Below, in pieces: positions 1 through 64,000 of a stretch of DNA of 64,000 nt. Both the position numbers and the translations under genes were made by a program. The stretch's first letter is position 1. Every line of letters starts with the position of its first letter. Source of the DNA: Hexactinellida sp. DTS-2022 (taxonomy: Eukaryota > Porifera > Hexactinellida). Under the pieces are notes generated by a model. The model ran no database searches. It saw only the letters and a program-made list of their open reading frames with translations, and was not told the DNA's origin. The stretch is from NCBI GenBank assembly GCA_028753945.1, contig JAPNXP010000012.1, positions 1,674,001 to 1,738,000 on the forward strand, in the 5' to 3' direction.

Positions 1-457
1 GGGTAGGAATGTACATATACGATCTCTTCAATAAAAACAAAATAATATCCGTTTCAATCTAATATTCTTTCAATCAATTCGAAACGAAAATATGAATATT
101 TGGTATTTTCGTTTCAGCCCTACTAATATCAAACTTTTAAAAATTGATACATTAGATGTACTTTTAGTTAATATTTTGCACGATCATGTTCATAAGATAA
201 TAATACAATATTCTCGGACGGACGGAGTGTAAAGTAGGGACGGACGAAGATTATAAACCAATTATATATTTTATATGGCCTTATACTTACTTTTCATTTA
301 GTATTCTTTACTTAGTTTGCTAAGTTTCAGCTAATTGTCATTTAATTTAAAACTCAATATGCAGAATCACATCGGCTGTATTTATGATTTTAATATTGTT
401 GAAAGACAATCTTTATTTGCAAAACTTTCATTCGATCAATTTACAACTTTCGGAATG
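1..457. other. AT-rich stretch without recognisable gene
   Basis: I see no reading frame, RNA gene or repeat I can identify here. It is AT-rich intergenic sequence to the left of the first mobile element. Confidence 0.4.
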
Positions 458-1825
458 GGAAGGAACGTCGCCACTGGGGCATAGAGGGCAATGCCCCCCC
501 CGGTAAAACAATTTGTAACTATTTCATTGCTCTGATCCATTAATGCTATAAATTCAATTCAATGAATTCACACTTGCCAATCATTTGAGTCATATCCCTG
601 TACGAGGCTCCAATTTTTCACTGTACATTGGTCAAGATCCATGGACATTGGACACCCCAAATCTTTTTCTAGCTCGCTGCTCTCGCTCGTCTAAGAAGTA
701 AATTTAAACTTATACAGACACAAATTACACTTACCAAAGCAATGTATTATGTGTGTCAAGATATACGATCATGTTATTTATTAATATTGAATTTGACATA
801 ATCCAAAATAATCATTTAGCATCCGGAGATAATATTTAATTATATAGACTAGGGGCGTAGGAGTAGGCCCGGCGCAAGCCGGACCAATAATTTCATGATG
901 AATTTTACAAAAGCTATAATGTTTAGTCGGATAGTATTTAAATTCATTTTGATAATATAATCATGGTTAATCTCCATATTTTTGTAATATAATATTAGTG
1001 TTGATTGCTACGTATAATCTAAGATTTGCATTTGACTAATTAACAGTGGAATTATTATCTTCATTTCACCAGATAATAGTAGTAATGGCGCATAAATATT
1101 TATACTTTGTGCATATCATGCATCCGAAATTCATTTTTATATGTTTCTTGTTCTCCAAGCATGAAGTGGAGAAACCCGCCGGACCAATCGGTAATAGGTT
1201 CCTACGCCCCTGTAGACTGTACAGGGAATTCCTATACGCTTGAATAGGGATTGTTAATTTACACAAAACAAACTGCTATATTTTGAAGGTGTAGGCATTT
1301 TTAGGTATTATTCGACAGACAATCAAAAAAATTTCCAAACTAGCAAGCAGATACAAATTTAATACATCCCTGAGCGCCTGGACAGAACAAACAAAATGGT
1401 TGAAATCCCTATAGTGTACAGAAATCCCTATACGGTTGCCAGGAATAGACTGTTAGTAATCTAGTTTCACCTTTTAGGATATTCCTATTTATTTGGAAAT
1501 TTTGGTTCTAACTTCCAATCAACTGTTTTACAAACCCAATACACCTTTTACTTTAGAACTTTTACCTGTCAAAATTGACTTTTACCTATCATTATAGCTA
1601 GTAGATATTCTGTAGTATATGCTAGGATTGCAAAATTCTTGTTACTGTATTTGATTTTGTAGGTTACTTTTCATAGTTTAGAAAACATTAAACTAGAAAG
1701 TTTCACCTCAATTGCCTAGTTTTGGTAACATCAACTGTTAGATCTAACACCAATAGAATGTTTCTCCCCCCTGGAAATTTATATGCCCCCCCCCCATAGA
1801 TTAAAAATCCTGGCGACATCCCTGT
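458..1825. mobile_element. Candidate TIR DNA transposon, 5-bp TSD GAATG
   Basis: The left edge (GTCGCCACTGGGGCATAGA followed by a C-run) and the right edge read as reverse complement (GTCGCCAGG then TCTATGG and a G-run) are imperfect inverted repeats. GAATG sits directly outside both edges (453-457 and 1826-1830). There is no convincing reading frame, so it would be non-autonomous. A second element (850-1212) is nested in it. The TIR match is weak, so the outer borders are tentative. Confidence 0.35.
850..1212. mobile_element. MITE with GGGGCGTAGG ends, 5-bp TSD TAGAC
   Basis: The left end reads TAGGGGCGTAGGAG and the right end, reverse complemented, reads CAGGGGCGTAGGAACC. TAGAC lies directly outside both ends (845-849, 1213-1217). 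The inner flanks share a GCCGGACCAAT motif in both halves. At 363 bp with no coding capacity it is a non-autonomous element. A relative with the same style of end and a 5-bp TSD is at 20867-21012. hAT-type elements usually make 8-bp TSDs, so the 5-bp TSD suggests a different clade. Confidence 0.65.
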
Positions 1826-1990
1826 GAATGACACTTTCACTTTTAATAATTGAAGCTGAAACAACTCAGAGAGTCTAACCGACTAACCCAGGAATGAATC
1901 TTTCCATATAGACTGATCGTTATGTTTTCATGCAACTAGTACACGTGTGATGACGGGCTGACAGGAGTGCACTAGAGGGGTCCTAGTAGT

Positions 1991-2040
1991 GTGGTCGAGG
2001 GTTACCCTCCTGATGAGTCCTTGTGATAGGACGAAACCAC
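1991..2040 (+). ncRNA. Hammerhead self-cleaving ribozyme
   Basis: All conserved core positions are present in order. Stem III strand GUGGU (1991-1995) pairs with ACCAC (2036-2040). The cleavage triplet GUC ends at C1996. Stem I is GAGGG (1997-2001), loop UUA, CCCUC (2005-2009). The core CUGAUGA is at 2010-2016. Stem II is GUCC (2017-2020) with GGAC (2029-2032), closed by UUGUGAUA. The core GAAA is at 2033-2036. Stem III is the open stem. Cleavage is predicted 3' of C1996. The stem I loop is only three bases, so the usual loop-loop contact may be weak. Confidence 0.88.
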
Positions 2041-2075
2041 TTCCACCACATGTAGTATCCCGGTGGGTGTGAGAT

Positions 2076-2150
2076 ACATTTACGGTGTCTCATGCTCACC
2101 ACATCTACGGTGTCTCATGCTCACCACATCTACGGTGTCTCATGCTCACC
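2076..2150 (+). repeat. 25-bp tandem repeat, three copies
   Basis: Three head-to-tail copies at 2076-2100, 2101-2125 and 2126-2150. The unit contains ACGGTGTCTCATGCTCACC, and copies 2 and 3 are identical. They lie just downstream of the hammerhead, inside the same TSD-flanked element. Confidence 0.9.
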
Positions 2151-2216
2151 ACACACGAAATAGTTAAGTTTTCTGAATCGATCCACTTACAAATCACTTT
2201 CTATTCCAACTAGTAC

Positions 2217-2904
2217 TACCCAAATGTAATCATTTCTATATAAGACTGAATTTACTTCGGTACTTGGCTGCATCGATCGTACCTACAGTATGTACAAATC
2301 GTTGCACCTACAGGTAATGAAGAAATATTAGGACACATGAAAAATGATTCAATGAACACTAGATAAATATCCAGGAAATATCTGATGATAATTCGAAGTT
2401 CATTGATCTTGTTGAGAAATGGCCAGGAAATATGATTCATTTATTTGGAGACAATTGGGAGTAAACCATAAAATTTCCAACAATGATTTACCAATTGTAA
2501 ATGGATTGTTTCTCGGTGACTATTTGTCCGTTACGTCCCAACTTATTGACTCTCATATGTCCAAATATAGCTGCTAGAGTAGAGGATATACAATCGTGCT
2601 TTCCTCAAGACTCGCAAAACAATTGAGTATTCCCGTTTTGAATTTGGAAGAGTCGATGGAAACAATGCATAGAACGGGAGGAACATTACAATAGGTTTCA
2701 ATGACAAAGAATGCAAGCTAGTTATAGCTACATTGAATTACATATTGTTACTCAATTTGTTAGCATTGCCCATAATATATAATGGAAAATCGATTTGTCC
2801 CAGAATCGAAGATATCCAAGAAGATATCCAAAACATATTGATCCTATGACCAGTGGACAACTAGTGCCTAGTAGTTAGGTGCTAGCGCCTAGTCATTTTT
2901 AATA
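2217..2904. other. No recognisable gene
   Basis: A short plus-strand stretch near 2480-2840 reads like decayed coding sequence with several stops. I cannot assign it to a family. Nothing else is evident. Confidence 0.3.
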
Positions 2905-3450
2905 GCTCCTATGAAGGTGTTAAATTATTTCAGAAAGGTGTTTCAGAAGGCATCGACCCTTAGACGGGTGGAAGTTTCCATTTAGTTCAGTTCATTTTAG
3001 AGATATTCAAGTTTGAGTAGAATATAATATGTAATGACTCAACATTTTTTATGTGTGTGTGTTGGGTGATCACCCAACGCCAACCAACCCATTTCGAATT
3101 ATATAATTCACAAAATTGTCAAAACAAAATTTTTTAACGACCTCAAGGTGTCAAGAGCCACTTGTATAGGTGGTACGTGCCATAAGGACCAATTGATAAA
3201 TTGAAAGTTTGTTTCTATCTTCTATAATCTCTGAGATTTATGATATTTAATTAATTAGTATAAATAATTATTTATATTATTTATATATATTATATAACAC
3301 CAATTTCAATGTCAACTTACAATTATTTTGTCATAAATTATAAATTACTGTAATTAATTTGGCTATCAAATTTCAATTCATGAGACACATATCCCGAAAA
3401 TTTTAGTTCTTAGTAAATATAACTCTGTTCTGTGGAGAGGATACGGAAGG
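2905..3450 (-). repeat. Partial type-B dispersed repeat unit
   Basis: This is part of the approximately 1.1-kb repeat that fills 21.7-30.7 kb. It has the same landmarks: GGTGTTAAATTATTTCAGAA, a GTTGGGTGATCACCCAAC hairpin, and an edge that reads CTGTTCTGTGGAGAGGATAC. It is inverted relative to the unit at 28372-29445. It runs straight into a cluster of short palindromic units, the same arrangement as at 28.0 kb. Confidence 0.6.
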
Positions 3451-3469
3451 ATAATAATAATAGCCAATG

Positions 3470-3700
3470 CAGTAAGATTAGTACTGGGCCACTATACTAT
3501 TGTATAGCCGGCACAGTAATAACCAAGGCAGTAAGATTAGAACTGGGCCACTATACTATAGTATAGGCGGCACAGTAATTATAATAATAACTACTAACCA
3601 AAGCACTAAGACCAACAATACTGGGCCACTATACTATAGTATAGTCGGCAAAGTAATAAAGGCAGTGATTTCAATACTGGGCCACTATTCTGGCCGGCTT
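3470..3700 (-). repeat. Cluster of short palindromic repeat units (about four)
   Basis: Units of about 50-60 bp built on CACTATACTATAGTATAGT, flanked on one side by CGGCACAGTAATA and on the other by AAGGCAGTAAGATTAGAACT. The 18-base core ACTATACTATAGTATAGT is a perfect palindrome. The last copy is truncated. The family recurs at 5.1, 21, 28, 29.6 and 58.4 kb. Confidence 0.75.
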
Positions 3701-4740
3701 AGCCTATACGCCAATTACGCCTGGGCGTAGGGCCCCGTACACTTGGGCCCCATAAATATCTATGTAAGTGAAGGCCGGGGGCCGTTCCGAATGGTCAGGT
3801 TCAACCTCTTCAAATATCGTGGCTCCTAACTAGATACAAGTACAAATTTAATAATAATTTTCTTTTCTTTGGCATGGTAATGCTGTGGTGGTAGGTAAAT
3901 ATAATCAATAATTGGCTCATCCTAAAGTGATCAGCGTTAGCATCTAATAAAGGTTGGGGAACAGATAAAAAGTGGAAAAATTTATACATTAGGATTCCTG
4001 AGCATGAAAATGTTGAACAAATATATTAATGAAGATTGATTATCCATTTTGGTGGTGCAACTTTTGTAATTATGATTTTTAATATCATATAATTTAACAG
4101 AATCGTCGGCTTGTTTTATTTTGAACTTGATACGAAGTTACGAACCAATCTTTACAGGCTGTCCAACCATATACCAACTCATTAGTATCTTTGATTGTAA
4201 TCAATTTGGCCTTTCCTTGCATTTTGGATCATCATTAAACTTGATAGGTCTGGAATTTGGACAATTATTAATGTGGCAAAACATAATTGTTGAAAATAAC
4301 TCTACATTGATTAGATATTTATGTGTGGCAATTCGCATATAACTACGCAGTATAATTGTATATTTTCCGAATACATTATCAGGGGCGGATCCTGGGGGGG
4401 GGGGGGGGTTAGGGGGTTGCAACCCCCCCTTTTGTGTTGAGTGGTAACTCTATCGAATTACTTTGTGAGTTTCCATTCTACCACATATATACTTGTGCTG
4501 TACCTCATGATAAGAAACACACTTACAAAGTCCACCGATTAGCTATAGGATGTATGTTTATATTGTGTATGCTCTTGTGCTACTAATTTTAACCAAACAT
4601 TAGATTCATATACGTAGTCACTTTTAGTCAGTATTCTAAGAGAAATGTCAGGAAAGACTACAGGGGTTAAAAGATCTACAAGCACGAGAGGCTACATGAC
4701 GATCAACACCATGTTCAAAAGGTTTTAATTAATAGTAGAT
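3701..4740. other. No recognisable gene; repeat debris
   Basis: It contains GC-rich scraps (CTGGGCGTAGGGCCCCGTAC near 3720) that look like MITE ends, and a single CAGGGGCGGATCC end followed by a long G-run near 4384. I find no partner end for either, and no convincing reading frame. Confidence 0.3.
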
Positions 4741-4765
4741 ATTCTACGCAATCTTTCATAAGAGG

Positions 4766-4800
4766 TATTGAAAAGTACTGAGAGCATGCTCAATAGGTAC
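4766..4800. repeat. GAGCATGCTC satellite, left of the Transib-like element
   Basis: One and a half copies of the 22-bp unit (TACTGAGAGCATGCTCAATAGG) directly abut the left TSD of the RAG1-like transposon. The array continues at 10906-10985 on the other side, so the transposon landed inside it. A larger array of the same unit is at 37350-37590. Confidence 0.8.
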
Positions 4801-4805
4801 TGAGA

Positions 4806-4823
4806 CACAGTGGGTTATTATGG
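4806..4823 (+). repeat. Left TIR of the RAG1-like element (heptamer CACAGTG)
   Basis: CACAGTGGGTTATTATGG, identical over 18 bases to the reverse complement of 10888-10905. The left TSD TGAGA is at 4801-4805. This is the transposase recognition end. I see no convincing nonamer at a 12/23 spacing. Confidence 0.92.
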
Positions 4824-6539
4824 CTATTCAGGGGAAATAGGCATTTGCGAGGCAGACAGACCTATCAAATGTATTATTTGCGTATGGGTTATCAACCCTC
4901 TACATTCAATTTACATCACTTAATTTTATGTACCGCTTCAATTTTTTGATTTAATGACGTCATCGTGACATCACATTTACAAAAATATCTATTTAGCTCT
5001 ATAATGTGTTCCTAAATACTTCGAATGCAATGCATATTATTTTCACTCTATTTAAAACATACTACTTCATGCTTTCACGATTCAATATTAACTTTCAAAT
5101 TTTTACTGTGCCGACTATACTATAGTATAGTGGCCCAGTTCTAATCTTACTGCCTTTAATATTATTATTATTATTATTATTACTGTGCCGACTATACTAT
5201 AGTATAGTGGCCCAGTATTAGAATCACTGCCTTTATTTATATTATTATTATTTCTCCGTAGCAGGTGCCCTGGCCACACCTGTATACATAGAGGGCTGAA
5301 ACTTGGCATGTAGATTCGGAGTCGACGTCTAATTTGCACCTGGGGTTACGATTTTGTATTAACAAATTTTTGACACATCTTTAACACCTTTCAAAATTTG
5401 TCTGGTCCATAACTCAAAAAATGTTTTACTAAACCCCAAAATTTTACTTCACATTTGGATTCGCCATAAAATTCTGCGTCTGATGGGAGAAGAAATTTTT
5501 CAATAAAGGGGTCAATTTCTGCCATAAATGGGGGTTGAAATTTCTTTGTTTACTGACACTTCAATTTCAGTAAAGTGTTAAATCTAATTCTATTGTTTCA
5601 ACTTGTAATAATTATATTGATTTAACTTGTTAAATCCTACTCTAGTGATTCAACTTGCGATAATTATATTGATTTAACTTATAAATTCCAGCTGGCTTCT
5701 ATTTAATTTTAGTATTACTATACAATTGATTAAATTAAATAATATAATATAAGGAATTTGTTGACTCAACTCAACCAACCATGGATAACATTGCTAAAAT
5801 AAATAACTAATAATATAATTTATTATCAATACATAATGAATGGCATTAAACTAAAGATGGTTTATGATAGAACCGTTAACATTTTACATTCCACAACAAC
5901 GACAGATAAAGTGATTATATTTATTTCGCGAGAATATTCTTGCACAATTAATGTACTGACGTAATTTATTATAATTTATTCCTTTTGTATTTTACTTATA
6001 GACGGTTCCAATTGGATTATTGGGGTTATCGAGTGCGCTGAATTCAAATATGATAGTGAAATTCGATTTAAATTAATAATAAGTGCAAATAATTGAACTT
6101 TATTTATTTTGCTGTACATAATAATGATGTTAAATTATTAATTTATTAATTAAATATTTATACTAATTAGCTAAATTTCATTAATCTCAGAGATGATACA
6201 AGATAGAAACAAACTTTCAATTTATCAATTGGTCCTTATGCCACGTACCACCTATACAAGTGAGTCTTGACACCTTGAGGTGATGATGACATCGTCAAAA
6301 AAATGTATTTTTACAATTTTGTGAATTCGATATTTAAAATGGGTTATTTGAAGTTGGGTGAAGACCCAACACTCACATAAAAAATGCTGAGTCATCAGCT
6401 ATTATATTCTACTCAAACTTGAATATCTCTAAAATGAAGTGAACTAAATGGAAACTTCCGCCACTCTAAGGGTCGATGCCTTCTGTAACACCTTTTGATA
6501 TATTTTAACACCTTCATAGTGATGATGACATAGCGAAAA

Positions 6540-6660
6540 AAAATCCAAAATTGCAGCTGTGCTGACAGCATGTCCCATTGGAGGCACTATCAATAAACCA
6601 CCACCAAAATATAGTGCCACCAAAGGAACATGCGTCGGCACAGCTGCAATTTTGGATTTT
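6540..6660. repeat. Foldback hairpin, about 120 bp
   Basis: The arms are AAAATCCAAAATTGCAGC and its complement, followed by imperfectly paired GCATGT(C/T)CC(A/T)TTGG and CCACCAAA segments around a centre near ATCAATAAACC. Seven more hairpins of the family lie at 23.5-30.8 kb, plus one at 7995-8128. Confidence 0.8.
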
Positions 6661-7994
6661 TTTTTCTCCGTAGACGGTGCCCTGGCCAGAGCTTTGGAGT
6701 TGATGGGCTAAAACTTGGCATGTAGGTGCGGTTGGACCGTCTAATTTGCACCTGGGGTTACGATTTTTGATCAACAAATTTTGGACACATTTTTGACACC
6801 TTTCAAAATTTGTCTGGTCCATAACTAAAAAGATGTTTTACTAAACCCCCAAATTTTATTTCATATTTGGATTCACCATAAAATTCTGCGTCTGATGGGA
6901 GAATAAATTTTTCAATAAAGGGGTCTATTTCTGCCATAAATGGGGGTTGAAATCTCTTTGTTTACTCACACTTCAATTTCAGTAAAGTGTTAAATCTAAT
7001 TCTATTGTTTCAACTTGTAATAATTATATTGATTTAACTTGTTAAATCCTACTCTAGTGATTCAACTTGCGATAATTATATTGATTATATTGTTAAATCC
7101 TACTCTAGTGATTCAACTTGCGATAATTATATTGATTTAACTTATAAATTCCAGCTGGCTTCTATTTAATTCTAGCATTACTATACAATGGATTAAATTA
7201 AATTAATTTATATAAGGAATTTGTTGACTTTACTCAACTCACCGTGGATAACATTGCTAAAATAAATAACTAATAATTTAATTTATTATCAATAAGTAAT
7301 GAATGGCATTAAACTAAAGATGGTTTATGATAGAACCGTTAACATTTTACATTCCACAACAACGACAGATAAAGTGATTATATTTATTTCGCGAGAATAT
7401 TCTTGCACAATTAATGTACTGACGTAATTTATTATAATTAATTCCTTTTGTATTTAACTTATAGACGGTTCCAATTGGATTATTGGGGTTATCGAGTGCG
7501 CTGAATTCAAATATGATAGTGAAATTCGATTTAAATTAATAATAAGTGCAAATAATTGAACTTTATTTATTTTGCTGTACATAATAATGGTGTTAAATTA
7601 TTAATTTATTAATTAAATATTTATACTAATTAGCTAAATTTCATTAATCTCAGAGATGATACAAGATAGAAACAAACTTTCAATTTATCAATTGGTCCTT
7701 ATGCCACGTACCACCTATACAAGTGAGTCTTGACACCTTGAGGTGATGATGACATCGTCAAAAAAATGTATTTTTACAATTTTGTGAATTAAATAATTCG
7801 CATGGGTTGGTTGGAGTTGGGTGAATACCCAATACGCACTTTAAAAATGCTGAGTCATCACAGATTATATTCTACTGAAAACTGAATATCTCTCAAATGA
7901 AGTGAGCTAAATGGAAACTTGCACCACTCTAAGGGTCGTTGCCTACTGAAGCACCTTTCTGAAATAATTTAACACCTTCATAGTGATGATGACT

Positions 7995-8128
7995 AGGCGA
8001 AAAAAAATCCAAAATTGCAGCTTGTGCCGACAGCATGTTCCTTTGGAGGCACTATCAATAAATCACCACCAAAATATAGTGCCACCAAAGGAATATGCGT
8101 CGGCACAGGCTGCAATTTTGGATTTTTA
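7995..8128. repeat. Foldback hairpin, about 120 bp
   Basis: Same family as 6540-6660. It ends 24 bp from the stop codon of the RAG1-like transposase, so the 3' end of that transcript would run into this hairpin. Confidence 0.8.
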
Positions 8129-8151
8129 TTATTAATATCATAGATACTAAA

Positions 8152-10284
8152 CTAAGGAATATATTTGAAGAGCAATGAATCCAAAAGTTTGTCCTGATCC
8201 AGTGAAGCCACTTTATCTCCTTTGCACTTCTCCTTCCTGATATGCCCTATTTCTCCGCAACGTTTGCACACTAAAACTCTACGGTAACTTGAAAAGAGAG
8301 GGTCACTCTGACTAAGAAGTCTAACAAAAACATCTCTGATGTTTAAGGAAAATGAATTTTTTCTTGAAAGGTGTTCACGATAGCGCCTTATTAGCTTATT
8401 ACAAGCTTCTACAGCCTCTTCTGAATATTCTTTCAGTCCATAACCGTCATTGCAATCACGGATTAATTCTGTGGAATGAGCTAAAACCTTATGCAATGAA
8501 GGGGTAATACTTGCCCATGGGAAGGCTGTTAAAATTAGCTCGTAAGTCTGTTTGCAAAGGACATCCATTTTTTCTGTTTCTACCTCCTGGCTACTGTTAA
8601 AAACTCGTAAGATAACTGATAGATTCATTTGAATGATTGCAATCTGCTCTCTAACGTCTGCCGGAATTAGACAGAATACCCATGTGATAAAATCATTTTT
8701 ATTGGAAAAACATTGCCTAGAAATATTCCCTGTTGAAGTAGTACCGCCTTGAGGTGTTGGCTGATCTATTCGAAGGCCAGTTTTTTCAAAGAGAAATTCA
8801 GAACAAAACTTTTTCGCTGTTTCGATTGGTTTTGAAGTAGGCGACCATACTCTCCTTCCAGACTTTAAATGATAAACAAGGAGCATGAACCAATGGAAGA
8901 CACAAGTATAGCTATGTAAAGGCGACGCCGACAGTATGTTTATATCGGATAGTGGTTCATGAGTGATACCTAACCTATCAGCATGAGGAAGTGATAAATA
9001 TTCATCCGCATCCACGTAATTGAACAGTTCTTTTGCATCTGCTATGTGCCTATTAATAGGGAATCCGGCCCTGACTAATTCTAGATCTTTTAATTCGTGT
9101 TTATGTGCAGTACATAACTGACACGATGCGCCACCAGCTCCGCTTAGAATACCAGACATCTTCCCATCGAGCATACTACGGCTGATTTTAACACGAACAA
9201 CACCTTCAGGAAACTTTATTCCTTCTTGCTCAATGACTGATACTTCTGGATTAATGAAATTAGTCATAATGAATTTAACGTTCTCATAACATTCTTTCTG
9301 GGCCAATAATACAACTGGTCTTACGCCAAATGAAGAATTAGGTGAGTAGTTTTTCCATATTTGCATGTTACTCGAGTTGTGTATGGATAAAATTTTGAAT
9401 GCGAATAAGATAAAAAATTTCGAACTTGGGGTTGGATTGAGTTGGTAATGATTATAAATCTGATGACAACCAGAACCATCGAGGCCGTCAGCAATTTTTA
9501 CTGATAAAGGGAATTCAAAATCAAGGATCGGAGGTAATGTTTGAAATAGACGTAATAAACTCTGGAATAAAATCCTTCTATAAGATAGTGAGATCCCGAT
9601 AGTAACATTATGGACATTGTTTACATAGGTTAACTCGTTAACTAGAACGGCATCCTTACGATATTCAGCAAGTTTAGAATAAGATGGAAATATTATGTCC
9701 TCTGATTTACAAATTAACCGAAAAGATGTATATTTTTGCTTACCAATTTCGAGAAGATCAAGCAAGAACGTTGATTTATCTATGGACATAATTTTCGATT
9801 TATCTGCAAATGTCCCCTTTGAAATGATTTCCTTGCAGAAGTTTGCCGTGCTTACATCCTTAGTCTCGTTAGAAATAAGTTGAAGCGCTTGAGCGGCTAT
9901 GGTTTTGGCACTAACATCCTCTTTCTCAGCTATTTGACGGATTAGTTGCAATACTGGCGCTAATCTAGTTCTCAATCCCTTGAGGGTTAACTTTGATAAG
10001 TCCTTTCGTATTTCTGCTGATAAGTCAACGGTAAAGATTGCATTGTCAGCTGAAGGTATTTTCGCAGGTTGTTTAACTCTAGGAGAGTAAAACATCAACT
10101 CCTCCCAGGTGCATAAATTACTTTTCTTTACAAAGCTCTCTCTTCCCGATTTGAGATCGCGAAACTTTCGAGTAATGAAATGAAATTCGCTATCCGGCTG
10201 TTGGAATATGTTAAGTAATTCCTCAGAAGCAGCTCTGATTGATGGTTTAGAGTTTAAAAGTTTAAAAGCCTCTTTGTTATTCAT
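8152..10284 (-). CDS. Transib/RAG1-like DDE transposase
   Basis: This is an open 710-codon frame from ATG to TAG, lying between matched TIRs, so it probably encodes the enzyme that cuts and pastes the element. Two aspartates and a glutamate align with the RAG1 triad D600/D708/E962: D266 in KIADGLDG, D373 in SMLDGK, and E626 in SEEAVEACNK. The RAG1 zinc site (C727, C730, H937, H942) is matched by C388 and C391 (GGASCQLC) and H598 and H603 (SLHKVLAH), with the same spacings inside each pair. Residues 598-668 follow the RAG1/Transib C-terminus closely (HKVLAH, NKLIRRYRE, DVFVRLLSQSDP). A tail at 673-687 has CX2CX3GHX5C, like the CCGHC tail reported for ProtoRAG RAG1-like proteins. RING and other N-terminal RAG1 domains are absent. 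No intron or frameshift is visible. Exact placement within Transib versus RAG1-like is unresolved. Confidence 0.9.
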   Translation of the reverse strand: MNNKEAFKLLNSKPSIRAASEELLNIFQQPDSEFHFITRKFRDLKSGRESFVKKSNLCTWEELMFYSPRVKQPAKIPSADNAIFTVDLSAEIRKDLSKLTLKGLRTRLAPVLQLIRQIAEKEDVSAKTIAAQALQLISNETKDVSTANFCKEIISKGTFADKSKIMSIDKSTFLLDLLEIGKQKYTSFRLICKSEDIIFPSYSKLAEYRKDAVLVNELTYVNNVHNVTIGISLSYRRILFQSLLRLFQTLPPILDFEFPLSVKIADGLDGSGCHQIYNHYQLNPTPSSKFFILFAFKILSIHNSSNMQIWKNYSPNSSFGVRPVVLLAQKECYENVKFIMTNFINPEVSVIEQEGIKFPEGVVRVKISRSMLDGKMSGILSGAGGASCQLCTAHKHELKDLELVRAGFPINRHIADAKELFNYVDADEYLSLPHADRLGITHEPLSDINILSASPLHSYTCVFHWFMLLVYHLKSGRRVWSPTSKPIETAKKFCSEFLFEKTGLRIDQPTPQGGTTSTGNISRQCFSNKNDFITWVFCLIPADVREQIAIIQMNLSVILRVFNSSQEVETEKMDVLCKQTYELILTAFPWASITPSLHKVLAHSTELIRDCNDGYGLKEYSEEAVEACNKLIRRYREHLSRKNSFSLNIRDVFVRLLSQSDPLFSSYRRVLVCKRCGEIGHIRKEKCKGDKVASLDQDKLLDSLLFKYIP

Positions 10285-10887
10285 TCTATAATATCAACAG
10301 TCAAACAATGTTAAAATTTGATCAATTTTGAATTTTTATATTTTAAACATTTTAAGAAATTTATTAGTGACTTCTAGAAAATTGGGCAGAAGGGCCTCGG
10401 GGCGGCTTGGTGCGGTCCGATAAAATATACCAAATTAAAGTTAAACCAATTAGCTATCATAATAAAAATTAAAAACATCTGCTCACGACTGCTCACCAAT
10501 ATTTTTCACACTAAATAGGCAAAATAATTGTGTCCGATTATTGTTCAACATCATTGAGAGTACACAGAAAATTTTCAGAGAATTTGCTTACGACTCTCTC
10601 TTCGTATATTTATATACTAGCATAAATGTCAAAGGAATAAGAATATCATATCCGCCTTTACGTTGCTATGTAATTAAATATCAATTTATAAATAGAATCC
10701 AACAGTTGTGAAACATCAAACTTTCACTATGAAAATTGTTTATCAAGTTAGTAATTAATCAACACACAAGTGAAGAACCTGAAGTACTATGACAATGAAA
10801 AGTTGGATTTATAGGTTTTAGACAATGCGAAATAAGAATATAATAATATCAAAGCCATTCAGGAGTTTGAAAAATTACACTAATTCC
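10285..10887. other. 5' region of the RAG1-like element
   Basis: About 600 bp between the transposase ATG and the right TIR, presumably holding its promoter and 5' untranslated region. It is AT-rich apart from a short GC-rich patch near 10386-10425. I see no gene or clear promoter motif. Confidence 0.4.
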
Positions 10888-10905
10888 CCATAATAACCCA
10901 CTGTG
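10888..10905 (-). repeat. Right TIR of the RAG1-like element
   Basis: Read on the minus strand it is CACAGTGGGTTATTATGG, identical to the left TIR over 18 bases. After that the two ends diverge. The right TSD TGAGA is at 10906-10910. Confidence 0.92.
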
Positions 10906-10990
10906 TGAGAGCATGCTCAATAGGTACTGAGAGCATGCTCATTAGGTACTGAGAGCATGCTCATAATACTGAGCATGCTCTCAGTACTTA
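10906..10990. repeat. GAGCATGCTC satellite, right of the RAG1-like element
   Basis: Three units of about 22 bp (TGAGAGCATGCTCAATAGGTAC type), then an inverted copy (GAGCATGCTCTCAGTACTTA). The right TSD copy of the transposon forms the start of the first unit, showing insertion into a pre-existing array. Confidence 0.8.
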
Positions 10991-11409
10991 GTCTATTTTA
11001 GTTAAATCAACTACATAATTTGGTTGAAGTGGTAAGCCACAAATACTACAAAGTGTCATTCCTATGTAATTCGAAGGTTACCAAGCAAACCAAGATATGT
11101 GTAACCTGGCCACAATTAGGGTAATTCCTTGGTATTTTAATGGTAACTATGTATGAAGAGGAATACATATATAAGCCCAATTTTTATCCTGAGTAAACTA
11201 TTACTTATATCAATCCACTCAAATAAAATTCTAGAATAGTAGCACTTTGCTTTCCGATTATAAAACATGGCAGAAAAACTGACATTTATAAACCTCAATA
11301 TCACCAAACAGAAGAAACGAAGGTTGCAACAGAAGATAGAAACATGCTATTTATAGAAATTTAACATAACCAAACCACGGAAAACTTAGAAATAAATTAT
11401 GACTCAATG

Positions 11410-13750
11410 GCATTGGAAATACCTATTTCACCTACAGCACGTAAGTAATGTATTTAATTAACTTTTCAATTAGCAACAATCCTGTTCAATTCAAAAAAAG
11501 ATATTTTGGTAATTTAAATAAGATTAGAAACATGTTTACACTGAAATATATAGTGTAGTTCGCGTATTAAAACAATTCCCCGAAATAGTAAGTTATCCTA
11601 CATCCCCAAGATAGCATTTAATATATATTAATTATGTTCCCCTAGGAGTAATATTAGTAATAATATTTCGTGCAAAATGTAACTTGTTATAACGCGAATT
11701 CTAATGTATTTTAATATTATATTTAGATAATACACCAGAAGATAATTTCGATGAATTGCTTCTAGAGATCTCTCTCTTAGATCAATATGTCCAATCCTTA
11801 ATCGAAGAGTGTAAGGTCTGGAAATTGGAAGGGACTGATCTGGTTCTGATGGCAGACTATCAAAATAATGATGGTAAGTTAATACACTAGTTAAATTTTT
11901 AAAACATTGATTATAATTTTTCTATCCTAGGAGGATAAACCTCAAGAAAAATTCCTCTTCTCAATGAAGAAAATAAAAAATTTATATTTTGCTCTGAGGG
12001 TCAATGCTTACACTGTCAAGCAATGGCTAAATGTACGCAACTTGGGGTTATTTCAATTTGTGAAATTCATAAAGAAAAAAGCATTTTCTACTTTATCCCG
12101 CAAGTTAAATTTATTTTGTTGATGAAAAGTGCAAGTAACTGCCATTGTTACTTTAACAAGGAAATAAAATGGTATTGCGATACTTGTACTGGACTTTGCA
12201 AACAGAAAAATGAAATTTCATCGATTTTGACGACTTTGGAACCACAAGCAGAAGTGCAAAGCGAACTTAATTATTATACTGTCTCCACACTTCCTATTCC
12301 TGTTACACTGGATGAAAAATTGATTGCAGTTTATAATCAGCAGCTTTCTAATGGGTTTGAATTACCACTACAAATTCCACCTGAAGCCTGCTATTGTGAT
12401 AATGGTTATCCATTCAACACAAGTGAATGTTTAAAGTTCGAACAAACAGGTTTATTTGTATATACAGAGACTGATGTGCTCGAACTGAAGGAACACAAAA
12501 GTAAGTAAATATTGTGACATTATTAAATAAGTAATTGTATATATGCCTGTGCCATTTTAAGTTAGTATTAATTTTGATATTTGTTTAGTATTCAGTTCCA
12601 GTTGCAATGGACCATGCAAATGTAAACCAGTTTTGAAGGACTAAACAAACTACTCTTAAATGTCAACAATCGCTACCTTATTCATTATGGGTTATTGTCT
12701 GATTACAGCGAACTGATGACATTATCCAGAAATACATTACATGGCTATGTGAGGTAAGTAATACTAGAAACTGTCAATTACAGATTGTTTTGTTAAAATA
12801 CTAGTAAATTTCTTAATTTAACGACCTCTTTTAATATACAATTTATATTTTAAGGGTAGTAAAATTGGCTAAGTAAATGTATTACCCAATTGTATCTAGG
12901 GCTAAGAATATGAAATTGCAACGTATGGGAAGAGAACGAAAGTACCATTATCATGTTATAAAACATGCATGGAATGCTTATTTACGTATGATAAGCATTG
13001 ATTATAAAGCTAGCTTTACTTGTCCCATTTGTAAAGACAAGCCCGAAGTAATTATTATGGACGGGGTAACAATGGGCACATGTAAACAGTTACCAGATGC
13101 ATCTTTTGAGTATGCTGAGATACATCAGTATGCACCAGTTCCAATATCAGAACGAATATATATTTCAAATGCAGCGGCAAGAAAATATCTGCAAGCATAT
13201 TCACCGAAAGGTTTAATTAATGATTATTTCAAAGAAATGTTGGAACTTCTACCAAATGAACAAACAGAATATATTAAGCATACCTGCATAAATCTACAAA
13301 TTATAACAATTAGCGATAAATATCCAAATGCCAAAAAGACAGTTAAGTTGTTTAGCTGCTCAGAACCAATCTCAGGCTTATTCCAATTCTCTCTGCTGAC
13401 CAACTATGAACAACAATCACTTGTTCGACTATCCTTAGAAAAACGTGTCAAACGTTCCATTATTACAGCAATATCTCGAAAGGTGTACACCTTAGGAATA
13501 TTGTTAAATTCACTAACTACAACTCCATCAGACTATAATGAAGAAGAGGTTAGTTTGCATCCAATCCTTGCCATTTTACTCAGTAAAATACTCCTGAAAG
13601 TTAAAACCTTGTACAGTCATCCAACTCGTATTCTCATCGAAGTAGTAGAGTCAAATTTAGAGGATAATTTCACATATTTTCCAGGATTTACAGAGTTACA
13701 AGTAGGGGTTACAATCCCGGTCATAATTATTAATCCCGGGATTTCGGGAT
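11410..13750 (+). pseudogene. HMGXB3-like transposase gene, 5' two-thirds, broken
   Basis: A multi-exon, transposon-derived gene on the plus strand. Splice-like signals include GTAAGT donors near 11441 and 11875 and TAG acceptors near 11727. Fragments match a family often annotated 'HMG domain-containing protein 3-like': a cysteine-rich segment FCSEGQCLHCQAMAKC (near 11990-12035), LLNVNNRYLIHYGLLSDY (near 12650-12710), and TCPICKDKPEVIIMDGVTMG (within the open 12877-13702 stretch). The aspartate in IIMDG is a likely catalytic residue. Exons do not join in one frame and stops interrupt, so I call it broken. It stops at 13.70 kb where a CCCGGG-rich element begins. The matching C-terminal segment of the family is at 32072-32335. 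Confidence 0.5.
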
Positions 13751-13850
13751 TGACATTTTAACTAATTTCGGGATCCCGGGATTCCGGGATTGAAGCTTTT
13801 CCAATCCCCGGATTTCGGGATCCCGGAATTAAATTTTGAAAATTTTATAA
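13706..13850 (+). mobile_element. Terminus of a CCCGGGATT-rich element
   Basis: It starts TAGGGGTTACAATCCCGG and continues with repeated CCCGGGATTTCGGGATT motifs. A relative at 31160 starts TAGGGTTTACAATCCCGG in the same orientation. I do not find the opposite end of either, so both are probably truncated. It cuts the HMGXB3-like frame. Confidence 0.45.
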
Positions 13851-14363
13851 TAGGGGATACATACGGTACATATTGTTACATAGTACGAAAGGAATACAAC
13901 TGATTTAAATGGGTATTCTAAACGGTTGGGTTCTGACTAAATATCACTTTCAATTTATGACATTAATTATTGGTATCTAAGAAAACTAAATGTGAGAATC
14001 ATTGTAGAAATAGATTAATAATGAAGAATTGGCTAACAATTGACTGGTATATATGGAAAAGAACAATTATTTTCTATTATTCATACTACTATTTATAATC
14101 TACAACCATAGCATTCTATACATAAGGCAATGGCAGTCACTATTTTTTTTGGACCAGGGATTGGTTAGTATATTCAAATTTACATTTTCCTTTTATTACG
14201 TTATATAGGTTAATTATAATAATTAAGCATTAATTAAGACGTAATTGATCTTCGTAATTATTTTTATTCCGGAATAAAACAACTATGACACAATGTAAAT
14301 ATATACGTATAGCTAATATAGGTATAAACACAAAATATACATTGGAGTTAAGGAACATATCGG

Positions 14364-14475
14364 GACAGACTTGTACTTCATAGACAGACTTGTACTTCAT
14401 AGACAGACTTGTACTTCATAGACAGACTTGAACTTCATAGACAGACTTGAACTTCATAGACAGACTTGAACTCAT
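14364..14475 (+). repeat. 19-bp tandem repeat, about six copies
   Basis: Unit GACAGACTTGTACTTCATA, repeated head to tail; the later copies read GAACTTC. It lies between the left TIR and the 3' end of the P-like transposase gene, a typical subterminal position. Confidence 0.9.
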
Positions 14476-14569
14476 GTGGCGGAGTTGTGCTAATGAGACG
14501 GACTTTTACTTGGAAACATATTTAAGAGTGATGGAGGCAAGGTTTGAACTAAAAGAAATAAAAACAGAA

Positions 14570-15550
14570 TTAGTTCTTGAATTTTTTAAGTTTAGAATTG
14601 TCGTGACCTAAAACCATCGCATTATAAGTCTTGACTTTATTGGAAAGTAAACAATTAGAAAGAGTCACAAATAATTTCTGCAATATATCCCAACGTGACA
14701 TGCTACAATCACACCAAACCCTCCACATATGATCATACTTTGTTTCTGTCCTTATACAAGCTAACTGAACAAGTTTTGTACGAGACGAACCAGTATAAAA
14801 GTTCTCAAACAGCTGTTTTCGACTGTCGATTTTACTAAATATGTCATATATAATTTTTGCAATATCGATTACACAAGTCGATGGGTATTTCATAGAACCT
14901 CTATCCAACAATTCTATTAGTCTAAACTGATTACCAATGTCATCGTTAACCTGTATGGATTTTTCAGTCGTAAGAAAGTCTCTACACATTGGACAGCCAT
15001 TTGATTTATTTAGGTATGAAAAAACTGCATAACCTGCCACAAATGCGAGGCACTCAACTTGAGAAATAGCTATTTCTGGAAGGGTGAACTGTTCTAAATT
15101 TGTAATAAGTTTTTCTAATTCAAAATTTGAGTCCTCGCCATCATCAGCAACACTAGAAAAGGTACTCAAATATTCCATGAGAGTAGGTTTATGAATGGTA
15201 TCAGATTTAGTTTTGATGTCAAATAATTTTAGTATGTTAGAGAGTTGTAATCTGCGTTCGGATTCTAGGATTTGGCTATTGGAGATTTGATAGTGGGAAC
15301 CTGACATTTGTCTATACAAACCAAAATGATGTTCTAAAGGATCGTTTTGTATCCTTGATGTCAACAGGTACTGGAAACCATATTTGGTACAAAGCATATC
15401 AACAAGCAAGGGCAGTGCGTTGCAAGTGTGTTTCAGACTTGTGAATGTCTGAGGTGACAGTTTTCCTTTAACAGTGGGAAGGTCTTTCCAACAGTCTAAC
15501 CAGTTAACTACATTTCGTAGGAACAAGATTCGAGAGTCGTCTGGAGATAG
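14570..15550 (-). pseudogene. P-like transposase, C-terminal part
   Basis: This frame continues the P-element-like transposase after the nested element at 15557-17666; its first usable codons encode PLSPDDSRILFLRNVV. The motif RIQNDPLEHHFGLYRQMSG near 15300 corresponds to the C-terminal region of P/THAP9 transposases and should contain the catalytic glutamate (in PLEHHFG). A cysteine pair (CPMCRDF) follows. It stays open to a stop at 14570. It is cut off from its N-terminal part by the insertion and by a frameshift upstream. Confidence 0.8.
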
Positions 15551-15556
15551 AGGTCT

Positions 15557-17666
15557 GTTGCATGGGAAATTGACTCCCCCTTCATATGAACCATGGATAC
15601 TGTATAGGGGAGTCATTTTCCCAGGGGAGTCATTTCCCCATATAAGATCCGTGGAAATATGACTCCCCCCAATTGATTTCAGGATCGTCATCACATTGTA
15701 TACTTACCTTATCTAACACATATTGCACTATTATATTTCTTTGATAAGTATGCAGTAATGTGTAAAATGAAAATGACTTGATCAAAGGCAAGAGGCATAG
15801 TAAGTATTATCACTACTAATCTTGATAATAATTATTTAGATTATTACTTCTGTCTATGTTGTTACTTCTTATATTCTAACTAAGACTATTAGTAACTGTT
15901 GACTCGAAGTTTCATTTCCCAAAATTAGTTAAAAAATGCATACTAGAGAATTAGTTTTTCATGTAAAACGTAAAGTACTGAGTTCAACTTTCCTAAACTT
16001 GTGTGCTTTGAATATTCTTTTAGTTTAGGTAAAAACATGTCGTCATATTTGTACCAAATGTCATTCAGATTCACTATCATGTAGAAGTGATTGCCCAAAG
16101 ATAACGTGAATCCGGCTAGTTTGTAAGCGAGACTTCTAGTACTATCAGGAATATATATCAATTCATCTATATCGTTGGGTTGAAGTGTACAGCTAGTTTC
16201 AGTAAGATGACCAAGTTCCACAATTAATACGGAAGGTATAGCATTGAAAGCTCCTGAGAGTATTTCTAAATTTGATCCAGCTGACTGACATTTGTTACAT
16301 TTCTTAGGTCTCATCTTATTATTAATGGATTCTTGTAAAGTAGAAGCAACAAAGCTAATACTTCCTATCTGTGTTACAGTGGTGAAAGTTGTACAAAAAC
16401 TGTAGTATTGAAGTATAACAGAATAGAGATCATTAGAAATATCTAATTCCCGTAGGATATTGATAATTCTTGATTCGGACCCAAAAAAATCATATTTTGG
16501 CACAATTACGTCATAGGTCACCAAAATGCTAGCCAATCTGGCGATGTAGTCACGAAGTTCGTCAAACTGGCAACGATGTATTAGTGAGATAAAATGTTGG
16601 GATTCCGGATTTAGCGAAATTCCTGTGATTTTTCCTGCTTTCTCTATCATTTCTCGGTATAAACTAATCAATGAAATTATATTGTCAATAGAGCAGGTAT
16701 TTAGGTGCAATATATTATTGTATTCACCTTTCCACTTAGGACATAAGTTTTCCATGTCGGAATTGAAACTATAACTGCATCCTTGAAATGCATCTGGATT
16801 TGTGATTAACTCATGATCACTCGTTTCTTCATTATCAGACTTAATGGCGACTATTTCTGAATTAGAAATGCACTCTAGGACTACCGGCAGTAGGACTGTT
16901 AATGGGTAGCCTCGTTTGTGCGTATCGTTGATTTCTATAAGCTGGGTATCGAGATATTCATTATACCATTCTGAAACTAAGCAGGCGACTTTTTCTTTGA
17001 CTGAATAGTGTACTGAAGTACTTGGATGGAGTGCGATAATATCTATAAACCGAGTGCACTTTGATTTTTCATCAAGTACTTTATGTAATTCAGATAAATA
17101 TGATTTCTCTTTTAGTGCTTGCATAAGTTTAGGCTTCAAATTATTTAGAATTTCATCTTCAACTTCTGAACCATGTGGATTGAGTGGAGCTTCTAAAGTT
17201 TCTCTTCAACCCTTTGTTGTGAACAGAATGTTCGGGGTATTTTTTGTGAAGTAAAAAATCACATATTTCTTGGTATTCAACAGGATCCATTGAATTATTC
17301 AAATTGTATAGAGAAACGCTACTAGATTGCTTTTATCATAGTGGGCAATAAATATAAGAAGTAATAACATAGACAGAAGTAATAATCTAAATAATTATTA
17401 TCAAGATTAGTAGTGATAATACTTACTATGCCTCTTGCCTTTGATCAAGTCATTTTCATTTTACACATTACTGCATACTTATCAAAGAAATAATAGTGTA
17501 ATATGTGTTAGATAAGGTAAGTATACAATGTGATGACGATCCTGAAATCAATTGGGGGAGTCATATTTCCACGGATCTTATATGGGGAAATGACTCCCCT
17601 GGGAAAATGACTCCCCTATACAGTATCCATGGTTCATATGAAGGGGGAGTCAATTTCCCATGCAAC
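15557..17666. mobile_element. Long-TIR transposon nested in the P-like gene, TSD AGGTCT
   Basis: The two ends match as inverted repeats for about 325 bp (15557-15881 and 17342-17666), beginning GTTGCATGGGAAATTGACTC. A perfect 6-bp duplication AGGTCT flanks it (15551-15556, 17667-17672). GACTCCCC motifs repeat within each arm. The 1.46-kb interior carries a minus-strand frame with a ubiquitin-protease-like C-terminus and no recognisable transposase, so the element is probably non-autonomous. I cannot place it in a superfamily; 6-bp TSDs are uncommon. Confidence 0.9.
15943..17290 (-). pseudogene. USP-like (C19-type) protease-like frame inside the nested transposon
   Basis: The main open stretch is 15943-17139 (up to 398 codons; its first codon is TTG, so the true start lies upstream). 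The C-terminal third looks like a ubiquitin-specific protease fold: a CNKCQSAG zinc-type pair, VLIVELGHL, then YKLAGFTLSLGNHFYMIVN with the expected catalytic His, and WYKYDDM. I do not see a USP cysteine box, so activity is doubtful. An in-place ATG at about 17290 (MDPVEYQEICDFLLHKKYPE) begins an N-terminal piece that resembles the start of KRBA2/integrase-like transposon proteins, but it is in another frame; a shift of frame or a missed intron lies near 17208. It may be captured cargo or part of a larger transposon protein. Confidence 0.5.
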
Positions 17667-17713
17667 AGGTCTAGAAAAGTCGTCATTAAAACGTATACCT
17701 TTCCCGACCCAAT

Positions 17714-19102
17714 TTAAATTAAACATTTCCAGATGTCATTAATTAACTTCAGAAAATCAACAGTTTGGTTTTGACTTCTACTTTTTCTTTCAAAATTGAG
17801 AGCTAATAGGCCAGCTGAAGTTGATTCGTGAAAAATCTTAAGTGCCAAATTTACATTCTGTCTTTCCAAGCTAGATGGCCAACAAGCTTTGGAAGTTAAT
17901 TTTGGAGCTCGTTTAAAAATGTTGCATCTATCAGATTTGTATAAGGTCCTAATGTCATCAAAAACTGAATAGCATATTGTAGGATACAAAGATTTAGCAA
18001 AATTAACAGTGTAAATTTTGAGGCCTGAAGTATTGATCGATACTCTCAAATGACCCTGAGATTCATCTTCAGCAGATTTATGGTTAGGAATGATACAATC
18101 ATTAAATTTAGGAAAAATAAATACAAATATCTCGTAGTCTTTCAAATTTAACCAATTATTTCGAATTGATTTTAAAATATGGACTATATCAAAAAATAAA
18201 ATAAGGTCTCTATTTGGGTCACAAGGATGTATAACTTCAGGTAGCAGTGTTTTGTGATTTGGGGAAAGAAGTTTATATAAACTGACATTTAGGGGGTAAT
18301 TGTCGGTACAGACAGCATCTACATATAAGTTACAACTTTCAATGTCCGAAATTGTCTTAATAACAATGGGTAATAGTGCAGCAGCAGAGCTAAAACCAAG
18401 AGGGACTAGCCTTACAATGGTAGAGAACTTAGTCATCAAACTAGATACCATTATAGAAAATACAGTGGTGGGTGGGTCTTCCGGATGGTCAATAGAGCCA
18501 ATAATTCTACCACCTTTATAACTAGCATCGCTACGTATATGAACTTCGTCCATCTGAAGTATAACATGCCTCTCTAAATCTTTGAATGTAGATGAAAATT
18601 CCTTAAGTACACTTAAATATTCACTCTCTAGACCAATTGAATTTTTAATTTTGAGTAGATTACGTTCATGAGGGAGATTCAAACAATTTGAGGATTGGAT
18701 TAGCCGAAAACAAGCGGGAGAAATGCCGTGTACCTTGAGGGAAAAAACCTGCGTTGTCACGCTATAACGACGCCCATATTTTGAAATTATTAAATATCTC
18801 AATTGATCAAGTAGAAACATAATCCCAATCTTTGGTAATAAAGGTAAGTTCTCGATTTGGGGTCCCTGAAATTCTATATCTTGATCACTCTGCTCTATTA
18901 GTTCAATGGCACTTTGCAACTCAATAATAGCATTTTCAACATGCGTTTTAACGGAGGGTTGACGTTGGTTGGGTTTGCATTTAGGACTATTAACTGGGAA
19001 TGTTTCAATTTCTACTAACAAAGTCTCAATCTGGCGGATGTCATTAATTTTGTTGAGAGATAAATATATTTGGCGCTTGTGTTGATCAAAACCATTAATC
19101 AA
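17714..19102 (-). pseudogene. P-like transposase, catalytic domain part
   Basis: A 462-codon open stretch with the P-element/THAP9 RNase H-like core: QMDEVHIRSDASYKGG (D185), VDAVCTDNYPLN (D267) and DIVHILKSIRNNWLNL, then the conserved CWPSSLERQNVNLALKIFHE region. It ends in a premature stop just after NDIWKCLI. In the second copy (63.6 kb) the same place reads WSIFNVNWVGKDIRFNN, and here that sequence continues in another frame, so a small indel near 17740 has broken the gene. About 50 bp further on, the nested long-TIR element interrupts it again. Confidence 0.85.
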
Positions 19103-19163
19103 TAAACATTGGTCTATTACAAGTGAACATTGAATCGAAGGTTGGTTATCTAAAGTGGTAATT

Positions 19164-19421
19164 TTAAAAAAACAAGGTGTCAGTGTCGGGTTTGTGGACG
19201 ACCCAACTATTGGAAATATCGATGCAACTCAGCTTATCAACGACATCACTAAGAATACTGATTGAGAACTTATCTATGGTAGATGTATTGTCCACTATGC
19301 TCAGATTGATTGCAGTTTGAACCATTGTCAGCTCTCTATCGTCTCTCGAAATTCTTTTTGTCTTCTCTGTAGTGTTTGTCAAGTAGCTGGGACAGTTCGG
19401 GAATATAGTTGGTACAGCAGT
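19164..19421 (-). pseudogene. P-like transposase, segment after the THAP domain
   Basis: It begins with AVPTIFPNCPSYL, the AVPTIF motif that closes a THAP domain, and runs into KRISRDDRELTMVQTA. The matching part of the second copy is at 61350-61440. It is separated from the rest of the THAP domain by the 521-bp element at 19430-19950. Confidence 0.75.
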
Positions 19422-19429
19422 CTTCGTCA

Positions 19430-19950
19430 CAGTGCTGCCAAGTCTCCGTAAATTTACGTAGACTACGTAAATATACCCGTATCTACGTGTCTACGCATGA
19501 AGACTTATTTCTACGTATTTCTAGCGAAATATATTTAAGACTTCTTGTTCAACATATAACTGCGTTTGTTTTACTAGTGAACCACCATATTATTATTTAT
19601 GTTTTATAATATGTTAAATAATATCATAGTGATGAATTATTCCAATCTCAGAATACTCTTGATTCAAAACAGTTGCGCAATTAAAAATTAGTTAAATTAA
19701 ATCTTACTTTGATGGTTTGATACATACTATTAGTGAGTATATCTTATGTTTACAAGCGCGAAAGCGTCCATATATCTACCTTTATAAATGATTATTCATA
19801 CAAAATAGTTAGTTTATATGATTTGAAAAAGCAAATTAAGATCAATTGGGTCGCAGAGGGAATTTTAGCATGCTCCGTAAAAACTTTTGTTTCTCCGTAA
19901 ATTTTATGGTCAATCTCCAGGAATTTATCTGAACTCACTTGGCAACACTG
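19430..19950. mobile_element. hAT-type non-autonomous element, 8-bp TSD CTTCGTCA
   Basis: TIRs are CAGTGCTGCCAAG (left) and CAGTGTTGCCAAG (right, reverse complement), each followed by CTCCGTAAATTT-like sequence. A perfect 8-bp duplication CTTCGTCA flanks it (19422-19429, 19951-19958). Both the CAG start and the 8-bp TSD fit hAT. It splits the THAP exon of the P-like gene between VSLTK and AVPTIF. No coding capacity. Confidence 0.92.
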
Positions 19951-19959
19951 CTTCGTCAG

Positions 19960-20282
19960 GGACACTCGGTCTCGTGGTGCCACAACCATCTTCTGTCCAT
20001 CAAAATATTCGAATGTCCTTTCAATGAATTCCTCTTTGAAGTGGAGTATACAAACCTAAGAAATGATTCAATAATTTCGAATGTGAACTAATGATTAGTT
20101 AAAAATAAGTGTATAAGAGTATTTACCTTTATATTTATGTTGTTCTGGTAATCTTCTCTGGGTCTTGGAATGGCTCTAAACCATTTTTCACGAACTTGTT
20201 CATCCTTGGGAAAACTAAATACTTTTGTGAAGTGTTCTTCTCCCCGATAATTCGAGGTACATCCGGGTACGATACAACTCAT
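19960..20282 (-). pseudogene. P-like transposase, THAP DNA-binding exons 1 and 2
   Basis: Exon 1 starts at ATG 20282 (MSCIVPGCTSN), includes KVFSFPKDEQVREKWFRAIP and ends near 20129 at AAG/GTAAAT. A 72-bp intron ends in TTTCTTAG near 20057. Exon 2 begins VCILHFKEEFIERTFEYFDG. Together they give the C2CH zinc pattern of a THAP domain (CIVPGC ... VCILHF) with its conserved W and P. In P transposases this domain binds the transposon ends. The hAT-type insertion follows directly. Confidence 0.85.
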
Positions 20283-20650
20283 CTCGTTGAAATTTAAGTT
20301 AGTATAAGTAGATAATAATAATAATAATTTCCATATCGCTTATTTATGTTGAATAGTCCATTTAATCATTATGGGTTATTAAAAATAAATCTCAAAAACA
20401 CCTCCTTGGCAAATGTTTTATATGTTACAGGTTAGTTTTGCATCTCCAAGACTGTTTTTAAATCGAAACAGCTTATGGATGTTATATAACGTAATAAAGG
20501 AAAAAATTAAATTTGAATATACTAACCAATCCCTGGTCCAAAAAAAATAGAACTGCCATTGCCTTATGTATAGAATGCTATGCTACAACATACTTGATCA
20601 TACACGTATTGTGTAAGTTGCACGCATTATCATAAACTATGATTTGTGGA

Positions 20651-20781
20651 CAGGGGCGGATTGGGCTACTTTCGCGAAACTGGCCCACTGCCCGAATCCA
20701 CCGGCCCATCGATCCACAGCCCATCGATCCACCGGCCCACCGGGCATTATCCCGGTGTCCCGGCGGCCCAATCCGCCCCTG
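20651..20781. mobile_element. hAT-type MITE, 8-bp TSD TTTGTGGA
   Basis: 131 bp. TIR CAGGGGCGGATTGGGC and its exact complement at the right. Perfect 8-bp duplication TTTGTGGA (20643-20650, 20782-20789). The inside is GC-rich with repeated GATCCACCGGCCCA-type motifs. Confidence 0.93.
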
Positions 20782-20841
20782 TTTGTGGAGGTCTTTTGAA
20801 GTATTTCAATAGCAGGTTATAAACCATCACAGTTGATTCCT

Positions 20842-21720
20842 TTTTACTGTGCCGACTATACTATAGCATAGGCGTAGGCTCCGGTAGGGTTGGTGAGGCC
20901 ATGGCCCTACCAATAATTTGTCAAGAGCCATCATCTTCTATTAAGTATGATGCAAGTTAGCATAAATGGCCCTACCAATCCGGGCAATCCCCATCCCGAG
21001 TATACGCCCCTGTATAGTATAGTGGCTCAGTATTGGAATCACTGCCTTTATTATCGATATTATTATTATTACTGTGCAGACTATACTATAGTATAGTGGC
21101 CCAGTATTGAAATCACTGCCTTTATTTTTTACTGTGCCGACTATACTTTAGTATAGTGGCCCAGTATTGAAATCACTGCCTTTATCGATATTATTATTAC
21201 TGTGCCGACTATACTATAGTATAGTGGCCCAGTATTGAAATCACTGCCTTTATTACTGTGCCGACTATACCATAGTATAGTGGCCCAGTATTGGAATCAC
21301 TGCCTTTTTTTTCTATATTATATACTGTGCCGACTATACTATAGTATAATGGCCCAGTATTGGAATCACTGTCTTTATCGATATTATAACTGTGGCAACT
21401 ATACTATAGTATAGTGGCCCAGTTCTAATCTTACTGCCTTGGTTAGTTATTACTGTGCCGACTATACTATAGTATAGTGGCCCAGTATTGGTCTTAGTGC
21501 TTTGGTTAGTTATTATAATAATATAATACTGTGCCGACTATACTATAGTATAGTGGCCCAGTATTGGTCTTAGTGCTTTGGCATATTATTACTGTGCCGA
21601 CTATACTATAGTATAGTGGCCCAGTTCTAATCTTACTGCCTTGGTTATTATTATTACTGTGCCGACTATACTATAGTATAGTGGCCCAGTACTAATCTTA
21701 GTGCTTTGGTATATTACTAT
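20842..21720 (+). repeat. Array of about 11 short palindromic units
   Basis: Consensus unit TACTGTGCCGACTATACTAT continuing AGTATAGTGGCCCAGTATTG plus AATCACTGCCTTTAT, spaced about 55-75 bp apart and separated by TATTATTA-type linkers. Every unit keeps the ACTATAC..GTATAGT palindrome, with point changes (for example CTTTAG near 21150). The first copy is split by the MITE at 20867-21012. Confidence 0.85.
20867..21012. mobile_element. MITE inside a palindromic unit, 5-bp TSD TATAG
   Basis: 146 bp. Ends CATAGGCGTAGGCTCC and, reverse complement, CAGGGGCGTATACTCGG. TATAG is duplicated outside (20862-20866, 21013-21017). Removing the MITE and one TSD copy restores the intact palindrome found in neighbouring units, which supports the borders. 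Related to 850-1212. Confidence 0.8.
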
Positions 21721-21724
21721 TTAT

Positions 21725-23525
21725 TAGTCCGTAGCCACTCCACAGAACAGAGTTTAATTAACTAAGAGCCAAAAATTTCAGTATATGTGTCTCATGGGTT
21801 ACAGATGTGCACCTGGGGTCACGATTTTTGCTTACATTTTTTTGGACACATTTTTGCACCTGTTTAATATTGAAACAGGAACAATAAATTGTACCCGAAA
21901 ATTAAATTTATATGCATTCGATAGAGAATTAAATTCTACACCTTTTCACAGTGCACGAATTTTCAAATTGTACTTAGTTTGTGCCACAATTGAGTTGCAA
22001 GTTTCCTTTGTTTACTAACACTTCAGTTCAATTGAAAGTGTTAAATCTAATTCTATTGTTTCAACTCGTTATTATTATATTGATTCAACTTGTGAGATCG
22101 AGTAGGCTTCTATTTTCCAATTGAAAACTAAGATTCTACATTCCATAACAACGACAGATTATGTGATTATATTTACTTCTGCGAGAATATTATTGCACTG
22201 TTAATTTACTGACGTAATTAATTATAATTAATTAAGTAATATATGACTTAAATAGATGCTCCCAATTTGTTTATTAGGGGTTATCGAGTGTGCGGAATTG
22301 AAATTTGATAGCCAAATTAATTAATTAATTATTTACTAGCCGGGTGCCCGCGCTTCGCCGCGGTTTTCAAATCCACGGGATGTCTTATAATGAGTTTATG
22401 ATTTGAAATATGACGGATATCTAATATGACGGATGTGAAATGTGAAATATGACGGATATGACAGAAGTTAACAATATTGTAACAGTTGTATTAATATTAC
22501 GGGGACCATAGGAATGAGACTATTGAGTATTGACAACTCATTGCAAGCTGAAATTTTATTGGTAAAATCATGTCAGCTAGAGCAAGGGACATTCAATTGT
22601 TGTTTTCTTTCATACACAATTAACCCATTGAATTATAGACCAATAAAACTCGAGTCAGAATAATGTGAAAACTCTGCAATCTGATAGGTCATGGTCGGTA
22701 CCCTCGCAAAGTGTGAAAAATATGCATGTGGTAAATTGCAAACTATGCATTCTATTGACTTTAAAATATCATATTTGGATTCCTCATACACTACAACCTA
22801 GATTGCACGTTTGAAATGTTTTTCTAGCACACTGTGAACTTTTGATAATTCCCATTGAAATGTATGGGAAGGTGGCAAAAAAATCACATATTTCGAGTTA
22901 ACTCCGCGAGAAATGTAGATATCTCTTAAAAATTCCTTATTCAGGGTGGTTGGGTAGCCCCTAAGTGACATACAAAATTTGATTCAGATCTGTTGAGAAC
23001 TCTCAGAGGAGATGTGAGGACATACACACACATACACACACACACACAAACAACTTTATATATATAGATGACAAAATAATTAAACTTAATAAATTTAAGC
23101 TGACATTGAAATTGGTGTTAAATTATAAATAATATTAATAATTATTTATACGAATTAATTAAATATCATAAATCTCGGAGATTATAGAAGATAGAAACAA
23201 ATTTCAAATTTATCAATTGATCCTTATGCCACATAACACCTCTACAAATGGGTCTTGACACCTGGAGGTGATGATGACATCGTCAAAAAAATGTGTTTTT
23301 ACAATTTTGTTAATTCGATATTTAAAATGGGTTAGTTGATGTTGGGTGATGACCCAACACTCACATAAAAAATGCTGAGTCATCAGCTATTATATTCTAC
23401 TCAAACTTGATTATCTCTAAAATGAAGTGAACTAAATGGAAACTTCCACCACTCTAAGGGCGATGCCTTCTGAAACACCTTTTTGAAATAATTTAACTCC
23501 TTCATAGTGATGATGACATGGCGAA
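21725..23525 (+). repeat. Type-B repeat unit split by a Helitron
   Basis: It begins TCCGTAGCCACTCCACAGAA and contains GTCTCATGGGTTACAGATGT, CACTTTCAATTGAAC-like and TTAGGGGTTATCGAGTGTG landmarks shared by all type-B units. It resumes after the Helitron (22336-23068) and ends at a hairpin (23527). About 1.07 kb without the Helitron. The short frame starting at 21785 recurs in each unit with changes and is probably not a gene. Confidence 0.75.
22336..23068 (-). mobile_element. Non-autonomous Helitron
   Basis: On the minus strand it starts TCTATATATATAAAGTTG and ends with a GC-rich hairpin region (GCGGCGAAGCGCGGGC) followed by CTAG. It sits between host A (22335) and T (23069) without a TSD. 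An empty paralogous site is in the window: the unit at 28.98 kb reads ATTATTTATGACAAAAC exactly where this copy carries the insert. TC at the 5' end, a 3' hairpin plus CTRR, and A/T insertion are the standard Helitron features. 733 bp, with a CA microsatellite near the 5' end; no Rep/helicase. Confidence 0.92.
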
Positions 23526-23526
23526 A

Positions 23527-23652
23527 AAAAAATCCAAAATTGCACCCTGTGCCGACGCATGTTCCTTTGGTGGCACTATATTTTGTTGGTTGTTTATTGA
23601 TAGTGCCTCCAAAGGAACATGCTGTCGGCGCAGGCTGCAATTTTGGATTTTT
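23527..23652. repeat. Foldback hairpin
   Basis: Arms AAAATCCAAAATTGCA and complement; the centre has CTTTGGTGGCACTATATTTT and TGATAGTGCCTCCAAAGG. Same family as 6540-6660. Confidence 0.8.
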
Positions 23653-23654
23653 TT

Positions 23655-24360
23655 TCGCCAAGTCATCAACGCCCAAGGTGTGAAGAAGCATTTGTTAATT
23701 GGTCCGAGTCACAAGGAACGGTAGATAAATTTGAAGATTGTTTCTATCTTAAACCATCTTGAGTTTGATGCCATGCATTCATTATGTATTGATAATAAAT
23801 TATATTATTAGTTATTTATATTAGCATTGTTATCCACGGTTGAGTTGAATTAAGTCAACAAATTCCTTATATTATATTATTTTATTTAATCCATTGTATG
23901 GTAAATTAAATAGAAGCCAGCTGCAATTTATAAGTTAAATCAATTTAATTATCGCAAGTTGAATCAATAGAGTAAGATTTAAAAAGTTAAATCAATATAG
24001 TTATTACAAGTTGAAACTATGGAATTAGATTTAACAGTTATACTGAAACTGAAGTGTGAGTAAACAAAGAAATTTCAACCCCCATTTATGGCAGAAATAA
24101 AACTCTTTATTGAAAGTTTTCTTCTCCCATCAGACGCAGAATTTTATGGTGAATCCAAATGTGAAATAAAATTTGGGGGTTTAGTAAAACATATTTTGTG
24201 TTATGGACCAGACAAATTTTGAAAGGTGTTAGAGACGTGTCAAAATTTGTTAATCAAAAATCGTAACCCCAGGTGCAAATTAGACGGTCCCATCGCACCT
24301 ACATGCCAAGTTTCAGCCCATCAACTATAAAGCTCAGGCCAGGGCACCGTCTACGGAGAA
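23655..24360 (-). repeat. Type-A repeat unit, truncated, inverted
   Basis: It matches the type-A units at 5250-8128 in reverse orientation: AACCCCCATTTATGGCAGAA, CTCCCATCAGACGCAGAATT, and an edge GGGCACCGTCTACGGAG. Part of the usual unit is missing at the 23.7-kb side. Confidence 0.65.
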
Positions 24361-24384
24361 GAAAAAAAAATAATAATAATAAAA

Positions 24385-24510
24385 AATCCAAAATTGTAGC
24401 CTGTGCCGACGCATGTTCATTTGGTGGCACTATATTTTGGTGGTGGTCTATTGATAGTGCCTCCAATGGAACATGCTGTCGGCACAGGCTGCAATTTTGG
24501 ATTTTTTTTT
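24385..24510. repeat. Foldback hairpin
   Basis: Same hairpin family, with the right arm GTCGGCACAGGCTGCAATTT. It separates a type-A unit (left) from a type-B unit (right). Confidence 0.8.
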
Positions 24511-25570
24511 CACCAAGTCATCATCACTATAAAGGTGTTAAATTATTTCAGAAAGGTGTTTCAGAAGGCTACGACCCTTAGAGTGGTGGAAGTTTCCATT
24601 TTGCTCACTTCGTTTCAAAGATATTCAAGTTTCAGTAGAATATAATAAGTGATGAATCAGCATTTTTTATGTGAGTGTTGGGTCATCACCCAACTCCAAC
24701 TAACCCATTTTAATAATATAATTCACAAAATTGTAAAAATACATTTTTTTGACGATGTCATCATCACCTCAAGGTGTCAAGATCCACTTGTATAGGTGGT
24801 ACGTGCCATAAGGACCAATTGATTCATTTAAAGTTTGTTTCTATCTTGTATCATTTCTGAGATTAATGAAATTTAGATAATTAGTTTAAATATTTAATTA
24901 ATCTAAGATAATTTAACACCAATATTATTTACATCAAAATAAATTAAGTTCAATTATTTGCTATAATAATTAATTTAAATTTAATTTCACTATCATATTT
25001 GAATTCAGCGCACTCGATACCCTAATAATCTAATTGGAACCGTTTCTCTAAGTTAAACACAGAGCGAATTAATTAGAATTAAATATCTCATGTATCCATT
25101 GTTCAAGAATATTCTGAGCAGAAATAAATATAATCACATAATCTGTTGTTGTTATGGAATGTAAAATCTTAGTTTTCAATTAGAAAATAGAAGCCTACTC
25201 GATCTCACAAGTTGAATCAATGTAATTATCACAAGTTGAAACAATAGAATTCGATTTAACACTTCAATTGAACTGAAGTGTTAGTATACAAAGGAAACTT
25301 GCAACTCAATTGTGGCACAAACGAAACTCAATTTAAAAATTCGTGCACTGTGAAAAGGTGTAGAATTTAATTCTCTATCGAATGCATATAAATTAAATAT
25401 TTGTGCACTATTTATTGTTCTTTTTCTAATATTAAACAGGTGCAAAAATGTGTCCAAAAAAATGTAGTAAAAAATCGTGACCCCAGGTGCACATCTGTAA
25501 CCCATGAGACACCTGTCCTGAAATTTTGGGTTCTTAGTTAATTAAACTCTGTTCAGTGGACGATCTACGG
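24511..25570 (-). repeat. Type-B repeat unit, inverted
   Basis: About 1.06 kb, in reverse orientation relative to 28372-29445. Landmarks: GGTGTTAAATTATTTCAGAA at its left, GTAACCCATGAGACACCTGT near 25500, CTCTGTTCAGTGGAC at the right edge. The middle part differs more from its neighbours and resembles type A. Confidence 0.7.
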
Positions 25571-25587
25571 ACCAAAAATAATAATAA

Positions 25588-25715
25588 TAAAATCCAAAAT
25601 TGCAGCCTGTGCCGACGCATGTTCCTTTGGTGGCACTATATTTTGTTGTTGGTTTATTGATAGTGCCTCCAATGATGCATGCTGTCGGCACAGCTGCAAT
25701 TTTGGATTTTTTTTG
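25588..25715. repeat. Foldback hairpin
   Basis: Same hairpin family. The arm pair AAATCCAAAATTGCAGC and complement is intact. Confidence 0.8.
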
Positions 25716-26780
25716 TTGCCATGTCATCATCACTATGATGGTGTTAAATTATTTGAAAAAGGTGTTACAGAAGGCATCGACCCTTAGAGTGGTGGAAGTT
25801 TCCATTTAGATCACTTAATTTTAGAGATATTCAAGTTTGAGTAGATTATAATAGCTGATGACTCAGCATTTTTTATGTGAGTGTTGGGTGATCACCCAAC
25901 TCCAACCAACCCACTCGCAAAATATTATTCATAAAATTGTAAAAACACATTTTTTTGACGATGTCATCATCACTTCAAGGTGTCAAGACCCATTTGTAGA
26001 GGTGTTACGTGGCATAAGGATCAATTGATAAATTGGAAGTTTGTTTCTATCTCGTATAATCCCTGAGATTTATGATATTTAATTAATTAGTATAAATAAT
26101 TATTAATATATTAATAATTTAACACCATTATTTTGTTCAGCAAAATAAAAGAAGTTCAATTATTTGCAATTATTATTAATTTTAATTTAATTAAATTATA
26201 ATATTTGAATTATGCGCACTCGATAACCCCAATAATCTAATTGGAACCGTCTCTATTAGTTAAACACAGAGCGAATTAATTAGAATTAAATATGTCATGT
26301 ATCCATTGTGCAAGAATATTCACGGAGAAGTAAATATAATCACATAATCTGTCGTTGTTATGGAATGTAAAATCTTAGTTTTCAATTAGAAAATAGAAGC
26401 CTACTCAATCTCACAAGTTGAATCAATATAATAATCACGAGTCGAAACAATAGAATTAGATTTAACACTTTCAATTGAACTGAAGTGTTAGTAAACAAAG
26501 GAAATTTGCAACTCTATTCTGGCACTAACGAAACCCAATTTAAAAATTCGTGCACTGTGAAAAGGTGTAGAATTTAATTATCTATCGAATGCATATAAAT
26601 TAGTTATTCGCGGACTATTTATTGTTCTTTTTCTAGCATTAAACAGGTGCAAAAATGAGGCAAAAAAAATGTTACAAAAAAACGTGACCCCAGGTGCACA
26701 TCTGTAACCCATGAGACACATATCCTGAAAATTTGGGCTCTTAGTTAATAAAACTCTGTTCTGTGGAGAGGATACGGAAG
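25716..26780 (-). repeat. Type-B repeat unit, inverted
   Basis: About 1.07 kb, head to tail with the units at 24511 and 26921 with a hairpin between each. This gives a period of about 1.2 kb, like a satellite. Confidence 0.75.
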
Positions 26781-26792
26781 GAAAATAATAAT

Positions 26793-26920
26793 AATAAAAT
26801 CCAAAATTGCAGCCTGTGCCGACGCATGTCCTTTGGTAGCACTATATTTTGTTGGTTGTTTATTGATAGTGCCTCCAAAGGAACATGCTTGTGGCACAGC
26901 TGCAATTTTGGATTTTTTTT
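26793..26920. repeat. Foldback hairpin
   Basis: Same hairpin family, with small indels in the right arm (CTTGTGGCACAGCTGC). Confidence 0.8.
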
Positions 26921-27990
26921 CGCCAAGTCATCATCACTCTAAAGGTGTTAAATTATTTCAGAAAGGTGTTTCGGAAGGCAACGACCCTTAGAGTGGTGGA
27001 AGTTTCTATTTAGCTCACTTCATTTGAGAGATATTCAAGTTTCAGTAGAATATAATAAGTGATGAGTCAGCATTTTTTATCTGAGTGTTGGGTCATCACC
27101 CAACATCAACTAACCCATTTTAAATATCGAATTAATAAAATTGTAAAAACACATTTTTTTTACGATGTCATCATCACCTCAAGGTGTCAAGACCCATTTG
27201 TAGAGGTGTTACTTGGCATAAGGATCAATTGATAAATTGGAAGTTTGTTTCTATCTTATTTGATTTCTGAGATTTATGATATTTAATTAATTAGTATAAA
27301 TAATAATTAATATTATTTATAATTTAACACCAATTTCAATTTCAACTTACAATTATTAAGTTAAATTATTTTGTCATGAATAATTAATTAATTAATTTGG
27401 TTATCAAATTTAAATTCCGCACGCTCGATAACCCCTAATAAACAAATTATAAGCATTTATATAAGTAATATACTGACTGAATTAATTATATTTAATATAT
27501 TACGTCAGTATATTAACAGTGCAATAATATTCTCGCAGAAGTAAATATAATCACATAATCTGTCGTTGTTGTGAAATATATAATCTTTTTTTTCAATTGG
27601 AAAATAGAAGCCTACTCGATCTCACAAGTTGAATCAATATAATAATAACGAGTTGAAACAATAGAATTAGATATAACACTTTCAATTGAACTGAAGTGTT
27701 AGTAAACAAAGGAAACTTGCAACTCAATTGTGGCACAAACCAAGTACAATTTGAAAATTCGTGCACTGTGAAAAGGTGTAGAATTTAATTCTCTATCGAA
27801 TGCAAATAAATTTAATTTTCGGGTACTATTTATTGTTCCTGTTTCAATATTAAACAGGTCCAAAAATGTGTCCCAAAAAATGTAATAAAAAATCGTGACC
27901 CCAGGTGCACATCTGTAACCCATGAGACACATATCTTGAAAATTTGGGCTCTTAGTTGATAAAACTCTGTTCTGTGGAGAGGATACGGAA
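26921..27990 (-). repeat. Type-B repeat unit, inverted
   Basis: About 1.07 kb. It ends at CTCTGTTCTGTGGAGAGGAT and is followed directly by four palindromic units, the same junction seen at 3.45 kb. Confidence 0.75.
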
Positions 27991-28004
27991 GGAAAATAAT
28001 AATA

Positions 28005-28250
28005 ATAACCAAGGCAGTAAGATTAGAACTGGGCCACTATACTATAGTATAGTCGGCACAGTAATAACCAAGGCAGTAAGATTAGAACTGGGCCACTATA
28101 CTATAGTATAGTCGGCACAGTAATAACTAACCAAGGCAGTAAGATTAGAACTGGGCCACTATACTATAGTATAGTCGGCACAGTAAAAATAATAAAGGCA
28201 GTGATTCTAATACTGGGCCACTATACTATAGTATAGTCGGCACAGTAAAA
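28005..28250 (-). repeat. Cluster of four short palindromic units
   Basis: Four copies of the CACTATACTATAGTATAGTC unit, three of them nearly identical and separated by GGCACAGTAATAACCAAGGC. It marks the switch from inverted to direct type-B units. Confidence 0.85.
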
Positions 28251-28251
28251 A

Positions 28252-28370
28252 CTCCAAAATTGCAGCTGTGCTGACAGCATGTCCCATTGGTGGCACTATC
28301 AATAAACCACCACCAAAATATAGTGCCACCAAAGGAACATGCGTCGGCACAGCTGCAATTTTGGATTTTT
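28252..28370. repeat. Foldback hairpin
   Basis: Same hairpin family. Its core CCACCAAAATATAGTGCCAC is shared with 6590-6620. Confidence 0.8.
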
Positions 28371-28371
28371 T

Positions 28372-29445
28372 TGTTATTAGTCCGTATCCTCTCCACAGAA
28401 CAGAGTTTAATTAACTAAGAGCTCAAATTTTCAGGATATGTGTCTCATGGGTTACAGATGTGCACCTGGGGTCACGATTTTTTATTACATTTTTTTGGAC
28501 ACATTTTTGCACCTGTTTAATATTGAAACAGGAACAATAAATAGTACCCGAAAATTAAATTTATATGCATTCGATAGAGAATTAAATTCTACACCTTTTC
28601 ACATTGCACGAATTTTAAAGTTGTACTTAGTTTGTGCCACAATTGAGTTGCAAGTTTCCTTTGTTTACTAACACTTCAGTTCGATTGAAAGTGTTAAATA
28701 TAAATTCTATTGTTTCAACTCGTTATTATTATATTGATTCAACTTGTGAGATCGAGTAGGCTTCTATTTCCCAATTGAAAATAAGATTCTAGTCATTCCA
28801 TAACAACGACAGATTATGTGATTATATTTCCTTCTGCAAGAATACTCTTGCACTGTTAATATACTGACGTAATTAATTATAATTAATTAAGTCAGTATAT
28901 GACCTATATAGATGCTCCCAATTTGTTTATTAGGGGTTATCGACTGTGCGGGATTGAAATTTGATAGCCAAATTAATTAATTTATTATTTATGACAAAAC
29001 AATTAAACTTAATAAATATAAGTTGACATTGAAATTGGTGTTAAATTATAAATATTATTAACAATTATTTATACTAATTAATTAAATATCATAAATCTCA
29101 GATATCATAGAAGATAGAAACAAACTTTCAATTTATCAATTGATCCTTATGGCACATGCCACCTATACAAGTGGGTCTTGACACCTTGAGGTGATGATGA
29201 CATCGTTAAAAAAATTTTTTGCAATTTTGCTAATTCGATTTTTAAAATTGGTTAGTTGATGTTGGGTGATGACCCAACACCCACATAAAAAATGCTGAGT
29301 CATCAGCTATTATATTCTACTCAAACTTGAATATCTCTAAAATGAAGTGAACTAAATGGAAACTGCCACCACTCTAAGGGTCGATGCCTTCTGAAACACA
29401 TTTTTTGAAATAATTTAACACCTTCATAGTGATGATGACATGATG
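28372..29445 (+). repeat. Type-B repeat unit, direct (reference copy)
   Basis: About 1.07 kb, from TAGTCCGTATCCTCTCCACA to GATGATGACATGATG. It has no TIR and no convincing gene. It holds the Helitron empty site (near 29000) and the GTTGGGTGATGACCCAAC hairpin. Used here as the orientation standard. Confidence 0.75.
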
Positions 29446-29451
29446 AAAAAA

Positions 29452-29632
29452 AATCCAAAATTGCAGCATGTGCCGACAGCTTGTTCCTTTGGAGGCACTA
29501 TCAATAAACCACCACCAAAATATAGTGCCACCAAAGGAACATGCGTCGGCACAGCTGCAATTTTGGATTTTTATTACTGTGCCGACTATGCTATAGTATA
29601 GTGGCCCAGTATTGGTCTTAGTGCTTTGGTTA
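29452..29632. repeat. Foldback hairpin plus one palindromic unit
   Basis: Hairpin 29452-29570, then one palindromic unit with a point change (GACTATGCTATAGTATAGTG) to 29632. Confidence 0.8.
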
Positions 29633-29635
29633 GTT

Positions 29636-30685
29636 ATCCTTCCGTATCCACTCCACAGAACAGAGTTTTATTAATTAAGAAATTAAATTTTCAGGATAGG
29701 TGTCTCATGGGTTACAGATGTGCACCTGGGGTCACGATTTTTATTACATTTTTTTGGACACATTTTTACACCTATTCAATGTTAGAAAAGAACAATAAAT
29801 AGTGCGCGAAAATTCAATTTTTATGCATTCGATAGAAAATTAAATTCTACACCTTTTCACAGTGCACGAATTCTCAAATTGGGCTCGGTTTGTGCCACAA
29901 TTGAGTTGCCAATTCCCTTTGTTTACTAACACTTCAGTTTAAATGAAAGTGTTAATTATAATTCTATAGTTTCAACTTGTAATATTCTATTGATTCAACT
30001 TGTGAAATCGAGTAGGCTTTTATTTTCTAATTGAAAACTAAGATTTACATTCTTTAACAACGCCAAATTATGTGATTATATTTACTGAAGGAATACTTGT
30101 GCCCTATAAATATACTGACGTAATTAATTATATTTAATTCAGCCAGTATATGACTTATATAGATTCTTCCAATTTGTTTATTAGGGGTTATCGAATGTTC
30201 GGAATTGAAATTTGATAGCCAAATTAATTAATTAATTATTTTGACAAAATAATTTAACTTAATAATTGTAAGTTGACATTGAAATTGGTATTATATTATA
30301 AATAATATTAATAATTATTTATACTAATTAATTAAATATCATAAATCTCAAGAGATGATACAAGATAGAAACAAACTTCTAATTAATCAATTGATTCTTA
30401 TGCCACGTAACACCTCTACAAATGGGTCCTGACACATTTAGGTGATGATGACATCGTCAAAAAATGTGTTTTCACGATTTTCACAATTCGAATGGGTTGG
30501 TTGGTGTTGGGTGATCACCCAACACGCACATAAAAAATGCTGAGTCATCAACTATTATATTCAACTGAAACTTGAATATCTCTAAATTAAATGAGCTGAA
30601 TGGAAGCTTCCACCACTCTAAGGGTCAATGCCTTCTGAAACACCTTTCTGAAATAATTTAACACCTTCATAGTGATGATGACATG
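29636..30685 (+). repeat. Type-B repeat unit, direct
   Basis: About 1.05 kb, starting TTCCGTATCCACTCCACAGA. More diverged than the copy at 28372. Confidence 0.7.
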
Positions 30686-30691
30686 GCAAAA

Positions 30692-30812
30692 AAATCCAAA
30701 ATTGCAGCCTGTGCCGACAGCATGTTCCATTGGAGGCACTATTAATAACCCACCAACAAAATATAGTGCCACCAAAGGAACATGCGTCGGCACTGGCTGC
30801 AATTTTGGATTT
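30692..30812. repeat. Foldback hairpin, right end of the mosaic
   Basis: Last member of the hairpin family on this side. The sequence beyond 30815 (ATATGGAATCCATAACAAAC) is unrelated, so the mosaic ends here. Confidence 0.8.
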
Positions 30813-30985
30813 TTTTCTCATTATATGGAATCCATAACAAACTTTGTGTCTGCACACCATGACAAGCAGTCCAGGTGATAACCTTTGATGTTTTGGATAA
30901 ATCTTCGTGCACTTTTCTATCGTATCTTCTACTGCATCCGTGTCTGTGCATATAGGCAGCCTAAGTGTAAAGCAAGATTAGTAAA
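30813..30985. other. Unique flank without gene
   Basis: A short unique stretch between the repeat mosaic and a pogo-like MITE; nothing recognised. Confidence 0.3.
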
Positions 30986-31091
30986 TACAGTCGACTCTGC
31001 TTAATAGAATCACCTCGGGACCAGGTTGATATGACCCGATAAAGCGGATAAATCTATTAACCGGTGACTTAGTTATGTGGAGTCGACTGCA
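30986..31091. mobile_element. pogo-like MITE, TA target
   Basis: Ends TACAGTCGACTCTGCTTAAT and, reverse complement, CAGTCGACTCCACATAAC; about 106 bp. The right TA has become CA. Close relative of 56964-57069. Confidence 0.8.
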
Positions 31092-31159
31092 TTAATATTG
31101 TGTTAATTGCAAGGTTACTACAATTACAATAGTCCGTAATAAGTTAACTTACTTGTAAC

Positions 31160-31260
31160 TAGGGTTTACAATCCCGGGATCCCGGTGTATTTTCTTCACG
31201 GGATTGACTTCCGGGATTGATTTCTCAATCCCGGGATTTCGGGATTTTGATGTTTTGGTA
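31160..31260 (+). mobile_element. Terminus of a CCCGGG-rich element, second copy
   Basis: Starts TAGGGTTTACAATCCCGGGA and contains repeated TCCCGGGATTTCGGGATT motifs. Same orientation and same end as 13706. Opposite end not found. Confidence 0.45.
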
Positions 31261-31454
31261 ATTATCTTGCGGCAATCTATTAAAAATTCGAAAATATCGA
31301 TAATTATTCGATTTCAATAGCAGTAGTATATATTGGTTCATGGAACAATGGGGTATTTACATTTGTTACTCACCAATAAATTATTTTCGACATCAAATGG
31401 ACTCAGTGTAGATCAATAACATGATTTGATAACAAAGACTTTTGTTAGGTATGT

Positions 31455-32015
31455 TGTTACGGAAGATGTTGGCTCGGTTAATTTGTATGGCTTTTCTTCA
31501 GCACTAATTAGGCTTCAGTTAACCGCAGCACTTATCAGGTTTCCAGTTATGTAGCATTGATAAAGTTTCTAGTAACATTTGCAGTAATAAGGATTCCACA
31601 AATAGGATTTTGTAAACGCCAACATCTTCCGTATTGGAAGATGTTGGCTCGGGTATTACAAATATAATTATGATCTGAAATATAGAAAATATGTAAATAC
31701 TAGAAGTAAACATGAATATAAAGTGAACTCTCGTTATAACGAAGTGCTTAAGAACTGTAAATTCCTTCGTTATATCCGGATATAACGAAGGGATTTACAG
31801 TAATTATATTTGTAATTCCCGAGCCAACATCTTCCAATACGGAAGATGTTGGCGTTTACAAAATCCTATTTGTGGAATCCTTATTACTGCAACTGTACTA
31901 GAAACATTATCAATGCTACATACCTGGAAACCTGATAAGTGCTGCGGTTAACTGAAACCTCATTAGTGCTGAAGAAAAGCCATACAAATTAACCGAGCCA
32001 ACATCTTCCGTAACA
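31455..32015. mobile_element. Long-TIR non-autonomous element
   Basis: 561 bp with TIRs of about 230 bp each, starting TGTTACGGAAGATGTTGGCT. The flanks AGGTATGT (31447-31454) and AGGTATAT (32016-32023) make an 8-bp TSD with one difference. Near the inner side, CCAACATCTTCCGTATTGG continues into its complement AGATGTTGG, so part of the TIR tip is repeated internally. The loop contains a TTCGTTATATCCGGATATAA palindrome. Confidence 0.85.
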
Positions 32016-32071
32016 AGGTATATTACTACGGATTACAATACATGCTAAATTATTAATTTTGCAATTTACAG

Positions 32072-32335
32072 GGATCCAATTTATTCCAAGAAACAGCATT
32101 CTTCATTGACCGTTTCCATTCCCTGAATCACTGTTGCAACATCTCTTATTCAATGAAATCAACCAACTGTGACACAATTGATGACATTAACTCTCAAGCT
32201 TGTGAACAACTATTCTCCGTCCTCAGACGAATATCTACAGAAATTTCTTTTATGAGGGTCGAAAATGTGTTCTACAATATTAGATATTTTTTTGCATGTT
32301 TAAAAAATATGAAATTCAAAAATTGTGAAAAGTAA
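32072..32335 (+). pseudogene. HMGXB3-like transposase, C-terminal exon
   Basis: After an acceptor-like TTTACAG, the frame reads ETAFFIDRFHSLNHCCNISY, then DINSQACEQLFSVLRRIST and FMRVENVFYNIRYF, ending at TAA 32335. The pattern 'D-x-FH-x3-H ... iNSqaCEQ-fs' is the C-terminal signature I associate with the same HMGXB3-like/KDZ-type family as 11.4-13.7 kb. No upstream exons are adjacent because the long-TIR element lies there. It could be the far end of the same broken gene, or a separate copy. Confidence 0.5.
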
Positions 32336-32399
32336 TAAAGATAACTAATACTCTTTCAATTGATTATTTCTAATACACTAAATAATATTCAAACTATTG

Positions 32400-32526
32400 C
32401 AGGCGCGGCACACCCTTTCGAAAAGTGGTACGGCGGGATATTAAAAGGTACGGCAGGCACGGCGGCATACCCGGTACGGCAGGTACGGCGCTCGCCGTAC
32501 CTGCCGTACCGGGTATGCCGCCCCTG
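32400..32526. mobile_element. GC-rich MITE, short TSD TATTG
   Basis: 127 bp. CAGGCGCGGCA and, reverse complement, CAGGGGCGGCA ends; TATTG is duplicated (32395-32399, 32527-32531). The interior is an almost perfect foldback of GGTACGGCAGGTACGGCG motifs. It lies in the 3' part of the PHD-like frame. Confidence 0.75.
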
Positions 32527-32529
32527 TAT

Positions 32530-32639
32530 TGTATAGTGGTGCATGAGTAACAAAGGAAGGTAGTCACCGCCTTTTTTGTATCCGGAAGGCCCACACATGG
32601 CTTATGATACCATCTTTGACAATTTGGGCACTCCACCAT
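32530..32639 (-). pseudogene. PHD-finger-like fragment
   Basis: Residues MVECPNCQRWYHKPCVGL then FLCYSC match the second half of a PHD zinc finger. The first zinc ligands are missing upstream, where a TAT microsatellite lies. It is on the same strand as, and about 180 bp downstream of, the Ulp1-like frame, so both may come from one transposon protein. Confidence 0.5.
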
Positions 32640-32818
32640 ATTGTTGAATGCATATAATAATAATAATAATAATAGAACAGCATTTAAATTACGCTTCTTA
32701 CAAGTGTCTCGAAGCGCTTACAAATCAGTACACCTTGAAATATAAGTAGTAATGCATTAAGTGTAAAAAGTAAATGTACAGTCAAAGGTTGTTTCTCAAG
32801 CTGATTATGAGATGTGGA

Positions 32819-33520
32819 TTAGGAAGGCAAACAAGATCCATCTTCACGGAAGTAGCGAGTTTTTAGCCGAGATTTAAACATGTAGGTAAACGACAAACAC
32901 ACCATAGTGAGATTATGTATTGTGTACATTTCATTTTGCACATTCAAATGCCTTCCCTGTATTGTTGGGAACTGAGTTATTTTTTCTGATTTGAAAATTT
33001 CACTCAAGTGCTTCCTCATATTCCTATGTCGCCATCTTACTTTTGAGGGATCAACTTTAACTGCCAATGAGAGGCAAACGGCTATCGCAAACAGTCCACA
33101 GTCAGCCCCGCCATTTTGCTGCTGAACTGATGCAATAGTTACATTTAAGTCACCAAAGTCACCGATTTCCTTCCTATATAGTAAAGAAAGTTGTGTATCC
33201 AATTCCTTGCTAGTAGATCCCCCATACAGCGAATCATATAGAGAAACTGCTCCGTAAGCGTCACATGAAGAACATACCCAGTGTAACTGGCCATCATGAT
33301 GTATTTGGACACTGAAATTCGGAGCCTTGATAAACAAGCGCCTCTAAAAATAAAACATTTAGTAATAGTTTATGTATCTATATTATTCACTAAGGAAAAG
33401 TAAAATGATATATCAAAACAGATCGGAAAAGGATGTATTAGCTATACTTACTTTGATAAAATTGTGTCCTGGAGGCCTCGTATCTCCGGGTACGTATTCT
33501 TCAAATTTTCCTACAGAGAT
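32819..33520 (-). pseudogene. Ulp1-like (C48) cysteine protease fragment, two exons
   Basis: Exon 1 (about 33520-33453) encodes YVPGDTRPPGHNFIK and ends at a GTAAGT donor. The intron ends in TTTTTAG and exon 2 starts at 33343. Exon 2 has the Ulp1 catalytic set: H in GQLHWVCSS, D in LYDSLYGG, Q in SVQQQNGG and C in ADCGLFAIA. It stays open to 32819. Proteases of this type are commonly carried by invertebrate transposons. No host-gene SENP features (long N-terminus) are visible. The N-terminal part of the gene is not found, so I treat it as a partial copy. Confidence 0.65.
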
Positions 33521-34130
33521 ATTAATTTAATTAATATTTGCAAGAAATAATGCCAAACAATTATATTAATACATATTATTATGCACTCTTTATCAACTTA
33601 CACAAATGCGTTGATAGTGATATCATATCAGTTAATAAGATGTTAGGATCGGATGACTCAAGAACACAACGTGATCTTGTTGGTTCATCTAATATCCTGG
33701 GAGTATCCTGTGTAACAAGTGGTGTTAGAGGCTCCACACCACACAAGGAAGCCAAGGTACTTGTTGAATGCAATTTCAAAGTAGATTCGGGTTGCGGATT
33801 GAGTAGCCATGGAAAATGGATTCATTAGAATCTTCAACTATTTCATCTAATGAAATTATGTCCTGGTGAAAGTACTAGGACTATTAGTAGCTTCCTTTGC
33901 TATTGTATCAGAACCAGTAGTATCAACACGAGGCGCTGGAATGATCCTTGCTGGAGAAATACTGAGGGCTGGACCATAAATTATTTCTTATATGCCCTAA
34001 GTATTTTAATTAAGAGTTTCTTCTTACAACACCGACTAACATTTGTGAAAGGCACATCTTTGGGCCACCATTTAGGCTTAAGGTGTAATTTGCCCCAAAA
34101 GATCTACTTTTTCCTATATAAATATAGACA
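33521..34130. other. No recognisable gene
   Basis: Small plus-strand frames at 33538-33828 and 33850-34143 resemble no family I know. They may be random. Confidence 0.3.
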
Positions 34131-34182
34131 TCTATACTATTAAAACACAAACCTGTATATAGTGCAGCGGCACAACCATATA

Positions 34183-34444
34183 ATTGTTCATTTTTTGATA
34201 AAAGCACCAAAATTTGTACACATGTACTTTGATGTAGTGCGAACATTTTTGGATATTGAGGCAATTGAAAGAGTGTCTATATCGGCCATGACAGCTCGCC
34301 AAAGTAACCACGTCCGATAGTGTTCGCCGGACGTGTTTCCCATAAAAACTTGTTCAAATTAAGTTATATCGTCTTTTTATTGTTGAATTCGGTTTCGAAG
34401 TAAAATTTCCGATAATTTGATATATCACATGACCATATTTGGAA
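34183..34444 (+). repeat. Left arm of 262-bp inverted repeat
   Basis: It pairs with 34945-35206 with very few differences. The spacer (34445-34944) holds a GGATCCGG-rich stretch near 34860-34940. Confidence 0.9.
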
Positions 34445-34944
34445 GAATTTTTTTCCATAGCAACGCTGGAATGTATCAGGAATGTGTCAAAAATTCCTTT
34501 CTCCAATTGTGTCCTTACCCAATCGAGTGACCCCTCTTTCGACTCCACTCAACTACCTGAGTATACTTATGCACACACCGACCCTGTAAAACGTGATTTG
34601 ATAAAATTATTCAATATTCACCGTGATTTACCATAAATATCGAATAATTTTATTTTTATTCTCTAGTAAATATATCTATTATATTTCGGTTGGTACGTAC
34701 ATAAAAACTGTAAGCTGGACTCAGTTAGTACTTTGATTTAGTGTACGTGACAACTATAATACATTAATTTTTATCGTTAGATATGTTAGAGTCTTGTATT
34801 CCCTACATCGTGTTCATATCATCTAACAAGTCCGTGGTAGACTGATGGAATATGCAAAGGCGGATCCGGCCGGATTTGCAGATCCAGGATCCGGCGAGAT
34901 CCGGATCCGGCCGGAACCAAAATAGTGGATCCGGTGCATCTCTA

Positions 34945-35206
34945 TTCCAAATATGGTCATGTGATATATCAAATTATCGGAAATTTTACTTCGAAACCGA
35001 ATTCAACAATAAAAAGACGATATAACTTAATTTGAACAAGTTTTTATGGGAAACACGTCCGGCGAACACTATCGGACGTGGTTACTTTGGCGAGCTGTCA
35101 TGGCCGATATAGACACTCTTTCAATTGCCTCAATATCCAAAAATGTTCGCATACATCAAAGTACATGTGTACAAATTTTGGTGCTTTTATCAAAAAAATG
35201 AACAAT
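34945..35206 (-). repeat. Right arm of 262-bp inverted repeat
   Basis: Reverse complement of 34183-34444, within the Helitron. An RNA across it would form a very long hairpin. Confidence 0.9.
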
Positions 35207-35645
35207 CTTGTGAAATTTTATGTCTATGACGCTGGACTAATATGTGTGTGTATATGTGTATATATTTGTTTGTATGTTACGAGATGATTGAAGAAAGTGG
35301 ACGGTTTCCAAATGTGATTTTTGGCATATAGAGGTAACTTTTGGCACTCGCAACAAGTTGAGGTTTCCACTCAAAATTTCTCACACCTCGACAAGTTATG
35401 ACGTCATTGTCACATTTCAGAACCCTGAAAATTCACTTAATCGAACATAATTCGCGCCCTTTAAGAGATAAAAATCTGAAAATTTAATAGAACATGTACA
35501 ATAATGATGCGGACACGTTGGTCACACCAGATCGTCACTATGCTTACTCATTATCGCATGATGACGTAATCACTAAATTTCACTTTGTTAAATTTGACTA
35601 TTTTAGGCCTATTTTCGCTTTATAATCAATATTAGGAGTATATAA

Positions 35646-35680
35646 ACCACACACCAACCGCGAAGCGGTTGGTGTGTGGT
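35646..35680. repeat. 35-bp perfect palindromic hairpin near the Helitron 3' end
   Basis: ACCACACACCAACCGC, centre GAA, then the full complement. It lies about 40 bp before the Helitron CTAG. A near-identical hairpin is at 41244-41278. Confidence 0.9.
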
Positions 35681-35722
35681 TGTGTTCTGCCGTGAAGCGA
35701 CCTAGCAAGCGAAGCGCGCTAG

Positions 35723-35990
35723 TTATAATTAAACAGTAACATAATCATGGTAACTTGCATCGAGACTTGCAAAACAATTTGCAAAAATTTTAATGTATTT
35801 GAAATTTGCACAAAATGAATAAATAATAAATAAAAATAACACTCTCTAATTGCCTTAATTAAGATAGTACAGTGCAACCTCTCTACAAGTGGGGAAACAT
35901 GGCATGAGCAAAATTTGATTAGTCCCCCGTTCCCCGGTTATAATTTTCAATTGGATAAATACTAAATATGGTCATATTAATTATACAGTA
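35723..35990. other. Intergenic AT-rich stretch with a MITE-like end
   Basis: TACAGTGCAACCTCTCTACA near 35870 looks like a pogo-like end, and a possible partner region (TAGAGCTGAGC motifs) lies near 36200-36370. I cannot fix borders. No gene seen. Confidence 0.3.
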
Positions 35991-36181
35991 TACAGTAGAG
36001 CCTCTGAACAACGGACACCTTGGGACCGGAACCGTTGTCCGTTATTTAGAGGTTGTCCGCTATTTAGAGGTTGCTTTTCTATTAGACATATGCTAAATAA
36101 ATAAATCCGTGCCACGAGGGTTGTCCGTTATATAGAGGTAGTCCGCTATTTGGAGTGTCCGTTATGGGAGGCTCCACTGTA
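35991..36181. mobile_element. pogo/Tc1-like MITE, TA target
   Basis: Starts TACAGTAGAGCCTCTGAACA, ends GGGAGGCTCCACTGTA; 191 bp with terminal inverted repeats and a TA at each end. Internal GTCCG(T/C)TAT motifs repeat in both halves. Confidence 0.85.
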
Positions 36182-36890
36182 TATATATTTAATAGAGAAT
36201 GCTTATATAGAGCTGAGCTTTGTAGAGTTCAGATTTTTCCCATACTAAAGGCCCAGGCTTATATTCTAAAGGTCAATTTCAAAGTTTGGAAAAACTGACC
36301 TTTCTCACTGCCTGAATACACATACTGAAAAACTGAACTCTACTAGAGCTGAGCTCTATATAAGTAATTTCTACTTAATATACCAATAACCGTGACCTTC
36401 GTTATATAAGGCCATACTACTATGTAGATTTTGCTGGACCATGGATTACTTAAAGTCCATTGATTATTAGCTGACATATCTTTATCTCAATATCTAGTAA
36501 TGACAGACCTGAGAAATGCATTATAATTGTATAGGAAGTTACGAACATGATATCAAGGCATACATAACACCCTTTAGAATTGTGATATATCACCATTTGA
36601 TTATGTAATCGCTATTTTTCGTGGGAATTATCGTGTTTTTATAGCCTGCTTTTAACATAGTTATACGAGTTATAAATGTTCAAAATTGGAACATGATGAT
36701 GTCCATAACTAGTTGAATGAAATATATCGAAATTATAAATGGAATGTTGACGCATTCCTCGGTTGCCAGGGAAATGCATATTTCTTAAAATGAGCCATAA
36801 CATAAAAACTATCTATTTTATATTAACCATGCTAGTACTGATCTATCCGTAATTGGTAACTTCCTATTCATTAATAATACATTTTCTAGG
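36182..36890. other. No recognisable gene
   Basis: AT-rich; short sequence motifs such as GAGCTGAGCTCTATATAAG near 36350 suggest debris of another TIR element. Confidence 0.3.
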
Positions 36891-36903
36891 CCTAACTTCA
36901 ATG

Positions 36904-36971
36904 ATTTTTGAGATAATGAGATTATTAGCACTTAATTCTTTATATGGTAATAATCTCATTATCTCAAAAAT
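36904..36971. repeat. Perfect 24-bp stem hairpin with 20-nt loop
   Basis: Arms ATTTTTGAGATAATGAGATT plus ATTA (36904-36927) and their exact complement (36948-36971). The whole fold is 68 nt, about the size of a small pre-miRNA. It has no mismatches, which is unusual for a real pre-miRNA. A second hairpin follows after 7 nt. Confidence 0.85.
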
Positions 36972-36978
36972 ATTGAAG

Positions 36979-37025
36979 AAAACCGACAAGTATTCTCTCT
37001 TTGAGAGAGAATACTTGTCGGTTTT
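36979..37025. repeat. Perfect 22-bp stem hairpin with 3-nt loop
   Basis: Arms 36979-37000 and 37004-37025 (AAAACCGACAAGTATTCTCT and complement), loop TTG. It sits 7 nt after the previous hairpin. Very stable if transcribed; could also be a cruciform or a tiny foldback element. Confidence 0.88.
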
Positions 37026-37349
37026 GGTCATCCCAACTGCTCCCCACACTGCTTCTTTGTTTTCTGTGACATATTCTTTAAAATCGTTGCAACCTAAAAC
37101 GGTTAACCCACTGTTCTAGGTAAAAACTACACCAACAGCTTCATTAGTAGGGACTTAAATCGTTCCAAAGTGTTGGCTAGAATCTCTCTAGCATTTCCTC
37201 TAGTCATAAGTGGCATTTAGACAAAAAATTTGGATTTGAGAACAAGTATGAGAAGTAGAGGAAAAATTGAAGGGGAAAGCATTATGTACTCGTTGGGCAA
37301 AGCCTAATGTACTCATTAAAGGTGTTTATGTAAAGGTGTTTGTGGTTAT

Positions 37350-37591
37350 GAGCATGCTCTCAGTACCTATTGAGCATGCTCTCAGTACCTAATGAGCATG
37401 CTCTCAGTACCTATTGAGCATGCTCTCAGTACCTAATGAGCATGCTCTCAGTACCTATTGAGCATGCTCTCAGTACCTATTGAGCATGCTCTCAGTACCT
37501 ATTGAGCATGCTCTCAGTACCTATTGAGCATGCTCTCAGTACCTATTGAGCATGCTCTCAGTATCTATTGAGCATGCTCTCAGTACTTTTC
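37350..37591 (+). repeat. 22-bp satellite array, about 11 copies
   Basis: Unit GAGCATGCTCTCAGTACCTA plus TT or AT, nearly identical across the array. Each unit contains the GAGCATGCTC palindrome. The same unit flanks the RAG1-like element at 4766-4800 and 10906-10990. The last unit here reads AGTACTTTTC. Confidence 0.95.
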
Positions 37592-37604
37592 ACTATAAGG
37601 ATAA

Positions 37605-40600
37605 TTGATAAATATTCCTCCATTTAGACTGGAAACAGATGATGTGGTGGCGAGAACTACGACCACTTCTCCACCTCCCGCCACTTACTCTTCTACTGAA
37701 AATCTTTATATCCCCATAACCTCTCCCGAAATACCTGAAGCAGACACTGCTCCTTCGTTTATTCCCTCCATGTCAGTATCTACATCAGTAGTTTCTTCTG
37801 AAATTTCAATGTCTCCAGAAGTTGCCACTCCTTCAGGAGTTATCATCCCCCGTTATCACCACCACTACTTACTGCCATCCTTTCAGCTGCTACTTTCTCT
37901 TTACCAACTATTACTTCCTATGGTGACCTAGGGACTCTTGTCCAAGCTGCTGATGGGTCATGGGATCGACTGAGGCAACTGGTGAATGAGATCCCAGATG
38001 AACAGAGATTTCTGTACCTCACTTTCCACTCTAAACCCGCTCCTTCAGACACACTTCATTCCCACTTGGTGACAAAGCTAGAAAAAACTTGGACGGTCCA
38101 TTTTCAACTCAGAGGGCTAGAGCAGCTAGCAGTTCTCTTGGATATCATACAGAACTGGGATTTCAGGCGGTATCTGTAGTTTTTGCATCCTTTTTCCTGC
38201 ACAGCCACAGAGAGGAGGCAGTTTGGGAGCCCGACCAGGTGTCTTGGTGTTGACTCCGTTCCAAAAGCCATATTCCAAGGCACTTGGTAAGGATGGAATT
38301 CTAGTCTGCCATGAGCTTACTACATCACAATGCAACATAGCAAGCGATCTTTACAAGCACAACTTCATAACACCTGAAGCACGGGTAGATACCCGGCTGA
38401 TGAAGCAGCAGGATCAGCAAGCAGTGGAAAATAAAGAAGTGTTTCCCCATATTGTTCTAGCGGTAGAGTTTCTCGCCAAACAAGGCTTACCTTTCAGAGG
38501 CCATCGGGATGACAAGGTGGATTTTGACAAAGATGACACCAACAGAGGCAACTTCATAGCCACAATGCAACTTTTGACAAAAAGAGATAATTTTCTTCAC
38601 AAGCACCTTCTCACTGCAAATCGAAATGCTAAATACTCCAGCAAGACCATCCAGAATCAAATAATCCATATCTATGGATTCTATGCCAACAAGATAAAAG
38701 AGCGGTCACAAGACATCTACGAGAAGGCAGACTATCATTCACTGTCATTGCTGATGAATGCACTGAACCACATGCCAACCAGGAAGTTCTCTCTGTGTGC
38801 CTAAGGTTTGTGGACTCATCTTCGCCTCAAGATCCTCACATCAAGGAATGCTTAATTGGGTTTCTCTTTTTGGAAAGAGCAAATGCTCTCTCTATCTCCC
38901 AAAAAGATTTTGGAATCTCTCTTTGCCACATCTCTTGATCCATCCAACATTCGAGGTCAGGCCTACGATGGTGCTGCTGTAATGTCCTCTGCGGTAGCAG
39001 GCATTCAAGCTAAGATCAAGGAGATTAGTCCATTAGCCGTGTACACCCACTGCTATTCTCACTCCCTTAACCTCTCAATTGCAGCAGGTTGCAAAGTTCA
39101 GGAAGTAAGAAACTTAATTGCTCTAATTAACGAGACATATCTCTTCTTAACTAACAGTCCCAAGCGACAGAGGTTGTTTGAATTGACCGTGGAGGTCTAT
39201 CTACCTAAATCCTCACATACTAGGCTTACAGGACTATGCAAGACAAGCTGGGCGGAGCGGCACACATGCTTCGACGTGTTTTTGGAGATTTATGAAGCTC
39301 TTGTTACTTTCCAAGATGCCATCTTATCTCCTCATGAGTACCCTGATTTTCCTCGCACTACAGGAAGTTGGGATTGGGATAATGATACAAGAGTAAAAGC
39401 TCAAGGGCTGAAAGCTGCACTGTCTTCATTTCAGACAATAACTGTGTTCATGATCATCAAAAACACTCTTGACTTAGTGAAAATACTTGCCGTAAAGTTC
39501 CAGAAGCCTGATCAAGACATCTTTGAGGCATATAAGGATGGTTGATGAAGTAATTGAAAGTGTGAAGACCACTCGAAAAACAATTGACATCACTTTCAGC
39601 TTATGGTATGATGAGATTCTCCAGCTGACTACAAAAATTGGTGTAGAAGAAACCGTTCCCAGGAGGACAATTGCGATTCCACTGCTGGACTCACTCATCA
39701 TTCAGAGGTAAAGAACGTCATGTTGGTGCACTTCTCTTCCTTGTTCCATTGTTCCCTTTCCAAAATCACTGGGAAGTGAACTCAGGAGGTGGCAGGCTCT
39801 GTTGCAGCCAAGGATGTTAGGGAAGGAGGAAAAACATCGAAAATTCCAAACAATCTTCTTCTCACTCTCGGTGCTTGTGATATTGACTCATTCCCGAATA
39901 TGATCGATCCAACCAAAAATCAGTTTTCCGTGGGCCAAAGGAAGCCAATTTTAATCGTTTGCAATATGATCAAGGGGCCCCGAGCGGAAAAATATGCCGC
40001 GGGCCCCGCGCAACCCAAATCCGGCCCTGACAAGGAGGCCTACTCATAAAATATTTAAGATTAAACGCTGTTCCTTCTGTCCCCCATGCCATTAACATTT
40101 CACATGTGTGTTTACGAATTAAAACTCGATTGTTGTATGTGGGTATGTTTGTTCGGCTTGTATTAGTGTGATAGGAGAATAGAAACCGCACTTATAATTG
40201 AGATAGAGGCTAGCTTCCAAATAGTCATATAGGTAAACAAGTATGCTGATTCCGAATTTCGCATTTAGAAATTCTAAAATCAATATTTATTGCTGTTGTG
40301 TTTAATGAAGTAAACAAATTGCTGAAAATTCAAAATGAACCAGGAGACTGGCTTCCAGTTGGTGTAATAGGTGAACGAGTGAGTATGCTGATTCCGATTC
40401 TCGCTTTAAAAATATTCAACATTAATATTTATTGTTGTTGTTGACAAAATATGTAAACAAATGGGTGAAATTTTAAATTATGGAGTCATATAATGATTGG
40501 TTTAGGGAGGGGTAAGGCCGCGTGGCGGCCGTTAACTTGATGTGTGTAGCACCGATCCGTCGCAAAGCTACCGAGACGGAAGGGCTCCTATTTACGAATA

Positions 40601-41232
40601 AGGAAATATACATCTGAATTCAGTCTGAAATTCAATACGCTTGCAGAGCCGAGGCACGGGATTGGAACCTGTCTGGCAAGGGAGTTTCAGAGCGAGCGTA
40701 GCGAGTGATTGATTTGGGGTTCTGGGGGCTTGTCCCCCGAATTTTTTTAAACTTAATACTTGTTAAATTCTCAGGACAATTAGTAGAATTTGGATTAATT
40801 ATTGATATTAGTAAATAAGACCCTAGTTCATTTAGTCGAAAATTCAAAGAATTAGGTCACGTTGGTATGGCAATTGCTTCATTGCGCCGGACAAAGAGAC
40901 TATATATTAATACTCAAACTATGGCACATAAAGTAGGTACATCGAATTTGAACATTTTTGTCAATAAAGAATCTACCCACTGGAGGGACCCAAGCGCGGG
41001 GCCACCAAAGCGCGGGGCCCCGGCATATGCCGCATCTGCCGTATGGTAAATCCGGGCCTGCTCCTTGTCATAGCAAGCACTCTACCAATAACTAGCGCGG
41101 AGGCTGAGCGTTCTTTCTCCCTCATGAGGCGAATCAAGACTTACGCTAGATGAGATTTGACTGAAGAACATCTTTCTGACCAAGCAGTCATTGCCATGCA
41201 CTACAGCGAACGTATTCCAATTGATGAAATAT
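37605..41232 (+). pseudogene. hAT-family (ZMYM1/DUF4371-like) transposase, broken
   Basis: Pieces in order: a disordered Ser/Thr/Pro-rich start (37605-37930); a frameshifted N-terminal region; a DUF4371-like block at 38223-38804 (LAKQGLPFRGHRDD, NRGNFIATMQLL, AKYSSKTIQNQIIHIYG); a catalytic-core block at 38856-39545 (IRGQAYDGAAVMSS, VYTHCYSHSLNL, LCKTSWAERH); and the hAT C-terminal dimerisation motif at 41061-41232 (ITSAEAERSFSLMRRIKTYAR followed by a stop). Several frameshifts, the stop codon and an inserted segment between about 39970 and 41060 make it non-functional. It starts just after the 22-bp satellite. Confidence 0.82.
39970..41060. mobile_element. Inserted segment(s) with AAATCC(G)GGCC ends
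   Basis: Two similar right-hand ends lie here: CAAATCCGGCCCTG near 40028 and TAAATCCGGGCCTG at 41060, each preceded by GCGCGGGGCCCC-type sequence. The hAT transposase frame resumes directly after 41060. The internal structure is unclear; it may be two partial elements. Confidence 0.4.
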
Positions 41233-41243
41233 GCAGGAACACA

Positions 41244-41278
41244 ACCACACACCAACCGCTTCGCGGTTGGTGTGTGGT
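41244..41278. repeat. 35-bp palindromic hairpin, second copy
   Basis: Same arms as 35646-35680 with the centre TTC instead of GAA, i.e. the reverse complement of the first. It suggests remains of another Helitron 3' end, but no CTAG end is found nearby. Confidence 0.8.
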
Positions 41279-41950
41279 TTGAATGGCGGACACTTCGTCG
41301 ACGAACATTTCGTCGAACGGACACTTCGTCGAACGGACTTTGGGTTTAAAGGACATTTTTGTCTGTTATATATTAGCACCTTTAATTGTTTGGTTTATTC
41401 AATTGTGTGTTCTACTTTCACAAGTAATCGGACACTTCATTGATTGACTTCACAGCCTAACATACAATGACACTCATAATTTGTATGGTTTATGTTATCA
41501 ATTGCGTGTTATATTTTTATGGTTGCATAAAACGAAGATCTGTATAAATGTACATTTGCTAATGAATATGAAAATTTAAGAATGGCCGAATCACTTAGCA
41601 TAGAAATTGTCAAACCTACGAAAGCGAAAAATAAGGCGTACCTACAAGGTTTATTATACACTCTTAATAAAGTTACCGCGGCAGGTACCCAAATTTAATT
41701 GATGCATATCTAAAGTCCTGCCAAAAATCAGTCCCTTTGTATAGAATATATTGTGCATACACGTAGATAACAAATAGATTAGCTTAAATAAATATTTTTA
41801 TTTTTAATTTTATAGATACATTTCTATTTTTTCATTTTTTGTGTATTTCTATTTTTATATTATTGTTTTTATAAATTATCAGATGTAATATGATGTAATT
41901 CCAATATCGGTTCTATTGGTCCACTGTATGTTTTAAATAGCATTATGGGA
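41279..41950. other. No recognisable gene
   Basis: A short CACTTCGTCGAACGGAC-type repeat (41290-41345) is followed by AT-rich sequence. Nothing recognised. Confidence 0.35.
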
Positions 41951-41959
41951 ATGCGGAAT

Positions 41960-43700
41960 AAGTTCGAAAGTTGAAGTAGGAATTAATCCTAAAAATGTAG
42001 TAGGAATAAGTTCGAATGGCCTGTAAGTAGGAACAGGGACTTCTTTAATATAGGAACTGTAAACTTCGTTTTACGGTTTAATTAGCGTAGGCCTAAAACA
42101 GTATTGTTACTTATTGATATCCCGTACTCCGCTAATGCTAGACACAGGAAATGTATTATTGTCGTATAGGAAGTCATATTTTGGGAGTCCAACGGTATTA
42201 TTGGTTTATCGAAAATATTTGTGGATTGTAAGTTATGTGATTTTCACACCTTTCCATATATGGTAATATTGTTAAAATCTCGAGATTAGTTAGTTTTATA
42301 CATATGAAATTTATTATTGGCGAATGGGAAATGGGAATTAATATTTAGGGACTCAGTAGATCACATTGATTTACCTAAGGCGTTCCCCTTAGCCTATATT
42401 ATTATTTTGGTACTCTCCACAGGAGGATTGCCCCGACCCTGTTTTGTAGTTTAGCTAATACTTACATATCAGATATCTGTCATTATGTTGTTTATTAGAA
42501 AACAACAAGGCTGGATTCGGTTAACCGGTTACCGTTGCTGACATCGGTTAACGATTAGAGATTTTATTAACCAGTTAGCCGGTCTGTTGAATAACAGTAG
42601 AGTTATTTGGAAATTAATGTATAAAGTATTAAATCTTTTTGAATTTTATCAGAATATGTAGTCCTAAATTCATTTCTCATCACCACTTAATACATTTTAT
42701 TGGACAACATTGATTTAAATATAGATTTGAAAGAAACTTATCAAGATTTTTTAATAAACAACATAATGACAGATATCTGATAGGTAAGAATTAGCTAAAC
42801 TACAAAACAGGGTCGGGGCAATCCTCCTGTGGAGAGTGCCAAAATAATAATATAGGCTAATGGGAACGCCTTAGGTAAATCAATGTGATCTACTGAGTCC
42901 CTAAATATGAATTCCCATTCCCATTCGCCAATAATATATTTCATATGTATAAAACTAATTAATCTAGAGATTTTAACAATATTACCATATATGGAAAGGT
43001 GTGAAAATCGAATAACTTACATTCCACAAATATTTTCGATAAACCAATATGATCGTTGGAATCCCAAATATGATTTCCTGTACGAAAATGATACATTTCA
43101 TACTATGTAGAAAGTTCAGTAATCTCGAGATTTTAACAATATTACCATATATGGAAGGTGTGAAAATCGCATAACTTACATTCCACAAATATTTTCGATA
43201 AACCAATATTACCTACCGTTGGACTCCCAAAATATGACTTCCTATACGACAATAATACATTTCCTATGTCTAGCATTAGCGGATTACGGGATATCAATAA
43301 GTAACAATACTGTTTTAGGCCTACGCTAATTTTACCGTAAAACGAAGTTTACAGTCCCTATATTAAAGAAGTCCCTGGTAGGAATAAGTTCAAAAACTTA
43401 TGAAGTAGGAGGAGTCCGAATATATTTCTGAAGTAGGATTAAGTCCGAATATATTTCTGAAGTAGGATTAAGTCCGAATATATTTCTGAAGTAGGAATAA
43501 GTTCGAAAGGCCTGTAAGTAGGAATAAGTTCGAAAACTTATGAAGTAGGATAAGTTCGAATATATTTCTGAAGTAGGAATAAGTTCGAAAGGCCTGTAAG
43601 TAGGAATAAGTTCGAAAACTTATGAAGTAGGAATAAGTTCGAAAATATCACTGAAGTAGGAATAAGATCGAAAGGCTTCCAAGTATGAAAAGTTCGAAAA
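41960..43700. repeat. AAGTAGGAATAAGTTCGAA tandem array, split by an element
   Basis: Short units GTAGGAATAAGTTCGAA with spacers AACTTATGAA, ATATATTTCTGAA or GGCCTGTAA occur at 41960-42036 and 43378-43690. A 1341-bp TIR element (42037-43377) lies between the two parts. It is a low-copy local satellite. Confidence 0.85.
42037..43377. mobile_element. Foldback-like element with TIRs of over 450 bp
   Basis: Begins CAGGGACTTCTTTAATATAG and ends in its complement. Inverted match runs from the tips to about 42500 and 42760. GTAGGAA flanks both sides (42030-42036, 43378-43384), though the surrounding array contains that motif anyway. In the right arm a block of about 75 bp (AATATTACCATATATGGAAA onward) is duplicated. 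A right-arm copy is at 59009-59684. No coding frame. Confidence 0.85.
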
Positions 43701-43845
43701 CCAATAAATTGGTCCCAAGTCGGTTTATTGGTGTTTATCATAACACTTGCATTTGCATTAATCAATAAGTTATCTATTTTTGTTTAACACTTTTGCAATT
43801 ATATATATATACTAGGTAATTTGTAAATTTTGCTATCAGTTTAGA

Positions 43846-44274
43846 ATGGAATATTCAATCATTGAAGGCAAACGGTTAAATTCTTTGAACTACCAATCAG
43901 ATGGATATACAGTAGAACCTCGTTAGTACGAACACATTTAATACGAATTTCCGGATAAGACGAACAAACAGATCCACAAAATCAAGTCCCTACAATGGCA
44001 ATTGAATGGGTATTACTCCGATTAATACGAACTCCGGATAAAGCAAACAAATTTTTACCGTCCGTTGGTGTTCGTATTAACGAGGTTCCACTGTAGGTAT
44101 CCCAAAAATCGCGAATCAAATGGTAATATCTACTTCCGATGCACTCTTGCAAAGCAATGTAATTGTCTAGGATTGGCGAAAGTTCCTGCCATAAGGTCTC
44201 TATTAGAGGTTACAAAAGCGCATAACCATTCTCGTTTTGAATACATATCAGATAGTATTGTCCTCAGGGGTTTA
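43846..44274 (+). pseudogene. FLYWCH zinc-finger exon split by a MITE
   Basis: ATG 43846 begins MEYSIIEGKRLNSLNYQSDG. The MITE at 43908-44095 interrupts it. Beyond the MITE the frame continues KNRESNGNIYFRC, CNCLGLAKV and ending KAHNHSRF. This is the FLYWCH pattern: aromatic/Gly start, C, C, then H-x-H. Removing the MITE and one TA restores one continuous frame with DGYRYPKN at the join. The frame is cut again at 44275 by another element end. FLYWCH domains occur in host regulators and in MULE-type transposases; which this is cannot be told. Confidence 0.7.
43908..44095. mobile_element. pogo-like MITE in the FLYWCH frame, TA target
   Basis: Ends TACAGTAGAACCTCGTTAGT and, reverse complement, TACAGTGGAACCTCGTTAAT. 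TA duplicated at 43908-43909 and 44094-44095. 188 bp, with CGAACxxxTTTAATACGAA-type inner repeats. Confidence 0.9.
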
Positions 44275-46202
44275 TCTAGCGCCTGGCCGGCAATTCAAAG
44301 TGCCGGTTAGGCATCAGATGTGGTCAAAAAGTGCGTGATTTTCGAAACGATTTAGGTCCCGGGTTGACATTTAATTAGCTGCCGGGTGTATGGCCAGATT
44401 CTCTGGTCCAGAAATGCTTGGATAGACAACCGTTGTGCACCGTAGCAGTATTACCTCCTTAAAATAATGCCGCATCATTGAATTATACTGATTATGTACT
44501 GATGAAAATAATGCCTAAAAATGTCCACAGTGATGATAATATATTCTGCCATCATTCTGAATTGACCACATAAAGGCACAATTTGGTTTATAAATTTATT
44601 CAAGCGTACAGGGATTCCCTGTACAGTACATAATTCAATGCTTTTTCCTTTCCAAAGGGTGTATTTTTCTATGTAAGTGTATAGTAATCCCTGGACGAGC
44701 GAGCGTAGCGAGCGAGAAAAATCTTTGGGAGATGTATAGGGATTTTGGCCAATGTATAGGGGAAAATTCGAGCCCTGTACAGGGATATGACACAAATAGG
44801 TTGACAGGTATGCCTTTGGGGGGCCCCCGAGACTTCGTGGGCCCTGCTTCAATTAACCGCCTGAACCACCTATAGCTACGCCTCTGACTATACGTACGAA
44901 TACTTCTCCAGCGATGTTTGCAGAGGGTCCAAACATGCAGGAAATCTGCTCAAGAGTTCAGAATCAATAAAAATAGCAATCCATGATAGATCCATTCAAA
45001 TTATTACGAAACATCACCAAAATATCGCCCAATTTCGGCAGATTTATGCCGGGACTAACAGTTTCCTACCGGCATGATTTTTTCATGCTGGTGCACGCCC
45101 CGGCCGCCCCGGCATGGTCAACGCCAATGGGGCTATCCATTATTTGCTCCAAACTAGCACCTTTTCCAGAATAGACAATCCATTTATTTTTCATTTCTGT
45201 AGTATTTACCCATATATCTGTGCTTATTAATAAAGCCATCGAAAATAATTCAGTCTCCAACCCAGGTTTTGTCCATATGCATTTTTGACTTATTATTCCT
45301 TGTGTGACGATATGTAAGTGGGAATTTATTCTATATGAATTTCAAACAAATTTGGCTTAATTTTCTATTATGTTCTTGTCAGTTATTTATTATCTTGCGT
45401 ATTCTATAGTTATAGCCAGGGGCGTCAGAAGGGGGGGCACAGGGGGGCACGTGCCCCCCTCAAAAATCTCGGTGCCCCCCTCATCTGTGCATCCCCTCGC
45501 CTGAGCCCCTTCCCCTGTCCAAATAGATGAAATAACAACACCAATGATACACATGTGTTCAAATGTCATGATACCACTGCTCTTATCCGAAGTGAAACTA
45601 TCAAAAAAGACATAAAATCACGTTGGGTTTTATACTACTAAGAATTAGCTTTTTGTCTGTGCCCCCTCTAAATTCTGATTGCCCCCTACCCGATTTCACG
45701 CTTCCGACGCCCCTGGTTATAGCTAGTGTTTCCTGTAATTATATATGAGAGAGTTGAGAATAAACAATTTAATCCGATCACCTGGAATATTGAATGTTAA
45801 AGATGGAACTAATTGATTTAAATGGATATTTTCCTTATTCTAGAGATCTCTATATTTGAATTCTTTAATTTTTCAAATACTTTATCTACTTTACTTTTGT
45901 TCGGATTAATGTAACTATTATTCTTATTTTTCCTCCTTCGCCAAATTTCTATAGATTCTTCCTCGTTACTAACCTCTCGAACTTTTTCTTAGCCTTAAAT
46001 ACTATATGACCCAGGGTATTATACAGGAGTAGAATTGAACACCTAACTGTCCTAAGGTCACTAGAGTATGAATTGTGTACGCCTAAAAGGTTAGTTTTGT
46101 ATTACTCTGTGGGGACGTTCGGCAGATTTCGCGCTCCTAAACGCAAACATATCCCAATTTATACGCCTCTAGGCGTATGGCGCGCTCCTGGATAAACCCC
46201 TG
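44275..46202. mobile_element. Candidate TIR element with CAGGGGTTTATC ends
   Basis: Left CAGGGGTTTATCTAGCGCC and right, reverse complement, CAGGGGTTTATCCAGGAGCG. I find no matching TSD outside, so the ends may belong to different insertions. It contains a hAT-type MITE (45417-45715), a CTGTACAGGG-bounded patch near 44610-44780 and ATACGCCTCTAGGCGTAT near 46161. No transposase was recognised. Confidence 0.45.
45417..45715. mobile_element. hAT-type MITE, 8-bp TSD GTTATAGC
   Basis: 299 bp. CAGGGGCGTCAGAAG and, reverse complement, CAGGGGCGTCGGAAG. Perfect TSD GTTATAGC (45409-45416, 45716-45723). G- and C-runs next to the ends. A second copy, inverted, is at 60250-60546. Confidence 0.93.
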
Positions 46203-46299
46203 ATATGACCCATTGGTTGAAATGCGAATTTAAAGGAAGCAAATATATCTTCTATATGTCCAAAAATGTGACGTACAAAATCACCAACTCTGATATTAA

Positions 46300-48065
46300 T
46301 TTGAGTTTAAAATTTAAATAATGAGTGTTTTACTATTTTAAACCAATTCTCAACATGTACATTGCTGTCAGTTGAAACAGCATTGAATTTTACTTTACTT
46401 AGTATAATCCCACTCGAAAGAGGGAGCAATGGCATAAGTTAACAATATTCAAGTATTTTGGGATAATAGCGTAAATTTTTATCATTTGCAAGTACTTTAT
46501 GTCCTAGAAATTTAAAGGTGGCTTTAAAGTACAATTCTTCAAAGTATTTTTCCAAAAGGAGACGATTTTCTATATGTTTAATTTTCAATATTATCAGGGT
46601 AATCATCAATAAAATAGCATTCTGAACTATAGATTTTAAGATCTCCCTTAACTAATTCTTCTAAATCTAATAAGCTCTTAGTAACTTGAGGCAACATTAA
46701 TTTAGTGTTCAGCAAAATACACAAAGATTCAAAACAAGATTATTTCTTCCATATTGCTACTTTTTACCATAGCACCAAACGCATGTAGCACTAAGCATTT
46801 TACCTTTTTGTCTATTTTATACTCCTTATCTGATTTGTAGTTTATTTGTAGCTTATTTTGCAACACAGTTGGAATGGTTAACTTGGTACTAGTTTTCTCG
46901 CTTAAAATTTCCCAACAGTGCTATACTCAGTTTATTAAATGCTAAACATGTGCTGTGCATTATGGCCCAACTACAGTATAGTCCTTTCAATTTGGTCAAT
47001 TTCTAAACCCTTGGTCGAATTGCCTTACAAGTTAATACCCATTTGTTCAAAAAATGGGTGATCTCTGCAGTTCCATGATCACTATTGATCATTTCTGCAA
47101 CAGGAAGAGGACTAGTGCAGAATCCAGGATGTTGCAGTGTAAGAGCATAATAATAGATCGACTTTTACACATTGGTGGCCTTCTAAAAATGGAACCAGTT
47201 GCATCTATATTAAGAACTGTGTTGTCATTTTTGAAATTTTTTAATATTTCAATCTGCTTTTTCTGAATATAAATGGATTATAAATGGATCTTGTACGATA
47301 TATTGGACATAACCAGGTACCAGATCATCTGGTAATATCGAACGGAAATACTGTTGAGTCTCCAAAATACCTACAGAGTCATCATTGGGAAATCTCTCTC
47401 TAGATTTAAAGTCTGATTTAATTCGCTTAAAGTTTGTTGTGATATCAAAAATTAGTGAAATTCCCTCTTTTGAACGCCTCTACATTGTTCTCATTTCTAA
47501 ACTGCTGATGGAATATATTACTCACTGAGTTTTTTAAGTCAACTTTGCACCCATGTTTTCCCTTTTTTTAGCAGTAATGTGACGTGCATGGATGGTTTTA
47601 TCATCTTTGTGTTCAGATGAAAGTTCACCGTTAGATTTATAGACACGGCTATTAGATCCTTCACCAAATGAGACAAAATCATTATTAATTAAAAAGGTAA
47701 CTGAGCAGCAGTTTGAAAACTTACACAAAGCTCAAGTTTGAAAGAAAGGAGAGTTCAATTTCCTGCTATCCTTTTCTTAAACCAAAAATGTTTAAACTTC
47801 AGTACGCAAATCGAATTGAATCCAGAGAACTTATCAGCTATTGCATTTGCCCAACTTGTTATCATATGATTTATAATTTTATATTATCCTTACCTAAATA
47901 ACTTATAGCATTACAATCAGCTTTATCTAGATAAAACTCGCCAAAAGTTTGAAAATAATTTGCATCATAACCATTAGTGCTGTTTTCGTTTGCTCTAGAA
48001 ATAGGAAATTCTATATGATCACTATCACTATTTTCAATTTCATCGACCATAAAAATTATAGCCAT
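46300..48065 (-). pseudogene. Decayed transposase-like gene
   Basis: Minus-strand fragments look like former coding sequence with many stops and shifts: DEIENSDSDHIEFPIS (near 48040), RFPNDDSVGILETQQYF (near 47390), VLNIDATGSIFRRPP (near 47200), AEMINSDHGTAEITHFLNKW (near 47090) and KLMLPQVTKSLLDLEELV (near 46690). A D in an IDATG motif followed by SDHGTAE and an F-N pair suggests a DDE-type transposase. I cannot name the family, and some pieces may be chance. Confidence 0.35.
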
Positions 48066-48749
48066 CGAGCCATAATATTGATTCGTAGTTAATAAATGAG
48101 CGAAATAATGGCTGTCCTAGGTTATTGTAACAATCTAGGGGACTATTGCGCCATTCGTACGTTTACTATCTCCGTAACTCGCTCTGAATCCTAGCATCCC
48201 AATCCCTTCTCTCCTCGCACAACCAACTTGTCACATCTCCATCTATCCTGTGTTACCCATCGACGTATCCTCTCTCCACCAGCTTGCTTGTTTCTCTCTA
48301 AGTCTATATCAACATAAACGGTTGAGGAATAGGGGACTCCATATTCCCAAATAATTAGTTCCTTCTTCTCTTTCGAATGGTGTAAAATTATTTAAAGTGA
48401 CGCCGACAAGTTAATCAAATAAATTACGAAAGTTGTGCTGGACGAATTTTCCTTAAACTCACACTAACACTATAAAATATCATAAAATTTGTCTAAGGTT
48501 AAATTCTATATCACAGATTATTTAAATTGCAAATAGTATTCATAATTTCTCTAAATTATAGGAACGCATCACAAGAGATCAACCAATTAATACTTTAAAA
48601 TAGTGTGTATATAATAAAGTTTCAGAAATTGAAACAATTATTTAAATGGTACACAAAATAGATAGCATAGAGAGAATCGGTTGCAAGGAGCATTTTATAA
48701 TGAGATAAATATTTTTATGCTGAGTGGTGAGACAAATTTGAAACTAGCA
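48066..48749. other. Flank of the host gene island
   Basis: No gene or repeat recognised. It lies 3' of RAD54L2 and should contain its 3' untranslated region, but I see no clear polyadenylation site. Confidence 0.3.
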
Positions 48750-51700
48750 TCAAGTGTCTGACAAATTAACCATTTCTTCCACGATATTAACTGAAGAGTT
48801 TCTGGAGTTAGAAACATTATCCATAGAATTATCCTGTAATTGAAAGCACTGACTTTCACTGCCATGCATTAGATTATATGAAGAAATTGAGTTAGTAGAA
48901 TCGTATTCGGGTGCTCTGGGTTCTTCAATACTAGGTGAGTCTAATACTATAATGATGGGATCTAGGATAAGTTGACTTGATGAACAGGTAGAAGCAAAAG
49001 TATTATAGCAAGGTTCTCCTGTAAGTTCTGGTGTCTGTATTAGGTTGATAACGCAGGAAGAGTTTGGATATTGGGAGAAATCTTGTGAAAGTAGTTGGTC
49101 AGTTCGAAAATCATCATCTGAATCAGTTATTGAAATAGGAGACGTATCTTCAAAAATGGGATCAATTAAAGAATGAGTACTATGTTGGTACGGAGTGGAT
49201 ATTATTTTATTCAATTTTACATTAGTTCTTTTGGATATTTTGGAGAATCTTTCCTTTTTATTTTCAATTTCATTATTTTCCTTCCGTAATATATGTGAAG
49301 TAACTTCAGGTATTTCTCTGGAATTAACTTCTCTCTGTCGGCATACTTCTCTCTCATTTTGATAAAACTCACTCGCTTCTTTCTTCTCTTTCTCGTTCAT
49401 GTGGTCATCAGAACTGTCAATAAAAAAAGATTGATGGAGTAAGGGAGGTTGAGTTAATATGCCTTGTCTGTTCATACACAGTTTCTTCAGAATGGGGTCT
49501 GTGTATTGCTTAGAAAATGTACATAAGTCCTGAACAGGAATTACATGTTGAACCCGTGATGTAATTGCAGAAAAGATATCTTCCTTTGTTACCACACGCT
49601 CAGGCTGTAACTGATCTAGAATTCGGTCAGAAGTCGAAATTTTAGAAATCTGTCGTTTATACATTTTAGATTCAAAAGTACCGTCGGCAATCAATCTGTA
49701 AACGAAACATTCCCGCTTCTGACCAAAGCGGTATGAACGACAGACAGCCTGCGCATCGTGACAAGGATTCCAAGATACGTCTAAAATTATTATCCTAGAA
49801 GCAGCTATTAAATTGATCCCCAGACTACCTGCTCTTGTAGAAATTAAAAATAATTTTATTTGAGGTTGACTAGGATCATTGAAGTCGGAAATCATATGAT
49901 GCCTGTCAATACTACTACTAGATCCATCTAATCTCAAATAATTGTGATTAAGTTTCCACACCTGATTGCTATAAGAAATAGAGTCAGGGCCTAGAGGGTG
50001 AGAGTGGGCAGTCTGATTTGGAACAAAAGATTTGTGCAAAAACATTTCAAGAAGATTTAGAGTAGGTATGCTTTGACTGAACACTAATAACTTTTCTCCC
50101 ATAGAAACAGCTGTTTCAATTATATCAAACATAATTTGGAATTTTGGTCCATTTTCTAACAATTCGGGGTCATAGCCACTGAAACAATTTCTAATAACTT
50201 GAGGATCGGATACAAGATTATAGAAGTCCTTAGAAGTTGCTTTTCTTAATGTATACTCTTCTTCATCTTCTACAAGAGACCGACTTAGATCGGATGCTGA
50301 AGAACATCGCTTTGCAATGTCAAACAAAATATCCGGATGGTTCCATATTTTGCAACAAATTGCGAAAGCTAAGAGCGGATTAATAGAAGAACTAAAAGAT
50401 CTCTCCTGCCTGAGATCATTAACTATTACGTCATATAACTCTGATTGATATTGGCTGAGAGAAGTGAAGATGACATACTCAAATTTAGGGGGCAAGTTAT
50501 GTGTGAGTATTTCTTCGCTCTTTCTCTGAACAATTCCCGAAAGCATGTGATGTAGTACATGGGTACGCTGCAACATAATACGTACATCATCAGGATTACT
50601 GTTTTGGCACTGTCCATTTTCAATTGGACGCAGAAACAAGTTCCTAAACTCCTTCTTGTTGCCGAGATAGTTGGGTCTTACAAAGTCAATCATGCACCAG
50701 TACTCTAATAGATTGTTTTGCAGTGGATAACCTGTTAGCATAATTCGACGTCTGGTACGAATTGATTTGATGGCTTGACTTATCGCAGCTTCTTCATTCT
50801 TGATGCGGTGACCCTCATCGCATATAACTAAGTCGGGTCCAGGATCGCAGAGGATCTCAAAGACCTCAAGAGCGTGTGGGTTGAATTTCTTGGGTCTCCT
50901 TTTTCCTTTAATCTGAAGATCCAAGTGCAGGACAACAAGAGTCCGGAATAGCTCGTATCCTATTATCAACACCCCAGCTTCTATTTTCCAGCGAGTTATC
51001 ACGTTGAATCGTTGCTTAAAAGTTCTCTCTTGTTCGGTTAAGGTAACTACTTTAAAAGGTCTCCGATATTGTGAGTTAGAAGGTGAACTAGTTTCCAAAG
51101 ATTTGGATTTGGAAGGGAGCCACAATTCAAACTCTTTGGTCCAGTTGTGCAGCGTGTTTACTGGTACAATCACTAAAACATGAGTTGAACTTGTAGAACG
51201 TAGAAAAATTTCGATAAAGGAAATGGATTGGAAGGTTTTCCCTAGTCCCATGCTATGTGCTAATATACACCCAAATCCACCTTTGTGCTTGTCGAAAGAG
51301 CTGAGGTCCTCTATGATGTTGTCATAAAGAAACCTCAACCCCTCTAACTGGTGAGGTTTGGCTGAGTTTATGAGGTGAGGGAGTAAGCTAACAGAATTTG
51401 TTAATGATAATGAACTGGCTATAGGATTTGAGCAATAAGTTTGATGGTGAAGGTTATGATCAAAGGAAGGTTGCACCAGACACTTTCTATTATTAGTGTC
51501 ATTAGATTTAACACAGTCTTTATCAATATACTGACCATTGTATAAGTTGACACATTTTCCTAAATTATCAGAGATAGTAGTGCTGGCAACATCAACTCTA
51601 TCCAATTGTTGTTTGTAATCAAACACGAAGTGAGATTCATGAGGAAAATAAAGAGGTCCTGAGACGTGACTGATAGAGAGTTCGTCATCAGAACTTGATT

Positions 51701-52088
51701 CATGCTCGCTATCATCAATTTCTATCGATAGTGATACATCGGCTGTTTTATATAAACTGTCATTTTCAAGCTGTTCATCTTGTTTGGGAGCTTTGCTGGG
51801 AGAAGGACCAGAGGATTCACAAAGTGAATTCAAAATGAATTTGTCAGTTGAAACGGTCTCAAAATCTACGTTACTATCAGCTGGACTGGTTAACACATTG
51901 TCTGGACACAATAAAGTATTTGCGATTGTATTACGATATGAGGGGGAGGAGGAATTGAATGAATTTGTTAGCTGGATCTTTTCTTGTAAACGTAACTGTC
52001 GTTCTTCCTCTTGCTTAACAGCATTTAGAGTAGCAGGATCTAGATACGAATCCGTAAACATCGTTCGAATATTTTTCCGTTTGGACAT
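48750..52088 (-). CDS. RAD54L2: RAD54L2/ARIP4-like SNF2 chromatin-remodelling ATPase
   Basis: A single-exon frame of 1112 codons from ATG 52088; an upstream in-frame GTG (52121) is unlikely to be used. It encodes a nuclear, DNA-dependent SNF2-family ATPase of the ARIP4/ATRX branch, a co-regulator of transcription. N-terminal KRKNIRTMFTDSYLDPATL is ARIP4/ATRX-like. Core motifs (numbered from the GTG frame; subtract 11 for ATG): motif I HSMGLGKT 289-296, DEGH 435-438, MLTGYPLQNN 461-470, STRAGSLGIN 761-770, QAVCRSYRFGQ 791-801. NGQC..S.PDDVRIM and CKIWNHPD are ARIP4-typical. The Ser-rich C-terminal 250 residues are not recognised. Human RAD54L2 is longer (about 1,470 residues) and has introns; none are visible here. 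A small plus-strand frame starts 138 bp upstream. Confidence 0.92.
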   Translation of the reverse strand: MSKRKNIRTMFTDSYLDPATLNAVKQEEERQLRLQEKIQLTNSFNSSSPSYRNTIANTLLCPDNVLTSPADSNVDFETVSTDKFILNSLCESSGPSPSKAPKQDEQLENDSLYKTADVSLSIEIDDSEHESSSDDELSISHVSGPLYFPHESHFVFDYKQQLDRVDVASTTISDNLGKCVNLYNGQYIDKDCVKSNDTNNRKCLVQPSFDHNLHHQTYCSNPIASSLSLTNSVSLLPHLINSAKPHQLEGLRFLYDNIIEDLSSFDKHKGGFGCILAHSMGLGKTFQSISFIEIFLRSTSSTHVLVIVPVNTLHNWTKEFELWLPSKSKSLETSSPSNSQYRRPFKVVTLTEQERTFKQRFNVITRWKIEAGVLIIGYELFRTLVVLHLDLQIKGKRRPKKFNPHALEVFEILCDPGPDLVICDEGHRIKNEEAAISQAIKSIRTRRRIMLTGYPLQNNLLEYWCMIDFVRPNYLGNKKEFRNLFLRPIENGQCQNSNPDDVRIMLQRTHVLHHMLSGIVQRKSEEILTHNLPPKFEYVIFTSLSQYQSELYDVIVNDLRQERSFSSSINPLLAFAICCKIWNHPDILFDIAKRCSSASDLSRSLVEDEEEYTLRKATSKDFYNLVSDPQVIRNCFSGYDPELLENGPKFQIMFDIIETAVSMGEKLLVFSQSIPTLNLLEMFLHKSFVPNQTAHSHPLGPDSISYSNQVWKLNHNYLRLDGSSSSIDRHHMISDFNDPSQPQIKLFLISTRAGSLGINLIAASRIIILDVSWNPCHDAQAVCRSYRFGQKRECFVYRLIADGTFESKMYKRQISKISTSDRILDQLQPERVVTKEDIFSAITSRVQHVIPVQDLCTFSKQYTDPILKKLCMNRQGILTQPPLLHQSFFIDSSDDHMNEKEKKEASEFYQNEREVCRQREVNSREIPEVTSHILRKENNEIENKKERFSKISKRTNVKLNKIISTPYQHSTHSLIDPIFEDTSPISITDSDDDFRTDQLLSQDFSQYPNSSCVINLIQTPELTGEPCYNTFASTCSSSQLILDPIIIVLDSPSIEEPRAPEYDSTNSISSYNLMHGSESQCFQLQDNSMDNVSNSRNSSVNIVEEMVNLSDT

Positions 52089-52225
52089 CTCCAATCTAAT
52101 ATAAATATATGTATTATACACTAATGTACGTCAAAAATTGAAGAGATTAAAATTTCTTCTAATTATTTGCACCCAATAAAGTGTGTACAAGTGCGTTTGT
52201 TTAGAAGAGTTCGACAATAAATTCA

Positions 52226-52504
52226 ATGACTAGTCCAGTCGAGAGGCGACTTCGCTTAATTGGGATACATTCATTACTGGCAGTTTGTCCAGATAAAAGA
52301 AAAATATTAGTGAAAAGGGTATATGGACCAGTAAGGGCACAATTTGCATTCCTGGATATTTGTCTCAGCGATGCCAATCCAATCCACTCGAGCGAATTCA
52401 TCGATTATCGATTGAATTGCCAAAACTTCCCATTGATTGGATTTAAATCGACGGATCTTGATCGATTTATTGACAGACACGCCATTTTCAACGAAAGCGA
52501 GTGA
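52226..52504 (+). CDS. Hypothetical 92-residue protein, divergent from RAD54L2
   Basis: ATG 52226 to TGA 52504, MTSPVERRLRLIGIHSLLAV at the start. The composition looks protein-like (hydrophobic stretches between charged ones, FIDYRLNCQNFPLIGF, DLDRFIDRHAIF). It lies head to head with RAD54L2 with only 137 bp between the start codons, as in a shared promoter. I do not recognise the family and see no transmembrane or zinc-binding pattern. A chance frame is possible, but the position and compact layout favour a real gene. Confidence 0.5.
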   Translation: MTSPVERRLRLIGIHSLLAVCPDKRKILVKRVYGPVRAQFAFLDICLSDANPIHSSEFIDYRLNCQNFPLIGFKSTDLDRFIDRHAIFNESE

Positions 52505-53122
52505 TATTGTATTTCAATTGTGAGTTAATAGAGAATCCAATTTGGGTATAACTAAGACCAACTCCTTCTGGAGATGCATTTGTTAATTGTTATATATTTT
52601 TCGAAAATTTAGCTACACGGACTACACGGACACTTCCCACATACTACTAACACATCGGATTTAAAAGAACCTTCCCTTGACAATTGAATGTTGCAACAGA
52701 TCAGTTGCTTAAGGAGGTAGATTGGAATAATATGGTAGGGATAAGTTTAAAGGTGAAAACGTGTGGTAGCTAGGTAGAAAGAGGGTGAAAGCTCAAGGCT
52801 AGGCATTTAACCAACATTTGTTGTAGGACGCTGGGGATAAGTTGGACCCTTTGAAGTGTGGCATATGGAGATATGTAACTAAGAAACATTTCCGTGTAAC
52901 GAAGCATCTTTAGCAACTGTCCGTATCCCTTATACCCGCGAAAACATATCCCACTATAATTTTCGAATATTATATAATAATAATAATAAATATGCAAATA
53001 AAATATAACTATCATTCCATTGATAACATAAATTGATTCATAACGAATTTAATCACTAATCTAGCCTAACTTTAAACCAAATTTCCAAACTATTGAGAGA
53101 GTATGCTAATGGGAAGAGAACT
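52505..53122. other. Intergenic, no gene seen
   Basis: Between the 92-codon frame and the 3' end of IPO9. A TAATAATAATAAATATG stretch is near 52975. Nothing recognised. Confidence 0.35.
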
Positions 53123-56100
53123 TCAATGTGAGACCTGAATGCCAGCGTCCTGTAATGTATGTAGTTCCTTTTCAGTAAGCATTGAAAGTAAGTTTACAAA
53201 GCCAGGGAGCTGACAAAACTGTGAACAGTATTCAGTAAGATATACAGTGATGTTCAACTTGGTAATTTCTTCATCTCTAATGTCAGGATCATCTTCCTCA
53301 AAATCAGTTTCAGATAAGCTACTTGACCCATACAGCAACAAATTTTCTACCAAATCATCAGGTGATCCGGTTAGCTCTACATCATCATCATCATCATCAT
53401 CTGACTCTTCACCTCCGTTGAAATCGTGTTCAGTACCCAAAATGCCAACTTCTTTGCTCTCAAGAGCAATTCCAAGCTCCTGGATAAGTACTTTGAATAT
53501 CTTTGCAAGTAAAGGTACTTCTGTATACTGTTTAGGTCTCGACTTTGTCATGGATCGAGTTTGGATCCCACCCCCAACCTGGAAGATCTCATCTCCTCGG
53601 ACCAAAATACTTCCGAGTTTCGGATCCTGAGTTTGAACCCCGAAAGTGAGGATCTTAGAAAGAGCTACAATACTCATTTTAGTGTCATAACAACCAAATA
53701 TGGTACCCTGCATCTGTACCCAGTCAGCCATAACCTGGTCCAATGCAGGTTTACCAGTGGAGCTAGGTAGACTTGATAAAAACTCAAGCGCAAAGTCCAT
53801 CTGTGTATGTACTAGGAAAGCAAATACTAAAATCAAGGACTGCATCACGTTTGGAGTATATGAAACGTTCAGTTTGGAGATGACAGCTCTAAGAAGGACC
53901 CCTGTTAACTCACCTAATAAGGCTCCAACTTTGCGGAATAACAAAATAATTAACTTTCCTACGAAAACTGCTGAAAATTCTGAATGTTTTGGGTCTAGCA
54001 GATGTACTATCACTTTAACAGTGTAATGAAGACCTCCGGTACCCTCCTGATCATGCCAACTCACCAGCCCCTCTGCGTCCGCTGCGAGAAAAGCACACAT
54101 ACACTCACCCGAACTTTGTAGAATAGAATTGTCATCTGTTCTTAAGGTAGTAACTACAATAGTTCTAAATACAGTTTCAAAAAAATAAGAAATTAGAGGA
54201 GGAGGAGAAGCACGTATTATTTTAGACAGGATATCCATGGTTGCAGACACCATACTTGCAGGAAACTCAATTGGAGAAGAAATCACTTTGATTGAGTCGG
54301 GGATGAACTTCTCCTGGAGCGGCTTGAGACAAAGAGGGTTATTCGCCAACAAACCGAAAGATTCCTCTACCACAGGCCCCAAGTGAGGATCATTGCTGTA
54401 TTTCGTAAAGGCAGAAGTAATAAGTGGTATGATTTGGTGGTCGATAATCTCAGGTGAAACTCCATCGTATTGCAAACATTGATTGAGCGCCTCAAGAATG
54501 TCAGAAAGCACATCGCATTCTTCCAAACTCATAGAGGCTAAATTTCCCAAGCACTGAATCACTCCTGGGATGAGAGGAGTCAATAACGCCTGATTAGGCG
54601 TGCCTTTAAGCGTATTAGCATACTGGTATATCGATAGCGCTGAAAACACGCGGATAAAAATGTGCTGGTCAGGAGAGAGACCTTTAGCCGTTAGGTCTAA
54701 AAACTGGTTGATATACTCAACGGGTAGGAGTGGTATCATGTGCCCTGTTAACCAGAGAGCTCTTCCTGTTAGAAGAGGGTGATTGCTTGATAGAGAAGGT
54801 AGTATAATCTCAGAAATGAGAGAGGATACATCATATTCTTTCATAGCTTGGCAATACGAAATAATATGCCTGTAGACTAGCATACAGGACTCCATCATCT
54901 TCCACCAGTTTTGATCCCCAATCTCCTTGGCTTGTTTAGCTGAAATTGTGTGCTTTTCTATTGCTGAGTGCACAGCAATAGTAAAGTGTTTTGCTAACGA
55001 CTGCTCCTCTTCAAGCATCCGAATAACATCAAGCGAACATACTCTGACTGAATACGAATTCAATACAGACTCCTCATCCTCCACAAGCTGAGATACAGAG
55101 TTAAGCCAGGACCTATATGTTTCCTCTGACACCTGAACTAGAGTTATGAGGTGGAAAAGGAAGTCGGGCAAATATGCCTTTAAAATATCATGAAAACGTT
55201 TACAAAGTATAAGAGCATTCCAAACACCAAACTGAGAGAAAAGGATCGAGTCCAAATTGATCTGGTTACCATCGCTATCCACCTCTTCTTCAGCTGCTTC
55301 TGATGAGAAGATTACATTGTTCAGGTAGGATTGTGCTGAGTGGATGAAGCAGATCCAAAAAATGGGTAATATTTTGTCAAAAAATGGGAGTACCTGTCTT
55401 GGAAAGTCTCTCAGTAGCTCTTTGAAACAGTTATAAACTTCTCTTTGTAAACTTAATTCAGAAATAGATTTAGTCTGAGCAGAGAGGAAATGGAAAAATG
55501 CCTCCAAGTAGCTGGGTAGAATGGGAAAGAGTAATTTGTGTGGAACTTCAGGGTACTCTTTACTGATTGTGTGAATTAGTTGAATAAATGTTGTGAATAT
55601 ATTTATAGAGCGAGAACGTGTACGGCTGGCGTATACTTCTGAATTAGAGAAGATATCGAGGAGCTTGGGAAGGAGAGCAGGGAGAACTTCATTGATCTGT
55701 GCTTCAGTAATGTCGCGAGCTAGTTCAACAAAAACCCTGATGGATCCATGCGCCAAATAGCTCTGCCCACTTGACAGGTTAACTAACAGTGCTGGAACTA
55801 AACCAGGCCAACACTCTGGCCAGTCCCAATGAGCAACTGCGGCAATTGCGTATGCTACACACCCACGGACTTTACTTGAGCAATCAGCCAATGCCTGGGG
55901 TAGAAGTTCTCGAATAATTGCTTTGGAAGACTCAGAAGTTTCAGGTATAACAAATTTCTCAGAATTTGGGCACCAATGTACTTCAGTGTAACTCTTCAAT
56001 ACTACACTACTCAGCTGTCTCAGCGAGACATCAATCCCAGTGTTGAGTATAATTGAGCACAGCCTAACACCAAATCCATCAGATACTTCTAAATTCTTCA

Positions 56101-56197
56101 AATCCTGCTCCGCCAGATGTCTCACATTCTCGTCAGGAGATAGGCTGTTCTGTAAACAAGTTATAAAAACTCGCTGCAATTCGTCATTACTGCTCAT
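53123..56197 (-). CDS. IPO9: Importin-9
   Basis: An importin-beta family nuclear transport receptor that carries histones, ribosomal proteins and actin into the nucleus. Single exon, 1024 codons (human IPO9 is about 1,041). The N-terminal importin-beta region has the IPO9-typical AYAIAAVAHWDWPECWPGL. HEAT-repeat helices follow throughout. An acidic loop ESDDDDDDDVEL lies near residue 925. The C-terminus LTEYCSQFCQLPGFVNLL ... KELHTLQDAGI matches the end of IPO9 proteins. ATG 56197 (MSSNDELQRVF) gives the expected N-terminus. The complete lack of introns is striking, as vertebrate IPO9 has more than 20 exons. A small plus-strand frame begins 193 bp upstream. Confidence 0.95.
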   Translation of the reverse strand: MSSNDELQRVFITCLQNSLSPDENVRHLAEQDLKNLEVSDGFGVRLCSIILNTGIDVSLRQLSSVVLKSYTEVHWCPNSEKFVIPETSESSKAIIRELLPQALADCSSKVRGCVAYAIAAVAHWDWPECWPGLVPALLVNLSSGQSYLAHGSIRVFVELARDITEAQINEVLPALLPKLLDIFSNSEVYASRTRSRSINIFTTFIQLIHTISKEYPEVPHKLLFPILPSYLEAFFHFLSAQTKSISELSLQREVYNCFKELLRDFPRQVLPFFDKILPIFWICFIHSAQSYLNNVIFSSEAAEEEVDSDGNQINLDSILFSQFGVWNALILCKRFHDILKAYLPDFLFHLITLVQVSEETYRSWLNSVSQLVEDEESVLNSYSVRVCSLDVIRMLEEEQSLAKHFTIAVHSAIEKHTISAKQAKEIGDQNWWKMMESCMLVYRHIISYCQAMKEYDVSSLISEIILPSLSSNHPLLTGRALWLTGHMIPLLPVEYINQFLDLTAKGLSPDQHIFIRVFSALSIYQYANTLKGTPNQALLTPLIPGVIQCLGNLASMSLEECDVLSDILEALNQCLQYDGVSPEIIDHQIIPLITSAFTKYSNDPHLGPVVEESFGLLANNPLCLKPLQEKFIPDSIKVISSPIEFPASMVSATMDILSKIIRASPPPLISYFFETVFRTIVVTTLRTDDNSILQSSGECMCAFLAADAEGLVSWHDQEGTGGLHYTVKVIVHLLDPKHSEFSAVFVGKLIILLFRKVGALLGELTGVLLRAVISKLNVSYTPNVMQSLILVFAFLVHTQMDFALEFLSSLPSSTGKPALDQVMADWVQMQGTIFGCYDTKMSIVALSKILTFGVQTQDPKLGSILVRGDEIFQVGGGIQTRSMTKSRPKQYTEVPLLAKIFKVLIQELGIALESKEVGILGTEHDFNGGEESDDDDDDDVELTGSPDDLVENLLLYGSSSLSETDFEEDDPDIRDEEITKLNITVYLTEYCSQFCQLPGFVNLLSMLTEKELHTLQDAGIQVSH

Positions 56198-56390
56198 TTT
56201 TCGAATGTGAATAAACTAAATTAGATCAATATATTCAGATAAACATGACAGTAAACAAACTTTCAACTTATATCAAGCTTTATAATAAATAAATGTCTTG
56301 ATAGGCGTGAATGATAGCTACACAATGACATAATCTAATCCATTAGTTATCAACCCTTTATACTACTGCAGTAACACTTTGTATAATCAA

Positions 56391-56635
56391 ATGTGTATTT
56401 TTACTCCCAATTTACGATTAGAAATAATTAGTGCATTAGGATCGGGCGATAAAAAATCGTTTTCTCAGGGAAAAATCGATCCTATATTTGAGATCCTTCG
56501 ACACCACCTCAAATTATTAAGGAGTGTACAGGTGAAGATTATAACAAATGTTTACACAGGAAATTTTCGGGAAATACTTCAACTCATAATTATCATTAAT
56601 TAACATTGAAAATTTCACAGCGTTATATAGGATAA
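56391..56635 (+). CDS. Hypothetical 51-residue protein, two exons, divergent from IPO9
   Basis: Exon 1: ATG 56391 (MCIFTPNLRLEIISALGSGD) to CAG/GTGAAG near 56531. Exon 2 begins after TTTCACAG at 56621 and ends quickly (RYIG, stop). The protein would be 51 residues with an amphipathic IDPIFEILRHHLKLLRSV helix. It starts 193 bp from the IPO9 start on the opposite strand. No family is recognised; the splice model is my reading of the signals, and the frame could be chance or part of a longer transcript. Confidence 0.35.
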
Positions 56636-56963
56636 TCACAAAATAGTTTTATTCTATATCCATGGTTCCAAAACACTCAGCAATTGTTAGCAAACTTAGT
56701 AAAATCCTAAAACTTACGATTATTCGCAGGCGAAATTTAGTTTTATCATCTGAAACTAAAATTCAACCCATATGTTGTAGGGTTGGTCTATGCTACAAAA
56801 GTCAAAACACAAGGCTGTATAGTAGAAATATAGTGTATAGTACGTACTCCAGTTTGAGACGAGATACGCAGAGGTTCTCTACTCCACTGTATTAACCGAA
56901 CTAATTTTCGGTATAAGATCTTGATTACATTTACAGAAATCTATTGTGGTTCTCTAATTGAAA

Positions 56964-57069
56964 TACAGTCAACTCCGCTTAATAGAGCCACCGGTTAATC
57001 GGTTTCTCCGCTTAATCGGGGCAAAACAACCTGGTCCCGAGGTGGCTCTATTAAGCGGAGTCGACTGTA
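56964..57069. mobile_element. pogo-like palindromic MITE, TA target
   Basis: TACAGTCAACTCCGCTTAAT at the left and, reverse complement, TACAGTCGACTCCGCTTAAT at the right. It folds almost end to end (GAGCCACC / GGTGGCTC) over 106 bp. Relative at 30986-31091. It lies between IPO9 and MSL1. Confidence 0.93.
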
Positions 57070-57394
57070 AGTGAAATCTAATACTTTTTGTCAAAAAAAT
57101 GTAGGCGATTCTATCGAGTTGATTTAGCAATTCCATGAAATTCACCCAATAAACAACCGAAAATGATAACGCAGTTCGTTCTACGCTAAGGGGAGTTTCC
57201 ATATTGCACAAGGCCCTCACTTTACATCAACCATATTAAATTTTGGAATTTATATGCGGTTGGATAGATGGACTAAATATTTTAATTAGCGAAATTGCTG
57301 ATTATCATACTCATCCATAGCAAAAAATAGTATTCCCCAAAAGCAAAGGTTTAGTTAGTCACAGTTATGTAATGTAATACAAACTTTGGAAGAA

Positions 57395-58234
57395 TCAATT
57401 TATATTTAGTTCAAATTGTTTTGGAAGAATAGCGGGCAAAGGCCTTCCAAAAGCAAAGATAGGGACAGTATCAGCAACTTCTATCTTCTCTATTTGTATA
57501 GGATTATAAGTGAAGAATGTTGAACGTTTAGAACTCAAGGAGAGACTGTTCTTTTCAGGAAAAGCATCAGTGGGATGTCTCTTTTGCAAATTTAGTTCCC
57601 GAAACCTTTGAATATCCCATCTTTTCCTACGTTTTTCACATTCTTCTAGTTTCTTATGCCGCTTCAAAAATGTTGCGTCACTCAAGTTTTCTATGGGGAA
57701 ACAATTTTTTACAACTGATTGTTGAATAGTGAAAGTCATAAATGATGGCAATTCTAGTTGAGTTTCAGGAGGAGAATTGGAACTCGCCACACAGGAAGTA
57801 TAATTTGTAATAGAGTAAGAAAGATAAGGGATTATAGTGCGTAATTCTAATTCGGAAGAGCTGTTAGGAGAGGTTTTTAATTTTTTAAGAGAAATGCGTT
57901 TCATATCATGTGACTGACAGGTTACTGGTGAATTATTTACAGATTTTGTAACAGTATAATGATCTTTCTGGGATTCTGCGGTGCATTTAGAAAGTCTCCG
58001 TTGAATTCTTTGTAACTTTGACTGTAATATTGAATTTTCTTGTTGTAGTGTGATCAATTCTCTTTCTTGATTCAATATTTTCTCTTGTTGTTCCTGGATT
58101 AAGTTCAAGTGCAATAGAAGAATACGCCTAATATTCTGAGAACCTGTACACGAAGAAGGAGAGAGAGGGAGATTGAAAGGAAGCGTCTCATCAAGAGTGA
58201 ACACACTGCTAGAAACCTGAGATTCACAATCCAT
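57395..58234 (-). CDS. MSL1: MSL1-like protein (male-specific lethal 1, PEHE domain)
   Basis: 279 codons, single exon, ATG 58234. MSL1 is the dimeric scaffold of the MSL complex that acetylates histone H4 Lys16. Residues about 36-85 (IRRILLLHLNLIQEQQEKIL and following, rich in E/L/Q) should form the coiled coil that binds MSL2. Residues about 185-268 are the PEHE domain that binds MOF and MSL3: DATFLKRHKKLEECEKRRKR WDIQRFREL, then IEVADTVPIFAFGRPLP and LPKQFEL, as in the vertebrate C-terminus. The protein is short compared with human MSL1 (about 614 residues), mainly in the linker and N-terminus. A cluster of short palindromic repeats begins 93 bp upstream. Confidence 0.9.
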   Translation of the reverse strand: MDCESQVSSSVFTLDETLPFNLPLSPSSCTGSQNIRRILLLHLNLIQEQQEKILNQERELITLQQENSILQSKLQRIQRRLSKCTAESQKDHYTVTKSVNNSPVTCQSHDMKRISLKKLKTSPNSSSELELRTIIPYLSYSITNYTSCVASSNSPPETQLELPSFMTFTIQQSVVKNCFPIENLSDATFLKRHKKLEECEKRRKRWDIQRFRELNLQKRHPTDAFPEKNSLSLSSKRSTFFTYNPIQIEKIEVADTVPIFAFGRPLPAILPKQFELNIN

Positions 58235-58326
58235 TGGGCTCGCTGAACAATTTTATTAAATAATCTAAAGATAGCTGGATAGTATACGTGTAGTCTGCTT
58301 ACGGTAAAGTTATGTGTGTCGGCCAT

Positions 58327-58520
58327 TTTTACTGTGCCGACTATACTATAGTATAGTGGCCCAGTACCGATCCTACTGCCTTTATATACTGTGCCGACTA
58401 TACTATAGTATAGTGGCCCAGTTCTAATCTTACTGCCTTTTAATTAATATGTTTTTACTGTGCCGACTATACTATAGTATAGTGGCCCAGTATTGAAATC
58501 ACTGCCTTTATTTTATTTTT
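58327..58520 (+). repeat. Cluster of three short palindromic units upstream of MSL1
   Basis: Three copies of TACTGTGCCGACTATACTAT plus AGTATAGTGGCCCAGT, with right flanks ACTGCCTTTA. Same family as at 21 kb. Its position puts it in the likely MSL1 promoter region. Confidence 0.85.
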
Positions 58521-58920
58521 TTATATTATTTTTTCTCCGTAGACGGTGCCCTGGCCAGAGCTTTATAGTTGATGGGCTGAAACTTGGCAAGTAGGTGCGA
58601 TGGGATTAACACCTTTCAAAATTTGTCTGGTCCATACTCGAAAAATGTTTTACTAAACCCCCAATTTTTATTTTACAATTGGATTCATCATAAAATTCTG
58701 CGTCTGATGGGATAAGAAATTGTCTAAAAATTTGTTTAATTTCTGCCATAAATGGGGGTTGAATTTCTTTGTTTACTCACACTTCAATTTCAATAGAACT
58801 GTTAAATCTAATTCCATTGTTTCAACTTGCGATAATTATATTGATTTAAATGGTCCTTGACACCTTGAGGCGTTGATACTTGGCGGAAAAAAATCAAAAA
58901 TTGCAGCCTGTGCCGATAAA
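58521..58920 (+). repeat. Truncated type-A repeat unit
   Basis: Starts TTTCTCCGTAGACGGTGCCC, with AATTTCTGCCATAAATGGGG near 58740, and ends in half of a foldback hairpin (AATTGCAGCCTGTGCCGA). About 1 kb of the usual unit is deleted. Confidence 0.7.
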
Positions 58921-59008
58921 TTCAGAGTTTGGGATTATGATCATTATGTATGGAATTATTTATTATCTGAATTTATTTATCATAATCATTAGGATTAGTC
59001 AGAATAAA

Positions 59009-59684
59009 AAGGAATAGATTTGAAAGAAACTTATCAAGATTTTTTAATAAACAACATAATTACAGATATCTGATAGGTAAGAATTAGCTAAACTAAAAAA
59101 CAGGGTCGGGGCAATCCTCCTGTGGAGAGTGCCAAAATAATAATATAGGCTAAGGGGAACGCCTTAGGTAAATCAATGTGATCTACTGAGTCCCTAAATA
59201 TGAATTCCCATTTCCCATTCGCCAATAATATATTTCATATGTATAAAACTAATTAATCTAGAGATTTTAACAATATTACCATATATGGAAAGGTGTGAAC
59301 ATCGCATAACTTACATTCCACAAATATTTTCGATAAACCAATATGACCGTTGGACCATGGGCGTAGCCATGGGGGGCCTGGCCCCCCAAAATTTTACATG
59401 GGCCCCCCAAATTTTCTACAATAACTTTGAATAAGGATAGATTGAGCGTTCGCTCACTGTATTGTAATGACTCATCTGAATAGTGGCCCCCCCAAAAAAA
59501 TTTTCGGGGCCAAAACGCCCATGCGTTAGACTCCCAAAATATGACTTCCTATACGACAATAATACATTTCCTGTGTCTAGCATTAGCGGATTACGGGATA
59601 TCAATAAGTAGCAATACTGTTTTAGGCCTACGCTAATTTTACCGTAAAACGAAGTTTAAAGTCCCTATATTAAAGAAGTCCCTG
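59009..59684. mobile_element. Right-arm copy of the 42-kb foldback element
   Basis: Matches 42720-43377 from GATTTGAAAGAAACTTATCA to the terminal GAAGTCCCTG at 59684. The left arm is missing. A 168-bp MITE is inserted (59356-59523). Confidence 0.85.
59356..59523. mobile_element. hAT-type MITE, 8-bp TSD CGTTGGAC/CGTTAGAC
   Basis: Ends CATGGGCGTAGCC and, reverse complement, CATGGGCGTTTTGGCC. TSD copies at 59348-59355 and 59524-59531 differ at one base. The uninterrupted sequence is visible at 43208-43225. C- and G-runs beside the ends. Confidence 0.85.
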
Positions 59685-60193
59685 GTATAACTAATAGTAG
59701 TTATGAAGTAAGAAAGGATTACGTCAACTCTACAGTCAATACATGAAACTTTTTCGTTTCCATTCTAAACAATTGTCCAATGGGATCAACTATTGTAATT
59801 GAAATTAGTAGTTACTAATTTACTATAACAATAGCTTGTTAGTTACATATATTTAGTTGATACTTGATAGTAATAACAAGACTAAGCTACATGGGAATTT
59901 AGGTGGAAATAGGATAAAATTATCATTCTCTTGAAACTTGAATTCGTGGTTACCACTGAATTCATAATATCAAATAACCTAGTAATGCATAATTTCATTC
60001 TGATCTAAGAAATATTTTGGATTTTTGGTTGTTATAACTATTCAAAGTATTGGATTTTTGACAATTGGAATTTCTATTTTGCGGTTGTAGAAAGTTACTA
60101 ATGCTTCATTGCAGATTTTGAGAACACTGTACTTGAGAATGACTTCTCCTTAGAATATTCTGATATACATGGTTTAATTATATATACTATTAG
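59685..60193. other. No recognisable gene
   Basis: AT-rich sequence between two mobile elements; nothing recognised. Confidence 0.35.
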
Positions 60194-60249
60194 CATAAGA
60201 TTCTATACATAAGGCAATGGCTCGCTTATAAATTTTTGGACCAGGGATT

Positions 60250-60546
60250 CAGGGGCGTCGGAAGCGTGAAATCGGGGAGGGGGCAATCAGAATTTAGAGG
60301 AGGCACATACAAAAAGCTAATTCTTAGTAGTATAAAACCCCACGTGATTTTTGTCTTTTTTGATAGTTTCACATTGGATAAGAGCAGTGGTATCATGACA
60401 TTTGAACTCATGTGTATCATTGGTGTTGTTATTTCATCTATTTGGACAGGGGAAGGGGGTACAGGCGAGGGGATCCACAGACGAGGGGGCACCGAGATTT
60501 TTGAGGGGGGCACGTGCCCCCCTGTGCCCCCCCTTCTGACGTCCTT
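60250..60546. mobile_element. hAT-type MITE in the P-like TIR, 8-bp TSD CAGGGATT
   Basis: 297 bp, inverted copy of 45417-45715. The left end CAGGGGCGTCGGAAGCG is intact; the right end has mutated (GACGTCCTT instead of GACGCCCCTG). TSD CAGGGATT at 60242-60249 and 60547-60554. The frame at 60236-60568 across it is not a gene. Confidence 0.88.
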
Positions 60547-61030
60547 CAGGGATTGGTTAGTTACTTAGATTTAGTAAAATTTGTTTTTCCAGTTTCTTCT
60601 TCGCTAATTGGAAATTTGTATATGAGATTCATTAACCCCACCCCTTATACCCTTTTAGAGCATCTTAGACTATAATATTTCTGAATCCATCCTCTAATGT
60701 CTCACATTTACGTTTTTATAGCTTTCCAATATCCACTAATATTTCAGAAATTTATGCCAATACGATATAATAAGTTTAGTAATCATCCGTCAGGAGATGA
60801 TATGTTATATGTATATAGTACGATGTAAATGCCAAATAAATAAGGTATATTTTTAGAGATACACCATCATTAATTCAATAAAATTAAACCTTTGAATTTT
60901 GTTAAATTTTTATATCCACCCATAATTGTTGTATACAAAATTTATACGAATACCATAGAAGTTCATTTTCAGTGCAACTTTAAATTCCCACTACCTACAT
61001 CACCGACTACCATTTATTTTGACTATTCGG

Positions 61031-63725
61031 ATGCCCTGTCTTGTCCCAGGCTGCAAGTCGAACTATTTAGGCGAAGAAACTTCAACTGTAAATTTTCCTA
61101 AAGATGAGCGATTACGAGAACAATGGTTCAGAGCCATTCCTAGACCAAGGAAGGATTATGAAGCCAACAAACATATGAAGGTATTCAATTGGAAATTTCA
61201 CATCCTTATATATAATCAATTTCATTTATATATTTAGGTATGCATACACCATTTCAGAGAAGGAGACATCGAGAGATCACACCAATATTTTGATGGACAG
61301 CGAACTATGACTGTTCCCCGCGATAGAGTGTCTCTAAAGAAAGGTGCGGTTCCAAGCATATTTCCTAACTGTCCTTCCTACCTATCTGATTCGAATTCAA
61401 AACCGAAGAGACTTTCAAAGATGACAAGGAACGATTGATGATGGAAACTGCCTACACTCAGAGCTTAGCTGATAACGAAGAAACAGTAGGTAAGTTTCTT
61501 ATTGATTCATTTTCTGACCTTCTTTCTAAGTTACATTTGATTGATCTCAGGACGGTTGGATTTCTCACCATTCCGAGGACAATTCTTTGCACTTTTTGAA
61601 AATTCTTATTACTGATTCCGGACCTATAATTGAACGTTCAGTTGTAATTGACCATGATTTGTTTATCAAAGCATTTGGCATTAACAATATTCCGATTTGT
61701 ATTTCAAGAATTTCAATTAATGCACCAGCCAAATTGAAATTCACTTTATGAGGTAGATAACTTTTCCACACCAACTCATAGTGAACACACATCTACGTCT
61801 ACTGAACTTTCGATAAACAATTATGTCTAATTAGCTATCAATGAGCAAGAAAACGCAACTAACCTCGTTAAATGTGGCACACTAGATCTAGACGTAACTG
61901 ACAATCTATTCACCTGTACTGAATCCATAAAAATTTTGTTGTATTTTATTGTAGGACAACTGACAAATTTGATCCATTCAAAAAATAACCGGCGGTATGA
62001 TATATTAACTCAAGTATTCTCACTTAAAATTCACGGATTATCACCAGCTGTTATAGAAATATCCAGTCATCTAGTTGTTTAATTTTGCCACATGAGCGAA
62101 ACTTGCTTCATATTAAAAACACTCTGGGGATAGAATTCAGTGTTCGGAAAAAACCGCCCTTTTCTAGAAAAGACCGGGGCAGGTGAAAAAAAAACGCCCT
62201 TTTCTGGACTTTTCTGCCTTTTTCTATTTACTGGCAGTGCGGTTACTATTTTACTGTCTATAGTAAGTAAATGCATATTCCACAATTTGATATCTTTCAT
62301 ATGGTCAGATTACTTTTAAATGATTATTTGGTATCAAAGAATTCCTGTATACCACACTTATCAGCGTTCACCTAGCACCTTTGGTACTTCGTATTAGTAA
62401 ACATATCATATACGTATATCAGACTTATTATCAGTGTATTCAGTGGTTAATCCACTAACCATAGTTTAACATTAGGGATGTGACCCATTCTCAAAAGTCC
62501 CAAATTTAACAATCGGTGCACTAGAAGTGTAGAATCTCATTAGAAAATTTGTCTCTTGCATATAGAAGCATACCATAGATGGGCATGCAGTGTTGCCATA
62601 TATGGTCATAAATGTTTTTTTTCCAAATTTAGTGCCCTTTTCCGGGGTGGTCTTTTCTGGCAAACACTGGGATAGATGGTGACTATTTTCGAATACTAAA
62701 GGAAATAACCTCTAAGTTTAGTGACAGGGAACGCATGTGATACTTCAAATGGATGAAGTTCATATACGTAGTGATGTATCATATAAAGGAGGTAGGATTT
62801 TGGGCGCATTGATAATCCTAGAGATCCTGCAACAACCGTATTTTCGCTGATGGTTTCAAGTTTAATGAGAAAGTTTTCAACCATCGTGCGCCTCATTCCT
62901 TTGGGTTCTTCTACTGCTGCTTATTTACATCCAATAATTACCAAAGCTATATTTGATATCGAGACTTGTGGTCTCTTTGTCGAAGCTATTTGTACTGACA
63001 ACTATCCGTTAAATGCTGACCTTTATAAGTTATTTTCAGATGACGGGAAAACATTACATCCTAAGGTTGTACATCCTTGTAATCCAGATCTTAATCTTGT
63101 ATTATTTTTTGACATTGTTCATATTATCAAGTCAATTCGTAATAATTGGCTGAATTTAAAAGATTTTGAAAAGACTTTTATATATCCCAAGTTTGATGAA
63201 TGTACAATTGAATCATCAAAATCCCTAAATCTACCTTGCACTCAGTTAAGAATTTCTATACCTACTGCCAACATTATTTTGAATCCCAGCCAGCTGACGG
63301 GGTCTAGATATCCTACAATATGTTATGCAGCATTTGACGATCTTCGGACCTTGTTCAAAGCTGACAAATTTTCTATCATCAAGAGGGCCCAAAGATTAAC
63401 ATCAAAAGCATGTTGGCCATCTCAGTTAGAGCGACAGAATGTGAACTTGGCTTTGAGAATTTTTCATGAATCTACAGCTGCAGGTCTTTCTAATTTCATT
63501 AACCATGCTAACATTGGTAACCCCCTTCAAACTGTTGATTTTCTCAACTTCATAAATCATATTTGGAGCATCTTCAATGTTAATTGGGTCGGGAAAGACA
63601 TACGTTTCAATAATCCATATCTAGCCCCACTCCACTATAACGACGAAAGATTAGTGTTTTTGGAAAAGGTTGTGAACGGGGCACTCGAAATTTTCTCTGA
63701 TTTTATCTATATTTTATATTCATAG
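61031..63725 (+). pseudogene. P-like THAP transposase, second copy, broken
   Basis: THAP exon 1 starts at ATG 61031 (MPCLVPGCKSN, REQWFRAIPRP) and ends near 61180 at AAG/GTATTC. An intron of about 57 bp ends TATTTAG at 61237. Exon 2 begins VCIHHFREGDIERSHQYFDG and includes VPSIFPNCPSYL. Frameshifts and stops follow from 61435. The catalytic part resumes with MDEVHIRSDVSYKGG near 62751, a frameshift, then an open run 62850-63725 (EAICTDNYPLNADLYKLF, DIVHIIKSIRNNWLNL, NVNWVGKDIRFNN). After LEKVVN (63676) the sequence no longer matches copy 1, so the C-terminus is lost or displaced. Confidence 0.85.
62138..62669. mobile_element. hAT-type element in the second P-like gene
   Basis: Ends CAGTGTTCGGAAAAAACC and, reverse complement, CAGTGTTTGCCAGAAAAGA. 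The flanks GGATAGAA (left, two bases from the end) and GGATAGAT (right) suggest an 8-bp TSD with later change. 532 bp. Repeated CCCTTTTCTGG-type motifs near both ends. No transposase. Confidence 0.7.
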
Positions 63726-64000
63726 TAGTAAGCATTGAGTATTACCGTTATTTATTTTTTCTTTAGATTATATACTATTTGATCTAGATTGTTATTTATT
63801 TGTCAAATTAGCATTGTTTTCTATTGATCAAGATTTGGAATCTTGGAAGAATAGATCGTTATTAGTAATTTAGTCGTTATTCTGTGTTTGAAAATAATTT
63901 TTCGTTCATAAACAATGGCCAAAATTTTGAATAGCGGGGTGGTCGTATTTCCAAAATCAGTTAATACTAATGTTAATAAGTGGTTGAACGAGAATATAAA
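63726..64000. other. Unassigned end of window
   Basis: Sequence after the break in the second P-like gene. It may be a further insertion or unrelated flank. No gene seen. Confidence 0.3.

Follow-up and report, generated by a model that had tools for sequence, protein, structure and literature searches.

Positions 4806–10905 of the window, the whole stretch of 64,000 nt analysed here, hold a complete Transib-type DNA transposon with CACAGTG ends in a glass sponge host (Hexactinellida sp. DTS-2022, GCA_028753945.1, contig JAPNXP010000012.1, 1,674,001–1,738,000, forward). We consider it very probable that the element is autonomous, of the cut-and-paste kind and a member of the Transib superfamily; its most likely place there is Subgroup I as defined by Tao et al. 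(2022). The element and its surroundings comprise the following features:

4801–4805: target-site duplication, left copy (TGAGA)
4806–4823, plus strand: left terminal repeat CACAGTGGGTTATTATGG, at the end 3' of the transposase gene, long spacer
4831–4841, plus strand: second conserved end element GGGGAAATAGG of the long-spacer end, bases 26–36 of the element end
5099–5105: ATTTTTA, left copy beside the nested insert, from comparison with copy L011
5106–8121: nested 3.0-kb insert, outside the transposase gene
8122–8128: ATTTTTA, right copy beside the nested insert
8152–10284, minus strand: transposase, 710 codons in one open frame, predicted RAG1/Transib DDE recombinase
8224–8268, minus strand: zinc-knuckle tail CKRCGEIGHIRKEKC, residues 673–687, resembling the tail called CTT*/CTT1 in RAG1L and Subgroup I Transibs
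8929–9072, minus strand: residues 405–452, which align with the alpha11-alpha12 region (RAG2-binding) of RAG1/BbRAG1L and which HzTransib lacks
10879–10889, minus strand: second conserved end element GGGGAATTAGT of the short-spacer end, bases 17–27 from the right end
10888–10905, minus strand: right terminal repeat, at the end 5' of the transposase gene, short spacer
10906–10910: target-site duplication, right copy (TGAGA)
10906–10980: 22-bp tandem repeat, the insertion target
37349–37586: second array of the same 22-bp repeat, with the uninterrupted target (empty-site paralogue) and four exact 33-base matches

An earlier note on this DNA had described 4806–10905 as a complete element with identical 18-bp ends starting CACAGTG, a perfect TGAGA duplication and an uninterrupted 710-codon frame. 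Borders, ends, duplication and frame are all present, but the nested insert had been overlooked. It is a tandem pair of units, about 90% alike, from a repeat that has at least 309 matches genome-wide. The longest frame of the insert is 102 aa, and the seven other full-length copies are without it. Given this insert, the transposon proper measures only about 3.08 kb. CAC-starting terminal repeats and a 5-bp target-site duplication are both traits of the Transib superfamily; the duplication is perfect in all eight full-length copies and is matched by the empty-site paralogue. The empty site that the note had proposed to look for was recovered as a paralogue, the uninterrupted target lying in the nearby 22-bp array: the 33-mer of the joined flanks occurs at 11 places in the window with at most 3 mismatches, 4 of them exact, where 0 were expected.

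The whole assembly was also searched for further copies with the same borders. The 112.4-Mb genome contains 19 occurrences of the CACAGTGGGTTATTATGG-type end sequence, versus 0 of the reversed pattern, and 16 of the 19 pair into eight full-length elements; the other seven copies are 98.7–99.8% identical to the copy in the window. This near-identical, multi-copy family with perfect duplications has multiplied recently, which bears out the recent mobility proposed before, and the element may still be active today. The contrary reading, that the window copy is a dead fossil whose frame stayed open by chance, we regard as unlikely. It is favoured by the broken frames in five of the eight full-length copies, by the 3-kb repeat inside the window copy and by the lack of a clear excess of silent over replacement changes within the family. 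However, the frame is open in three copies, two of which have the 710-codon frame in common (99.84% identical) while the third is open for 708 codons, and the nested insert spares the gene, with both ends of the window copy perfect. Two broken copies (L010 and L012) with different target duplications have their frameshift at one and the same codon, suggesting mobilisation of a broken copy by the enzyme of another copy. Genome-wide, transposase matches number at least 67, of which 51 are diverged (41–79%). The sponge is a new host with a new radiation of a type of element that is already known.

The transposase is homologous to the Transib/RAG1 core, in support of the interpretation first given to it. 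Its putative active-site residues (D266, D373 and E626) and C2H2 zinc site (C388, C391, H598 and H603), as first reported, are invariant in all nine aligned full-length relatives, a set of our own choosing, and its predicted fold is that of RAG1/Transib. When four other relatives were scanned with profiles, three scored under the Pfam RAG1 cut-off. The enzyme also has an NBD-like N-terminal region. The four ligands of the zinc-knuckle tail are likewise invariant in the nine aligned relatives, and the motif is altered or missing in P0007, P0021, L031 and L035. Its spacing, C-x2-C-x3-GH-x5-C, has one residue more than the published CTT* motif Cx2Cx3GHx4C, and the tail scores under the Pfam zinc knuckle cut-off.

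The ends of the family are bipartite and asymmetric, with a second, RGGRAATAGG-like element lying 9–10 bp deeper at the end 3' of the gene than at the 5' end, though in the window element itself the match at offset 9 ties with that at offset 0. Exceptions are L040 (no second-element match), L030 (offset 14) and L033 (ends swapped relative to the gene). The end search held CAC..TG fixed and left bases 4–5 free; it covered 30 loci, 12 of which gave no ends, including the window locus, whose left end lay beyond the flank. In 35 of the 36 ends from the remaining 18 loci the free bases read AG, giving CACAGTG, the heptamer of the V(D)J RSS. The V(D)J RSS nonamer is ACAAAAACC, at 12/23 spacing.

From these features we propose that a transposase dimer would bind both ends, reading the heptamer and the second element; the latter is set 9–10 bp, about one helical turn, further in at the 3' than at the 5' end. 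The asymmetry may serve the pairing of ends. The zinc-knuckle tail and the NBD-like region would make the sequence contacts. The predicted active site would nick 5' of the heptamer and then cut via a hairpin on the flank, and the freed ends would be joined to the target with a 5-bp stagger.

Placement in Subgroup I, which domain and end features make most likely, is based on an equivalent of alpha11-alpha12 in the zinc-binding domain (seen in the alignment with RAG1/BbRAG1L, with a gap in HzTransib), a CTT1 (CTT*) tail in a Cx2Cx3GHx5C variant, and asymmetric terminal repeats, from which L040, L030 and L033 deviate. The alpha11-alpha12 segment, the NBD-like region and the tail are all common to RAG1L as well, so that a RAG-like (RAGL) transposon, that is, a RAG1L element carrying RAG2 or having recently lost it, had to be considered; we judge this very improbable. 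RAGL transposons have convergent RAG1L and RAG2L genes, whereas the sponge element has a single gene without RAG2L: the seven other full-length copies have no second frame of at least 150 aa, all frames of that length being the transposase or pieces of it, and the window copy has no frame above 102 aa outside the transposase. The core is also nearer to Transib (27.5% identity to HzTransib) than to RAG1L or RAG1 (21.5% to BbRAG1L and 20.3% to RAG1); a tree made alongside is unrooted, with four groups. A Pfam RAG2 search of the sponge genome was empty, as were its 14 control genomes, so the empty result carries no weight. The element is a Transib and not a RAG1–RAG2 transposon. Least probable of all is that the frame is a domesticated host gene: some genomic relatives do have long open frames with no ends detected, but here perfect terminal repeats and duplications enclose the frame, and do so in several near-identical copies, as is characteristic of a mobile element.

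Among known systems, HzTransib of Helicoverpa zea (PDB 6pqn and 6pqx) is the best match in both sequence and fold, with the same DDE core and zinc site and, from the literature, CAC-type ends, 5-bp duplications and a single gene. Unlike the sponge protein, it is without the alpha11-alpha12 segment; the fold match begins at model residue 163, leaving the NBD-like part with no match in that chain. Its ends are symmetric according to passages of PMC8289069, whereas those of the sponge element are asymmetric. Subgroup I Transibs of ctenophores, Hydra and 'Candidatus Thioglobus', for which the sponge is a new host class, share the alpha11-alpha12 equivalent, CTT1-type tail and asymmetric ends, a likeness that follows their published description, and are proposed there as ancestors of RAG (Tao et al. 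2022, PMC9435367, in part). Some insect Transibs are likewise RAG2-less with asymmetric spacers, and passages of PMC8355894 report 12/23-like ends for D. melanogaster Transib5 and Anopheles Transib2 and N1–N3, with some heptamers and nonamers that match RSSs; in these the nonamer stands at 12/23 spacing, while in the sponge the RGGRAATAGG-like element is shifted by 9–10 bp. AanRAGL (Aureococcus) and ProtoRAG (amphioxus) share CAC ends and bipartite, asymmetric terminal repeats, the spacers of AanRAGL being 4/13, a difference of 9 bp (PMC9435367, in part), and BbRAG1L likewise has a zinc knuckle in its tail. Both elements carry RAG2L, unlike the sponge element, and ProtoRAG has the heptamer CACTATG with spacers of 27/31. 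The sponge heptamer is identical to the vertebrate RSS consensus given in passages of PMC8289069, although a passage of PMC8355894 names another heptamer as 'most common' in human Ig loci. Vertebrate RAG1 has the same active site, zinc ligands and fold (the last predicted for the sponge) and two end types that differ by about one helical turn, but it works with RAG2. In the named glass sponge Oopsacas minuta, LOD99_13307 and other entries belong to the same transposase family (39–61% identical over the aligned part); most are partial and some were automatically named 'V(D)J recombination-activating protein' or 'Dna-mediated transposase'. Neither 'Transib' nor 'RAG1' appears in the main text of the O. 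minuta genome paper, and the literature searched, as titles, abstract starts and passages including PMC13337447, yielded no description of sponge Transibs.

Autonomous Transibs are typically present as a single copy or a few at most, according to a passage of Kapitonov and Koonin (2015). The 112-Mb sponge genome contrasts with this in its number of matches, most of them diverged, and in its one freshly multiplied family with some genes intact. Asymmetric ends without RAG2 were already known (passages of PMC8355894 and PMC9435367); the sponge elements unite the vertebrate RSS heptamer with two-spacer ends and retain the portion of RAG1 on which RAG2 docks, while carrying no RAG2 themselves. Enzyme and end signals resemble those of vertebrate antibody-gene assembly. 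With a young family that has intact genes, two questions come within reach of bench experiments, namely whether two-spacer pairing works without RAG2, and what the RAG2-binding surface of RAG1 did before RAG2.

A prokaryote species collection (contigs of at least 3 kb) was scanned with the sponge profile via two peptide patterns only, and one of 23 pattern stretches was confirmed. This relative, L049, comes from a 'Candidatus Paceibacter' MAG, as a contig of 3,260 bp, and shows 77% identity across residues 436–466. We rejected it as evidence of a bacterial source and read it as likely, though not proven, sponge host contamination. The sponge genome yields 46 matches to this contig, together accounting for some 590 of the 3,260 bases (the two ends plus one inner stretch), and the remainder has none; the GC content of the contig is 35.6%, and frames of at least 100 aa cover 21%. 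Another contig of the same MAG (29.8% GC, 93% frame cover) has no match in the sponge genome, and a third has 28.5% GC and 60% frame cover. Among 379 genomes of the MAG's phylum, the search returned L049 and one 21-bit match with two stops. The main text of the Vazella paper, as far as available, does not name this MAG, and a link to Vazella is a guess; the term 'Thioglobus' is absent from the Bathydorus microbiome paper. By RAG-ready we denote the exact V(D)J heptamer, an offset of about one helical turn, a RAG2-docking segment without RAG2, and NBD and tail DNA readers. A speculative and rather doubtful possibility is that glass sponges are the richest reservoir of ancestral RAG-ready Transibs and that the 'bacterial Transib' of Candidatus Thioglobus, used to root the RAG tree, is DNA of a sponge or other animal host that was binned as bacterial. 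If so, the ancestry of RAG would be animal or early eukaryotic and not bacterial. As the relative from our scan is probably sponge DNA, there is reason to re-examine the proposed bacterial ancestor: L049 would be an example of an animal Transib passing for bacterial, which bears on the published model.

The terminal repeats, TGAGA duplication and 710-codon frame that the earlier note had ascribed to the Transib-type transposon at 4806..10905 were all present as described, and the seven residues D266, D373, E626, C388, C391, H598 and H603 were found at the positions assigned to them. The search for further copies by end sequence, which that note had also proposed, yielded eight full-length elements. 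The 18-base end occurred 19 times in the 112.4-Mb genome (18 contigs), versus no occurrence of the reversed pattern; 16 of these occurrences pair into the eight elements and three remain as single ends. Perfect 5-bp duplications flank all eight (TGAGA, TAGTA, CGCTG, AAATG, CACGA, CAATC, CATGG and CATGG). The other seven measure 3077-3081 bp and share 98.70-99.84% identity with the copy in the window, which spans 6100 bp because a repeat is inserted at 5106-8121. This repeat consists of two tandem units that are about 90% alike, and a 1.4-kb piece of it has at least 309 matches genome-wide. The repeats concerned are the following.

5106-8121: nested repeat in the window copy, between two ATTTTTA copies, in the stretch 3' of the transposase gene
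5106-8121, 21013-31000 and 58325-58849: an abundant family of non-coding repeats, marked by palindrome ACTATACTATAGTATAGT, subterminal hairpins and 1.4-kb units in tandem
37349-37586 and 10906-10980: arrays of a 22-bp satellite, one of them hit by the transposon

The insertion target of the window element was the 22-bp tandem repeat. When the flanks of the element were joined with one TGAGA, the resulting 33-mer, which represents the empty site, matched 11 places in the window with at most three mismatches, four of them exactly, with none expected. Nine of the matches lie in the array at 37349-37586, one lies at 10919, and one, at 4770-4802, is the left flank of the element itself. The satellite unit also holds a perfect palindrome, GAGCATGCTC.

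Open frames were found in three of the eight full-length copies (710 codons in the window copy and in L011, 708 in L009) and broken frames in five. The copies L010 and L012 are frameshifted at one identical codon, yet their target duplications differ, which suggests mobilisation of a broken copy. Among the copies, changes of either kind, replacement or silent, were few and without strong bias. Genome-wide there are at least 67 transposase matches, several of which may come from one element; 16 are 95-100% identical to the query and 51 are 41-79% identical, 21 of the latter having no stop in the matched stretch.

In 30 loci from these 67 matches, we searched for pairs of CACNNTG with a 5-bp duplication, and obtained an end pair in 18. 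AG filled the two free positions in 35 of the 36 ends, all but one end of locus L046, and 17 CACAGTG pairs had perfect duplications versus none in a shifted control. Five of the paired loci are window-family copies, and the ends of L023 and L047 are nearly identical to those of L022; 12 elements were retained for comparison, including L030 and L032, which have one end in common. A second element, approximately RGGRAATAGG, begins at about base 26 of one end, compared with about base 16-17 of the opposite end. The pooled identity of the two ends, computed without L032, was 0.594 at offset 9, followed by 0.382 at offset 10; all remaining offsets from -5 to 17 gave 0.19-0.30. The best match (at least 9/11) fell at offset 9-10 in eight of the 12 elements; base-shuffled ends reached 9/11 in 320 of 3600 cases at any offset and in 14 of 3600 at offset 9-10. 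Offsets 9 and 0 tie in the window element, L046 matches at offset 9 with 8/11, L030 has its second element at offset 14 versus 10 in L032, and comparison of the two ends of L040 detected none. When the ends were set against the strand of each transposase gene, with the end types of L040 assigned by likeness to other elements, the short-spacer end lay 5' of the gene except in L033 (C14:2913599-2915125). In this 3778-bp element the two end types stand the other way round with respect to the gene; it is possibly rearranged.

The heptamer at the sponge ends is the same as the RSS consensus given in PMC8289069, CACAGTG, and in the 12/23 logic of RSSs the two kinds of end likewise differ by about one helical turn. 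The AanRAGL spacers are given as 4/13 in Tao et al. 2022 (PMC9435367), a difference of 9 compared with the sponge shift of 9-10. Asymmetry as such is not new, since asymmetric, even 12/23-like, ends of some insect Transibs are already on record in PMC8355894.

In three protein searches, every match with a named organism (8 of 49, 1 of 9 and 11 of 86) belonged to Oopsacas minuta, a glass sponge, and the host is accordingly most probably a glass sponge (Hexactinellida) too. Some O. minuta database entries are auto-named, e.g. 'V(D)J recombination-activating protein'. These sequences are thus already in databases, though apparently undescribed. A literature search whose scope excluded subscription papers and Repbase found no paper combining Transib and Hexactinellida, titles and abstract openings on Transib with sponge, or on Transib with RAG1 and Porifera, contained no description of sponge Transibs, and the terms 'Transib' and 'RAG1' are absent from the main text of the genome paper on O. 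minuta and of that on Aphrocallistes vastus.

In Tao et al. (PMC9435367), the RAG/Transib tree is rooted on bacterial Transibs, among them one from Candidatus Thioglobus. Our scan of prokaryote species genomes, with two peptide patterns only, confirmed a single relative, on a short contig of a 'Candidatus Paceibacter' MAG (L049, JABAAK010000070.1, 1-3260). This contig holds part of a Transib similar to those of glass sponges, along with further stretches matching the sponge genome (46 places, about 590 of 3,260 bases). A control contig from the same MAG had no match in the sponge genome, and L049 differs from it in GC and in frame cover. L049 is probably sponge host DNA contaminating a prokaryote species genome. 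It shows that such a route into bacterial bins exists for this protein family, without showing the published case to be contamination. The wider claim, that glass sponges are the richest reservoir of RAG-ready Transibs and that the published bacterial Transib is animal host DNA binned as bacterial, we consider rather unlikely, its probability being lowered because the greater part of L049 has no match in the sponge genome.

The window holds further coding features.

17717-19228 (-) and 62796-63722 (+): frames resembling transposases, Pfam TNP-like, having an RNase H and a GTP-binding insertion domain
38130-39542 (+): two frames in succession, DUF4371 lying in the first
48753-52130 (-): SNF2-family helicase, 1126 aa, one uninterrupted frame
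53126-56200 (-): importin-like gene, 1025 aa, one uninterrupted frame

Each TNP-like frame has two Pfam matches, one of them under its cut-off, and we take both frames to be of P-element/THAP9 type. The stretch 14573-17205 (-), which had no match in a Pfam search, may represent further pieces of the frame at 17717-19228. The frames at 38130-39542 are presumably hAT/ZMYM-like. The importin-like protein is 79% identical to an O. minuta protein and 94% identical to another database protein, and its gene adjoins that of the SNF2-family helicase in this compact genome.
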